From assembly GCA_030789695.1 (NCBI GenBank), contig CM061141.1, positions 275,597,871 to 275,661,870 on the forward strand: 64,000 nt of DNA, in the 5' to 3' direction. Source of the DNA: Scilla litardierei (taxonomy: Eukaryota > Streptophyta > Magnoliopsida > Asparagales > Asparagaceae). The notes beneath the pieces were generated by a model. The model worked only from the letters and a program-made list of their open reading frames with translations, made no database searches and had not been told where the DNA came from. The stretch's first letter is position 1; each line of letters begins with the position of its first letter. Made by a program: the position numbers and the translations under genes. Positions 1 through 64,000 of the stretch are shown one piece after another.

Positions 1-249
1 AAGTATCAATTCAACTAAATGACATAGATAGTGTGGATGTGTGGCATGGAAATTACATGCTAAATAATCTACGCATGCATATTTCCAACTGGTCCAACTG
101 AAAATAAATTTTTGAGATCGAAATTCAAAGTATAATAATAACTGAATGAACTGAATATTATATTAATAGACAAATAAGGTCATGAAATTACAACAAGAAT
201 TAAGCTAGAGAGACAACATAGATAAACTCCCACTGATCAAATGGCATCT

Positions 250-790
250 AAATTGATAACATCTACATGAATCACATGCTCATAAAAGGCCGAGGGCGTT
301 AATGCCTTAGTGAGCGGATCCACAACCATATAGTTTGTCCTTGTATGCTCAATACTTATTAAACATCTCTGAACTCTTTCCTTCACAACTAGGAATTTGA
401 TGTTTATATGGCTAGATTTAGACGAGCTCCTGTTGTTATATCGTCACAATATAACGTGAGTGGCCTTTCAATGTCAGTGACAATTCGCATTATAGAAATA
501 AAGTTTCACAGCCATATTGCATGCTTTGATGCAACATAGCAAGCAACAAACTCTGCCTCCATAGTAAAGGAAGCAATGAGAGATTTCTTACTGCTTCTAT
601 GTGAAATTGCACCTTCAGCCAGTAGAAAAACGTAGCCAGAAGTGGATTTTCTACTGTCTTGGCATCCAGCAATGTCGGTGTCAGAGCATATAACCTTTCT
701 TCTTCTGGAAGTATCTAAAGACTCTTTTGGCTGCTACCCAATGTTCTCTACCCAGATTGCTTTGGTATCTTCATAGCATTCACATTATAA
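250..790 (-). pseudogene. copia RNase H fragment (element A)
   Basis: Minus-strand translation gives RYFQKKKGYML, then CQDSRKSTSGYVFLLAEGAI and EAEFVACYVASKHAIW, the usual copia RNase H blocks with the RKSTSGY motif. Towards 300 the tail TNYMVVDPLTKALTPSAF matches the C-terminus of copia pol. Frames change several times. Below about 200 the sequence is non-coding and probably runs into the 3' LTR outside the window. Confidence 0.75.
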
Positions 791-1040
791 ATGCAAGATC
801 TGGTTGGGTAAAGATTTGCACATACATGAGACTTCCCACTGCTGATGCATATGGGATATTCTCCATATTCTTGGACTACTTCTTTGCAGAACAGTTTTGC
901 ATGCCACAGCTTTAGACTACTGCTTTAGACTGAATTTGTCTCATTTTGACACGGGTGTGTCATGTGGACATACAGTTTTGCATGCCAAACCTTTGTAGTA
1001 CCTTTTCGATGTAACCTATTTGTGATAATCCAATAGTTCC

Positions 1041-1526
1041 TCATGAAAGATCACAATGAATTTGGATTCCTAACACATACAAGGCGTCTCCAAGATCTTT
1101 TATATCAAAATATTTCGATAGAAATTTCTTTTTATGCTGAAGAATTTTCACATCACTGCTAGCAAGAAATATATCATCCACATATAACATAAGAAATATC
1201 AACCTACTCCAACTGAACTTATGGTACACGCAATCTTCAATAATGTTTGTCTCAAAGCTAAATGAGAGAACAACTTGATGATATTTAAGTTACCATTGAC
1301 GAGATGTTTACTTGAGCCCATAGATAGACTTTTTAAGTTTGCACACCAAACCATTCTCTTCTTTTGGAGATAACACTTTTGGTTGTACCATATAGATGGT
1401 CTCCTCAATGTCTCTATTGAGAAAGGCTGTCTTTATGTCCATCTGATGTAACTCCATGTCAAAATGTGCCATAAGTACCATTATGGTCCTGAAGGAGTCT
1501 TTCGATGAAACAGTAGAGAAAGTGGT
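1041..1526 (-). pseudogene. copia reverse transcriptase fragment (element A)
   Basis: The minus strand encodes, in two frames, the copia RT blocks VSSKDSFRTIM, MDIKTAFLN, KKSIYGLKQTSRQWY and the catalytic LYVDDIFLASSD, followed by DIKDLGDALYVLGI. The YVDD aspartates are intact, but the reading frame shifts between the blocks near 1200-1230, so no functional enzyme can be made. The N-terminal quarter of RT and all of integrase and gag are missing. Confidence 0.82.
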
Positions 1527-2884
1527 TGGGTTTTCAGCGACCCTTAGGGCTCAAAATCGATGTCCGGCCTAAGTCAGGCAGATGGCAAACCATAAAAGCA
1601 GCGGAAAGTACAACTTAAAACCATTTTAAGTAGCGCTCTAAGGAATTAAACCCTATCCAGAATCTCTACTATCCTGGGGTGGGTCTGACCAACCCCTAAG
1701 GATGGATCTATAATATTAATTGCAATTTAAAAATGCATAAATTAAACTACTAATATTTGCCTTGCACGTTAGCAAAGCACATAATCCCACGAACTAATGC
1801 CCCACGCTGGGGCTAAGCCGCTTCTTCCAACCCGAACCATGCCCCGAGGTGAGCAATCCCTTTGTCGTCGAGCCAACCACGCAGTCCAGAAAGTTTCACC
1901 TTGAGTGGATCATCCGTCAAAACTTCGGATCCTAATCCGAACTCCGTTGTAGCTTTGTTAGAGCCCGAGCAGGTGTAAGGAAGAATAAGGGAGAACGAGG
2001 AAATATTAATTTAGCCTATTCGATCTAGGTTTGCTCTTAACTTTTGAGAGCTCCCTTGATCCAAGGCTTGGTGCGGGGTGCACTGGTACGAGCTTTAAGG
2101 AGGAGAGCTAGCCCATATTTATATAGGGAGCTGGTTCCTCCTTTTCTCATCACGATTGATGTAGGACTAAATAATTAGAGAGTAAAATCAATTTCAAGTT
2201 TGACATCCATGAAGGCCAAACTTTGACGAATTTTCCCCAATCACCGTTGATCTTCGCAAGTGATATCTTATATCAAATCGAAGAGCATTGAACGGTGGAC
2301 GCATAGAAACAAATGGTGCTAAATTCCAAGGTCGTTTGACCCCTCAAACGTCGCCTCAAACTTGCCGAAAATTGCATTTCGCAACTACCAGCCACCCAGA
2401 ATTCCTAGGGTTTCACAAACCCCTATGGGCCCTACACATATGGCACGCCACGTGGGCACCCCCAATGGGCGTGCCCGACCGACCGAGTGCCAATTGGGTG
2501 GGTGTGCCCGTACCCGCAAGGGAATTGACCGGCGCCCCGCGTGATGTGCGCGGCGGCGCGGTGTCGTTTACCGCAAGTTTCACGGTTAGTGTAGGGTGCG
2601 GGAATATCGAACTCAGGGAGGCGAGGTTGTGCTTGGGTCAGGTAGGACCTAAATCACCCCGAGGGGCGAGCTAGCCCGAATCGGTGGTTGGTTGTCACGA
2701 AAGGAAATGAAAGCGTATGAACAAAAAGAAAGTAAACCCGGGACTTTGGTTTCCGACCCGACGAGAGACTCTCGCCGCTACGGCCTACAGGTATGGATAG
2801 CGATCGGGATTAGGGTCTAATGGTGAGACGTTGCCTCTGAAAGTGGTACCGGCGTCCCATGGGCCCGATATTCCGGTCGGTGCC

Positions 2885-2999
2885 CAGGATGATACACCGG
2901 ACTTCCCGGATTCGATCAGTGGGCACTCCCGTGTCCATGAACACTGATCGATCCCAGGAGCACTAAGTCCGCAACGATATCTCCCGACGTCTCATCCTG
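2885..2999. other. long potential hairpin in D LTR R/U5 (copy near 6395-6509)
   Basis: Nested complementary arms: CAGGATGA with TCATCCTG (outer), GGACTT with AAGTCC (middle), CGATCAGTG with CACTGATCG (inner), plus CCCGG with CCGGG or CCAGG. The arms lie in the transcribed leader of D, upstream of its PBS, and are present in both LTRs. Confidence 0.65.
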
Positions 3000-3464
3000 C
3001 CGCTCCCGCGTGCTAGGATTCGGCGTCTACGCTAAAGGCGTGAGCTTTGGCTAGGGAGTCAACCGCCAAGTTTATTCCCCCTTGGCCCGACGGTCAAAGG
3101 CGGTCTTTTTCCCGCCGATGACAATGAAACACCCCGCGTAACCGTTAGATTCCTACTCCCTATTGATTTCCTAACCCTATGGACGCATCGGGAAGAGCCC
3201 CCGAAGGGGTTTCCACCAAAATCCCAGATTTGGGAACTACTCACAAAAATTCATGAAAAAGCAATCTAAATGAAATTTAACCGTTAGAATCATAATCCGA
3301 CAATTGCAATGCGGAAGTAAAGGAGTGGTAGAGACAATACTAAAAAATTAGAAAGATCTGAAAACTTACTTAAGAATAACAATTACAGCCGTCACAAGGA
3401 AATAAAACAGTAAAAAAATACAACTCTCCCGTTTCTGGAAACCTAGGGGTCCTATATATAGATT

Positions 3465-3860
3465 TTCGGATCAACCGATCGGGTGACAAGTCAACCGATC
3501 GGTTGATCCGTTACAGATAAATCACAGAAAACGGCGAGTTTTCACCCGATCTCATGAACCGATCGGGTGAGTTCTTGAGCGACCGGTTGGATCTTGGAGG
3601 AGTCGGGTGAACCGGTCGGTTCGACGCCCGTGTCTTCAGCTCTTTTTCTCAGCTACAGATGAACCGATCGGGTGAGAGTCACCCGATCGGTTGGAATTCT
3701 GCTCGAAAAGACAGAGAACAGCCGCCCGCAGAACCGGTCTGTGAACCGGTCAGGTGACTTCTTCGTGAGCTGCGGTAGCGATCGGTTGGTGCACGCGTGC
3801 ATCACCCGATCGGTTGGAGATGACCAACCGACCGGGTGAGGGGCAGAAAGATGAGTACTT
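3465..3860. repeat. ACCGATCGGT palindrome cluster in D LTR U3 (second copy 6975-7620)
   Basis: Many copies of the palindrome AACCGATCGGTT and one-base variants (ACCGGTCGGTT, CACCCGATCGG) are spaced 10-50 bp apart, in both orientations, directly upstream of the minus-strand TATA box. Both LTRs have it; the 265-bp duplication adds more sites in the right LTR. Confidence 0.85.
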
Positions 3861-4084
3861 CGCCGTTTGACCCCCTGGATCACGCGTGACTTCTCCCGTT
3901 GCTCCGGGGACTTGGGATATCATCGTAAAAGGTCCCCTACGTGGTCGAACTCCTGCAATCATGGACAAACAAAGAAAAGTGAAAGAAAACGGGAAAACAT
4001 ACGAAAACGAACAAGAGACGGCGGAAAACACGGAGAAACACAAAAGAAAACGTGCGTGAATATATGAAATATAGACGCACGTCA

Positions 4085-6011
4085 AAATTCCCCAAGCTGA
4101 ACTCTTCCTCGTCCTCGAGGAAGACGAGTGAGAGTGGGAGTTCGGAAGGGAAACATAGAGAGGAAGAAAGAAAAAGAAAACTCTAAGCCCTAGATCGTCC
4201 ATCAGAGCCATCAAAATCAAAAACGACACACCCCAGCAAGCAAACGCCAAATCACACCACTAAACCTAGGAAAGCGAGTCCAAATAAGTGTCGTGGGTCC
4301 ACGCAGTGAAGCGCGAGTGAGCGTGGTCGTGTGCTAACAAATGGTGATGCTTTCTACGATGTGCTACGAGGCTCGATATACACAAATCCAAGATATGACC
4401 CAAATATCGAATCGAATTGAATTAAGCGGCGAATATAAGTTCGAGCATGCATGAGAATAGAGAGAATAGGAGTGTATCATGCATCGGGGACTCCACAACT
4501 AGGGTTAAGGAAATCACGCCACTATAGCCTAGATACTAGCTAAATAGCTCCTAAGCCAAGTGTCTTTGATAACGACTGGGGTTGAGATGATGTGGAGAAG
4601 AACACTCGGTGCAAATTCTCGCCTTCCCTTTATTCTTGGCAAGTATGAAAATATTCACACGGTAATTTTTTTGGGTTTTGGGTATTTGCATATTTTTTTT
4701 TGGCTTGTTGGCTATACAATCTTTTTCTTTTCTTTTTGGGTTTTTCATTTCTTTTCTCTCATTTTTTTGGATTTTTGGGTTTTTGGCTATACACTTGTGT
4801 ACTCTCCCAAGTGGGAGAACGGTACACGACGAGGGGATTTGCACCAAGTAAAACAAAAAAGAAGTCGAAATCTAAACACTTGGGCAAAGGGAACTATTCT
4901 CGCTAAATAGAGCTCAGGCTAATTGGGTTATCCTAGTCCTTAGTTGTGGAATCCCGACGCATGTGAAATGAAGTATACGATATATATATAGCATGCATAT
5001 AGAAGCAAATACCGCATATTCAATATCGGAGCATGATAATCTAGGGGTCATTCCTGGACAGGTATATAAAGTAAAATCACAAGGCAGAAGCACACCAATT
5101 GCTAGTCACGACACACGACTCACAAAAATCTAAGTGGACCCACGATGCGTGAAATGCAAGAGGACTCGAAATCCTAGGGTTAGTGAGTGTGATTATCGAT
5201 GCAATGCTAGGTGTGTGTGATTTTGTGGCGATTCATCATAGGATTCATTTCTAGGAGAAAGAGCTAAAGAAAGAAGGAAAAAGAAAAAAAATAAAAACAC
5301 AATGGAAAATGACTCGAATAACGTAGAAAAACAACACAAATGACGCACGAAGTGCGACTCCCCCAAGCTGAAACTTGCATTGCCCTCAATGCAATAAGAG
5401 TGAGTACGGGAGGGCAATGAAAATGGGGGGGGAATACGCACAGACACGAAAAGAAATGAAAACCAGGAAAAAAAACATAGATGAAAATGAAAAAGAGAGG
5501 AAAATTGAGAACAAAATCAAACAATACGAAAAGAAAAGTAAAGATAAAATCACACGACACGACACTCAAAAAGTGAAAAACAAGCACACACACAAAAATG
5601 ATAAAAACAAACAAAACACGACAGCACACCAAAACAGACGTCCCCCAAGCTAGACCAGAAACTGCTAGCGAAATGATATGATCAATGAAATCCAGATAAG
5701 TGCAAGGGGGAGTCAAAAACAAAACAAAGAAAAAGGTAAATCAAGAAAACAATCACGCAAATAGTCCCCTCCCTCCGATAGAGACAAAGTAGGGCCCCGA
5801 AAAGACAGATGGGCACAAAAGTGGGGGGGGCAAAAGAGGGAGAGAAAAATCAAGCAGGGGCACCACCCTCTGGGGGTGGTGACGGGGGCCTGCGCTGGGG
5901 ACCAGGGGTCGTGGGGGGTGGAGTGTGGAGCTCGGAGACGTCGGGTGGGTCTTCGCGGATGTGAGCTAGACACGAGGGTTCAAGAGATCCTAAGATATCA
6001 AGCACGTTGCC
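4085..6011 (-). other. Element D internal region, non-coding
   Basis: There is no ORF with recognisable domains. On the minus strand just after the PBS there is a short proline-rich reading frame ending PPSPPPEGGAPA then stop (about 5850-5990), similar in style to the C-terminus of the element I env-position ORF. Then come T-rich stretches and three copies of the purine motif AGCTTGGGG(G)A at about 4088, 5358 and 5641. The motif near 5365-5395 (TTGAGGGCAATGC on the minus strand) resembles the TTGAGGACACTGTGC motif near 38430 of element I. The rest is low-complexity A/T-rich sequence. Confidence 0.7.
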
Positions 6012-6029
6012 TTCCCGGCAACGGCGCCA
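6012..6029 (-). promoter_or_regulatory. Element D primer-binding site (tRNA-Asp)
   Basis: The minus strand reads TGGCGCCGTTGCCGGGAA, 17 of 18 bases complementary to the 3' end of plant tRNA-Asp (GTC), 6 nt inside the LTR end. The same site with a perfect match is present in element I. Confidence 0.88.
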
Positions 6030-6035
6030 TAAACT

Positions 6036-7859
6036 TGACCGGCGCCCCATGTGATGTGCGCGGCGGTGCGGTGTCGTTTACCGCAAGTTTCACGGTTAGT
6101 GTAGGGTGCGGGAATATCGAACTCAGGGAGGCGAGGTTTTGCTTGGGTCAGGTAGGACCTAAATCACCCCGAGGGGCGAGCTAGCCCGAATCGGTGGTTG
6201 GTTGTCACGAAAGGAAATGAAAGCGTATGAACAAAAAGAAAGTAAACCCGGGACTTTGGTTTCCGACCCGACGAGAGACTCTCGCAGCTACGGCCTACAG
6301 GTATGGATAGCGATCGGGATTAGGGTCTAATGGTGAGACGTTGCCTCTGAAAGTGGTACCGGCGTCCCATGGGCCCGATATTCCGGTCGGTGCCCAGGAT
6401 GATACACCGGACTTCCCGGATTCGATCAGTGGGCACTCCCGTGTCCATGAACACTGATCGATCCCGGGAGCACTAAGTCCGCAACGATATCTCCCGACGT
6501 CTCATCCTGCCGCTCCCGCGTGCTAGGATTCGGCGTCTACGCTAAAGGCGTGAGCTTTGGCTAGGGAGTCAACCGCCAAGTTTATTCCCCCTTGGCCCGA
6601 CGGTCAAAGGCGGTCTTTTTCCCGCCGATGACAATGAAACACCCTGCGTAACCGTTAGATTCCTACTCCCTATCGATTTCCTAACCCTATGGACGCATCG
6701 GGAAGAGCCCCCGAAGGGGTTTCCACCAAAATCCCAGATTTGGGAACTACTCACAAAAATTCATGAAAAAGCAATCTAAATGAAATTTAACCGTTAGAAT
6801 CATAATCCGACAATTGCAATGCGGAAGTAAAGGAGTAGTATAGACAATACTAAAAAATTAGAAAGATCTGAAAACTTACTTAAGAGTAACAATTACAGCC
6901 GTCACAAGGAAATAAAACAGTAAAAAAATACAACTCTCCCGTTTCTGGAACCCTAGGGGTCCTATATATAGATTTTCGGATCAACCGATCGGGTGACAAG
7001 TCAACCGATCGGTTGATCCGTTACAGATAAATCACAGAAAACGGCGAGTTTTCACCCGATCTCATGAACCGATCGGGTGAGTTCTTGAGCGACCGGTTGG
7101 ATCTTGGAGGAGTCGGGTGAACCGGTCGGTTCGACGCCCGTGTCTTCAGCTCTTTTTCTCAGCTACAGATGAACCGATCGGGTGAGAGTCACCCGATCGG
7201 TTGGAATTCTGCTCGAAAAGACAGAGAACAGCCGCCCGCAGAACCGGTCTGTGAACCGGTCGGGTGACTTCTTCGTGAGCTGCGGTAGCGGTCGGTTGGT
7301 GCACGCGTGCATCACCCGATCGGTTGGAGATGACCAACCGACCGGGTGAGGGGCAGAAAGATGAGTACTTTGCCGTTTGACCCCCTGGATCACGCGTGAC
7401 TTCTCCCGTTGCTCCGGGGACTTGGGATATCATCGTAAAAGGTCCCTGGCGCTAGAAGAAGGGCATGAACCTTCTTCTCGAAAAGACAGAGAACAGCCGC
7501 CCGCAGAACCGGTCTGTGAACCGGTCGGGTGACTTCTTCGTGAGCTGCGGTAGCGGTCGGTTGGTGCACGCGTGCATCACCCGATCGGTTGGAGATGACC
7601 AACCGACCGGGTGAGGGGCAGAAAGATGAGTACTTCGCCGTTTGACCCCCTGGATCACGCGTGACTTCTCCCGTTGCTCCGGGGACTTGGGATATCATCG
7701 TAAAAGGTCCCCTACGTGGTCGAACTCCTGCAATCATGTACAAACAAAGAAAAGTGAAAGAAAACGAGAAAACATACGAAAACGAACAAGAGACGGCGGA
7801 AAACACGGAGAAACACAAAAGAAAACGTGCGTGAATATATGAAATATAGACGCACGTCA
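6036..7859 (-). repeat. Element D 5' LTR (1,824 bp) with internal duplication
   Basis: This is the right copy of the D LTR. It is 265 bp longer than the left copy because the segment starting TCGAAAAGACAG at 7213 recurs at 7478. The two copies are separated by about 30 nt (7447-7477) not present in the other LTR. It ends next to TSD GGAAT. Confidence 0.88.
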
Positions 7860-8280
7860 GGAATCGGGCCCCACATGGGCCCAAGCCTAAACGGCAAGCT
7901 CAGGCTACGGCAGCTGGGCATTTTGTGCCTTTTCCCCTTTTTGTTTGGTTTTATTTTGTTCTTTTGGTCCTTTTCCAATCCTATTGGGCTTTGACCAAAA
8001 CGAAGGGGTCCGCTGGATCCTTGGGTTAAGCTTGTTCTATGCCTTTTATTATAAAATATATTCATAAACGTTTTATGATATATTTTATTCCTTTTGCATC
8101 ATGTGCAATAATCCCACATCATTATTCTAAAGCTTATATCGCAAACTATTTGTGACTTAATAAATTCTCATACATTGTGTGTATTATATCCCTTAAGACT
8201 TCCTATTACTTGACAAAGGTCCCACTTTGTGTGAGATACTACAGCCTGACCCTACTGTAGGTGTGGCTAGGGGTCTAACA

Positions 8281-10435
8281 TGTATTTTATTAAGCACTTT
8301 AGCACCCAATCTCTCAGAACTGGAAGAATTGATAACAAGGGTTTGAGGAATCGACCTATCACGATTTTGATTTTAGTGCGACAAGTTCTCCCTACTAGAA
8401 GATCCCCATCCCCTTCTGAAACCACATCCTCTATAAGAACCATGATTTGATTTGAAAGATTGAATATCAGACTTACCTCTGTAATCCCCCTTTTCAAAGA
8501 TGACCTTTTTCTTCACATGAGAAACCCTCCGCCAACCTTCATCAGCATCCTAGGGCTGATCAATGGAGCCACCCTACCAGATCTAGAACCGTTATCACCT
8601 CCCTTGCTAGAACCATCATCTGTGACATTAACGGAGTCGACTTTTTTGGCCGACTCCGTCCCCTTGGGATCCCTGCTTCCAGAATCCTGCTCATAATTAA
8701 TTATATTATATACGTCATTTATATACACACACACATATATATATAATCAGAAGATACAAGGAGTACAAAATACACCATCTACTCCATGTACATCAAAAGT
8801 ATGATCAGCATACATATATCATCATAACAAAAAAATACATATACATACTCAAACCATAACAAAAAGAAGTCATATGGTGAGTAGAGGCAGAGCAGCATCA
8901 GTCAATCTGAATGATAGAGGAGTCCGAAGGGCGACCAGAGCAACGGAACACCAGTCTGAAAGAGCGACGAGAAGGACAGATACGAGCCTTTCACTTTGAT
9001 GATGAAGCACCAGCAGTAGTAGGGGGTCTCCACATGATCAGGCATAGAAGACTGACCAATGAGAGTAGTAACAGGCACAAAGGGTAGAACATCAGTAGAT
9101 GAAGGTTGGGCGAACTCAGCAGGTGGTGCCTGAGTATCAACAGGATATTGAGGAACAACAAAATGGTGAGCATCCTTGGAAGGAGGGAAGAGAGCCTGTA
9201 GGGCGGCCGGAACCGGAAAGCCGTGATACTGAAACGACTTATAGTTCAGCTCAAGAAGGAGCGAAAGCTTCTGATCCATATCCGAAACATATGTTTCAAG
9301 CAAAGAAACTGAACTAGGAGAGGGTCATCCGACGGAGCTGAAAGAGAAGGAGAGGATGGCTTGGCAACATGAAGAGGAGAAGGCTCAACCTCAGAAGCTG
9401 AAGAAAGAGGATCAACGACTGATATCCTTACAAACTCTCTAGAGGACGGCGAGGACCGAGGACTCTTAGAGTGGGGTGAGGAAGGAGAACCTTGTTTCCT
9501 CAATGGGTTGACCCAGGATGTATCCGTTTGGTGCCATAATGACATATAGACAGAACGACATGAAAATAGGGCACGATCGAATGAAAAGGGAGATATACCT
9601 AATCCGTGATGAACGATGTGGAAGGAGAGAGCCAAACATCAATCGAGTGATCCAGGAGAGAGATCGATGGGTTGGATCTTCGAAACGACCAGGGAGACGA
9701 AGAAACAGTTGGAGTTCGAAGTGGAAGACGAGGGAAGTCGAATGAATGAGATAGAAAAATATCGACGGCCTCACATATAAAATGGGGTCAAATGAATCTG
9801 GACCGTTCGATCGTCAGATTGATGGCTCAGATCGAGTTAACGAACCTCCACTGAGGGTACAATCGACTGATGTGTAATCATCAGTCGACTGGCCGAAAAG
9901 ATAGAGATCGGCTTGGGTTGACAGACAGTCGCATGTTGAGTAACTCACTGTCGTCTATTGGAAAGACAGTCGACTGTAACTTACGCAACAGTCGTCTGAC
10001 GGAGGATTAAGAAATATGTTGAATAAACATAGACATCTCAAGATTAGGACATGCACATAATGAACAACTTACAGTTGCTTGTCGAAGAGACAGTCGATCG
10101 AAAAAATTTCATCAATCGCATGTGTGAAAAATTCAGTCTGCAGCAGGAAAAATAGAGTTGGGCAGGTGACTGTCGAAGGAAGGGCAGTCGTCTGTACTGG
10201 TCCAAAAGTGTACAGAGAGGATGAAATCCAGAAGATTGAGACACATCACCCTAGGACCTATACTCTAACAATACTCTAATCAAGAATCAATATCAAAATA
10301 TTATAGATTAATATACAAATCGCGTATATTAATCCAAATAATCAAAATCATAAAAAATCTCAAATACAACTCTTCAAAAATATATGGAAAACATACAGCC
10401 TATCAAAACAAGAGAAGTAAAATGATGATATGAGT
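8281..10435 (-). other. post-pol region of Sirevirus-like element C, function unclear
   Basis: The minus strand downstream of the element C RNase H stop carries no conserved enzyme. From 10240 to 9840 there is a cluster of CAGTCGACTG-like palindromes. From about 9540 to 8900 there are degenerate reading frames rich in Ser/Pro (for example EFVRISVVDPLSSASEVEP), which might be remains of an env-like ORF as known in some Sireviruses. 8700-8281 gives a short Gly/Arg-rich reading frame (GSYRGCGFRRGWGSSS). I could not find a copy of the C LTR here. The boundary with LTR G at 8280/8281 is abrupt. Confidence 0.45.
9840..10240. repeat. CAGTCGACTG palindrome cluster, element C post-pol
   Basis: Repeated CAGTCGACTG and variants (CAGTCGTCTG, CAGTCGCATG, CAATCGACTG) are the same motif that fills U3 of the element C 5' LTR at 48380-49040. 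An A/T-rich TATA-like stretch lies next to it at about 9774-9786. Confidence 0.75.
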
Positions 10436-11971
10436 TCAAGGCATGATATAACATAAAAGTATGAACGCATATAATTCAGATTCACACATAATCCGTAATT
10501 CTCTACGCAACCTCACAAATGAATCTTTTTTAAGATGTTTAGTGAAGATGTCGACGATTTGTTTTTGGGTTTCAGTGAACTCTAAGATGATGTCCTTCTT
10601 AGCTACATGATCATTAATACAGTGATATCTCACATCTATGTGTTTGGTATGAAAGTGATGTACCAGATTCTTGAAAAGACAAATTGCACTTTGGTTATCA
10701 ACCATGATAGGACAAGTAGCACAATTGACACCATAGTCTTTAAGTGTATGTATCATCCAAAGAACTTGTGCACATGCAAGACTCATAGCAATATATTTCA
10801 CTTCAGTTGTGGACAATGATACCAAGTTTTGTTTCTTGGAAAACAAAGAAACTAGGGAATTTCCTAGAAAATGGCAAGTGCCACTAGTACTCTTCCTATC
10901 TGATTTGCATCTGATAAATTCGGCATCACTATATGAGATAAGATCATATGTGCTAGACATAGGGTAAAGTAACCCATAATCTAGTGAATGACTGAGGTAA
11001 CGAAAAATTCGTTTAACCGCAATCAAGTGTGATTTCTTTGGTTAAGCTTGATATCTAGCACAAAAACATACAGAGAGCATAATATATGGCCTACTAGCGG
11101 TTAAGTAAGGTAAGTTATCGATCATACCTCGATATAGATGAAAGTCTACATCTTTTCCGTTCTCATCCTTGTGTAGATGGGTTGACGTACTCGTAAGAGT
11201 CCGTTTGCTTGAAGACGATTCCATCCCGAATCGCTTGATAAGCTGTCCGGTGTACTTTGTTTGATGTATGAAAGTTACATCCGTCATTTGTCGAATTTAT
11301 AGTACAAGGAAGTAGTTGAGTTTACCATATGGCTCATTTCGAATTCATCCTTCATAAACTTAGAAAATTCTAGGCAACGATTAAAGTTAGTAGAACCACA
11401 TATTATATCGTCTACAAAAACTTGAATTAACAGGATATCATTTTCATAATCTTTAATAAAAAGAGTTGAATCAAATTCACCCATTTTAAAACCTAAATCC
11501 AAAAGCAATGTTTTGAGTCGATCATACCAAGCTCTAGGAGCTTGTCTCAACCCATATAACGCTTTCTTAAGTTGGAAAACATGGTTTGGAAAATTTTCAT
11601 GAATGAAACCGGTTGGTTGAGGAACATAAACTTCTTCATTAAGAATACCATTTAAAAATGCACTTTTAACAACCATTTGAAATAATTTAAAATTTTTATG
11701 GGATGCAAAAGATAAAAGCAATCTAATATCTTCTAATCTAGCTACGGGGGCAAATGATTCTTCGAAATCAATACCTTCCTCTTGCCGATAGCCTTAAGCT
11801 ACTAACCTTACTTTATTCCTTGTGATGACCTCGTTCTCATCGATCTTGTTCTTAAAAATCCACTTGGTCCCAACCACTTGGTGACAATTTAGGTGAGGAA
11901 CGAGCTCCCAAATTTTATTTCTCTCAAATTGCATGAGCTCTTCTTCCATTGCAACTATCCAAGAGCTATCT
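10436..11971 (-). pseudogene. Element C reverse transcriptase and RNase H
   Basis: The minus strand gives RT blocks WIVAMEEELMQFERNKIWELV, [44 protein letters not shown] and catalytic [11 protein letters not shown] (aspartates present). After a frame change comes RNase H with LISYSDAEF, RKSTSGTCHFLG and KHIDVRYHCIND. The pieces fall in three separate ORFs (11284-11721, 11042-11287, 10436-11026) with stops between. The spacing and motifs match Sirevirus pol. The gene ends CYIMP then stop at 10436. Confidence 0.88.
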
Positions 11972-13243
11972 TCACATCTTCTTGGATGTTCTTTGGCTCA
12001 ATGATAGAGACAAATGCACAATAAGAGAATTCATCAATTCTTGACCTTGTTCGTACACCCACACCATTATTTCCAATAATTTGGTCATGGGGGTGATTAC
12101 GAACGGTTGGATTAACTTTGGGAATCCCTGCATCACTTGGAACATCTTCAACAATTTCATTAGTGTTGTTTTCTCAATAATAGAATCATTAATTTTAACA
12201 TTACTAATGGAATCACATAAAACATCTACAATATCAACAACAACACAAGGAATATCAAAATCTTCATAAAATGATACGTGTAGTGATTCCTCGATCGTTG
12301 AAAAGGTTTTGTTGTATATCCGATAGGCTTTGCTACGTGTGGAATATCCAACAAAAATTCCTTCATCGGAACTTGGATCAAATTTATCTAAGTTACCAAA
12401 AGTGTCCTTTATAAACCATTTTGAACCAAAAACACAAAAATATTTAACTTGCTGCTTTTTCTCATAAAATAATTCAAAACAAGTTTTATTCGTCCGGGGC
12501 ATCACTAGGATCCTACTAAGCACATAACATGCCGTGTGCACAGCCTTCGCCCAAAATTGTAGTCTAAGATGACTATCATGGACCATGGTATGGGCACACT
12601 CTATTAGGGTCCTATTCTTTCTCTCAACAACACCATTTTGTGGTGGTGCGCGAGAAAACGAAAAGTTGTGAGTAATCCCATTGTCATCACAAAACTTGGT
12701 GAAAGCTTCATTCTCAAATTCTCCTCCATGACCACTACGAATAGTGATAATGGTGGATCCTAAGAAATTTTGAATTTTCATTGTAAATATAGTAAACTCT
12801 TCAAAAGCTTCATTCTTATTGGTTAAAAATGAAACATAAGTAAATCTAGAGAAGTCATCAACGACAACTAATCCATAATGAGCATTACCTAAAGAGGCGG
12901 TTCTAGTTGGTCCAAATAAATATAGATGAAGTAATTCTAGGGGACTCTTAGAATTTATGCATTCTTTAAGTTTGAAAGATGATTTACTTAGTTTACCTCT
13001 TTGACAAGAATCACAAAAGTTTTTCTTACTAAAAACAATTTTTGGAAAACCTTTAACAAGATCATGCTTAGCTAACTTATATAAGTGCTTAAATTGAACA
13101 TGACCAAAACGGCAATGTCATAATAGTTGTTCATTTGTATTATCAACTAAGTAATGTTCTATCGTTTTAGGCAAGCTCAAATAATAAATGTTTTTATTCT
13201 GAATACCGGTAAATAAAATATTTGAATCAATATCTACAATTTT
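11972..13243 (-). pseudogene. Element C integrase
   Basis: The minus strand encodes the gag-pre-integrase zinc region (CDSCQRGKLSKSSFKLKE), the catalytic core with GPTRTASLGNAHYGLVVVDD, RSGHGGEFENEAF and NGVVERKNRTL, then the copia C-terminal blocks FWAKAVHTACYVLSR and GIFVGYSTRSKAYRIYN. The D, D and E of the DDE triad appear present. The frame is open over 12781-11972 but broken upstream. It catalyses insertion of copia cDNA when intact; this copy is disabled. Confidence 0.87.
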
Positions 13244-13689
13244 TCACATACCCTCTCCAAAGTTAACCTTGTAACCCTTGTCACAAAGTTGAATAATGGA
13301 GATACGGTTATGACATAAACCACTAACTAAATAGACATTTGTAATAAGTGGGTTGGAAGGATTACCAAATTTTCCTACTCCAATGATGGTTCTCTTTTGA
13401 TTACCTCCAAAAGTGACTGTTGCACCGTCCTTTATGCTAATCACTTCGGAGAGCAATGTGGGATCTCCCGTCATGTGTTTGGAGCATCCGCTTTCGAGTA
13501 TCTATCCTTTCTTTTTAGATCCAATACAACTTTTATTGCTCTCTTTCTTTTTCTTGGGTACCTACATAATATACCATAAGCTCATGGTACCCAAGCTTTG
13601 TTGGGTCCAAGTGAATTAGCCCTTTGTAAGCCAAGTCCAAGTGGACTTTTGCTTCCCAACATAATTACCACTATTTATTACATCGCTAA
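13244..13689 (-). pseudogene. Element C gag end and protease-region segment
   Basis: The minus strand from 13689 reads SLGPNKAWVP (typical Sirevirus gag tail), RKRAIKVVLDLKRKDRYS, CSKHMTGDPTLLSEV, GATVTFGGNQKRTIIGVGK and YLVSGLCHNRISIIQLCDKGYKV. CSKHMTGD is the copia protease-region motif and the rest is the block leading into integrase. Several stops interrupt it. At 13689 it is cut by insertion of element B (TSD GCTAA) and continues upstream at 21779. Confidence 0.82.
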
Positions 13690-16150
13690 TGTTGGAAGCA
13701 ACGATTTAGGATCTTGGTTTGATGATGACAAACGTGTCGTAATATCTAATGTGTGTGCTAGTGTGTTTCAGGATTGGCGAAACGATCTATCTTCCCCTAT
13801 TTGGAGGAAATCGCTAATCATATAACTAATCTGCGAAGAGAAGAATGGTTGGATACAAAGCGATGTGGACCTAGTCCAACATGGAATGAGATGCATGAAT
13901 TCATATCTTTTTGGAAGATTGACCATATCAATATTCAAGATACTCTTCATATCCAAATCCCATCAAATGACTCAATCTCCTAAAAATCCTCTATAGCTGA
14001 TTTGCTCTCATCCATTGCCTCCTCTAACCACATATCATCTCCTATACTTGTCCTAGCCGAATTTTTCTCCCTTGCCAGCTCGCAAACCCTAGCACTATAC
14101 TCTATATAAAGAGCATCATTCATAGGGTAGGTTTTTGCGGCAATCAAAAATATAAGGAAGGTGGCTACGAAATTTGGTGGCAACACAAAAGAAGAGCAGC
14201 AGCCTATCAAAAAAAACCAATAGGGTCTTCACAAATATTTCCCATTAACCCAAGAAGGTGGCAACCAAAAGATACACGGCAATAGTAAAAAGAAAACCCA
14301 TGTATCCAAACTCCAACGCTATAGCCATCATCAAAGCCAAAAACATCATCCTCCTCCTCCCAAAAATATTGTATGCGGCAGGATTCTTGGAGAATATTGA
14401 GAGAGAGATACCTGGCACAATTTTCCCACCCTCATCATCATCTTTGCCGAGAGCATCTTCCACCATTGCAAAGGCTTCGAGTCCTCATCATACAGCCTCT
14501 CTCTTTGTCGACAGCACCAAGCAAGTTGCGCCATCGCCGAAATTTCGCTGCTGCATGCCCTACACCGGAGAAGACGAAGTCGGATCCTCGGAGGAAGTCT
14601 CGCAGAAATCTCCTCGATGACCCACGCTATAGGCCTCACCTTGTCACTGCCGAAGAGACTATCACCGTCGCGTTGAGTCGTCGAAACCCACTCCAAGTTG
14701 GACGGCGAATACTTCATCCGTTGCATGCCCTAGCACTGCCGAAAAGCCCTAGCAGTCATCCGTTCGCTGTCTTCGAAGTCCACATCACCGCACATTACGC
14801 CGGAGTCGATCAGGGTCGGCGAAGTCGAAGCCATCACCTTCACCGGAGATCGCTGCACAGAGGAGAAGAGAACAGGCCGCTGACAACGTGAAGAACATCA
14901 CCGGAGGAGCTGCCGTCGTCGTCGGAGAACGCAACGTCGAAGTAGCCGTCAAAGCTTGCCGATGCCGTCGTCCACAACGTCGACTGCTGCTGCGATCTAG
15001 TCGCTGTCGAAGACGATCGGAGGACAACACACTGAGAGACCGTCGTCACCGTGAGCTTGAAGCCGCTGCCACGAAGATAACGCCGCCATCGTCGTGAAGC
15101 GCTGCTGCTGTCGAAGCCTCGCCATCATCGAAGAGGAGACGAAGTTAAAGAAGGCCTCTGTGAAGTTATCGCCCGCTGACGAAGAGGCTGCTGTCGTCCA
15201 CCGTTTTTCGCTGCTTGTGAAGGAGAAGTTTGCCGTCGTGTAGGAGAAGCGATCGAGCGAAGTTGGCTGTTCGTTGTCGGTGAAGAAAACGTCTCCGTTC
15301 GAAGTCGCCGTTGAAGCTGATCGTCGCAGCTGTCGACGGACGAAGCGAAATCGAAAACGACGAAGCGAAATATCCTCGTGCTGACACGGTGACTGGAGAG
15401 CCATGAGATCGAGATTAAGGAGAATTAAATCAGCGGCTACGATTCAACCTCAGCGGATCGCGTAATAACGAAACGAAGTGCCCGCCTGCTGACGTGGCAC
15501 GGGATTTAAGGGAGTTGATGTGCGCACCGACCGCTTATTAAAACTGTCTGAACTGAAATTGCTTTACACACAGACCAGTGCACAACTTGACATCCAGGAG
15601 TCGGATTGAGACACATTTTGCGTCAGATTGAAGCTGACGACGTGCTGATTGACAGAGACACCTACACGGCCACAAATTGAGCATTTCTAAATCCTTAAAC
15701 TCTTTTATTTGTGTCTTAGTGTAACGTTCTCTGTAGGGGGAACTTTACCTGTTTTTCTGTGACTATTTTGGGACTTGTCTAGTTGGGACTAGACAAGTGG
15801 GACCCAGCTAGTCTGGGACTAGCTGGTAGAAAGCATTACTAGGATTGATAGTGAGAGAAAACACTGTGTGTGGGGTACTGAGAGCCTGGCAAGTGTAGAG
15901 ACGTAGAGGGTGCTCTGAGCGTGCTCTAACTTGTGGTTTTGTACCTATTGCGCTATTCAATACTAGTTCTGCTTTGGGGGCTGGAGTAGGTCGTTGGAAC
16001 GACCGAACCAGGGTAAATCTACTGTGTACTCTGTGTCTGCTTTTTATTTACCCTGTTGCTGCTATAACTGTGTGTGCTTATTCGTGGGTTGCACGAATTA
16101 TTTTTATTAGCCTATTCACACCCCCTCTAGGCTAGGATCCAGATCCAACA
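13690..16150 (+). repeat. Element B 5' LTR (2,461 bp)
   Basis: Starts TGTTGGAAGCAACG, ends CCAGATCCAACA. The middle (about 14500-15380) is GC-rich and dense in CGTCG/CGAAG words, with many overlapping minor reading frames that are not genes. It pairs with 19322-21778. Confidence 0.92.
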
Positions 16151-16152
16151 AG

Positions 16153-16164
16153 TAGTATCAGAGA
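16153..16164 (+). promoter_or_regulatory. Element B primer-binding site (degenerate iMet)
   Basis: TAGTATCAGAGA, 2 nt after the 5' LTR; the copia consensus for initiator tRNA-Met is TGGTATCAGAGC. Two mismatches. Confidence 0.7.
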
Positions 16165-16186
16165 GGTTTTAGGATCTAGCCTAGGT

Positions 16187-17821
16187 TTGACCATGAATAA
16201 CCATATAGATAGTGCTTTTGCTGAGGGTCGGTCTGTTTCCCGTCCCCCTAGATTTAATGGATGTGATTATGCATGTTGGAAAAATCAAATGAAAATCTAC
16301 CTTATTTCTGTTGATTATAAAGCTTGGCAAATAATTGAAAAATGTTATAAACTGCATGTAATTAAAGTAGAAAATGTTGAGATTGAAAAACCAAATGATA
16401 AATGGGATGATGATGATTGAAAATCTTATTCTTTAAATGCTAAAGCTATGAATGCTCTCATTTGTGCGCTTGATAAATCTGAATATAATAGAATCTCATA
16501 TTGTTTAACTGCGCAGGAAATATGGCATACTTTGGAGGTGACGCACGAGGGAACGTCACAGGTAAAGGAGTCTAGACTGTCTCTTTTGAGTGCAGAGTTT
16601 GAGGAATTTCGCATGCTACCATCAGAGAGCATATCAGAGATGTATGTGAGGTTCACCGACATAGTCTACAAGTCTAGCTCGCTTGAAAAGCCATATGATA
16701 GCCTCGATCAAGTGAGGAAGATCCTAAGAGCATTGCCAAGCTCTTTCAGACCAAAGGTCACCGCCATCCAGGAAGCAAAGGTATTGTCTCAATTGAAGGT
16801 GGAGGACCTTATTGGTAATTTGATGTCCCATGAGTTGGAACTGCAAAATGTTGAACCAAGAGAGAAACCTGAGGAGAAAGAAAAAGCCATAAAGCCCCTT
16901 GCTCTGAAAGCTGACGAGAGTGAAGATGATGATGACGACATAGTGCTAATGGTGAGAAACTTCAGAAAGTTCATCAAGACCAAGCATGGGAGAAACGAAA
17001 TGGCACCCAGGTTTAATCGTTCTAACTTTAATAATTCTTCCAAGCAATTTAATGATCAGAAATCTACTGATAGAATGCAATGTTTTAAATGCAAGGGAAG
17101 AGGACATCTGATGAAGGATTGCCCAAATGAAACTGCTCAGCTCGCTAAAGGAAAAGGAAAAGCGAAGGTATTAACATGGGATATGGATAGCGAAGCTGAA
17201 AGCGAGGAGGAACATGAAGCCCATTCTTGCATGGCTTTGATGGGCATCCAAGATGAGAAACCGTCAGGTAGCAAAGCTGAACTTATTAAAATTTGTGAAG
17301 AAATGCAAAATCAAATAGTAGATCATTTGTTCACTATTGAATGTCTCCAAAATCAGAACTATGACATGCAAGTTAGAGCTGATAAGGTGTTTAAAGAGAA
17401 TGAAAAACTTAAAATTGAACTTAATGCATGTAAGTCTACTATTGAAGTCATGAAGAAGGAGAAAGAAAGCTTTGATGAAAATGCTCCTTGTATTTCTTGT
17501 TCCTCATTATTAAACCAAATTAGCATGCTTACACTTGATTTGATTAAGCTCGAAACTGAAAAAGACTATGTGATTAGAGAGCTTAATGATAAATTCTGCA
17601 TGTTGGATAATGACTTTAAAAGAAAAATGATTGAATTTGAAAAGAAGGAAGAGGAAAACAAGAGAGCTTTTATTAGTAAATGCACAATGCTTGTGGAAGA
17701 AAATAAACAATTAAAACCCAAAGTCTCTCATCTTGAAGTAGCCATTAAGAAATTCTCTATGGGAAAACAATCGTTGGACACTATTTTAGAGAATCAATTA
17801 TATGGCAATAATAGAAGATGA
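16187..17821 (+). pseudogene. Element B gag (capsid/nucleocapsid, one internal stop)
   Basis: Starts at ATG 16187 (MNNHIDSAFAEGRS). The UBN2-type capsid begins with PPRFNGCDYACWKNQMKIYL. A TGA at 16418-16420 (after WDDDD) breaks the frame, which then continues in the same frame from KSYSLNAKAMNALICALDKS to 17821. Later blocks are THEGTSQVKESR, the CCHC knuckle CFKCKGRGHLMKDC (about 17080), an acidic stretch, and a long Glu/Lys-rich coiled coil (about 17270-17780). Such a long gag with a coiled-coil tail is usual for Sireviruses. It would form the virus-like particle; the stop probably abolishes full-length product. Confidence 0.88.
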
Positions 17822-17843
17822 CTTGGTTTTGGTCTGAAAAACG

Positions 17844-18065
17844 TTGAAAAGCAAAAAATTCAAGAAATTCTACAATGTACCCTCTATTGCAAAGAACAAA
17901 TATGCAAAGTGCTTTACTTGTGATAATGTAGGCCACACTTCATATTATTGTAAATTTAGGAACACAAATACCAAGTTTAAACAAGTTTGGGTTCCTAAAT
18001 CTTTAATGGCTAACACTCGTGGACCTTGTTGGATTCCAAGGTCACACTTAACACCTTTCATGTAG
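17844..18065 (+). pseudogene. Element B gag tail with second zinc knuckle
   Basis: After a frame change the reading frame gives CFTCDNVGHTSYYC (second CCHC) and KQVWVPKSLMANTRGP, the standard end of Sirevirus gag before the protease. The protease GCSKHMTG motif that should follow is absent, so the pol deletion begins at or just after 18065. Confidence 0.78.
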
Positions 18066-19321
18066 GTGTGATGGAGGCTTGGTGAGGAGCAAATTTTTAA
18101 AAGTCTCATTCTATTTCTAGCTCCTTAGCCAAATAGCGACGCGAAGGTATACTTTTCATCCCTCTTTGCATTTCATTGCATACCTTCATAGATTGTTTTG
18201 TGTGCTTGATTTATTTTTGTTTGTGTGCTTGTTAGCATGTTTTTAGTGTTTTTATTTCTGAAAAAAAATTCAAAAAAAATGAGCTTAAAAGAATACCCTT
18301 TATGTTTTATCTTAAGTGGTATTGTATGAATGATCAAATCTATCCTTGAAGAAGTTAATTCATTATTGTTGCAGCTACATGAACATGTTGTTATCTTTTT
18401 AATAGCCATGACATGTCTCATAAATTTCGAATTTGTCTTCTACACCGACGTTTGCACTTTCACGGTATTTGACTTTTTAGTGCTATTGGAGATTCTTTTG
18501 AAGAATAATGGAAAGTGAATGTAGGAATGATTAATTTCTGAATTTTCTAAGGGATATGAAGTGTTTAGCCATGATTTAAAATTGAGCGCAAAAGATTTAA
18601 AAAAACTATATTTGCTCCGTATGAAAAATGGATACACTTCATGGCTAATACACAACCCACGAGTATCCAACTTATGCTAAATGGGTAATCATTAGTGTTG
18701 GTGTATATAACTCGTCAAGCAATGCCACCCCACATTTAAAAGTCCTTTTAGGCCATGTTTTGGGGTTCGATAACTTGAACTCATCTTTGATGAGGTGGGA
18801 AAAATCAATTCTAGTGATATTCATGAAAAATTTGAAATTGCGGATTGATTTGGTTGATTTTCTGAAATTGAATCTCCTCTTGTACTTTATTGTCTATATT
18901 ACTAAACTTACACAAAGGTGGGAAGTCGTGTTATGAAACTCTATGAGCTTGGATTGTCTATTTTGTGGAAAACACATGCAAATTGCACGCTACATTTAAT
19001 AATGGTTTACTTTTGCATGGAATAATTGTGTAACTTCGTTAATCCACTTTTGGTGATTACAAAGGGGGAGAAAGAAAAGATTTGACAGTATCGGTATTGG
19101 TATTATTTGTTGAAGGGGGAGCATGAAAAATACTTGTATAAATTTTGAAGGGGGAGCTTGAGAGAAGGGGGAGCATGCTTTTATATTTGTTATAATGTTG
19201 TGCATTCCATGTTGTGTATCATTCCATGATTCATATTGCATTATACCCTTCAACACACTTCACACACCAATACTTATTGCTCAAATCTTTTATGGGTTTG
19301 TCATCACCAAAAGGGGGAGAT
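18066..19321 (+). other. Element B post-deletion tail with repeated polypurine tracts
   Basis: Non-coding. Near its 3' end are purine tracts AAAGGGGGAGAAAG (about 19060), GAAGGGGGAGCATGA (19110), GAAGGGGGAGCTTGAG (19150), GAAGGGGGAGCATG (19165) and the LTR-adjacent AAAAGGGGGAGAT (19309-19321). Multiple PPTs of this form are a known Sirevirus hallmark. Confidence 0.75.
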
Positions 19322-21778
19322 TGTTGGAAGCAACGATTTAGGATCTTGGTTTGATGATGACAAACGTGTCGTAATATCTAATGTGTGTGCTAGTGTGTTT
19401 TGGGATTGGCGAAACGATCTATCTTCCCCTATTTGGAGGAAGTCGCTAATCATATAGCTAATTTGGGAAGAGAAGAATGGTTGGATACAAAGCGATGTGG
19501 ACCTAGTCCAACATGGAATGAGATGGATGAATTCATATCTTTTTGGAAGATTGACCATATCAATATTCAAGATACTCTTCATATCCAAATCCCATCAAAT
19601 GACTCAATCTCCTAAAAATCCTCTATAGCTGATTTGCTCTCATCCATTGCCTCCTCTAACCACATATCATCTCCTATACTTGCCCTAGCCGAATTTTTCT
19701 CCCTTGCCAACTTACAAACCCTAGCACTATACTCTATATAAAGAGCATCATTCATAGGGTAGGTTTTTGCGGCAATCAAAAATATAAGGAAGGTGGCTAC
19801 GAAATTTGGTGGCAACACAAAAGAAGAGCAGCAGCCTATCAAAAAAAACCAATAGGGTCTTCACAAATATTTCCCATTAACCCAAGAAGGTGGCTACCTA
19901 AAGATACACGGCAATAGTGAAAAGAAAACCCATGTATCCAAACTCCAATGCTATAGCCCTCATCAAAGCCAAAAACATCATCCTCCTCCTCCCAAAAATA
20001 TTGTATGCGGTAGGATTCTTGGGGAATATTGAGAGAGAGATACTCGGCACAATTTTTCCACCCTCATCATCATCTTTGCCGAGAGCATCTTCCACCATTG
20101 CAAAGGCTTCGAGTCCTCATCATACAGCCTCTCTCGTTGTCGACAACACCAAGCAAGTTGCGCCATCGCAAAAATTTCGCTGTTGCATGCCCTACACCGG
20201 AGAAGACGAAGTCGGATCCTCGGAGGAAGTCTCGCAGCAATCGCCTCGATGAACCACGCTATAGGCATCACCTTGTCGCTGCCGAAGAGACTATCACCGT
20301 CGCGTTGAGTCGTCGAAATCCACTCCAAGTCAGACAGCGAAGACTACGTCCGCTGCATGCCTTAGCACTGCCAGAAAGCCCTAGCAGTCATCCGCTCATC
20401 TTCGAAGTCCACATCGCCGAACATTACGCCAGAGTCGATCAGGGTCAGCGAAGTCGAAGCCATCACCATCGCCGGAGATCGCCGCACAGAGGAGAAGAGA
20501 ACATGCCGCTGACAACGTGAAGAACATTGCCGGAGGAGCTGCCGCCGTCGTCGGAGAACGCAACGTCGAAGTAGCCACCAAAGCTTGCCGCTGCCGTCGT
20601 CCACAACGTCGACTGCTGCTGCGATCTAGTCGCTGTCGAAGACAATCAGAGAACAACATGCTGAGAGACCGTCGTCACCGTGAGCTCGAAGCCGTTGCCA
20701 TGAAGATAACGCCGCCATCGCCGTGAAGCGCTGCTGCTATCGAAGCCTCGCCACCGTCGAAGAGGAGACGAAGTTAAAGAAGGCCTCCGTGAAGTTAGCG
20801 CCCGCCAACGAAGAGGCTGCTGTCGTCCACCGTTGTTCGCTGCTCGTGAAGGAGAAGTTCGCCGTCGTGCAGGATAAGTGATCGAGCGAAGTTGGCTGTT
20901 TGTTGTCGGAGAAGAAAACGTCGCCGTTCGAAGTCGCCGTTGAAGCTGATCGTCGCAGCTGTCGACGGACGGAGCGAAATCAAAAATGACGAAGCGAAAT
21001 ATCCTCGTGCTGACGCGGCGACAGGAGAGCCGTGAGATCGAGATTAAGGAGAATTAAATCATCGGCTACGATTCAACCTCAGCGGATCGTGTAATAATGA
21101 AACGAAGCGCCCGCCTGCTGACGTGGCACGGGATTTAAGGGAGTTGCTGTGCGCACCAACTGCTTATTAAAAGTGTCTGAATTGAACTTACTTTACGCAC
21201 AGACCAGTGCACAACTTGATATCTAGGAGTCGGATTGAGACACAATTTGCGTCAGATTGAAGCTGACGACGTGCTGCTTGATAGAGACGCCTACACGGAC
21301 ACAAACTGAGCATTTCTAAACCCTTAAACTCTTTTATTTGTGTCTTAGTGTAACATTCTCTGTAGGGGGAACTTTACCTCTTTTTCTGTGACTATTTTGG
21401 GACTTGTCTAGTTGGGACTAGACAAGTGGGACCCAGCTAGTTTGGGACTAGCTGGTAGAAAGCATTACTAGGATTGATAGTGAGAGAAAACACTGTGTAT
21501 GGGGTACTGAGAGCCTGACGAGTGTAGAGACGTAGAGGGTGCTTTGAGCGTGCTCTAACTTGTGGTTTTGTACCTATTGCGCTATTCAATACTAGTTCTG
21601 CTTTGGGGGCTGGAGTAGGTCGTTGGGACGACCGAACCAGGGTAAATATGCTGTGTACTCTGTGTCTGCTTTTTATTTACCCTGTTGCTGCTATAACTGT
21701 GTGTGCTTATTCGTGGGTTGCACGAATTATTTTTATTAGCCTATTCACCCCCCTCTAGGCTAGGATCCAGATCCAACA
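19322..21778 (+). repeat. Element B 3' LTR (2,457 bp)
   Basis: Same sequence as 13690-16150 with scattered differences. It is preceded by the purine tract AAAAGGGGGAGAT and followed by TSD GCTAA. Confidence 0.92.
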
Positions 21779-21783
21779 GCTAA

Positions 21784-23510
21784 AATAGGAGTCAACATAA
21801 GCATTCCTATCAATTATGCTAGTGTTCTTAGGACCCCAAATTGTGTATGTTTTGGGTGTCCTTTTTCTAGTTGCATGCACATTTTGTTGAGTTCTATGTG
21901 GTGCGTGCTTCCTACGAGCATAAGTTCTAGCATATGAAGATGGAGGTGAATAAGCATGAGACATTTATGGGTTGTATGCAAAATTAGGAGCATACATGTT
22001 ATATGCAACATATGGAGCATGCATAACATGAGGTGGATGAGCATACATGGAAGAATGATGTGTATGAACATATGAACGTGTAGGGGTACATGCATGAGTA
22101 TTTCTTATGCGTGGGTTTACACGTGAGCATAAAAAGTGTCATTAGTGTCTACATGTGAAGTAGGAGATTTCCTATGTGTATGAGAGTTGGTGTACATATA
22201 TGCATGACCTTTCTTTTGGTTTCCACCCTTAGTGGGTTTCTTGCCAAAAGGAAGAGATTGCGAAGTGGTGGCCTTCTTGGTAGGTGTGCTACCAATAGTG
22301 TTTTTGACATCACTTGTGGAGGCACCGGAGGATGGCCTCATAAATTCTTTACACTATAGGAGGTGCGAGATTTGGTTGTATTTACTTCCACATAACCAAG
22401 TCCATCACGATGTATGGCTGGAAATTGGTTTGCAAGAAATTCATCCAATTGCCCTTTTCCTTTGTTAAATCTCTTAACTTGGGAGGACGTGAGCTCATAT
22501 TTCTCCTTAAGAGAAGAAATATTGGTATCCAAGGTGAACACACGTGTTTTGAGCTCGTGCACTTGGGTTTTAAGAGAATCGTTCTCAATACCCAATTGTG
22601 TGTTATGTGAAGCTAGATCAATACTATCTTTAGGATTAGTTTGATTTAGTTGAGATTTGAGGGAATTCACCTCATTTCTCAATATGTCATTTTGAGAAAC
22701 CAAAGTGGCTTTCTCAAGTGTAAGTGTATTACCAATGGTGTCATTGTTGATAATGCATGGCATGGATGATTTGCTAACATTAGATTTCTTTAAAAATAGT
22801 ATATCTAAGCATAAGAGATTGATACTTAGAAAATAATTCTTCTTTAGCAATACGAAGTTCATCCACTGTTACCTTGGGTTCATCGATGTCACTATCACTC
22901 TCATCGGAGAGTGGATCTTCACGGGCCATGAAATACATATGTGCTCTCTCACCCTTTTCATCCTCAGATTCACTTGAGAAATCTCCACCTGAATCATAGA
23001 ACGTCCCAAAAAGTCCTTTCTTCGTATCCTTCTTATATTTATCAGACTTGTGGTATTTTGGAGCTTTCCACTTTTCTTTGTTTCTAAGAATTGGGCAATC
23101 CTTCTTGATGTGCCCCGGCTTGTTACACTTAAAACAAAGAGCTGAGGTATTGTTAATGGAATCAAATTTATTATTGGAAGGAAATTTACCATTGCGAAAG
23201 AAGCATTGGAACTTCTTCGTCATTTGTGCCATTTCTTCCAGGTCCATTTCATTCTCGGATTCTTCACTATCGGAGGATGAAGAAGTAGCCTTGAATACTA
23301 ACGCTTTCTTCTTGGCCTCCGTTGGGTTCATCATTGCTCTAATCTTCAGTCGGTTCTCCCTTCTTACTTCGTAAGACATGAGAGTACCGATGAGATTCAA
23401 CACGGTGTAGTTCTTCATGTCATTGACATCCTCAATGGTGATTGCTCTTCTTTCCCATTTCGAGGTCATTCACATGATTATCTTTCTCACCTTTTCTTCT
23501 TGGGTGTAAA
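21784..23510 (-). pseudogene. Element C gag, central and C-terminal part
   Basis: From 23510 down: FYTQEEKVRKIIM, a stop, MTSKWERRAITIEDVND, LNLIGTLMSYEVRRE, an acidic/serine stretch (SSSSDSEESENEMDLEE), the CCHC knuckle CFKCNKPGHIKKDC (about 23120), DSGGDFSSESEDEKGERAH and a coiled-coil tail to about 22340. From 22340 to 21784 come His/Tyr-rich frames ending TIWGPKNTSIIDRN, the typical gag-tail WVPK position. The insertion of H cuts it on the right (23511) and B on the left (21779). Stops and frameshifts make it non-functional. Confidence 0.85.
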
Positions 23511-23515
23511 ATTTT

Positions 23516-26416
23516 TGTCACGCCCCGCTCCCCGGGATACCCGATAAGTACGAATCTGTATCAGGTATTCCCAGAGAGGCGGGTGCTACGAAGGAAATAC
23601 AAAATTACAAACACAAGCAGGTCCACTGCGCACTGCTGCGATAGTACATGTAGCATTCCAGACAACCCAAAACACAAGAGAACCAACAACTCAACCACTG
23701 ACCTATATAAATAAAACTGTTCATATACAACTTCCTTATACAAAACCATATACAATATACCCACATCTCAATAAGGTACAAAAACTCACATCTCACCAAA
23801 GTACAACACCACTCCATAGTCATCCACACTTCTCACAACCCGCAACTCCAACCAACGAGTCAAGGGGCCTCCAACTCAAAGAACCAACCTAAAAAGTCAA
23901 CGGTGGGGCACGTCAATGCGTGACCCAGTAGGAATTCCATATCTCAACTAGTCCTTACATGAAGCGTGGAAAGGGTGCACGTGAGCAGGCAGAGTGTATG
24001 TCATGGCGTAAACATCTACTATAGTAAATGAAGTAACAACTAAAGTTATGAACATGTGAAAGCGTGCACGTGCAACAAGCAAGGTGTACAATAATGGTAT
24101 ACCACATAAAAGAACCATAGTAAAGAAACACAAGTAAACAACACATATATTTACCATTGCTACAAGAATAATGAGGTTAATAATTAATTCATTGGTTAGC
24201 ATTTTGGAACCAGGGTAAATCGTAGAACGCTAAGGAGCCGGACTTCACCCAGGGTGGGTGAAAAGTGGTACCGCAACCAACGACACAAGCACTGGAGGGG
24301 CCTCTCGTAACTTCTCCGTACCCTAACGGAACAAGGTATGGGAGTGAGACAATCTCGGTTTTTCTGTCGGACGAACAGAGCAAACCATCAGTTACCGTCA
24401 TGGTGCATCACGAGTACACCAGCGGCCTCTCCAACCCTTTCTACTCCCCCATCCGGGAGTGACACAGCGGGTGAGCATTCATATCATCTGTCCGCTCCTT
24501 AACTCCTTTAATTTACCCGTGTTTCCCCCAAACCCCATTTCACCCTCCTTTAAGGGGACTTAGTCATTTTCATGAAACATAATACTTTCCATTTCTTTTC
24601 TTTCCACAGTTCATTACATATTTGGGACATGCATCGCCTTGTGCATTCCCTTTCTCATTTCACATAATATACATGAAACATATAACCATATTCGCATCAT
24701 CATTTTGCAAGCGCCAAGAACATAAACCACATGTCACCATGTAACAGAAAAGATTAAGAACTTGATGTCAAGTTTAACCTCAAAAAGAGAGCTTAAAACA
24801 ATATTCAAATCTTTCAGCTTGCTGGAAAAACAGAACAGTCAGATTAAGAAGCACAATTCTCCATAATTTTGTATCAAACATACACATAAAATATAAACGA
24901 AAGTTGTAGATATGGTTGTTCTGGATTCACCTATAAATTTTCATGCAGAAATATGAACTGGGTGATTTATGGTGAATTGTTTGGTGAAACCCTACGAATC
25001 TATTTTTAAGACAAATTTTAAGAACGGTAAAGATTACTAGTTTAAGACATGTTACAGTTAGAATCTCAAAAATGTGCACTCAGGCAAAGTTGTAGAAAAA
25101 GTTGTTATCTTTCCAACGAGACCAAGATCATCAATTTCTATGGAGTATACATCGACTGATCTACGTTTTGACAAACTATGTCCAGACTAGATGATATTCC
25201 GACATGTTGTAAAGATGGAATTATTAATCCGAATTACAGTCTGAATTAACAAATATTCTAAACATGAAAGGTATAGGTAACAGTCAAATCTTTAGGCCAT
25301 AAAAGTTTCAGAGCAAACTCATGTCTAGATTAGAAGGAATAAGCAGAACAATCAGCTTGTAAATCTGTCCAGAATTGCTCACCGCACAAAACCACCCAAA
25401 ACTCAGGATTGCTCACTGCGCACAACCATACAAAACTCAGGATTGCTCACCGCACACAACCATAAAAAATTCAGGATTGCTGACCGCACACAACCATACA
25501 AAACTTAGGATTGCTAACCGCACACAACCATAAAAAATTCAGGATTGCTGACCGCACACAACCATACAAAACTTAGGATTGCTCACCGCACACAACCATA
25601 CAAAACTCAGGATTGCTCAACACCCACAACCATACAAAATTCAGGATTGCTCACCGCATACAACCATACAGAACTCAGGATATATGAACGGTGCATGAGT
25701 TATCTTGGATAAATAAAGATGCAAGCTATGTTATGAAACTAAACATGCAACTCTAATACTAGTTAAGATGGAAATCCTACCTTAGGGGTGATGAGAGACA
25801 AGGGGTAGCCCAAATCCCTATGGCTCCTCCTCCTCCTTCAACACCTTCTCCTTCTTCCTTAAATCCTTCTCCTCCTCCTCAAGCTCCCAGAATGAGCAAC
25901 AGCGTCCAAAAAATGACCGAGATGCTACGGGAATGTGCAGAGTGAGGGTGGCGTAGCCCTATGGGTGCTCAGCCCCCCTAATGTCTAAGAGTGAGTTAGG
26001 GGAAGGGATGAATTCGGTCTGATATTTGGGGAGAGAGTGAGTGAATGAAACCTTCTTCTAATTCTTAGAGTAGCCACCTCATCTCCCTAAAATCCTCTTA
26101 GCATGCCACCAAGCCTAGGGTTAGGTAAGGATCAAGGATAACTTGACACATCAAAGGTGGAGGTGTCTCTTAGGAAAATATTAGGATTTTGTTTTTTTTA
26201 AAAATAACTATACCCGCTAAATACACATGCAATACTTACTCATCAAGACATTAGTATTCCACCCATATAAAATCATGTCATACAAATTATTAAAAAATAA
26301 TTTTTAGCTTTGACAAAATTAAATAAAATACACAAGGACTCCCAAAAATTTATACGCATATATATACGTCCAAGAATACGTATTAATACACGTATATGAA
26401 TTTTGGGGTCATTACA
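23516..26416 (-). repeat. Element H 3' LTR (2,901 bp)
   Basis: Starts TGTCACGCCCCGCTCC and ends GGTCATTACA on the plus strand. Contains nine units of a 34-bp minisatellite (25372-25677). It pairs with the split LTR at 27777/47623. ORFs within it are chance frames. Confidence 0.88.
25372..25677. repeat. 34-bp minisatellite, nine units (H 3' LTR)
   Basis: Tandem units of the form GGATTGCTCACCGCACACAA + CCATACAAAACTCA, nine copies with point differences. Alternating unit types (CTCA/TTCA/CTTA ends) suggest growth by two-unit blocks. Confidence 0.93.
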
Positions 26417-27756
26417 TCCTACCCACCTTAAATTAAAGTCCGTCCTCGGACTTTCCAACTCAGGACATATCTAAGGGTGAATATAGATATACATGGTCAA
26501 TCTACCCCTAACTTATATATACAACACATTCATATATCAACACTAATACCATTTCACAGTACACGCATTCGTGGTTTTGTACACACATACACATGCATCT
26601 CTATATATAGATATAGACATACGACCATTTATGTCTCCTAGCATATATCCAAGCACACATATACATGTCATCACATAAAGTCTCATACAACAATATCAGT
26701 ACATACAGATACTCACCTAATGATATATCTATCCAAACATCGGTGTAAGCGTATCCAGTTACAACCAGACATGCAACCATATACATCTTCCATATATATA
26801 TTTATACATATATCAAACACATAACACTAATACACCTAGGGCATGCCCACTCATACCTGAGCGGAACACAAATATCCGCACATGGATCTTCATAATCAGC
26901 ATGTACACATACACCACATATAACAAACACAGACAGCATGACATATCTATTCATCGCCTAGAGCTCAATCAATTGTATAGGTCCATGATACACACTCCTC
27001 ATAGGCTACCATATATTAACACATAAACACATGCATCTCAATACTCAGACATACAATCATGTATGTCTCCTAATATCCATCCAACATTCGCACAAGTATC
27101 ATCACACAAGGTCTATCATATCAATATCAATACACATATATAACCATACAAAACTATAATCATTCAAATACAGATGTAAGCGTACCAGCTTACAGCCATA
27201 CATGTAACATATACTCATCACATATATCAACACATAATACTAATACTCTTAAAACATAGACACACATACATGGGTGGAACTCAAGGATCCACACATGCAT
27301 CTGCACACTCTACATGTGCATACATCACATATAGTATATAGTCACTACACAGTACATCTATACACTACATGCACCTCAATCAAGTATATAACTCAATTCT
27401 ACACATTACTCATAAGTCAACCATGTATTAACACATACACTTCAAATACAATCACATAGCCATAGAATCATTCATACATATACCATAGTCATATGTACAT
27501 GAGTATATCATCTCAATATACTCAACAAGCCATATTCAACACTTATAGAGCTATAGACGTATATGTATACATACATACACACATAGATATATACACACAT
27601 TCTTATTCAATCAATACTCTGGTGTCTACCCTCAGGGCTCTATACCACAAGGTTCTGATATCAGTGCTCTATCTTAAGGCAGAACTCCTACCCACCTTAA
27701 GACTAAACTACCTCTGGACCACTACACGCACTACCCTTACACAGCCGCAGTGCGAA
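26417..27756 (-). other. Element H internal region, non-coding
   Basis: Rich in CATA/TACA words, no protein similarity. It begins (plus strand) TCCTACCCACCTTAA, whose reverse complement is the PPT. The same 14-mer recurs near 27687, close to the other end. A stretch near 27640 (minus GTGGTATAGAGC) resembles an iMet primer site but is 130 nt from the LTR. Confidence 0.7.
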
Positions 27757-27774
27757 GACCTGCATGGGCCACCA
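27757..27774 (-). promoter_or_regulatory. Element H primer-binding site (tRNA-Ile)
   Basis: The minus strand reads TGGTGGCCCATGCAGGTC, 2 nt from the 5' LTR. It is complementary over 18 nt to the 3' end of plant tRNA-Ile (AAU), as I recall that tRNA. The identical 18-mer follows the LTR of element E. Confidence 0.75.
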
Positions 27775-27776
27775 CC

Positions 27777-30057
27777 TGTCACGCCCCGCTCCCCGGGATA
27801 CCCGATAAGTACGAATCCGTATCAGGTATTCCCAGAGAGGCGGGTGCTACGAAGGAAATACAAAATTACAAACACAAGCAGGTCGACTATGCACTGCTGG
27901 GATAGTACATGTAGCATTCCAGACAACCCAAAACATAAGAGAACCAACAACTCAACCACTGATCTATATAAATAAAACTTTTCATATACAACTTCTTTAT
28001 ACAAAACCATATACAATATACCCACATCTCAATAAGGTACAAAAACTCACATCTCACCCAAGTACAACATCACTTCTAAGTCATCCACACTTCTCATAAC
28101 CCGCAACTCCAACCAACTGAGTCAAGGGGCCTCCAACTCAAAGAACCAACCTTAAAAGTCAATGGTAGGGCACGTCAACGCGTGACCCAGTAGGAATTCC
28201 ATATCTCAACTAGTCCTTACATGAAGTGTGGAAAGGGTGCACGTGAGCAGGCAGAGTGTATGTCATGGCGTAAACATCTACTGTAGTAAATGAAGTAGCA
28301 ACTATAGTTATGAACAAGTCAAAGCGTGCACGTGCAACAGGCAAGGTGTACAACAATGGTATACAACATAAAAGAACCGTAGTAAAGAAACATAAGTAAA
28401 CAACGCATACATTTACCATTGCTACAAGAATAATGAGGTTAATAATTAATTCATTGGTTAGAATTTTGGAACCCGGGTAAATCGTAGAACGCTAAGGAGC
28501 CGGACTTTACCCAGGGTGGGTGAAAAGGGGTACCGCAACCAGCGACAAGAGCACTGGAGGGGCCTCTCGTAACTCTCCGTACCCGAACGGAACAAGGTAT
28601 GGGAGTGAGACAATCTCGGTTTTTCTGTCGGACGAACGGAGCAAATCATCAGTTACCGTCATGGTGCATCACGAGTACACCAGCGGCCTCTCTAACCCTT
28701 TCAACTCCCCCTTCCGGGAGTGACACAGTGGGTGAGAATTCAAATCATCTGTCCGCTCCTTAACTCCTTTAATTTACCCGTGTTTCCCCCAAACCCCATT
28801 TCACCCTCCTTTAAGAGGACTTAGTCATTTTCATTAAACATAATACTTTCTATTTCTTTTCTTTCCACACTTCATCACATATTTGGGACATGCATCGCCC
28901 TATGCATTCCCTTTCTCATTTCACATAATATACATGAAACATATAACCATATTCGCATCATCATTTTGCATGTGCCAAGAACATAAAACACATGTCACCA
29001 TGTAACAGAAAAGATTAAGAACTTGATGTCAAGTTTAACCTCAAAAAGAGAGCTTAAAACAACATTCAAATCTTTCAGCTTGCTGGAAAAACAGAGCAGT
29101 CAGATTAAGAAGCACATTTCTCCATAATTTTGTATCAAACATACACATACAATATAAACGAAAGTTGTAGATATGTTGTTCTGGATTCACCTATAAATTT
29201 GCATGCAGAAATATGAACTGGGTGATTTATGGTGAATTGTTTAGTGAGACCTGACGAATCTGTTTTTAAGACAGATTTTAAGAACTGTAAAGATTACTAG
29301 TTTAAGACATGTTACAGTTAGAATCTCAAAAATGTGCACTCAGGTAAAGTTGTAGAAAAAGTTATTATCTTTCCAACGAGACCAAGATCATCAATTTCTA
29401 TGGAGTATACATGGACTGATCTACGTTTTGCCAAACTATGTCCAGACTAGATGAAATTCCGACATGTTGTAAAGATGGATTTATTAATCCTAATTACAAT
29501 ATGAATTAACAAATATTCTAAACATGAAAGTTATAGGTAACAGTCAAATCTTTAGGCCATAAAAGTTTCAGAGCAAACTCAAGTCTAGATTAGAAGGACT
29601 AAGCAGAACAATCAGCATGTAAATCTGTCCAGAATTGCTCTTCCCACAAAACCACCCAAAACTCAGGATTGCTCACCGCGCACAACCATACAAAACTCAG
29701 GATTGCTCACCGCACCCAACCATACAAAACTCAGGATTGCTCACCGTACACAACTATACAAAACTCAGGATATATGAACGGTGCATGATTTATCTTGGAT
29801 AAATAAAGATGCAAGCTTTCTTATGAAACTAAACATGCAACTCTAATACTAGTTGAGATGAAAATCCTACCTTGGGGGTGTTGAGAGACAAGGGGGTAGC
29901 CCAAATCCTTATGGCTCCTCCGTCTTCAAACCCTTCTCCTTCTTCCTTAAATCCTTCTTCTCCTCCTCAAGCTCCCAGAATGAGAAACAGTGTCTAAACA
30001 ATGATCAGGATGGTACGAGAATGTGCAGAGTGATGGTGGCATAGCCCTACGGGTGCT
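27777..30057 (-). repeat. Element H 5' LTR, first part (interrupted by I)
   Basis: Collinear with 23516-25968. It stops at GGGTGCT (TSD GTGCT of element I) and resumes at 47177 with CAGCCCCCCTAATG, exactly as in the unbroken LTR at 25960-25985. Confidence 0.9.
29632..29767. repeat. 34-bp minisatellite, four units (H 5' LTR)
   Basis: Same unit as at 25372 but only four copies. The five-unit difference (170 bp) accounts for nearly all of the length difference between the two H LTRs. Confidence 0.93.
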
Positions 30058-30355
30058 TGATCACTCCTTATTTTACACCTTTTTCCGCATGTTTGCATGC
30101 CATTTAGATCGCCCAAATCATGTTTCTCACGATATATCGACGATATTGCGATACTTTTCACGATTTGTTGTTTTTGTCGCATTTCAGGTGATTTGGCGCG
30201 ATTTGGAATGATCTCGAGATGCGCTTACTCTAGACGGTCACCGACGACTTCCCCGAGGGGTATTTTGCTGATTGGAGAGGAGCGGAAGAAGAATGGACGT
30301 CGCAGGAGCGACGAGGAGGCCAAAACAAGCAGATTGGGCATTTTTTGTGTCCCAC

Positions 30356-30735
30356 TCGGCCGAGTGGAGGAGCCACTCGGCCGACCAGTGAGACACTGCT
30401 CGGCCGACCAGTTCAGACACGATTTCTATGTGCACTCGACCGAGCACCGAAGACCACATCGGCCGAGTGACGATACCACGTCCGCCTGAGTGGCGCCCAG
30501 ACGAAGCCCTTCCAAAACATCGAAGTTACTGTTTTTCGGTTGCCTGAACTTCAGAAGACCCACTCGGCCGAGTGGTAAATCCCGTCCGCCCGAGTGCAGT
30601 GAAGTCATCGGCCGAGTGACGACAACTCACTCAGCCGAGCCGCCCTCGAAGTAGAAACCCCTGAAGGCCCTGACTTACTGGAAAATTACAGGGTTTCTCA
30701 CTCGGCCAAGCGACTTTTGTCACTCGGCCGAGTGC
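30356..30735. repeat. CTCGGCCGAG palindrome cluster in element I U3 (copies 40378-40757, 45650-46030)
   Basis: More than ten copies of CACTCGGCCGAGTG or one-base variants are spread over about 380 bp, ending about 85 bp before the TATA-like box. Several variants in LTR-a (CTCGACCGAG, CTCAGCCGAG, CTCGGCCAAG) are single CpG transitions of the motif. Confidence 0.92.
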
Positions 30736-31213
30736 GATGCGCTGCCTGTAGCGAAAACTGCGGAAAACAGGCTGTGCAGGGGCATTTTGGTCACGATTTT
30801 TGGACGATTTTTGGGGCTATTTAAACCCTGTTTTTACCCTAGTTTGGATAGCTCTCTCTTAGATTTTTTGCAGTTTTTTTAGATTAGTTTTTTTAGCTTT
30901 ATTCTTGTGATTGGAGAAGGAGCAAAACTTGGATTTTTGTTGGATTAATTGAAGAACTACATTGGTTTGCATCACTTTTCCTTAAAAATTCTATTTTTAT
31001 TGTTTATATCATTGTTGTGATGAATTCTATTGCTTATCTCAACGATTATTTTTGTGATCTTGCTATGATTTGTGAGTAGTCTCCACGTCTTGGGGCGTGG
31101 GGATGAACCCTACAAGCCCACTTTCATATTTGTGATGAATTGGTAGAAATTGAGCTAGAATTGCTATTAGAGATTAGATTAGGATCGATTTACTACGGAT
31201 TGCTAGGTATTCA

Positions 31214-31518
31214 TATCAATTGGGATTTGCAAGAGATTGGATCCCAATTTGATAGGAAGCCCTAGAATTCCGAATTGGGTTGGAGTCGGATTTTTCGAAG
31301 TATCGGTTTGCAAGAGATTGGACCGATACTAGGATTCCCGGTTGCAATTCTATACCGATACCCGTTTGCAAGAGATTGGACGGGTAGGAACTATCCTAAT
31401 CTAGATCGTGGACCGAGTTTGCAAGAGATTTGGGCTCGGTGCGCGATTGGACGATGATGTTGATCCTAATGCTAGCTTCCCTAGGGTAGGGTTTGCAAGA
31501 GATTGGACCCGACCCTAG
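31214..31518 (+). other. five stem-loops with constant loop and variable stems (R/U5); copies at 41233-41537 and 46508-46812
   Basis: The 14-mer TTGCAAGAGATTGG occurs at 31227, 31308, 31366, 31418 (as TTGCAAGAGATTTGG) and 31493. Each is flanked by a different pair of complementary arms: TATCAATTGGGAT/ATCCCAATTTGATA, AGTATCGGT/ACCGATACT, TACCCGT/ACGGGTA, ACCGAGT/GCTCGGT (one G-U), CTAGGGTAGGGT/ACCCGACCCTAG (one mismatch). They sit between the promoter and the PBS, so they are in the 5' leader of the genomic RNA. All three LTRs keep them. A sixth plain hairpin (CCACG/CGTGG) lies near 31082. Confidence 0.9.
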
Positions 31519-31883
31519 GATAGCTATAGACCGGCAACAGCGCGAGAGTGTGAGCTTGGTTCTACATTCAGTTGCAACTAGTTCATCCGAATTCACATTC
31601 TAGCAATTTTGATACCGATGGACCACATTTATGAAGTACGGTGTGTAGCGGGGATTCCCCATTCCCTAGACGTTCTTTATTTGATTTGATATTTCGCCCA
31701 TTTGTCTGACGATTGTGACAGGATCGCCAAAGGCAAATTTCTCTTCTTAAATAGCCAGGTTGATCGGAGCAAGCACAGTCATTCGTCCTCCCTGTGTTCG
31801 ATATCCCGCTCGCTGCTACACCGTGCACTTGCGGTAAAACTACAACCGTTCTTTTGGGTCACGTCCCGGAGCGATCAAGTTTT

Positions 31884-31901
31884 TGGCGCCGTTGCCGGGG
31901 A
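31884..31901 (+). promoter_or_regulatory. Element I primer-binding site (tRNA-Asp), first
   Basis: TGGCGCCGTTGCCGGGGA, perfect 18-nt complement to the 3' end of plant tRNA-Asp (GTC), 6 nt after LTR-a. tRNA-Asp priming is usual for Athila-lineage elements. Confidence 0.92.
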
Positions 31902-32035
31902 GGCGATTGCGTTTGATTCTTTCTCACCCTAACTATTCTTTTTATTATTATTATTATCATTATTTTTATTTCTTATTTCTTACCTAACCCTTCCACGGTA
32001 CTACTCATTTCTTTGAAACTCTGTTTCCCCTGTGC

Positions 32036-34734
32036 ATGTACACGAGATCTACGGCGGACCCTGAAGCTTTATTATTTGATCCCGAGATCGAACGTACCGC
32101 GCGGAGACTTAGAGCGGAAAGAAGACAAGATCCGGAAGGGAGGTATATGACCAACCCAGAAACTCATGAAGAATTGGCGGCAAGGATGGCGAGGATAATT
32201 TCTATTCGCGATAGGCTTCGGCCTAAGACCTCTTCTAATACCTCGTCCATTGCCGTGCCGCAGTTGGCGGCTGACAAGAACTTCGAGCTAAAGACTGGAT
32301 TGGTGGTTTTGATGCAACAAGACCCAATTCATGGGAACGCCCATGAGAACCCCCACTACCACATCCAATTATCCTTGTCAAAGTGCGCCACATTCCAGAT
32401 GCCGGGGTCTCCATCGATGCTATCAGACTGCGTCTCTTCCCCTTCACGCTTAAGGACAAGGCACTCTATTGGTTGAGGACGCAGGCTGACGGAGTCTTCA
32501 CCACTTGGGACGAGTTGGCGAGTGCATTTATTGATAAGTTCTATCCGCCATCCAAGACGGTGAAGATCCGGAGCGCTCTCATGTCCTTCAAGCAAGGACC
32601 ACAGGAGACGCTCTATGAAGCTTGGGAGCGTTTTAAGGATTTACAGCATCAATGCCCGCACCACAGTATAGAAGATTGGGAGCTAGTTCATAGCTTCTAC
32701 AACGGTCTCCAACCAGGGACCAAACAAATTATTGATGCCGCGGAGAATGGTGCTATCTTGTCAAAGACTCCCGAGGAAGCTACGGCCCTAATTGAGGAGA
32801 TGGCCTCAAATAACCAACAATGGGGCGATGAGCGAGGACACCCTACGTCCTCCTTAAAGCCAACTAGCATCTACGAGGCAAAGGCCGTAGCGGAGCTTAC
32901 GAGCAAGTTTGATTCTCTCCACAAGGTAGTGGAGAGATTGGAGAAGTTCATCACGGAGCCCCAAGGGACCCCTTCCACCTCCGCGCCGACGAACCAAATG
33001 TGCGATTGGCAAGACCAATCTTAAGCCATGTACTCAGGAGGAGAGCAAGTAGAAGGATCCTTGGAGCAAGTACAATATGTTACGGGAAACCAAGGATATT
33101 GGGCCAATCCAGCCACAAGAAAACATCCCGGATTCTCTTACGCCAACAATGAAGGAGCTTTGAACCCGCCACAACAACCACCTCAACAAGCTCGACCACC
33201 ACCACCCCAACAACAATACTATCCACCGAGGGGGCCTCCACAACAAAACTTTCAACCAAAGCAACAAGTTCCACCATATAGGCCTCCCGGATACAACCAA
33301 GGGTGGAGGAATCAAAATCAAAACCCTCCACAAGCTCCACAACGATCCGACTTCGAAACTAGAGTGGAGGCATTCATGGTCGAGCAAAATAAGGTAAATG
33401 CTAGCTTGAAGGCGGGGCAAGACTCCCTTAATACCGTTGTGGCTCAAATATCGGAGCAATTGGCGTTGCTCAATCGGAACACTCAAAGATTGCCGGCGCA
33501 ACCGGAGCAAAACCCACGGGGCAACACGGGCCACATCAATGCCGTAGTTGCCGTTACTACTAGAGGCGGGAAGGACACCACCCCCGCCATGATTCCTATT
33601 GAGGAGCCCGTGGAGGAAAGCTTGGAGCCAATTGAGCCGATAGTTGAAGTTGAAAAAGAGAAGGAGCCACAAGACAAAGAGAAATCTAGAGCGGAGCAAT
33701 TGATTGAGGAAAGGCGCTTCATGCCACCGGTCCCATTCCCCCAAAGGCTCGCTAGAGTGAAAATGGAGAAAAGGCTAGCAAAATTTCTCGAGTACCTAAG
33801 AGGAGTTAGCCTTAACATTCCCTTCCTTGACGCCATCGTCGAGATCCCCACGTATGCTAAATTTTTGAAGGACTTGATTTCGGGGAGAAAAAGGAAGGAG
33901 AAGATCATGCTAGCCGAGGAGGGCTCTTGGTTCACCAAGAGAGAGAAGGAGCCGGCAAAATTTAAAGATCCGGGGAGTTTTCGGATTCCTTGCACTTTGG
34001 GCGGCGTTCCTCTTCAAAAGGCGTTGGTTGATCTTGGGGCTAGTGTGAGCCTCATGCCTCTCTCCATGTTCTTAAGGCTAAACACCGGGACGAAGTTGAA
34101 ACCCACCGACATGCGCATTCAATTAGCCGATGGACGGATAACAAGGCCGGTAGGGATTGCCGAAGACATCCCACTTCAAGTCCCAGGTGGAATATGCTTG
34201 CCATGTGACTTCGTGATCATGGACGTTAAGGAGGAGGGAGACACTTCATTGATACTTGGACGCCCGTTCCTAGTCACCACCGGAGTCATCGTCGACGTGC
34301 ACGAAGGTACCCTAACTTTAAACGTCGGAAACATCGAGGTGGAGCTCCACATTCCTAAGGCCATGAAGCACATGCCTTATCATGAGGAACTAGACTACAT
34401 GGACCTCCTTGATGAGGTGATTGAAGAGGCGATCCCTCACTCAATTGGCGCTCTTTTCGATGAAGATTTTGAGGAAGGCCCGAATTTAGGCCAAGATGAG
34501 AAGAAAAATGATTCCCCCGACCTCTCCGCTGAAAATGATGAAGGCGACGCTGATGTCGCAAGGATTCGAGAGCTCTGCAAGCTCGCGAAACCAAAGTCTC
34601 CGAAGAAAGCTCCGCCGGCACGGAAATCGGCATCACCGGCAAAACCGTTGACCGGAGCAAATGCTAGCTTGGGGGAGCCTCCCCCCAACACTATTCGAGA
34701 CGAGAGACCACCGCGGGAGAACACTACGCCGTAA
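32036..34734 (+). pseudogene. Element I gag-protease polyprotein (one frameshift, one stop)
   Basis: ATG at 32036 opens MYTRSTADPEALLF. The gag matrix/capsid side runs to HENPHYHIQ, then a frameshift near 32375 moves to the frame of DAGVSIDAIRLRLFPFTLKDKALYWL, the Retrotrans_gag domain with FIDKFYPPSKTVKIRS. A TAA at 33022-33024 stops it; the same frame resumes at 33028 and stays open to 34734. There follow a Gln/Pro-rich linker (33170-33350), a coiled coil, and an aspartic protease domain with LVDLGASVSLMPLSM (about 34025), LADGRITRPVG and SLILGRPFLVTTG. DLGA instead of DTGA is usual in Athila relatives. After a Lys/Pro/Ala tail it ends at TTP-stop. RT, RNase H and integrase, expected next, are missing. 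Confidence 0.88.
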
Positions 34735-35995
34735 CTTCCCAATCCAAGCGTTCTCCCCGGAAAGTTTGATGGGTGCATCTCATATGCACCGAACATCCCG
34801 CATTGATTGAAAATTATAGGGGGTCGAGCTCACGACCTTAAACGAGCGCTTGTCAGGAGGCAACCCGACGGTTTTTGCTTTATTTTTACTTTTTCTTTAT
34901 TTTCGTTTTAGAAATTTTTAGTGTTTTGAGTCGTTAGCCCAAAAATTTTTAGTGTTTTGAGTCGCGCCCATCATGAGGAGGATGAACGAGTCGACGAGGA
35001 GCGCCCCAAGAAGGCGCTCGATGCTTAGGAGGAAGATGAAATCGATTGGAGGAAGAAAGACGGAGTTTAGAGCCAAAACAAAGACAAACAACAGAACACA
35101 AGGCTCACTCGGCCGAGTATACTAGTCACTCGGCCGAGTACACAAGTTCGTCCGGCCGAGCCGCTCATGAACGAGGGAAGTCTGATGTACCCAACTCTCT
35201 GTTTATTTTCTTGATTTCGATATAACTGCTACTCGGCCGAGTATATATATTCACTCGGCCGAGTGAAACGGATACCCTCCTAGGGCGAGTCATGCCGAGT
35301 AGCTTGAGTCACTCGGCCGAATGGACTTACTCCACTCGGCCGAGGCTGGCAAAGCCACTCGGCCGAAGCGATAGCGGGGAGGAAATTTTCATTGGCCTCG
35401 CTCGGCCGAGTGACCACGTCACTCGGCCGAGTCGTAACTTTTTTATATAAAGGGCGAGGGGGGGCGCATTTTTCGAAACGCAAAACCCCCAAAACACCCG
35501 CGCCCCTTCAGCTCCCTCGCTCGATCCTCGCTCGATCGCGCCCCCACTCGCCCGATCGCCGCTGCCACGCCGCCGCTCGGCCCGCCACCGCCGGCCGAAC
35601 ACCCCCGTCGCCTCGCCCGAGTCGCCGCCGGCGGCCGTGCCTCCGGTCACCTCCGGTACCCCTATTTCGCCTATTTTTGCCTCTTTTTGTGTATTTTTCA
35701 AGGATCCGTGTATTAATCGAACCCCTAACCCAAATCAATTCCTATATCTATCTATTATACCCCTAATGCTCCATACATTTTGATTATTACTCACTGATAT
35801 CGCCTTTTCATGCGCAGGTTGCTTATTGGAGCTTAGGGGAGCCCAGGGGAGCTTCTACGGGCTAATCCGGACTTCGCGGAGGCGCTGACTTCGCACGCTT
35901 CCACTGCTTAGCACTCGCGGCGTGTCGGGGTACACTCTTTCCACTCTTTTACACGCACCGCACTTTTTTCACTTTTCGGCGCGCTCGGGGCCGAT
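34735..35995 (+). other. Element I gag-to-env spacer with palindrome cluster
   Basis: Begins with the GTCGAGCTCACGACCTTAAA and GAGGCAACCCG motifs that in Athila elements follow pol, so pol has been deleted just before. 35099-35430 has the same CTCGGCCGAG palindromes as U3, followed by TATATAAAGG (35444-35453). 35660-35818 has plausible splice signals (CCG/GTACCC donor near 35657, TTTTCATGCGCAG acceptor ending 35818), so a leader intron upstream of the env-position ORF is possible. No other ORF. Confidence 0.72.
35099..35453 (+). promoter_or_regulatory. internal promoter-like module: CTCGGCCGAG cluster plus TATA box
   Basis: At least eight palindromes (for example at 35105, 35129, 35232, 35252, 35310, 35400, 35421) end about 15 bp before TATATAAAGG. 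This copies the U3 layout, some 540 bp upstream of the env-position ORF start. It could drive a subgenomic mRNA. Confidence 0.6.
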
Positions 35996-38116
35996 ATGCC
36001 GCCCCGGACACGGCCGCGGTCGAAGAGAGCTTCCGCCAAGCGGAAGCGGTCGGATGATGCCGGCCCCTCCCACGAGTTGGAGGACTCTCCTCCACCGTCC
36101 CCCACACACTCCGCACACCCTGCACAGCCTGCAGGCCCCGCACACCTCACACAGCCTGCAGTGCACCCACAGCCCGCACAGCCTCTCCCTGCCGACCCAC
36201 AGCCACCACCACCGGCTCCACTGGTCGGGCCGCTCGGGATTACGTTCCGAGACGATGCACACCGCGCCGTCTTCGAGTGTATCTCCCAGCACTCGATCGT
36301 ACCCTCCAGGTTTGCACACCTCGCTGACCTAGGACGCCTGTGGGTACTAGAGGGGATGCTCACGTTGTACGACAACGTGGGCTGGCGAGATTTTCTGCAG
36401 GTGTCGGCGGATACTTTTACCCGCCCGACACTTGAGGTTTTGAGTTCGATCGCCCGGACCGACGAGGGATGCTCATTCCGGTTCATGGATCGAGAGTGCC
36501 AGGTCACTCTCGATATGATGAGAGCATTCTTCTCGTGGCCCGCTGTCCCCGGTGCCGATCGCGGTTACAGCCCCACTCATATCCCCCCACCTTCCTTCGA
36601 CGCCGGTGCCTTCTGGGCCCGGATTACGGGTCACCACGCTGCCTTTGACCCTAGTAGGGCCAAGGCCTCGGCCATGGTCCACCCCTGCCTCCGCATAGCC
36701 CAGCGCCTCATGGCGACTACCTTTTTGGCCAGATATGAGCCGGGCACGATGTCTACGCCAGAGCTCTACATGCTCTATGCGATGACACGTCCCAGAGCTC
36801 TATCTAGGGATGGAGACGAGCTTGTCCCCGCCGTCATGATCGACATTGCGGCTTGGTTTTTGGACCGCATCATTGTATCGGTGGGCGCTCGCTCACTGAT
36901 ATGCTGCGGCGGTCTGATCACCTTGCTTACCATGATGACCGGCGAGGACCTACCTGACGACTTGTGACGCGTCCCGGGCCCCACTTCTCTGTCGATAGAC
37001 GTTATGGCCCGGATGAAGATGCTTCGTCCGCATGGTGAGCGTCACTGGGTCTGGTTGCACGGCCCTTACGGTGCCGACTGCATGATTCTCTCGAGCCCTG
37101 CTCGGACTCAGATTGCACCAGCCCACGTCGACTGGCTCCCTGCGATGGATGTTCTCATCCCCGCTGCCTACGTGCTCGAGGCCGAGGAGGCCGAGCAGGC
37201 CCACGCTGCCCACGCTGCCCAGGCTGCCCCCGCAGACCCTGCTGCACACCCTACCGAGCCTGCTACCGACCCTGTTGACCCAGTGGCCCCTCAGCCCATG
37301 CCTGATGTTTCCGCTGCTCCTGACACTTCTGTCCCCACTTCTGTCAGTGTCACGAGTACCTCAGCTGAGCCCACTTCCACCACTTCCACCACTTCCGCGG
37401 CTGTCACCACTGTCACCACCACACCCACTACCACCGCTGGCCCTCTGTCTGCTGAGCCGATTTCCTCTGCCCCACCCGAGCGCCCGCCGACGGTAGTCGA
37501 GTGCGAAGAGCCCTCTGTCTCCACTGCCGCTGTATTTTCCGAGAGTGTCGTGGCGTCTGTCCACACTTCTGTGCCACTGACCTCTCTGGCCGCCTCGCTG
37601 CCACTTTTGCACACTTCTTTCGCTGCCGCTGCCTCCACTTCTCACCAGCCGGTGTCCCGGCCTCACACTGAGGCCAGGCCCACATTTGCAGGCACGGCAC
37701 CTTTTGTCCCCTTCCCTGCTGAGCCCGTTACATACTCTACTCGCGTGCGCCAGCCTCGCCCTGCACAGCCTAGACCGGTGCGTCCCTCTGCACCACCCCC
37801 GCCCGACACTGTACTGCAGAGCATACGTGCTCTTGAGTTGGCGGTGAGTGGTCTTAGAGGTGACCTTAGGACCCTATCCTCCACCGTCTCTGCGATGGCT
37901 GGACGCTTCGAGCTGATCCCCCAGATCCATTACTGTCTCACCCAGGTTCTGGAGCGTCTCCCGCGCGTACCCCCACCCACCCAGCAGGTTCCCACACACA
38001 CTTCCACACACACTAGACCTGCTTCCACTTCCACGCCCACCCCAGCTCAGCAGCCTACACCACCACCTCCACCACCTCCGCCTCAGGACGGAGACGGCGC
38101 AGCAGCACCTTCTTAG
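35996..38116 (+). pseudogene. Element I env-position ORF (ATHILA ORF-like), copy 1, one stop
   Basis: Starts at ATG 35996 (MPPRTRPRSKRASAKRKRS, a basic, possibly nuclear-localising N-terminus). A Pro/His-rich stretch follows, then the ATHILA-type domain: RFAHLADLGRLWVLEGML, VGWRDFLQVSADTFTRPTLE, MRAFFSWPAVPGADRGY, RLMATTFLARYEPGTMSTPE and VMIDIAAWFLDRIIVSVGAR. A TGA at 36965-36967 interrupts the frame; copy 2 has CGA there. It continues as RRVPGPTSLSIDVMARMKML, then a long Pro/Ser/Thr-rich segment (37190-37790), a short helical block LRGDLRTLSSTVSAMAG and a poly-Pro end. Function of this family is unknown; no convincing transmembrane segment or signal peptide is seen, so calling it an envelope is only positional. 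Confidence 0.82.
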
Positions 38117-40079
38117 GCACCCTTGATGCCTTGATTTATTCCTGCCGTTGTGCTGCCCGTTTCTGCTGGGTCCTGTTACACTTTTTGTCCACCCCCCTCC
38201 CCTCACTTATTATGGTATTCTCTTTTTGATCATATCTTCTTATATCTATTTTTGGAGAGATAGGAGAGTTTTTGGTGACACTTATATCTATGTATCGCTC
38301 CTATCTGTGCATGCATCATGTCCGCATCATATTTTCATTTCTTTATTTTACCTTTTTCTTTTCATTTTTCCATGCATGCATCCTCTCTTGCCCCTCCCAT
38401 CGCTTGTCTCTCGGTGTGCCACACTTTGCACATTGAGGACACTGTGCCATTTAGCTTGGGGGAGTGAGTTCTCACATTCTTTTTCGATTTGCCACCTTTA
38501 TTTTTAGTTTTTCACACCATTTTTTCGCCTTTGCACTTATTTTTCATCATTTTTCATTTATTTTTCCATGCATCACGTTTTTCTTATTTTCATGTGTGCC
38601 GCATTGCATAGTTTTATTTTTCCTTCATCTTTATTTCTTTCTTTTTCATCTCATGCTAGAGATGACTTTTCTGTGATGATAATGACGTTGGATTTAGCTT
38701 ATTCTATATGCATGCTATATTTGTCATGTCTTAGGTTTTATTTCAGATATCAGATGCTATGACTTGCTTTGCATTTAGAATAGTAACCCACACCTTTTTC
38801 CGCATGAAAATGGATGAAATTTTATTATTAGCTGAGTCTGAATATTCATATGTATGCTATCACAGAAAACACACCAAGATTCACGCATTGAATGCTTATA
38901 TCTGGAGTACTGACTTTCTTTTCCTATATCACTTCTATATGCATAAATTGTACACTTCACTTCAGGATGATTGAATGATGTTAGCTATGATAAATCTGGA
39001 TTAGTTAGCTTTTTTGTGACCTAAACTGAGTAGAATAGATTACCCTGCTGAAGTTGTCGTGCATGTCTTATAGAGTGAACCGAGAGTTATATTTATTTCT
39101 TTCTCCACAAATCTTGAACATCATTTCTCTACTCTTCAAATCATTGGTGAATCTCCCCTTAGTGATTCTATTTTATGGCATTTTCCCCCGCTACTAATTC
39201 CTAGCTCCAAATCTCTTATTCTATAAAAAAAGAGAAAGAGAGAGAGAAAAACATTCTTGTACATCATTATCTCTCTCTGAGTTGGGATCGTTGTGTATAT
39301 ATTGCTTATTGAAAAAAAAAACAAAAACAAAAAAAACAAAAAAAAAGAGAGGAAAAATTCCTGAATCAAAGATCCCGTCTCACTTTCTTTCTTTCTTCTT
39401 TCTTTTCGTTGCTTTTGGAGCTATATGTATAAAAAATGGGGATGTAAATATTTTTTATGCCACCACGCTTATAGATAAGCTTGGGGGAGGGGATCCATTG
39501 ATGTGTGAGAGAGTGGCTACTTGACATCGCACGACAACCTAGGCCAAGTAATATTCTATACTCGGTGAGATTATTTTTAGTTTTACGAAATCCAGAAATC
39601 TAAGCCTAACGTTCATTTCATGAAATCCATACTTTTCTATTCTCTCTATTCTATAGTGTGATACTCTTATACTCCTGATAGAAAGCGTTCAATTGAAAAG
39701 TGTGTGATCTGTGATTTGTATACCTCTTTAAATGATTCAGACGACGTTAATTTTAAAATTATTCCGTTTTTCATGATTATATCGTTGTTCGTGGGTTTTC
39801 TATTTCTATTTTCACTATTATACTACGATATCGAAATAAAATTCTTTGACATGTATTTTTCATTCAGTGCATGCTATAAGAGTAAGTGAAACCCACGTCC
39901 TGAGAAAATGTTCTAGCATCCTACCTCTTCGCTTCTTTCTCTCTTCTTTATTTTCATTTCGTTTTCATTCTTCTTCGTTTTTCATTTTTTTTTTTCGCCG
40001 CTTTCGTTTTCCAAATCCACCGGGTTCGCCTTTTACTTATCTTCCTCGAGGACGAGTAAGAGGCAAGCTTGGGGGATTT
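38117..40079 (+). other. Element I 3' untranslated region, long copy
   Basis: T-rich and non-coding. Holds TTGAGGACACTGTGCCATTT followed by AGCTTGGGGGA (38453), a second AGCTTGGGGGA (39478) and the terminal PPT (40066-40076) joined to LTR-b. An A-rich microsatellite-like stretch lies at 39310-39350. Just before the PPT is CTTCCTCGAGGACGAG, a motif also found before the D PPT. Confidence 0.75.
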
Positions 40080-41896
40080 TGATCACTCCTTATTTTACAC
40101 CTTTTTTCCGCATATTTGCATGCCATTTAGATCGCCCAAATCATGTTTTTCACGATATATCGACGATATTGCGATGCTTTTCACGATTTGTTGTTTTTGT
40201 CGCATTTCAGGTGATTTGGCCTGATTTGGAGTGATCTCGAGATGCGCTTACTCTAGACGGCCACCGACGACCTCCCCGAGGGGTATTTTGCTGATGGAGA
40301 GGAGCGGAAGAAGAATGGACGTCACAGGAGCGAAGAGGAGGCCAAAAGAAGCAGATTGGGCATTTTTTGTGTCCCACTCGGCCGAGTGGAGGAGACACTC
40401 GGCCGACCAGCGAGACACTGCTCGGCCGACCAGTTCAGACACGATTTCTATGTGCACTCGGCCGAGCACCGAAGACCACATCGGCCGAGTGACGATACCA
40501 CGTCCGCCCGAGTGGCGCCCAGACGAAGCCCTTCCAAAACATCGAAGTTACTGTTTTCGGCTGCCTGAACTTCAGAAGACCCACTCGGCCGAGTGGTAAA
40601 TCCCGTCCGCCCGAGTGCAGTGAAGTCATCGGCCGAGTGACGACAACTCACTCGGCCGAGCCGCCCCCGAAGTAGAGACCCCTGAAGGCCCTGACTTACC
40701 GGAAAATTACAGGGTTTCTCACTCGGCCGAGCGACTTTTGTGACTCGGCCGAGTGCGATGCGCTGCCTGTAGCGAAAACTGCGGAAAACAGGCTGTGCAG
40801 GGGCATTTTGGTCACGATTTTTGGACGATTTTTGGGGCTATTTAAACCCTGTTTTTACCCTAGTTTGCAGAGCTCTCTCTTAGATTTTTTGCAGTTTTTT
40901 TAGATTAGTTTTTAGCTTTATTCTTGTGATTGGAGAAGGAGCAAAACTTGGATTTTTGTTGGATTAATTGAAGAACTTCATTGGTTTGCATCTCTTTTCC
41001 TTAAAAATTCTATTTTTATTGTTTATATCATTGTTGTGATGAATTCTATTGCTTATCTCAACGATTATTTTTGTGATCTTGCTATGATTTGTGAGTAGTC
41101 TCCACGTCTTGGGGCGTGGGGATGAACCCTACAAGCCCACTTTCATATTTGTAATGAATTGGTAGAAATTGAGCTAGAATTGCTATTAGAGATTAGATTA
41201 GGATCGATTTACTAAGGATTGCTAGGTATTCATATCAATTGGGATTTGCAAGAGATTGGATCCCAATTTGATAGGAAGCCCTAGAATTCCGAATTGGGTT
41301 GGAGTCGGATTTTTCGAAGTATCGGTTTGCAAGAGATTGGACCGATACTAGGATTCCCGGTTGCAATTCTATACCGATACCCGTTTGCAAGAGATTGGAC
41401 GGGTAGGAACTATCCTAATCTAGATCGTGGACCGAGTTTGCAAGAGATTTGGGCTCGGTGCGCGATTGGACGATGATGTTGATCCTAATGCTAGCTTCCC
41501 TAGGGTAGGGTTTGCAAGAGATTGGACCCGACCCTAGGATAGCTATAGACCGGCAACAGCGCGAGAGCGTGAGCTTGGTTCTACATTCAGTTGCAACTAG
41601 TTCATCCGAATTCACATTCTAGCAATTTTGATACCGATGGACCACATTTATGAAGTACGGTGTGTAGCGGGGATTCCCCATTCCCTAGACGTTCTTTATT
41701 TGATTTGATATTTCGCCCATTTGTCTAACGATTGTGACAGGATCGCCAAAGGCAAATTTCTCTTCTTAAATAGCCAGGTTGATCGGAGCAAGCACAGTCA
41801 TTCGTCCTCCCTGTGTTCGATATCCCGCTCGCTGCTACACCGTGCACTTGCGGTAAAACTACAACCGTTCTTTTGGGTCACGTCCCGGAGCGATCA
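40080..41896 (+). repeat. Element I LTR-b, middle LTR (1,817 bp)
   Basis: Same LTR in direct orientation between the two internal regions. It has private changes not in a or c (for example GGCCTGATTTGG where a and c read GGCGCGATTTGG, and GTCTAACG where a and c read GTCTGACG). So a and c look like the original pair. Confidence 0.93.
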
Positions 41897-41902
41897 AGTT
41901 TT

Positions 41903-41920
41903 TGGCGCCGTTGCCGGGGA
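41903..41920 (+). promoter_or_regulatory. Element I primer-binding site, second, at deletion junction
   Basis: Same 18-mer after LTR-b. Its last bases CCGGGGA run straight into TTACGGGTCACCACG, which in the long copy lies in the env-position ORF at about 36625, preceded there by GCCCGGA. CCGG/GGA is shared at the joint, so the deletion used 4-5 bases of microhomology. Confidence 0.92.
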
Positions 41921-41921
41921 T

Positions 41922-43404
41922 TACGGGTCACCACGCTGCCTTTGACCCTAGTAGGGCCAAGGCCTCGGCCATTGTCCACCCCTGCCTCCGCATAGCCCAT
42001 CGCCTCATGGCGACCACCTTTTTGGCCAGATATGAGCCGGGCACGATGTCTACGCCAGAGCTCTACATGCTCTATGCGATGACACGTCCCAGAGCTCTAT
42101 CTAGGGATGGAGACGAGCTTGTCCCCGTCGTCGTGATCGACATTGCGGCTTGGTTTTTGGACCGCATCATTGTATCGGTGGGCGCTCGCTCACCGATATG
42201 CTGCGGCGGTCTGATCACCTTGCTTACCATGATGACCGGCGAGGACCTACCTGACGACTTGCGACGCGTCCCGGGCCCCACTTCTCTGTCGATAGACGTT
42301 ATGGCCCGGATGAAGATGCTTCGTCCGCATGGTGAGCGTCACTGGGTCTGGTTGCACGGCCCTTACGGTGCCGACTACATGATTCTCCCGAGCCCTGCTC
42401 GGACTCAGATTGCACCAGCCCACATCGACTGGCTCCCTGCGATGGATGTTCTCATCCCCGTTGCCTACGTGCTCGAGGCCGAGGAGGCCGACCAGGCCCA
42501 CGCCGCCCACGCTGCCCAGGCTGCCCCCGCAGACCCTGCTGCACACCCTGCCGAGCCTGCTGCCGACCCTGTTGACCCAGTGGCCCCTCAGCCTATTCCT
42601 GATGTTTCTGCCGCTCCTGACACCTCTGTCCCCACTTCTGTCAGTGTCACGAGTACCTCCGCTGAGCCCACTTCCACCACTTCCGCGGCTGTCACCACTG
42701 TCACCACCACACCCACTACCACCGCTGGCCCTCTGTCTGCTGAGCCGATTTCCTCTGCCCCACCCGAGCGCCTGCCGACCGTAGTCGAGTGCAGAGAGCC
42801 CTCTGTCTCCACTGCCGCTGTATTTTTCGAGAGTGTCGTGGCGTCTGTCCACACTTCTGTGCCACTGACCTCTCTGGCCGCCTCGCTGCCACTTTTGCAC
42901 ACTTCTTTCGCTGCCGCTGCCTCCACTTCTCACCAGCCGGTGTCCCGGCCTCACACTGAGGCCAGGCCCACATTTGCAGGCACGGCACCTTTTGTCCCCT
43001 TCCCTGCTGAGCCCGTTACATACTCTACTCGCGTGCGCCAGCCTCGCCCTGCACAGCCTAGACCGGTGCGTCCCTCTGCACCACCCCCGCCCGACACTGT
43101 ACTGCAGAGCATACGTGCTCTTGAGTTGGCGGTGAGTGGTCTTAGAGGTGACCTTAGGACCCTGTCCTCCACCGTCTCTGCGATGGCTGGACGCTTCGAG
43201 CTGATCCCCCAGATCCATTACTGTCTCACCCAGGTTCTGGAGCGTCTCCCGCGCGTACCCCCACCCACCCAGCAGGTTCCCACACACACTTCCACACACA
43301 CTAGACCTGCTTCCACTTCCACGCCCACCCCAGCTCAGCAGCCTACACCACCACCTCCACCACCTCCGCCTCAGGACGGAGACGGCGCAGCACCACCTTC
43401 TTAG
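41922..43404 (+). pseudogene. Element I env-position ORF, copy 2 (5'-truncated, stop-free)
   Basis: Begins directly after the second PBS with ITGHHAAFDPSRAKASA and stays open to the stop at 43404. It keeps CGA (DDLRRVPG) where copy 1 has TGA. The N-terminal 210 codons or so, and any authentic ATG, are lost. It lacks a 9-bp repeat unit (one TSTTS block shorter) in the Pro/Ser/Thr segment relative to copy 1. The first in-frame ATG is at MATTFLARY. Confidence 0.85.
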
Positions 43405-45351
43405 GCACCCTTGATGCCTTGATTTATTCCTGCCGTTGTGCTGCCCGTTTCTGCTGGGTCATGTTACACTTTTTGTTCACCCCCCCTCCCCTCACTTATT
43501 ATGGTATTCTCTTTTTGTTCATATCTTTTTATATCTATTTTGGGAGAGAGGGAGAGTTTTTGGTGACACTTATATCTATGTATCGCTCCTATCTGTGCAT
43601 GCATCATGTCCGCATCATATTTTCATTTCTTTATTTTACCTTTTTCTTTTCATTTTTCCATGCATGCATCCTCACTTGCCCTCCCATCGCTTGTCTCTCG
43701 GTGTGCCACACTTTGCACATTGAGGACACTGTGCCATTTAGCTTGGGGGAGTGAGTTCTCACGTTCTTTTTCGATTTGTCACCTTTATTTTTAGTTTTTC
43801 ACACCATTTTTTTCGCTTTTGCACTTATTTTTCATCACTTTTCTTTTATCTTGCCATGCATCACGTTTTTCTTATTTTCCTGTGTGCCGCATTGCATAGT
43901 TTCTATTTTTCCTTCATCTTTATTTCTTTCTTTTTCATCTCATGCTAGAGATGACTTTTCTGTGATGATGATGACGTTGGATTTAGCTTATTCTATATGC
44001 ATGCTATATTTGTCATGTCTTAGGATTTATTTCAGATATCAGATGCTATGACTTGCTTTGCATTTAGAATAGTAACCCACACCTTTTTCCGCATGAAAAT
44101 GGATGAAATTTTATTATTAGCTGAGTCTGAATATTCATATGTATGCTATCACAGAAAACACACCAAGATTCACGTATTGAATGCTTATATCTGGAGTACT
44201 GACTTTCTTTTCCTATATCACTTCTATATGCATGAATTGTACACTTCACTTCAGGATGATTGAATGATGTTAGCTATGATAAATCTGGATTAGTTAGCTT
44301 TTTTGTGATCGAAACTGAGTAGATTAGATTACCCTGCTGAAGTTGTCGTGCATGTCTTATAGAGTGAACCGAGAGTTATATTTATTTCTTTCTCCACAAA
44401 TCTTGAACATCATTTCTCTACTTTTCAAATCATTGGTGAATCTCCCCTTAGTGATTCTATTTTATGGCATTTTCCACCGCTACTAATTCCTAGCTCCAAA
44501 TCTCTTATTCTATTAAAAAAAAGAGAGAAAAACATTCTTGTACATCATTATCTCTCTCTGAGTTGGGATCGTTGTGTATATATTGCTTAGTGCAAACAAA
44601 AAAAACAAAAGAAAAAAAAAGAGGAAAAATCCTGAATAAAAGATCCCATCTCACTTTCTTTCTTTCTTCTTTCTTTTCGTTGCTTGTGGAGCTATATGTA
44701 TAAAAAAATGGGGATGTAAATATTTTTTATGCCACCACGCTTATAGATAAGCTTGGGGAGGGGATCCATTGATGTGTGAGAGTGTGACTACTTGACATTG
44801 CACGACAACCTAGGCTAAGTAATATTCTATACTCGGTGAGATTATTTTAGTTTTACGAAGTCCAGAAATCTAAGCCTAGCACTCATTTCATGAAATCCAT
44901 ACTTTTCTATTCTCTCTATTCTATAGTGTGATACTCTTATACTCCTGATAGAAAGCGTTCAATTGAAAAGTGTGTGATCTGTGATTTGTATACCGCTTTA
45001 AATGATTCAGACGACGTTAATTTTAAAATTATTCCGTTTTTCATGATTATATCGTTTTTCGTGGGTTTTCTATTTCTATTTGCACTATTATACTATGATA
45101 TCAAAATAAAATTCTTTGACATGTATTTCTCATTCGGTGCATGCTATAAGAGTAAGTGAAACCCACGTCCTGAGAAAATGATCTAGCATCCTACCTCTTC
45201 GCTTCTTTCTCTCTTCTTTATTTTCATTTCGTTTTCATTCTTCTTCGTTTTTCATTTTTCTTTTTTTCGTCGTTTTCGTTTTCCAAATCCACCGGGTTCG
45301 CCTTTTACTTATCTTCCTCGAGGACGAGTAAGAGGCAAGCTTGGGGGATTT
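43405..45351 (+). other. Element I 3' untranslated region, short copy
   Basis: Parallel to 38117-40079 with small indels. AGCTTGGGGGA at 43740, a one-G-shorter form at 44750, and the PPT at 45338 before LTR-c. Confidence 0.75.
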
Positions 45352-47171
45352 TGATCACTCCTTATTTTACACCTTTTTTCCGCATGTTTGCATGCCATTT
45401 AGATCGCCCAAATCATGTTTCTCATGATATATCGACGATATTGCGATACTTTTCACGATTTGTTGTTTTTGTCGCATTTCAGGTGATTTGGCGCGATTTG
45501 GAGTGATCTCGAGATGCGCTTACTCTAGACGGTCACCGACGACCTCCCCGAGGGGTATTTTGCTGATTGGAGAGGAGCGGAAGAAGAATGGACGTCGCAG
45601 GAGCGACGAGGAGGCCAAAACAAGCAGATTGGGCATTTTTTGTGTCCCACTCGGCCGAGTGGAGAAGCCACTCGGCCGACCAGCGAGACACTGCTCGGCC
45701 GACCAGTTCAGACACGATTTCTATGTGCACTCGGCCGAGCACCGAAGACCACATCGGCCGAGTGACGATACCACGTCCGCCCGAGTGGCGCCCAGACAAA
45801 GCCCTTCCAAAACATCGAAGTTACTGTTTTTCGGCTGCCTGAACTTCAGAAGACCCACTCGGCCGAGTGGTAAATCCCGTCCGCCCGAGTGCAGTGAAGT
45901 CATCGGCCGAGTGACGACAACTCACTCGGCCGAGCCGCCCCCGAAGTAGAAACCCCTGAAGGCCCTGACTTATTGAAAAATTACAGGGTTTCTCACTCGG
46001 CCGAGCGACTTTTGTCACTCGGCCGAGTGCGATGCGCTGCCTGTAGCGAAAACTGCGGAAAACAGGCTGTGCAGGGGCATTTTGGTCACAATTTTTGGAC
46101 GATTTTTGGGGCTATTTAAACCCTGTTTTTACCCTAGTTTGGAGAGCTCTCTCTTAGATTTTTTGCAGTTTTTTTAGATTAGTTTTTTAGCTTTATTCTT
46201 GTGATTGGAGAAGGAGCAAAACTTGGATTTTTGTTGGATTAATTGAAGAACTACATTGGTTTGCATCTCTTTTCTTTAAAAATTCTATTTTTATTGTTTA
46301 TATCATTGTTGTGATGAATTCTATTGCTTATCTCAACGATTATTTTTGTGATCTTGCTATGATTTGTGAGTAGTCTCCACGTCTTGGGGCGTGGGGATGA
46401 ACCCTACAAGCCCACTTTCATATTTGTGATGAATTGGTAGAAATTGAGCTAGAATTGCTATTAGAGATTAGATTAGGATCGATTTACTAAGGATTGCTAG
46501 GTATTCATATCAATTGGGATTTGCAAGAGATTGGATCCCAATTTGATAGGAAGCCCTAGAATTCCGAATTGGGTTGGAGTCGGATTTTTCGAAGTATCGG
46601 TTTGCAAGAGATTGGACCGATACTAGGATTCCCGGTTGCAATTCTATACCGATACCCGTTTGCAAGAGATTGGACGGGTAGGAACTATCCTAATCTAGAT
46701 CGTGGACCGAGTTTGCAAGAGATTTGGGCTCGGTGCGCGATTGGACGATGATGTTGATCCTAATGCTAGCTTCCCTAGGGTAGGGTTTGCAAGAGATTGG
46801 ACCCGACCCTAGGATAGCTATAGACCGGCAACAGCGCGAGAGCGTGAGCTTGGTTCTACATTCAGTTGCAACTAGTTCATCCGAATTCACATTCTAGCAA
46901 TTTTGATACCGATGGACCACATTTATGAAGTACGGTGTGTAGCGGGGATTCCCCATTCCCTAGACGTTCTTTATTTGATTTGATATTTCGCCCATTTGTC
47001 TGACGATTGTGACAGGATCGCCAAAGGCAAATTTCTCTTCTTAAATAGCCAGGTTGATCGGAGCAAGCACAGTCATTCGTCCTCCCTGTGTTCGATATCC
47101 CGCTCGCTGCTACACCGTGCACTTGCGGTAAAACTACAACCGTTCTTTTGGGTCACGTCCCGGAGCGATCA
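45352..47171 (+). repeat. Element I LTR-c, terminal LTR (1,820 bp)
   Basis: Preceded by PPT AGCTTGGGGGATT and followed by TSD GTGCT. Carries the same palindrome cluster (45650-46030) and hairpin series (46508-46812). Confidence 0.93.
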
Positions 47172-47176
47172 GTGCT

Positions 47177-47623
47177 CAGCCCCCCTAATGTCTAAGAGTG
47201 AGTTAGGGGAAGGGATGAATTCGGTCTGATCTTTGGGGAGAGAGTGAGTGAATGAAACCTTCTTCTAATTCTTAGAGTAGCCACCTCATCTCCCTAAAAT
47301 CCTCTTAGCATGCCACCAAGCCTAGGGTTAGGTAAGGATCAAGGATAACTTGTCACACCATAGGTGAAGGTGTCCCTTAGGAAAATATTAGGATTTTGTT
47401 TTTAAAAAAAATAACTATACCCACTAAATACACATGCAATACTTACTTATCAAGACATTAGCATTCCACCCATATAAAATCATGTCATACAAATTATTAA
47501 AAAATAATTTTTATCTTTGACAAAATTAAGTAAAATACATAAGGACTCCCAAAAATTTATATGCATATATATACGTCCAAGAATATGTATTAATACACGT
47601 ATATGAATTTTGGGGTCATTACA
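47177..47623 (-). repeat. Element H 5' LTR, second part
   Basis: Continuation of the LTR interrupted at 30057, matching 25969-26416. Ends GGTCATTACA, followed by CTTTT, the mutated TSD, and then element C gag. Confidence 0.9.
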
Positions 47624-47790
47624 CTTTTCCAAGAGCTTCAAGCTCATTGGTGATGTCGATGAAACGTCCGTACATCGTTGCAATGCTCTCATTATCCTGC
47701 ATAATAAACATATCGAAATTTTGTATTGCAACGTATAATTTAGACAACTTTACCTTGTTTGTTCCCTCGTGGGTAACGACTAGACGGTTC
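47624..47790 (-). pseudogene. Element C gag, N-proximal fragment
   Basis: The minus strand gives VVTHEGTNKVKLSKLYVAI, FDMFIMQDNESIATMYGRF and DITNELEALGK, the UBN2 capsid block of copia gag. The usual earlier part (start codon to the WxxI region) is missing between here and the LTR. It is interrupted at 47624 by element H and continues at 23510. Confidence 0.82.
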
Positions 47791-47898
47791 CATATTTAAT
47801 AAGCACTCTTACATATGCATAATCCTACGTCCTTTCCATCCGGAAACCACCGGATACTCAAGTTAGAACCCTAACTTGAGGTTTCCTTTATACCCACT

Positions 47899-49447
47899 TG
47901 TAGCAACCCGATAAGTAAAATCGTAACACAATCGATGACCTTGACTTCCATAACTTTGGAGCAAGAAACCTGCTCTCACAAACCGAGATTTAAACTAATA
48001 TTGAAAGATATGAAAAAAATGAAATAGCAACACTTACAATCACATATGCCTTGAAGTAGAACTTGAAGGATCAAGTGTGTTGTGTGTTGAGGTCTCTTTC
48101 AAAAAGAGAGAAAAGCCCTTCCTCTTGTCACCACCAATTGCCTAGAGATATCACTTTGATTCTAGGTTGGAGAGCAAGAGAGAATGAGATAGGAATGGCT
48201 TTTGAATTTGAGAGCTTTGAAAAACTTAAAGTTGAAATCTAGGGGTTTTCAAGAGATGGTCAAGAAGATGAGTTACCCCCCCAATGGAACAGTAGAAGCA
48301 CTCTTTATAGGTTTCCCAAAACCCCCAAACAGAATCCCCAAAAACCCCTTTGAAATCCGTAGAGAAAAAGCCAACAGATAGAATTTACATAGTCGACAGT
48401 CGAGCGGTGAAGAAAACATAGTCGACTGCTGCACTGTGTCAGATGGTAGGTGAGAATTCAAATGGTAACTTACCACGTAGTACTGTCGATTGATGAAGAA
48501 AAGATAGGCACCAGTAAACCTAACAGGCGACTGTAAATCCTTCTACAGGCGACTGGCCGCAGCATGGGTAAGCTGAGAAAACTCAGAGAGTTTTGGGAAG
48601 ACACGACAGGTGACTAATGTGGAACACACAGGCGCCTATGATATAGGCAGGCAACTGTGAAACCAACATCAGTTGACTGTCAATAATACTTGAAACTTTC
48701 CAGAGAGCATAGTCTGCAAAGAAATCATAGACAGTCGACTGTTGAAGTATTGCAGCCGAATGTGCCTTGGACATGTGACTATCAATCCAACATTAGTCGA
48801 CTGGCCAAATGGAAAAGAAAGTGACTTTCGGGCCGGAGAGAGACATGCGACTTATTAACAAATCACAGGTGCCTGTAGCTTGGACGGGCGCATGCCTTTT
48901 GTACAGCAGTCGCCTGTAATGCATTAAAGCTAAAAGGACCTAAAATCAATTGATAAAGTATGTGCATAACAGGCGACTGTAGAACAAATCACAGTCGACT
49001 GTTTTGAGACAGGAGTCTATAAATCGTTCAGCAGTCGCCTATTGAAATCCCAAAATGCATATGCTTGAGAAATGTGAATTGGAGTCTAAGAAAATGTGAT
49101 CTAATGATTTCCTAGGACAGAAATAAAGATGCTTGTGTGCTCCAATATAGTTCTACGTATAGGCTACATAATAGAAGAGAATAAAAAGATTACATTTAGT
49201 AGAAGCCTCTCTTCTATCCAAAGTATGAGCTTGAAGTCTTTTAGGAGCTTCAATCACCATTTTAAGTCATCCAATCAACTTTTCATTCTTTGATTGACCT
49301 TTGAGTGACATCCATTGCAAATCGATCTTCATGATATGCGTAGGCAATGGATTAACTGCAACTAGGGGATTAGTCACAAGTATTTATGTTTGATCATCAT
49401 TAACACCAAGTAGGTAGAAGTTCAATACTCAACGCGATCTTCTAACA
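47899..49447 (-). repeat. Element C 5' LTR (about 1,549 bp)
   Basis: The minus strand begins TGTTAGAAGATCGCG at 49447 and ends GGGTTGCTACA at 47899. TATA box CTATAAAGAG at 48310-48301 (minus). A cluster of CAGTCGACTG palindromes and variants (GTCGCCTG, GGCGACTG) fills 48380-49040, just upstream of the TATA. A degenerate iMet-like PBS (TGGGTATAAAGG) follows at 47897-47886. No second copy was found, so the ends are provisional. Confidence 0.65.
48380..49040. repeat. CAGTCGACTG palindrome cluster, element C U3
   Basis: A dozen or more CAGTCGACTG-like words, many altered to CAGGCGACTG or CAGTCGCCTG, lie between the LTR start and the TATA box on the minus strand. Confidence 0.82.
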
Positions 49448-49682
49448 GGTTGGACAGTTCCACTTCGCATCTTCAATTCATCCACTGCCTTAAGCATCGG
49501 AGGGGATATGGTCAGGCCCCAGAACCGACTCCTTAACGAGCTTCCTGGATAGCAGATAGCTGGCGAGATAGCTCAGCCACAATCTCTATTGCTCGGCCGG
49601 AGTTCCTTCATATGAAGATAGCTCATCCATCGTCCCAAACGTTGCTTTCGTCTTCTACGTTAGCAGCCTCATCCGGACCATT
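49448..49682. other. unassigned host sequence left of element E
   Basis: Short unique-looking stretch between the end of C and E. No ORF with recognisable similarity. It continues at 54880 after E and its TSD. Confidence 0.5.
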
Positions 49683-52587
49683 TGTAACGGCCGGTATTTC
49701 TAGACGTATGATTATTGTGTGCCGTATTTTAGTTTTGATCGTTCGGACATTTTTGTGCGCGAGTTCTATGTTTGTAAGTCAACGCGAGCGCGTATCCGTT
49801 TCATTTTACCGTGCCAACGTTAATTGACTATTAATCTTAATGAATTATCTTAACTTAATTATCTCGCTAATTACAAAATTGCTAATCACCTTTTAACTTT
49901 CACTAATTACTTTATGTATTATAATAATTACGTTTTTTTCTTAACAACTTAATTACTTAAATTAAAAGGCTAATCACCAATTAACTTTAATCCCAACTAA
50001 GTTACTAATTTAATTAACCTATCCCATTGACTGCCACCGTTGGGCAGTTCAGATCCAACATTTGTATTCAATTTTCCCCCACATCCAGCTCCTCCCCCAT
50101 CAATGGTCTCCTCCATTGTTGTTATAACAGTATCACCTCAACAGCTAGGAACGACAACCTGCAACTTCCTCTTCCTCCCTGCAAATTCTCCAACCCAAGA
50201 CACAAATCAAAAACCCATCTTCATCACAACCAATTTCCCAAACCCTTCCCAAAAACAACATCACAAACAATCAGCCCCAAAATTCTGAAATCACCAATTT
50301 CAGATCCAAATCCAAACAATTTCATATCAACCCATTTGAAATCGACAACATCCAAATCTAGAAACAATTTCAGATCCAAAAATCAGAAAACAACCTCAAA
50401 CAAAATCCCCACAAAACTCAAATCCTGAATTCAGCTAGATGGAGATAGGGGAGGAGTAAACATCAGATCTGAAATAATAGTTTCAGATTCAACCAATAGC
50501 CAAACTACTTCAGATTCGAAGGCTTCAAACCCTCTACCTCCATTTCCTCCTCCAACCCTTTGGCCGCACCACCAGGCCCCTCTTTTGCACCGCCGATCGC
50601 CGGAAGAGACAGCCGTGCGCGCCGCCAAGCAACAGCTGCCGCCTAGCCGGAGGAGGCCGCTGCCTGCGCCGTCAGGGAGAGCCGCTGCCTGCGCCGTCTG
50701 GGAGAGCTGCCGTCAGCCCCTCCTCCTTTCTTCCGTCGCACAAGGTGAGAGCCCGGTCTTTGTTGCCTGCAAGTTTCAAAGCGTAAAAAAACGAAACCGA
50801 AACCACAGCAATGAAGAAGAGGGAGGGACAGAATGAAAGAGTTTTGAAAGTTAAAAGAATTAAAGAGGGGAGACTTTAGACTTGTTAAAAGAAAGAGAGG
50901 GTGACAGCCATGTGAATAATGTTAATTGTGTGTCAGCCTATAGTAAGAGTAATGAAGGGAATTGAATGAATAAAGAAAGAGGCATTTCATGTGTCAGCCT
51001 ATAGTACCAAGGATAAGAGAGGGTTGTGTGTGACAATGTTTGTGTAAGAGGTTTAAAGAGAAGATAAAATAGAAATTTATAAAGAGAAGGTGTCAGGATG
51101 AGTAAAGGGGTATTAGCCTATAGTAATAAGAAAGGGTAGTGACAGAGAGAAATAAATATAGCCTTGTTAAAGAAATGATAAAGACGGGGAGGGGGGTTAT
51201 AACCTGTGTATAAGTTAAAGTATAATTAGTTAATGTTTAAATAGATTATAATATTTGTTAATGTTATTAGATAAGTTAAAAGCCACTGGGTAATAATTGG
51301 TTAAGTGAAAATAGCTAATTAATTTCAGTTATAGTTTTATTAGTTAATGTTTAAATAGATTATAATATTTGTTTAACCAAAACAGAGAACCAGTCGTTCT
51401 ATAGCGTAATGCTCATCGAGGCGAACCCACGACAACCGATATCACCGAAAACAGGCAAGTGATACTTGCCAGTAAATGTTTTAGGCCACGTTTTTAGGTC
51501 AATATGTTTGTTAGCGTAAAAGAGACTAGACAGTGAAATGATAGCTGTCTAGAGGCCCTATTTGATCTAGTTTGACAACGAAACTAGATCCGACACTTTA
51601 CCTGCTTTCATTCATGCTGCCATGCCATGTTTAATTTTCAATTAACGGTACGCACTTTAACTGCTCATCCCATGTCATGTCGTGCATCATGTGTTCTTTG
51701 TGATTGAGTAGCGCACACTACAAATGTTATTGCTATTGAGGCCAAGCACCTACTTTTACGGGCACAACCCTATGCCATATTAAAAAACACTTCCTGGCTC
51801 GTGATCCAGAATCGAGCACAGTGTTATTGGGAAATCAACGCTCGATACACGTGGAGGGGTAGGGTTAAGCGATCACTTGAGCGTACAAGTGTGCTCGTAC
51901 AGCCACTTCAGCCAAAAGGCGTAAACCCTGCGCACAAAGTGAATGGATAATGTTTCGTGTTTCTGTTACTTGTATTGCATGCTTCATGTCATATTAAAAT
52001 TGATGCATCCTTAAAATGTCATATCACCTCATTATATTAGAACTGTTACTTGTTTCAGATTATTATATCCTTGCACAAAAGTTCTCTACTTCCCTTGGGA
52101 GACTTTTGCTGACATGTGCCCTTTTCTCTTTGGGTGTCACATGTCAGGCTTCGAGACATGACAGGTAGCAGAGGACGAGCAGTTCGTTAACGCTGAGTTT
52201 GAGGTCCCTGCAAAGACTGAGTTCGAGGACACGGGTGACCAGTCCTAGACTCACTTGGAGTCTCTTTTAGTGATTGTTTTCCAGTAGTTGCTGATTAGGT
52301 TTCGGTGCGTAGCACCCATCTCTTTGTTTTGTTCGGCCATGCTTTAGGCCTATTGTTCAGACTTGTACTTTTGTGACTTTTTGTAATGTTTGGGATATTT
52401 TGTTGGATGTCTGGTGGATGTTTTCTTATCTGCTTCTTTATTATTGTTGTTGTTTCATCGCAATGCAAGGATCTGCTGCTTTTCAAAAAAAAATTACAGA
52501 CGCTTATCAGACTGCAGCTTCATAGCTCCACGTCTGCGCGGACCTCCTCACGTCTCGCCTTCCATATTAGGGAAGCGGGGCGTGACA
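49683..52587 (+). repeat. Element E 5' LTR (2,905 bp)
   Basis: Starts TGTAACGGCCGG, ends GGGGCGTGACA, the same terminal words as element H on its coding strand (TGTAATGACC, GGGGCGTGACA). Contains three copies of CAGCCTATAGTA (50935-51125). Minor ORFs (for example near 50585) are low-complexity and not genes. Confidence 0.9.
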
Positions 52588-52595
52588 AGTTTTAG

Positions 52596-52613
52596 TGGTG
52601 GCCCATGCAGGTC
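52596..52613 (+). promoter_or_regulatory. Element E primer-binding site (tRNA-Ile)
   Basis: TGGTGGCCCATGCAGGTC, 8 nt after the LTR, identical to the H site and complementary to the 3' end of plant tRNA-Ile (AAU). Confidence 0.75.
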
Positions 52614-52728
52614 TCTCCTCTTTGCATCTACGTAATATTGGAACAACAATAATGATAATAACATCCAATTAATTATTCATAACATTCGAGTCATGATTAA
52701 GTCTAGTCTGAACATTTCCTTGTCTTAG

Positions 52729-53710
52729 ATGGCCAGTAGACGCATTACTCGAGGAGCTGGTAGTGGACCTGGAGCTGGTGGTGGAGCAGGACGTGTTGCG
52801 GATGCTGATAGAGAACCCACCACGGCTGAGATGATGAGGATGATGCATCAGATGATACAGGTTCAGCAGGGCATGCTTCAGAATGCAGGTTTAGCAGGGC
52901 ATGCTTCAGAATGCCCCTCGCTTCGAGCCGGGAGCGAAATAGTTTCGGGAGCTGGGACGGTCATATTTCACTGGGTCAGAAGGAGCATTAGCTGTGGATG
53001 AATGGATGAAGAACACGGAGGATAATCTGCTTATCTCGAAGGTTAACCCTGCTGGATGGGTTGACTTTGTGAAGAAGCAACTGAAGGACAATGCCCGAAG
53101 TTGGTGGGAGTCAGAAGAGCAGATGTTAGTGAAGCCTATCCTTTGGGCCACTTTCAAGGCGAGATTTAATGATGAGTATTTCCCACGAGCTGCCAGGAGG
53201 GAGCTGATGCAGCAGTTCATCAATCTGAAGCATGGAAATCTGACGGTGGATCAGTACCACCAAGAGTTCATGAGACTGAGTCGCTTTGCACCGAAGATGG
53301 TGGAGACTGCTGAGGCTCAAATATTCTTGCATGGTTTATCTTTGGAGCTGCAGAGTATGATTTCCTCTTCGGACTTGGATTCTTACCAGAAGTTTTTGAT
53401 AGTTGCCAAAAGGCAGGAGCTGATTGCCAATCAGAGGAGAGGGTAGTATTCAGGTGCTGGGAAGAGGCCTATGGAGCAGGCCAGAGCTGTGGTTAGGCCT
53501 AGGTTCAAAATTAATCAGTCCATGCAGTTCAAGAGGCCAGGTGGGCCAATTCCGAAGATATGCCATTTTTATGGCAAGGCTGGGCATACAAAGGAGCAGT
53601 GTAGGAGATTATTGGGCCAGTGCTTAGTTTGTGGTGACGCTACGCATGCATTGAAGGACTGTCTGAGAACTAAGCAACCGTGGAAGGCACCAGATGGAGT
53701 TCAGCAGTAG
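52729..53710 (+). pseudogene. Element E gag (capsid and two zinc knuckles)
   Basis: ATG 52729 (MASRRITRGAGSG). A 28-bp near-perfect tandem duplication (about 52860-52915, GCAGGGCATGCTTCAGAATG) shifts the frame, and a TAG follows in EPGAK-stop-FRELG. The Retrotrans_gag domain runs open from 52994: WVDFVKKQLKDNARSWWES, WATFKARFNDEYFP, GNLTVDQYHQEFMRLSRFAP. TAG stops at 53444 and 53708 then interrupt the knuckles CHFYGKAGHTKEQC and CLVCGDATHALKDC. The three TAGs could be CAG-to-TAG changes. Gag of this type is chromovirus/Tekay-like. Confidence 0.85.
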
Positions 53711-54188
53711 AGAGCTCCAGTAGCTGCTGGACGTGGAGCGCCTCTCATTCCCCAGAAGCAGGCTTTCCAGCAGGCCGTTCAGCCTAAGAGGCAAGCCTTC
53801 ACGATGACTGTAGTGGAGGCAGAGACCGAGGACGGAGTTATTGCAGGTAACTTCTATACTAGTCTTCCTTATTTATCCATTATATTTGATTAGTTAGATC
53901 CATGTTAATCTAGTTGCATGTTACCCTTAAGTGTCATCTTAGTTTCATCTCACTCGGCCTTGACCCTGTTTGATTCTGGAGCTTCCATGTGCATTCTATC
54001 TCGGAAGTTCGTAGTCGAACACTCGATACCCACCTATACACTTCCCAAATGTTGAAACATTACAACTGGGAATGGTGTAGTGAAGGTTCCACTGGGATGT
54101 AGACCATGCCCGTTAGTGATTAGTGGACACGACCTATCCAACTTTGATTGTCCATGACCAGTTCCACGAACACTTTGATTGTCCACGA
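53711..54188 (+). pseudogene. Element E aspartic protease start, truncated
   Basis: Continues as AFTMTVVEAETEDGVIAG, then about 90 bp that do not fit, then TLFDSGASMCILSRKFV with the catalytic DSG (about 53968), VPLGCRPCPLVISGHDLSNFD, and a breakpoint at 54189. Just before the breakpoint ACTTTGATTGTCCA is duplicated (about 54140 and 54172), typical filler of end-joining repair. Confidence 0.75.
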
Positions 54189-54874
54189 ACAGCCACTTCA
54201 GCCAAAAGGCGTAAACCCTATGCACAAAGTGAATGGATAATGTTTCGTGTTTCTGTTACTTGTATTGCAGGCTTCATGTCATATTAAAATTGCTGCATCC
54301 TTAAAATGTCATATCACCTCATTATATTAGAACTGTTACTTGTTTCAGATTATTATATCCTTCCACAAAAGTTCTCCGCTTCCCTTGGAGACTTTTGCTT
54401 GCATGTGCCCTTTTCTCTTTGGGTGTCACATGTCAGGCTTCGAGACAGGGCAGGTAGTGAGGACGAGCAGTTCATTGACGCTGAGTTTGAGGTCCCTGCA
54501 GAGACTGAGTTCGAGGACACGGGTGACAAGTCCTAGACTCACTTGGAGTCTCTTTTAGTGGTTGTTTTCCGGTAGTTGCTGATTAGGTTTCGGTGCGTAG
54601 CACCCATCTCTTTGTTTTGTTCGGCCATGCTTTAGGCCTATTGTTCAGACTTGTACTTTTGTGACTTTTTGTGATGTTTGGGATATTTTGCTGGATGTCT
54701 GGTGGATGTTTTCTTATATGCTTCTTTATTATTATTGTTGTTTCGTCGCAATGCAAGGATCTGATACTTTTTGAAATTTTTTACAGACGCTTATCTGACT
54801 GCAGCTTCACATCTCCACGTCTGAACGGACCTCCTCACGTCTCTCCTTCCATATTAGGGAAGCGAGGCATGACA
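54189..54874 (+). repeat. Element E 3' LTR, last 686 bp
   Basis: Matches 51899-52587 and ends GGCATGACA next to TSD CCATT. Confidence 0.9.
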
Positions 54875-54959
54875 CCATTCATCAACAATCTTATGTGGTG
54901 AGAAAACACTCTGAAATATCTCTAATTGTTATTTTTCTGGTTCGCTACTACAAAAAGGA

Positions 54960-55275
54960 CCTTTAATAGCACACCTTTAATAGCGCTTGCCAATTATAAG
55001 CGATGTTATTTAGAGGCACATATAATAGACAACGCTTCTTTTTGCAAGCGCTGTTAAAGGTCGGAGAATAGACATCGCTTCTTTCTGCAAGCGCTGTTAA
55101 AGGTCGGATAATAGACATCGCTTCTTTCTGCAATCGCTGTTTATTAGAGGCACACATAATATACATCGCCTCTTTTTGCAAGCGCTGTTAAAGGTCAGAT
55201 AATAAACAGTGCTTCTTTTTGCAAGCGCTATTATAGGTTTGACAATAGACAACGTTTGTCTTTTTGCCAGCGTTG
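54960..55275. repeat. CACTA subterminal repeats (about 40-45 bp period)
   Basis: Repeated GCAAGCGCTGTTAAAGGTC and AATAGACATCGCTTCTTT blocks, at least five imperfect units, immediately inside the left terminus. The words TTTAATAGCGCTTGC and GCGCTGTTAAAGG pair with one another, so the array is also self-complementary. Confidence 0.75.
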
Positions 55276-56315
55276 TTATAGACCAAAGAGCTCAAAAAAT
55301 TTCGCAAGGCAAGCTTCCCAAATGTTTCCCCCCGTCGTTTTTCGTTCTCCCCTTTATCCCCATACCCTAGCTTCTCCACTTCTCATGTTCTGATTCCCAA
55401 ACACGGTCGACGACCGAGCTCCCCTCTCATCGATTGAGCTTCATCGATCGATAGCCTCCGACCAAGTTGACCTCGGTGATGACCCATCGAGCCAACATTG
55501 TCATGGAGATCGATCCCATCGTCCTCCGATCAAAGCTGAGCGGGGGTGGATGACATGTCGACCATCCGACCTTCCTCTGGCCATTCACTCAAGGGGACCC
55601 CAGATCCGTCGACGTTTGAGACCGCCGAGACAACTGCACTTAAGATCCAACTATGATTAAGCTAGTTTATCAACCTATCGGTGCCCTAGATCCGTCGACG
55701 TTTGAGCTCGATGACCCAACAACGGCCAGCAAGGCGTCATCTGTCCTTGATCGAAGCTTCATCTGAGGAAGCTTCGTCCGAATGGCCAGGGAGGTGTGGC
55801 GATCGGAGTTTCTCCTAAGCCCGATCAACGACGAGGCCATCCCCAAGTCCGATCCAAGCACCTAAGAGTCATACGAGCTTTGTCGCACCTCCCCCAAGAT
55901 CGAACGGCAATTGGAGCTTCTCCCAAGCTCGATCGGTGACGAGGCCATCCCCAAGTCCGATACAAGCACCTGTTCCTTCTGCTTGGCTTTGTTATATGAG
56001 CTCTCCATCTTTGGTAAGACTGTCATATTTTCCTATGAAAATTTCCTAGGATATCGTAAAAGATTAATTTGCGATTGCCAGGCTTGAAATTAGCTTGTTA
56101 TCGAGTACGCATATGCAATTCACAAGTTTAAGGTCATATTTGCTGATTGCAAGCTACAGATTCGCTAGAAAGAAATCTAAGCCGAAACAAAATGTTGTTT
56201 CAATTCACAAATATATATCTTTACCAAGAAATCACAGGAAGGTCAGTATATACACACACCCCCCCCGGTGGCGTTGGGTAAGGCCTAACTTTCAAGTCGA
56301 TGTGCATGTTTGCAG

Positions 56316-56540
56316 CAAAGAGAGGCCAGGGCAGTACGAGAGCCACTGTGCATTCATAATGCCAGGGCTATGTCGATATGTATCAGGCATCAATGTGTTC
56401 AATCCAAAATTCAACATAGCTCCTCCTGGAGCCGATCAGTCCGTGTATTTCCCTTACACGAAGAAGCAGAAGAGACTGACTCAATTTCATGAGGCCATCG
56501 ATGAGCTGCTCTATAGTAAATACGATAACACCGAGCATAT
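56316..56540 (+). pseudogene. sucrose synthase exon fragment (glycosyltransferase region)
   Basis: The reading frame gives [58 protein letters not shown] and [12 protein letters not shown], matching the sucrose synthase stretch before the UDP-glucose-binding half. GINVF and QSVYFPYT suggest the SUS5/6/7-type clade. The acceptor TTTGCAG is intact before 56316. The donor expected after EHI reads CTAAGTTG instead of GTAAGTTG, so splicing would fail. The frame upstream of 56316 is not sucrose synthase. Sucrose synthase cleaves sucrose with UDP; this 75-codon piece cannot. Confidence 0.85.
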
Positions 56541-56622
56541 CTAAGTTGAACATTTTGTCTCCATCAGATCGCATATTTGTAGCATAATTCCTGTTGAATT
56601 TGAACATGAATGAATGGTACAG

Positions 56623-56638
56623 GAGTTACCTTGCGGAT
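56623..56638 (+). pseudogene. start of next sucrose synthase exon, cut off
   Basis: After an acceptor-like GGTACAG the sequence GAGTTACCTTGCGGAT matches the GYLAD start of the next sucrose synthase exon, then similarity ends. The intervening 80 bp is the intron, so the fragment derives from genomic DNA and not from mRNA. Confidence 0.6.
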
Positions 56639-56639
56639 G

Positions 56640-58880
56640 TGTATCACACATGCCAAATATACTTACCAAATTAAATCTACATCAATAATAATGATAGCTG
56701 AAGATTTGACAGATTAGATTATTTTTGAAAACATTGGTTTCATGGGGGATCTAATTTCAGGAAAGATCCCAAAAGAACGGACACTGCAAGCAAGGAACAC
56801 CGTGTAAGCATATCCATTCATAATCAGATGTAGAGGTAACAGATGCATTTTTGTTTTTGTGGTGTACAGTATGTTTCTTATTTTCCAATGGAACACGCTA
56901 AAATTGTGTGTATACATGATGGCTATATTGTCATCTCGTGTAGACATTTGTGCAGTTAGAATGAAATATACACAGCCTTGAGGATTTCTTTGAAACGATA
57001 TCTTAAGTTTTGTGGAGCTTCTGATGTGTTTAGGATTATAGACTTGCTGGTTTTTCTGGCCCCAAAGATTCTTTACATAGGATGAATCTTAATAAAGCAA
57101 GATGTTCTTGAAAGAACAAAAAAGATTTGGTGTAGCTTATTTGATGCATGCTTTCGTCTTATTGTTGCTTTGGAGCCCCAACAATTTCATGATTTAGGGT
57201 TATTTAGCATTTTTGACCATTAGTTCATGAGATGATGAACTCCCTCCCTCTTTCTCTAACCCAGGTTTATACAAACTATGAACTCCCTCCTGCTAATAAA
57301 ATCTTCAGGTCACCATCCGTTGGCTGGTGGCCGACCAGCCTTTTCTTTTGGGTTTCTGCAGCGAAAGCTCTTGCAACTAAGGAGCGAACCCGTGAGCACT
57401 GGATTGCATGTGCCTGAATGAAGACGTAACATGGAAAGAGTATGCAAACAGGTAAACTGATAGTTTTGTATGCACGAGCATGAATACATGAATGATGTAT
57501 TTTGCACTTTTATGTCAACTTATCATAAAACAGCAGTTGGTACAAACTATTCTGTATTTAACTGCAAAACAATTTGCTAGAAGTTGGCACCAAGTTGGAT
57601 ATTGCACAGGATGTGTGATGCTCCAGAAGAATTCAAGACTTGTTTGATGTATTGTACCAAATCCCATTTTGTAGGCTCTCGTGCACGTGCGCACGCACAG
57701 TTTCTGTTACAAGCATTAATTTTCAAGTAACCCAGTAGTTTGTTTTAAGTAACCCAGTAGCCTATATAAATTGCATTGGCCTTATGTGACAATGATGTTT
57801 GTGTGGTGTGAATGCCTTTAACAAGGGGTTGAGCATTATCCGGCTGCAGGTTGATCCATGGTAATTTAATTATGTATAGCACTGGTGAAATGTAACCAAA
57901 GCTTGGAATATCCTAGACGGTTCATAGGAGATGGTTGAATGTTCAGGGACTGCTAAAGGATGTGGCTGACAGAAGCTTGGTGTTTATGTTAACCTTGGCG
58001 CTTATTACACTGTGGGCATTCTGTCTGCTATTTTTCTGGCTTTTGTCTTGCACGTTGGCGGAAAGGTTAATATTAATATCATTAATTTTAGTATTATTAT
58101 ACTTCATCTTCGCAATGATTTTATGTCAAATAATACTGGAATTGTGAGGTGCAGGGTTTGCATATAGGAATCGTTTGTGGGCTTTTGTTATAGTTCGTGT
58201 TCCTTCTGATTGTAACCCTACGCATCGACTGGGAGAAAGAAGTAAGCTTCTCTGTGAACTCATCTTCAAGAAATGATAGTAAATATGAAGTTAAATCACG
58301 TATATAGAGCATTGAATGCAATTACACTTGTATGAAGAGGAAATACAACAATTTATAGTATCAAAACAGTATCTGTTGCATATCAATGTGTGATTACTCT
58401 GTGCTATTGTATTAATATTATGGGGGAAAACATTCCATATTCTTCTGACACCAGGTTTCTGAGATGGAGGTGAAATTAAAGAAATTGCACAGTGGGGCGG
58501 TTCTGGTAAAACCCGAGGATAAAAACCCCAGAAAATATGAACTAACTAATGGGCATACATATGTCCATATATTGTCATGGATAAGGGTAACTAAATATGA
58601 ACGATTAATGAATAAAATATATCATCATATATTGGATATCCTTATTCAAATCCATGTTTAAGAAAAGCTAACTTTAATATCCCTGTTTAAATATGTATCT
58701 GTATCTCATTGGAGAAGGTATTTTGATCCAATTTGGATAATCCTAACCCATTTACATCCCTAGTCGTCAATGCTTCCTTTTTGCTGTTGAGCAGTATTTT
58801 ATTTATTACGGTAGGTGTCTTCTACAAAAATTTATGAAGGCTTAAGGGAAAGGGGATTTAGTTGTTTTTGTGTAGCACAT
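56640..58880. other. interior of the CACTA-like unit, no gene recognised
   Basis: Contains only short ORFs. 57935-58147 encodes a hydrophobic 70-aa peptide with no family resemblance. Nothing else supportable. Confidence 0.5.
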
Positions 58881-58976
58881 GCATCCTTTTTGTAGTGCAA
58901 CTTCTTTGCTTCCTCCGTGAATGTGGTTAAATGTTGGTGAATGTTAACATGCCTAATTCTGGCATCTATGCTGCAG

Positions 58977-59081
58977 CAACTGGCATCACACGGACTATTT
59001 GATCTATGCATTGAGGCATCTGGTGATATCCATATTGATGATCATCACACCAACGAAGATGTTGCTCTGGCAATTGGAAAG
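58977..59081 (+). pseudogene. imidazoleglycerol-phosphate dehydratase exon (HHTNED motif)
   Basis: 35 codons: [20 protein letters not shown] then [15 protein letters not shown]. This is the exon carrying the metal-binding HHxxE motif of IGP dehydratase (histidine biosynthesis step 6, plastid). Acceptor TATGCTGCAG and donor AAG/GTGAAT are good. The preceding exons (transit peptide, VKINLDGTG region) are not found upstream in the window. It may be a diverged duplicate or a captured fragment. Confidence 0.87.
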
Positions 59082-59086
59082 GTGAA

Positions 59087-59825
59087 TCTATTATACATTT
59101 GACAGCGTTTTTTGAATTCTAGGGCTGACTAGGACAAGATAAAGAGTGGCTGAGATTTGATCTTGGTAAATTAATGGTTGAGATTGTTTTTTGTGAAAAT
59201 TTTAATGGGAAAAGTTAAATTTTAATAGTAAAAGTGTCTTGGGAACCAAAACTTTGAAATTAGACATGTCTTGGGAAAGATTGTGGAGACTAAATTTGGG
59301 GGGAAAAGTGCCTTAGGAACTTAAACTTTGAAATTAGAAGTGCCTTGGGAAAAATTGTGAAGATTAAATTTGGGGGGAAAAGTGTCGTGGGAACCTAAAC
59401 TTTGAAATTAAAAGTACCTTGGGAAAGATTGTTGAGAAACATGATCCATTAAATTAAACAAAATAAAAATTTAGCGTAAAACAATTTAGCGGAATGACAA
59501 ATTAGCGTAAAAATACCCGGAGATTTGTTGTTCCTCGCCGAAGGCGTCCTCGCCGAAGGCGCCCGTTAAATTTTTTTTACGCTAATTGGTTATTCGCGTC
59601 GAAGGCGCGGGCACCAAATTTGTTGTTCCGCACCGAAGGCGCATGCGGTGAATTTGTTGTTACGCGCCGAAGACGCCCGCACCGAAGGTGCCCGTGCCAC
59701 TAAATATTTTTACGCTAATTTATTGTTTTGATAAATTTTGGCTGTGAAAATAATTTTTTGGGAAACAAAAATTTTGGAGGAGAAATCTTAAATGAACCGT
59801 GCCCGCGGGCACGGGTTATGACTAG
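59087..59825 (+). mobile_element. Helitron 1 (non-autonomous), 3' end certain, 5' end tentative
   Basis: Ends with palindrome CCGTGCCCGCGGGCACGG, a short spacer and CTAG at 59822-59825, the Helitron 3' signature. A plausible 5' end A/TCTATTATACATTTGA is at 59087. The interior has repeated GCGCCGAAGGCGCCCG words and GGGGAAAAGTG lines. No coding capacity. Confidence 0.7.
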
Positions 59826-60693
59826 TCTATATTACAAATGAGGGCAGATTTTGAATTTGTCCTATGTGGCAATGTCACGTCAAGTTTTGGATGGAAATTT
59901 GTAGGTTAAAGAAAAATTTGTTGGGAATACACAAAAGCATTGAAATTAGGAATAGCCTTTTAATATTAGTTATGAAAAAATGTTGTGCATACACACAATC
60001 TCATCTTGGGAATGAACGTGAGCTGTGAAAGAATGAACGCGGGAGATGCTGCCAACTCATTGATCAGCGTTGCAAAACCCTGTAAAATTTCGATATCATC
60101 TGCTGATATTTCAGGGGAAACTAATAATTATTGATGTTTGTTTAAAATTAGTAGGCCCAAGATTTTTAAATGAACAGTGTCCCAAGGGCACTGGTTATAT
60201 GTATATGAAGCCATCGTCGAAGGCGCCAGCTAAATTTTTTAACGCTAATTTGTTGTTCCGCGCCTAAGGCACCCGCGCCGAAATTGTTGTTTTACATCGA
60301 ATGAGTTGTTCTGCATCGAAGGCATCCACGTCGAATTTGGTATTCTGTGTCGAAGGCGCATGCGCTGAATTTGTTGTTCCGCGCTGAAGGCGCCCGCGCC
60401 ATTTTTAACGCTGATTTGTTGTTCCGTGCCTAAGGTACCCGCATCGAAATTATTTTTTTACGTCAAATTTGTTGCTCTGCGCCAAAAGCACCCACATCGA
60501 ATTTGGTGTTCTGTGTCGAAGGCGCATGCTCTGAATTTGTTGTTCCGCGCCGAAGGCGCCTGTACCGCTAAATATTGTAAACTAATTTGTTTTTCTTTTA
60601 AATTTTGGCTTTGAAAAAAAAAATTCGGGGAACAAAGATTTCGCATGGGAAAATCTTAAATGAGCCGTGCCCGCGGGCACGGGTTATGACTAG
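59826..60693 (+). mobile_element. Helitron 2 (non-autonomous), directly after Helitron 1
   Basis: 5' end TCTATATTACAAATGAGGGC abuts the CTAG of Helitron 1. 3' end has the same CGTGCCCGCGGGCACG palindrome and CTAG/T at 60690-60694. The typical word ATGTGGCAATGTCAC sits near the 5' end. The interior shares the GCCGAAGGCGCC repeats of Helitron 1. Confidence 0.75.
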
Positions 60694-60812
60694 TTTATTT
60701 ATATATATTGAGGCTTGCATGATCTTTTACTCCAGAAATTTTGGACATCAACTGTCTTTTTGCAATCCATACAAGTTCTGATGCATGTATTATTGTATTT
60801 CTACATGTTTAG

Positions 60813-60905
60813 GCACTTCTTTATGCACTTGGAGACAGGAAAAGAATCCAGAGATTTAGGAACCTAACAACGCCACTTGACGAAGCTGCCGTTGAAGTTA
60901 TACTG
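60813..60905 (+). pseudogene. imidazoleglycerol-phosphate dehydratase, following exon
   Basis: 31 codons: ALLYALGDRKRIQRFRNLTT then PLDEAAVEVIL. Length and phase match the family exon exactly, and acceptor ACATGTTTAG and donor CTG/GTACGT are intact. Several normally conserved residues differ (family usually has GINRFGDF and DEALIHVSL). The next exon (DLSGRP) is not seen before element F at 61275; it could lie beyond the window. Confidence 0.85.
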
Positions 60906-61274
60906 GTACGTTTCCAACTATGTGCGCTGTTGTTAATGTATGTAAATTTATATATGGAAATTTATGCGACCTTTTATTTTGGGAAAGCAACATAAAAATT
61001 CAAAATATATTATAAAAGGCACACCACCTATTCTTTAAGGCAGAAGTACATGCATGTGTAGTCACCAACAACCTCATACTCTAATGAGGTTATAGCCTTT
61101 GGAGAAACCTTTCCACTATTGTTCAGTATGAGGTTATAAAGGTGTCTGTTTCTTCTTTTTATCCATTCCATATTTAAATTATAGAATAATTCTGTTCTAT
61201 CTTGTTATGTGAGTTGGTTCCTAAATTAGTTGGCACATGATGGTAATATTGACTATTATGTTCAACATGTGTAT
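60906..61274. other. non-coding, probably intron of the IGP dehydratase copy
   Basis: Follows the exon donor GTACGT. A/T-rich, no ORF. Ends where the element F LTR begins. Confidence 0.5.
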
Positions 61275-61807
61275 TGTTGGAACTTATACAACTAAGTTGG
61301 ATCTTAATCCAACGTTGGGCTAATATGAGGTGAATAATTATATAAGTGCTACGCTGTCATGTTAAGCCCAATTTATTAAGTGATCTAGTTTTAATTAATT
61401 AAATGGGCTAAATGAGTTAAACAGGTTGTGGGGCCTTTATGTGTAGAGAGTATTGGGCTTCAACTCGTTGATGGGCCGAGTTGGAAACCCTAGGGCTATG
61501 GAGGCTAGCCTATTAATATTAGCGGTCATGGTCCCCGGAATACACGAACAAAGTTGAGCCGTCTTTTCTATGTCCCGTCGCTAGGAGAGAAACCTGGAGA
61601 AGGCAAAAGGGATTCTCCAACCGGTTGATTCGTGCTATTCTGGAAGATCGACCGTTGCGCTATCGTCAGGATCTTTCAGATTATTAGCGATGGACTCAGG
61701 TACGCTTCCGCTAAACAGAGTAGGTTAATGATTTAAGGTTCCGCATGTTATACATCTAGATCTGTGTTGTTTGGCTAGAACGCATGTCTAGATCTCTAGT
61801 TTCTACA
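61275..61807 (+). repeat. Element F 5' LTR (533 bp)
   Basis: Starts TGTTGGAACTTATAC, ends AGTTTCTACA. TATA box TTATATAAGTG near 61337. U5 contains ATGGACTCAGGTACGCTTCC at 61690, a possible first coding exon. Confidence 0.88.
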
Positions 61808-61809
61808 AG

Positions 61810-61821
61810 TGGTATCAGAGC
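61810..61821 (+). promoter_or_regulatory. Element F primer-binding site (tRNA-iMet)
   Basis: TGGTATCAGAGC, exact, 2 nt after the LTR. Confidence 0.93.
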
Positions 61822-62044
61822 CACCGTGCTGTGGAGCTTAAATTTTTTTGCCTGCTCGTAGTAAATCTGATAAAAATCGGATTTTTAATCTGTTTTCTAT
61901 TTGGATCTGTGCAAAATTGGGTTTTTTGATTAATTTTTTTCCAAAAAAATTGGTTTTTTTCAAACCCTAGATCGAGGGCGGCCCGCCGGCCGTCGCCCGA
62001 CACAGCAAAAGATCGGAAGATCGGCGCCGGCGATACCGGCGTCG

Positions 62045-62600
62045 ACACAGTTGAGAAAGGGGCGGTTTTGCCACCCCTGTAGGTTAAAGGAAGGGGAGAA
62101 AGGCGGGGGCAGCGCCGCCCCCATTAAATGTGCGACAAAAGGGGGCGGCGCTGTCGCCCCCATTCAGTTGCAGTGAAGGGGGTGGACTCGTGCCGCCCCC
62201 GGTACGATTTTCCGGCGATCGGGGGTGCCTACCCCCGTCGCCGGCCATTTCTGACCCCACCTTCGGTGGAGGTCTGTCGGGTTCGTAGAAAAGGGGCGAC
62301 GGTTGCCGCCCCTGATCAGGCGACGGCAGGCGCCAGAGGCGCCTGCTCGTCGCGGAGATGGGGCGGCAACCGCCGCCCCTGATCGGGTGACGGCAGGCGC
62401 CAGAGGCGCCTGCTCATCGCAGGAGACGGGGCGGCGGTTGCCGCCCCTGATCAGGCAATGGCAGGCGCCTCTGGCGCCTGCTTGTCGCAGCGATAGGGCG
62501 GCCCCGCCACCCCGGTAGATCGCGACTGGCGCCGGCACCCCGCCGGCGGCGGATCTGAAGAAAGGGGGCCGGCAGCGGCCGGCCCCCTGGTTGGACCCAA
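62045..62600 (+). repeat. GC-rich hairpin array in element F leader
   Basis: Three tandem units of about 70 bp (62288-62497). Each holds two strong inverted repeats: GGGGCGGCAACCGCCGCCCC (or variant) and CAGGCGCCAGAGGCGCCTG. Flanking copies of GGGGGCGGCGCTGTCGCCCC and similar lie at 62045-62165. Overall far more GC-rich than the A/T-rich remainder of the leader. Confidence 0.85.
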
Positions 62601-63620
62601 AAATCTGCTAAGGTTTCTAACCCTAGCAGACTTTCGGCCAAATTGGGCCCAAACAGAATGTTTTTCAAAAAAAAATTTTTAAAATTTTTTCGTTATATGG
62701 GCTTCTAATTTGGGCCTGTTTTGGGCACTTAACAGTTTTGGGCTTAAAATTGAATACTTTGGCTTGTTTGCACCTTATTTTGGGGCTACTATTGTTCTCT
62801 TTAAAAGCCCTATTTTGGATATATTAATGCATTAACAATTAGAGGAAATAAAAGGCCATCTTGTGTATATTTCCTCATTCGGTTTATTTGTACATTAAAA
62901 TTAAGTTTATTCCGATTTTGAAATTCTTTAGACAAAAATTCAGTTATAAATATACATTTCGAAATGATTTTGATTTTTGGTGAAATTCCACCAAAGTGGG
63001 TTCCACTATTAAAATTGTTATTATTTCGGAATGTAAACGGATAAAATACATACTGTGTATGATTAGTTGCCTAAATGAATTTTAATTGGATCGTAGGAGT
63101 AAATTAAAGTTTTTCATCTAAATTTCTCCTTGTTAAGTAATTCGGTATTAATTGTGCTATGATAAATTCAAACTTTGCTGTATGTATTTTTGGGTGACGT
63201 GGTGTACTCATCATCCCGCCAAAGTGGGCTCTGTTGTTTGCATCATTTCATTTCTTAAATACAAAAGGAATTTTGTGTGCATATCTTATTCATGAATGCT
63301 ACATCGGCCCAAAGGCAGATTACCATTCTATGCTAATTTATCAACACCTGTAGCAATAAATAAGTGATGATTGTTGAAGACCTATGCATGCAATTTTAAT
63401 TCGGCCCAAAGGAAGTTTTAATTTTGGCATGTTAATTATTGTCTTTATTTGATTGCTGCGACAAGAAATCATTTTCTAGTTAATAGATTATTCAAAGATA
63501 AATATTAAGCTAGTTGGGGATACCTTGAGATGGGAACATGCAAATTTGAATTTACAATTTTGCTTCACAAATTAATACTTATGTTAGCATGTTTATCTAT
63601 GTTTATTGTCCTGTTTTCAG

Positions 63621-64000
63621 CTGCTACTCCCGCGAATATTACTGCTAGCTTAAACTCAATTCCGGTGCTTAATGGCTCGAATTTCAAATCCTGGAAAGAG
63701 AACTTACTCATAGTTCTTGGGATATTGGATCTGGACCTTGCGATTAGAACTGACTGTCCCCCACTTACTACAGAAAAGAGTACCTCTGAAGAAAAGAGGG
63801 AGTTTGAAAAGTGGGATAAGTCTAATCGCATGTATGTCATGATCATGAAGAGAGCCATTCCTGAAGCCTTTCTAGGCTCTATGTCTAATTCGATCACGAC
63901 AGCTAAAGGTTTCCTTGCGGATATTGAGAAAAGGTTTGTCAGAAATGAAAAGGCAGAAATTGGTACGATTCTGACAAGCCTGATCTCAATGAAGAATAAA
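63621..64000 (+). CDS. Element F gag (partial, start unresolved)
   Basis: The frame is open to the window edge: AATPANITASLNSIPVLNGS, NFKSWKENLLIVLGILDLDL, KWDKSNRMYVMIMKRAIPEA and FLADIEKRFVRNEKAEIGTI, typical UBN2 capsid of copia gag. The nearest in-frame ATG (about 63600, MFIVLFSAATPAN) overlaps a strong acceptor TTGTCCTGTTTTCAG. Joining ATGGACTCAG (61690-61699, followed by GTACGC) to 63621 gives MDSAATPAN, which looks a more natural gag start. The spliced start is inference. Confidence 0.85.

What the first reader, a model, noticed from the sequence alone, without database searches (positions are those of the whole stretch)
31214..31518. Five stem-loops with an invariant loop and mutually different, self-complementary stems in the leader of element I
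TTGCAAGAGATTGG occurs five times in 300 bp, each time exactly between two arms complementary to each other but unlike the arms of the other four. Pairing is kept by coordinated differences: this is what conserved RNA secondary structure with a sequence-specific loop looks like, not simple tandem duplication. The series lies between promoter and PBS, so it would be in the genomic RNA 5' leader, where packaging, dimerisation or translation-control signals sit. It recurs unchanged in LTR-b and LTR-c. I know of no described plant LTR element with such an array.
Basis: partly seen in the sequence, partly recalled or inferred. Interest (0 to 1): 0.87.

Follow-up and report, generated by a model that had tools for sequence, protein, structure and literature searches.

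The report
Five-hairpin RNA array in plant retrotransposon
A very abundant family of plant retrotransposons carries, in the part of its DNA that should become the start of its RNA, a row of five small hairpins with nearly the same cap and ever-changing but still matching stems, which points to a conserved RNA signal, perhaps one for packaging its own RNA.

Summary
Five hairpins with a shared apex and unlike self-complementary stems lie at 31210-31520 in an Athila (Ty3/Gypsy) LTR and recur in LTR-b and LTR-c. The 3.68-Gb genome holds 33,960 exact H2-H3 cap pairs; 100 of 101 loci examined keep all five hairpins at near-constant spacing although arrays differ by up to 30%. Stems change about as fast as spacers (0.857 against 0.846 conserved) but stay paired: 95.1% of cells against 78.5 +/- 2.1% in a tree-aware null, 121 double-change cells against 31. 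The "invariant 14-nt loop" is itself structured: a UG bulge and a three-pair stem capped by GAGA (a GNRA-type tetraloop), whose top pair covaries (A-U, C-G, U-G). The array lies between a TATA-like motif and the primer binding site, in elements without visible reverse transcriptase and in one RT-bearing relative. No Rfam family matches; my paper searches found no description. Best reading: a multivalent signal in the genomic-RNA leader, most likely for packaging by Gag. The structure is well supported; packaging is inferred. Pair by pair, only 3 of 62 structure pairs are significant, none when all column pairs are searched; strand evidence is weak.

The parts
30058..31877 (+). LTR-a (TGATCA...GATCA) carrying the array
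   Evidence: self-BLAST; ends and 5-bp target-site duplication GTGCT at 30053-30057 and 47172-47176 read
30818..30827 (+). TATA-like motif TATTTAAACC, putative promoter
   Evidence: read; TATTTAA[AG][CT]C 378-409 bases before the H1 cap in 47 of 63 loci; TATTTAACCC there in 4 of 8 named loci that lack it, nothing similar in the other 4 (L031, L049, L063, L068)
31210..31258 (+). Hairpin H1 (modelled core 31219-31248)
   Evidence: stem ATTGGGAT/ATCCCAAT, outer part with a bulge
31299..31330 (+). Hairpin H2
   Evidence: AGTATCGGT/ACCGATACT; pair 31304/31325 covaries, E 0.013 among structure pairs
31359..31386 (+). Hairpin H3
   Evidence: TACCCGT/ACGGGTA; pair 31362/31383 covaries, E 0.013 among structure pairs
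31406..31446 (+). Hairpin H4 (core 31412-31440; one extra T in the cap of the window's copies)
31479..31520 (+). Hairpin H5; mini-stem pair 31498/31503 covaries
   Evidence: E 6e-5 among 62 structure pairs
31884..31901 (+). Primer binding site TGGCGCCGTTGCCGGGGA (complement of plant tRNA-Asp 3' end: recalled, not tested)
   Evidence: read; found at up to 3 mismatches 646-665 bases after the start of the H1 cap in 28 of 63 loci; why the other 35 lack it was not worked out one by one, some are 3' LTRs
32036..34734 (+). gag and protease reading frames (Retrotrans_gag, Asp_protease_2)
35996..36967 (+). ATHILA ORF-1 family reading frame (PF03078), lineage marker
40080..41896 (+). LTR-b with the same array
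   Evidence: hairpins at 41238-41267, 41319-41348, 41377-41406, 41430-41460, 41504-41533
45352..47171 (+). LTR-c with the same array
   Evidence: hairpins at 46513-46542, 46594-46623, 46652-46681, 46705-46735, 46779-46808

Best explanation
The array is a conserved RNA structure in the 5' leader of the genomic RNA of a plant Athila lineage: five separate hairpins, each an interchangeable stem presenting nearly the same cap (U.G pair, UG bulge on the 5' side, three-pair mini-stem, GAGA tetraloop) at intervals of about 80, 58, 53 and 73 bases. Near-identical caps on unlike stems, repeated at near-fixed spacing, suit multivalent recognition by one RNA-binding protein. I think this is most likely the element's own Gag, so that full-length RNA is selected and nucleates particle assembly; elements without pol would keep the array in order to be packaged in trans. 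Shown: the structure, its covariation, its steady place and number. Inferred: that it is transcribed, that a protein binds it, that this protein is Gag.
For: Structure: all 35 hairpins of the window's LTR-a and six relatives: 93.1% of 319 cells paired against 70.3% in shuffles (0 of 500 as high), 69 double-change cells against 19.6 (0 of 500), slid controls 14-53% paired; a first count on 27 of these 35 gave 94.9%, and RNAalifold on those 27 gives the same fold unprompted. 37 arrays that differ from each other by more than 5%: 95.1% paired and 121 double-change cells against 78.5% and 31 in 200 tree-aware simulations, whose maxima are 83.5% and 80. 16 branch events with both sides changed and the pair kept over 62 pairs, against 8 in 14 slid control sets together. 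Cap columns 0.965 conserved, stems 0.857, spacers 0.846. Number and spacing: 100 of 101 loci have all five, among them 40 of 40 of the two last array fetches; 17,084 + 16,876 exact H2-H3 cap pairs in the genome, reversed-pattern control 0. Place: TATA-like motif upstream and PBS downstream at similar spacing in many relatives. Shared by elements with gag and protease but no RT seen (window, L036) and by one with RT, RNase H and integrase (L064-L071-L070). BARE2, a plant element that cannot express Gag, is packaged, which its authors find consistent with its conserved dimerisation and packaging signals (PMC3735527, passages).
Against: No binding, transcript or packaging data. A first covariation test on 50 unbalanced sequences found nothing significant, and its best pair (E 0.43) is not in the structure. 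In the balanced test 3 of 62 pairs pass E < 0.05 among structure pairs and none over all column pairs (best 0.065); further pair types show no excess there (57 against 56), and the number of pairs with a double change shows none (7 against 6.6). The mini-stem is marginal in energy (pair probability about 0.55-0.62 in the window's leader; means of 0.29-0.57 per hairpin in 40 relatives), and for two C-G variants folded alone the energy model prefers another fold with a six-base loop. Many stems are imperfect: the five pairs next to the cap are all standard in 151 of 200 hairpins. No CCHC zinc knuckle was found in the internal region of the window element or of L036. Arrays shared by RT-bearing and RT-less elements also follow from common descent, and only one RT-bearing element was shown.
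Confidence: 0.45

Rival explanations
1. Translation control: the hairpins organise a leader of about 1.2 kb with upstream AUGs so that ribosomes shunt, reinitiate or enter internally to reach gag.
For: The leader from an assumed start at 30848 to the gag ATG is 1,188 nt with 9 upstream ATGs and only short upstream frames, 3-23 codons. Long leaders with short upstream frames and secondary structure control translation in plant pararetroviruses (PMC5902531, start of the abstract in the listing).
Against: Shunting as I recall it needs one large stem next to a short upstream frame; here there are five small separate hairpins with one shared cap, which suits recognition by a factor better than a physical obstacle.
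Confidence: 0.2
2. Binding site for a host RNA-binding protein (nuclear export, stability, stress-granule sorting or silencing escape) rather than for Gag.
For: Same structural evidence. Athila biology touches a host RNA-binding protein: Athila6 siRNA854 potentially regulates the mRNA of UBP1b (PMC3276544, passages).
Against: No candidate protein that binds this cap; nothing in the data separates a host protein from Gag.
Confidence: 0.2
3. RNA-RNA contact: dimerisation through the UUGCAA palindrome of the caps, or docking of GAGA tetraloops into helix receptors that fold the leader.
For: UUGCAA in H1-H3 is self-complementary; GAGA fits the GNRA class, known for tertiary contacts (recalled).
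Against: The palindrome is lost in 31 of 37 H4 (loci partly selected for that) and in 17 of 37 H5, while all 37 H5 keep the mini-stem pair. No receptor motif was looked for.
Confidence: 0.1
4. DNA-level sites: five inverted repeats bound as DNA, for instance by transcription regulators.
For: Strand evidence for RNA is weak: changes leading to G.U 44, to A.C 25 (p 0.03), but slid controls also lean to G.U, 216 to 168.
Against: Stems change freely while pairing is kept, which a DNA-binding protein would not need; a U.G pair is nearly fixed in all five hairpins (36-37 of 37 each), on the other strand an A.C mismatch.
Confidence: 0.05

Closest known systems
Packaging-signal-mediated assembly of RNA viruses (MS2, parechovirus, hepatitis B virus; PMC6281560, PMC7612645)
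   Same: Several hairpins share one recognition motif on otherwise unlike stems; in MS2 the motif combines the apical loop with a bulge on the 5' side (PMC6281560 passages); HBV signals carry RGAG in their loops (PMC7612645 abstract) and the window's caps read AGAG.
   Different: There the hairpins are dispersed through the genome; here five are clustered in the leader at near-fixed spacing. No protein contact is known here. 30 of 37 H4 caps in the compared arrays read CGAG, not RGAG (loci partly selected for that).
Retroviral psi packaging hairpins and BARE1/BARE2 packaging and dimerisation signals in plants
   Same: Place in the 5' leader between promoter and gag (retroviruses: recalled); signals shared by elements with and without full coding capacity (BARE: PMC3735527 passages).
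   Different: I know of no described leader with five copies of one bulged GNRA-type cap on covarying stems (recalled; my searches are listed under Tried and rejected).
Athila lineage of plant Ty3/Gypsy elements
   Same: ATHILA ORF-1 family (PF03078), gag, protease, long LTRs; PBS type as recalled.
   Different: No such array was found described for Athila in my searches; the Diaspora paper's main text has no 'hairpin', 'stem' or 'leader' (PMC1142308, term search).

Membership tests
Athila (Ty3/Gypsy) LTR retrotransposon | ATHILA ORF-1 domain | tested here: met
   PF03078 E 6.2e-8, 32.3 bits, cut-off 20.2
Athila (Ty3/Gypsy) LTR retrotransposon | LTRs with TG...CA ends, target-site duplication, PBS | tested here: met
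   the tRNA itself not tested
Athila (Ty3/Gypsy) LTR retrotransposon | gag and protease | tested here: met
   PF03732 2e-21; PF13650 5e-6
Athila (Ty3/Gypsy) LTR retrotransposon | reverse transcriptase, RNase H, integrase | tested here: not met
   Window element: no [YF]xDD motif in three forward frames; of the frames of 120 aa or more, five were scanned with Pfam and none is pol. Relative L064-L071-L070: RVT_1 3.6e-34, RT_RNaseH, rve. So the window element is filed as a non-autonomous relative, not a complete Athila.
Conserved RNA structure | base pairs kept through changes on both sides beyond what relatedness gives | tested here: met
   structure-wide statistics; pair by pair only 3 of 62, none over all columns
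Packaging-signal array | several hairpins with one shared apical motif on variable stems | tested here: met
Packaging-signal array | direct contact with Gag or capsid protein | not testable with these tools
   needs binding or crosslinking
Packaging-signal array | sites dispersed along the genome | tested here: not met
   model R1 finds the hairpins only in the three LTR arrays of the window
Kissing-loop dimer initiation site | conserved palindrome in the loop | tested here: not met
   UUGCAA: H1 and H2 position N6 A in 37 of 37, H3 35 of 37, H5 20 of 37, H4 6 of 37 (H4 partly selected)
Known Rfam family | match at gathering score | tested here: not met
   none in the leader; 8 hits below gathering score at E up to 10
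Plain tandem repeat | head-to-tail copies including the arms | tested here: not met
   TRF lists no array at 31214-31518

The most novel reading that the evidence does not exclude
A plant LTR retrotransposon lineage with tens of thousands of LTRs in its genome uses a virus-like assembly code: a fixed row of five bulged GNRA-type hairpins that its Gag reads by their caps, kept alike in RT-bearing and RT-less partners so that one Gag pool packages both.
Probability: 0.35. Interest if true: 0.85.

Novelty: new variant of a known kind. Interest (0 to 1): 0.68.

Why it matters
How plant retrotransposon Gag picks its own RNA out of the cell's messages, and how elements without pol are mobilised by others, is known for only a few families (recalled; the BARE paper says fairly little is known beyond BARE). 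A compact array with five near-identical caps, tens of thousands of natural variants in one genome and compensatory changes gives a ready substrate to test it: the natural variation already shows which positions matter. If a host protein binds it instead, the array would be a handle on how plants handle retrotransposon RNA.

Tried and rejected
Covariation on 50 unbalanced arrays: near-identical subfamilies dominate, best pair E 0.43 and not in the structure; rejected as a test, kept as a warning. Outer pairs of H1 were first written one column out of register (letters such as C/T and A/A) because relatives differ by an indel there; they are not. In one search two added outer pairs, chosen after seeing the top list, passed E < 0.05: 31213/31254 (misregistered) and 31479/31520 (G.T in 29 of 37 rows, C/A, not a pair, in 5); I do not count either. 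The first pair count used 27 of 35 hairpins, leaving out the window's H4 and several with blemished caps; I repeated it with all 35, which lowered the paired cells from 94.9 to 93.1%. A look in viral contigs for TTTGCAAGAGATTGGAC gave 3 lone matches, about chance by my own estimate. Rfam at lax threshold: nothing credible. Looking for an RT in the L040 element landed in its ATHILA frame, so only one RT-bearing relative is shown. The stretch downstream of L050 (L069) lies beyond what looks like a 3' LTR and was not used. Papers: motif letters in full text, 0 papers; four terms together, 0 papers; searches gave no description of such an array in the listings seen and in the passages read of PMC1142308, PMC3735527, PMC6281560, PMC3276544, PMC11728184 and the abstract of PMC7612645. 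The library lacks most subscription papers, so 'not described' is limited to these searches.

Ascertainment: L001-L030 came by similarity to the array (all 99-100%), L031-L032 and L039-L068 by one exact cap, L072-L111 by H4 and H5 caps (H4 required to differ from the window's), so conservation of H4's cap there is selected; H1-H3 caps, the stems, and H5's two variable cap positions in L072-L111 were not. L072-L111 were picked by me, 40 of the 100 rows that one search listed, all on contig C1, for variety. The 101 loci include the window's LTR-a itself (L001), many near-identical copies and both LTRs of some elements; rows dropped before that count: L002, L003, L036, L038 (places already held), L033-L035 (viral contigs), L069-L071 (no array). 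Caps were allowed up to 4 mismatches of 15; L062 failed, and L068 has only four at up to 3 mismatches. 37 of the 100 remain at under 95% identity. Neighbouring caps may exchange sequence by conversion, which could copy a whole cap and mimic compensatory change in the mini-stem; the U-G and U-A variants in H5 and a G-U variant in H3 (L077, L095) argue against this as the only cause.

Full report
What is there. The window lies in a 3.68-Gb genome, judged to be a plant's from its Athila elements (G000). At 30058-47171 sits a composite Athila-type element, LTR-internal-LTR-internal-LTR, flanked by the 5-bp duplication GTGCT. The internal part encodes Retrotrans_gag, an aspartic protease and an ATHILA ORF-1 protein; no reverse transcriptase motif and no pol frame was seen among those examined. 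The three LTRs differ by 1.1-1.65%. The hairpins begin 383 bases after a TATA-like motif (30818-30827) and end 364 bases before the PBS (31884-31901).

The observation. Four exact and one near-exact copy of TTGCAAGAGATTGG, each between arms that match each other and not the arms of the others. The array folds with z -6.2. In a fold of the whole putative leader, 30848-32035, the lower stems have pair probabilities near 1 except the two outermost pairs taken for H3 (0.14 and 0.61), and the mini-stems 0.55-0.62.

Relatives. A search by similarity gave 40 scored copies at 99-100%, useless for covariation. Patterns that demand other stem letters opened up the diversity: only 2 places with Y..R beside the cap, 1,722 with W..W, where 99 of the 100 rows listed are complementary (A..T or T..A) and one is not. 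The 30 loci cut from the latter and the 2 from the former show the same hairpins at the same spacing, with gaps in L062 (three found) and L068 (four found at up to 3 mismatches); those whose BLAST rows I printed match LTR-a. A pattern for changed H4 caps followed by H5 has 22,613 hits, the H2-H3 pair with two perfect caps 33,960; reversed controls 0 in both. The array is thus present at about 34,000 places or more, presumably LTRs. Of 101 loci 100 keep five hairpins.

The cap is structured. In diverged relatives H4 and H5 read CAC-GAGA-GUG or CAU-GAGA-GUG where the window reads CAA-GAGA-UUG. RNAalifold on 27 hairpins returns a stem of eight pairs ending in U.G, a UG bulge, a three-pair mini-stem and a GAGA tetraloop. 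In 37 arrays the H5 pair 31498/31503 is A-T 20, C-G 13, T-G 3, T-A 1: all 37 paired, E 6e-5 among structure pairs. Apart from the two partners of that top pair the cap hardly changes: each of its other positions has its usual base in 33 to 37 of 37 rows, the base that pairs below the U.G being A or G.

Is it more than relatedness? I wrote an R-scape-like null: parsimony substitutions of each branch dealt out at random over columns on the same tree. For 62 pairs and 37 sequences: paired cells 95.1% against 78.5 +/- 2.1 (maximum of 200: 83.5); double-change cells 121 against 31 +/- 14 (maximum 80); pairs with a double change 19 against 10.3 (maximum 17); further pair types 57 against 56, no excess. 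Three of 62 pairs pass E < 0.05 as structure pairs; over all column pairs the best, again 31498/31503, has E 0.065. Branch events in which both sides change and the pair is kept: 16, against 8 in fourteen slid copies of the structure together. Exchanging 3' arms among 40 loci within the same hairpin lowers the number of hairpins with five standard pairs next to the cap from 151 to 122 of 200 (maximum 133 in 500), among all hairpins to 29 (maximum 46). Within the array, cap columns are 0.965 conserved, stems 0.857 and spacers 0.846. The structure as a whole is well beyond relatedness, while most single pairs are not significant.

DNA or RNA, and which strand. Free change of stem sequence with kept pairing speaks for a folded single strand. 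The near-fixed U.G pair below the bulge and an excess of G.U over A.C (44 to 25, p 0.03) point to the + strand, but slid controls lean the same way (216 to 168), so this is weak.

Function. The array is kept in elements without RT seen (window; L036) and in the contiguous stretch L064-L071-L070, where an LTR with the array and a PBS-like site is followed by RT, RNase H and integrase. Near-identical caps on interchangeable stems at near-fixed spacing are what a multivalent protein-binding array would look like; Gag is the natural candidate because the signal lies in the leader and is shared by helper-type and dependent elements, as for BARE1 and BARE2. The comparison with virus packaging signals is an analogy of layout, not evidence of kinship. 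Translation control, a host protein and RNA-RNA contacts remain possible.

Verdict.

Noticed in passing
30353-30734; 40375-40755; 45648-46029; 35106-35558: The palindrome CACTCGGCCGAGTG and near copies recur 9 times in U3 of each LTR and 10 times in a second cluster inside the element (37 matches at up to 3 mismatches, 1.3 expected). The inner cluster lies before the ATHILA frame and might mark a second promoter.
   Followed up: partly
30058-47171: Composite LTR-internal-LTR-internal-LTR unit: 36621-41896 and 41918-47171 are 97% identical; one GTGCT duplication flanks the whole, so unequal recombination within or between elements is likely.
   Followed up: partly
25965-26416 and 47172-47623; 23516-25511 and 27777-29771: The Athila unit is nested in another LTR-like repeat: the part interrupted at 30057 continues at 47172.
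   Followed up: no
32564-32669, minus strand: Rfam snoR71 (C/D snoRNA) reaches its gathering score (42.6 against 40) antisense within gag; either a family that includes retrotransposon sequence or a snoRNA-like stretch.
   Followed up: no
31454-31489: Three upstream ATGs in one frame lie between H4 and H5, and that frame ends inside H5's stem; some relatives lack two of them (a row, C1:3676002).
   Followed up: no
55010-55278: Tandem array of a 43-base unit containing TTTTTGCAAGCGCTGTTAAAGG; not looked at further.
   Followed up: no
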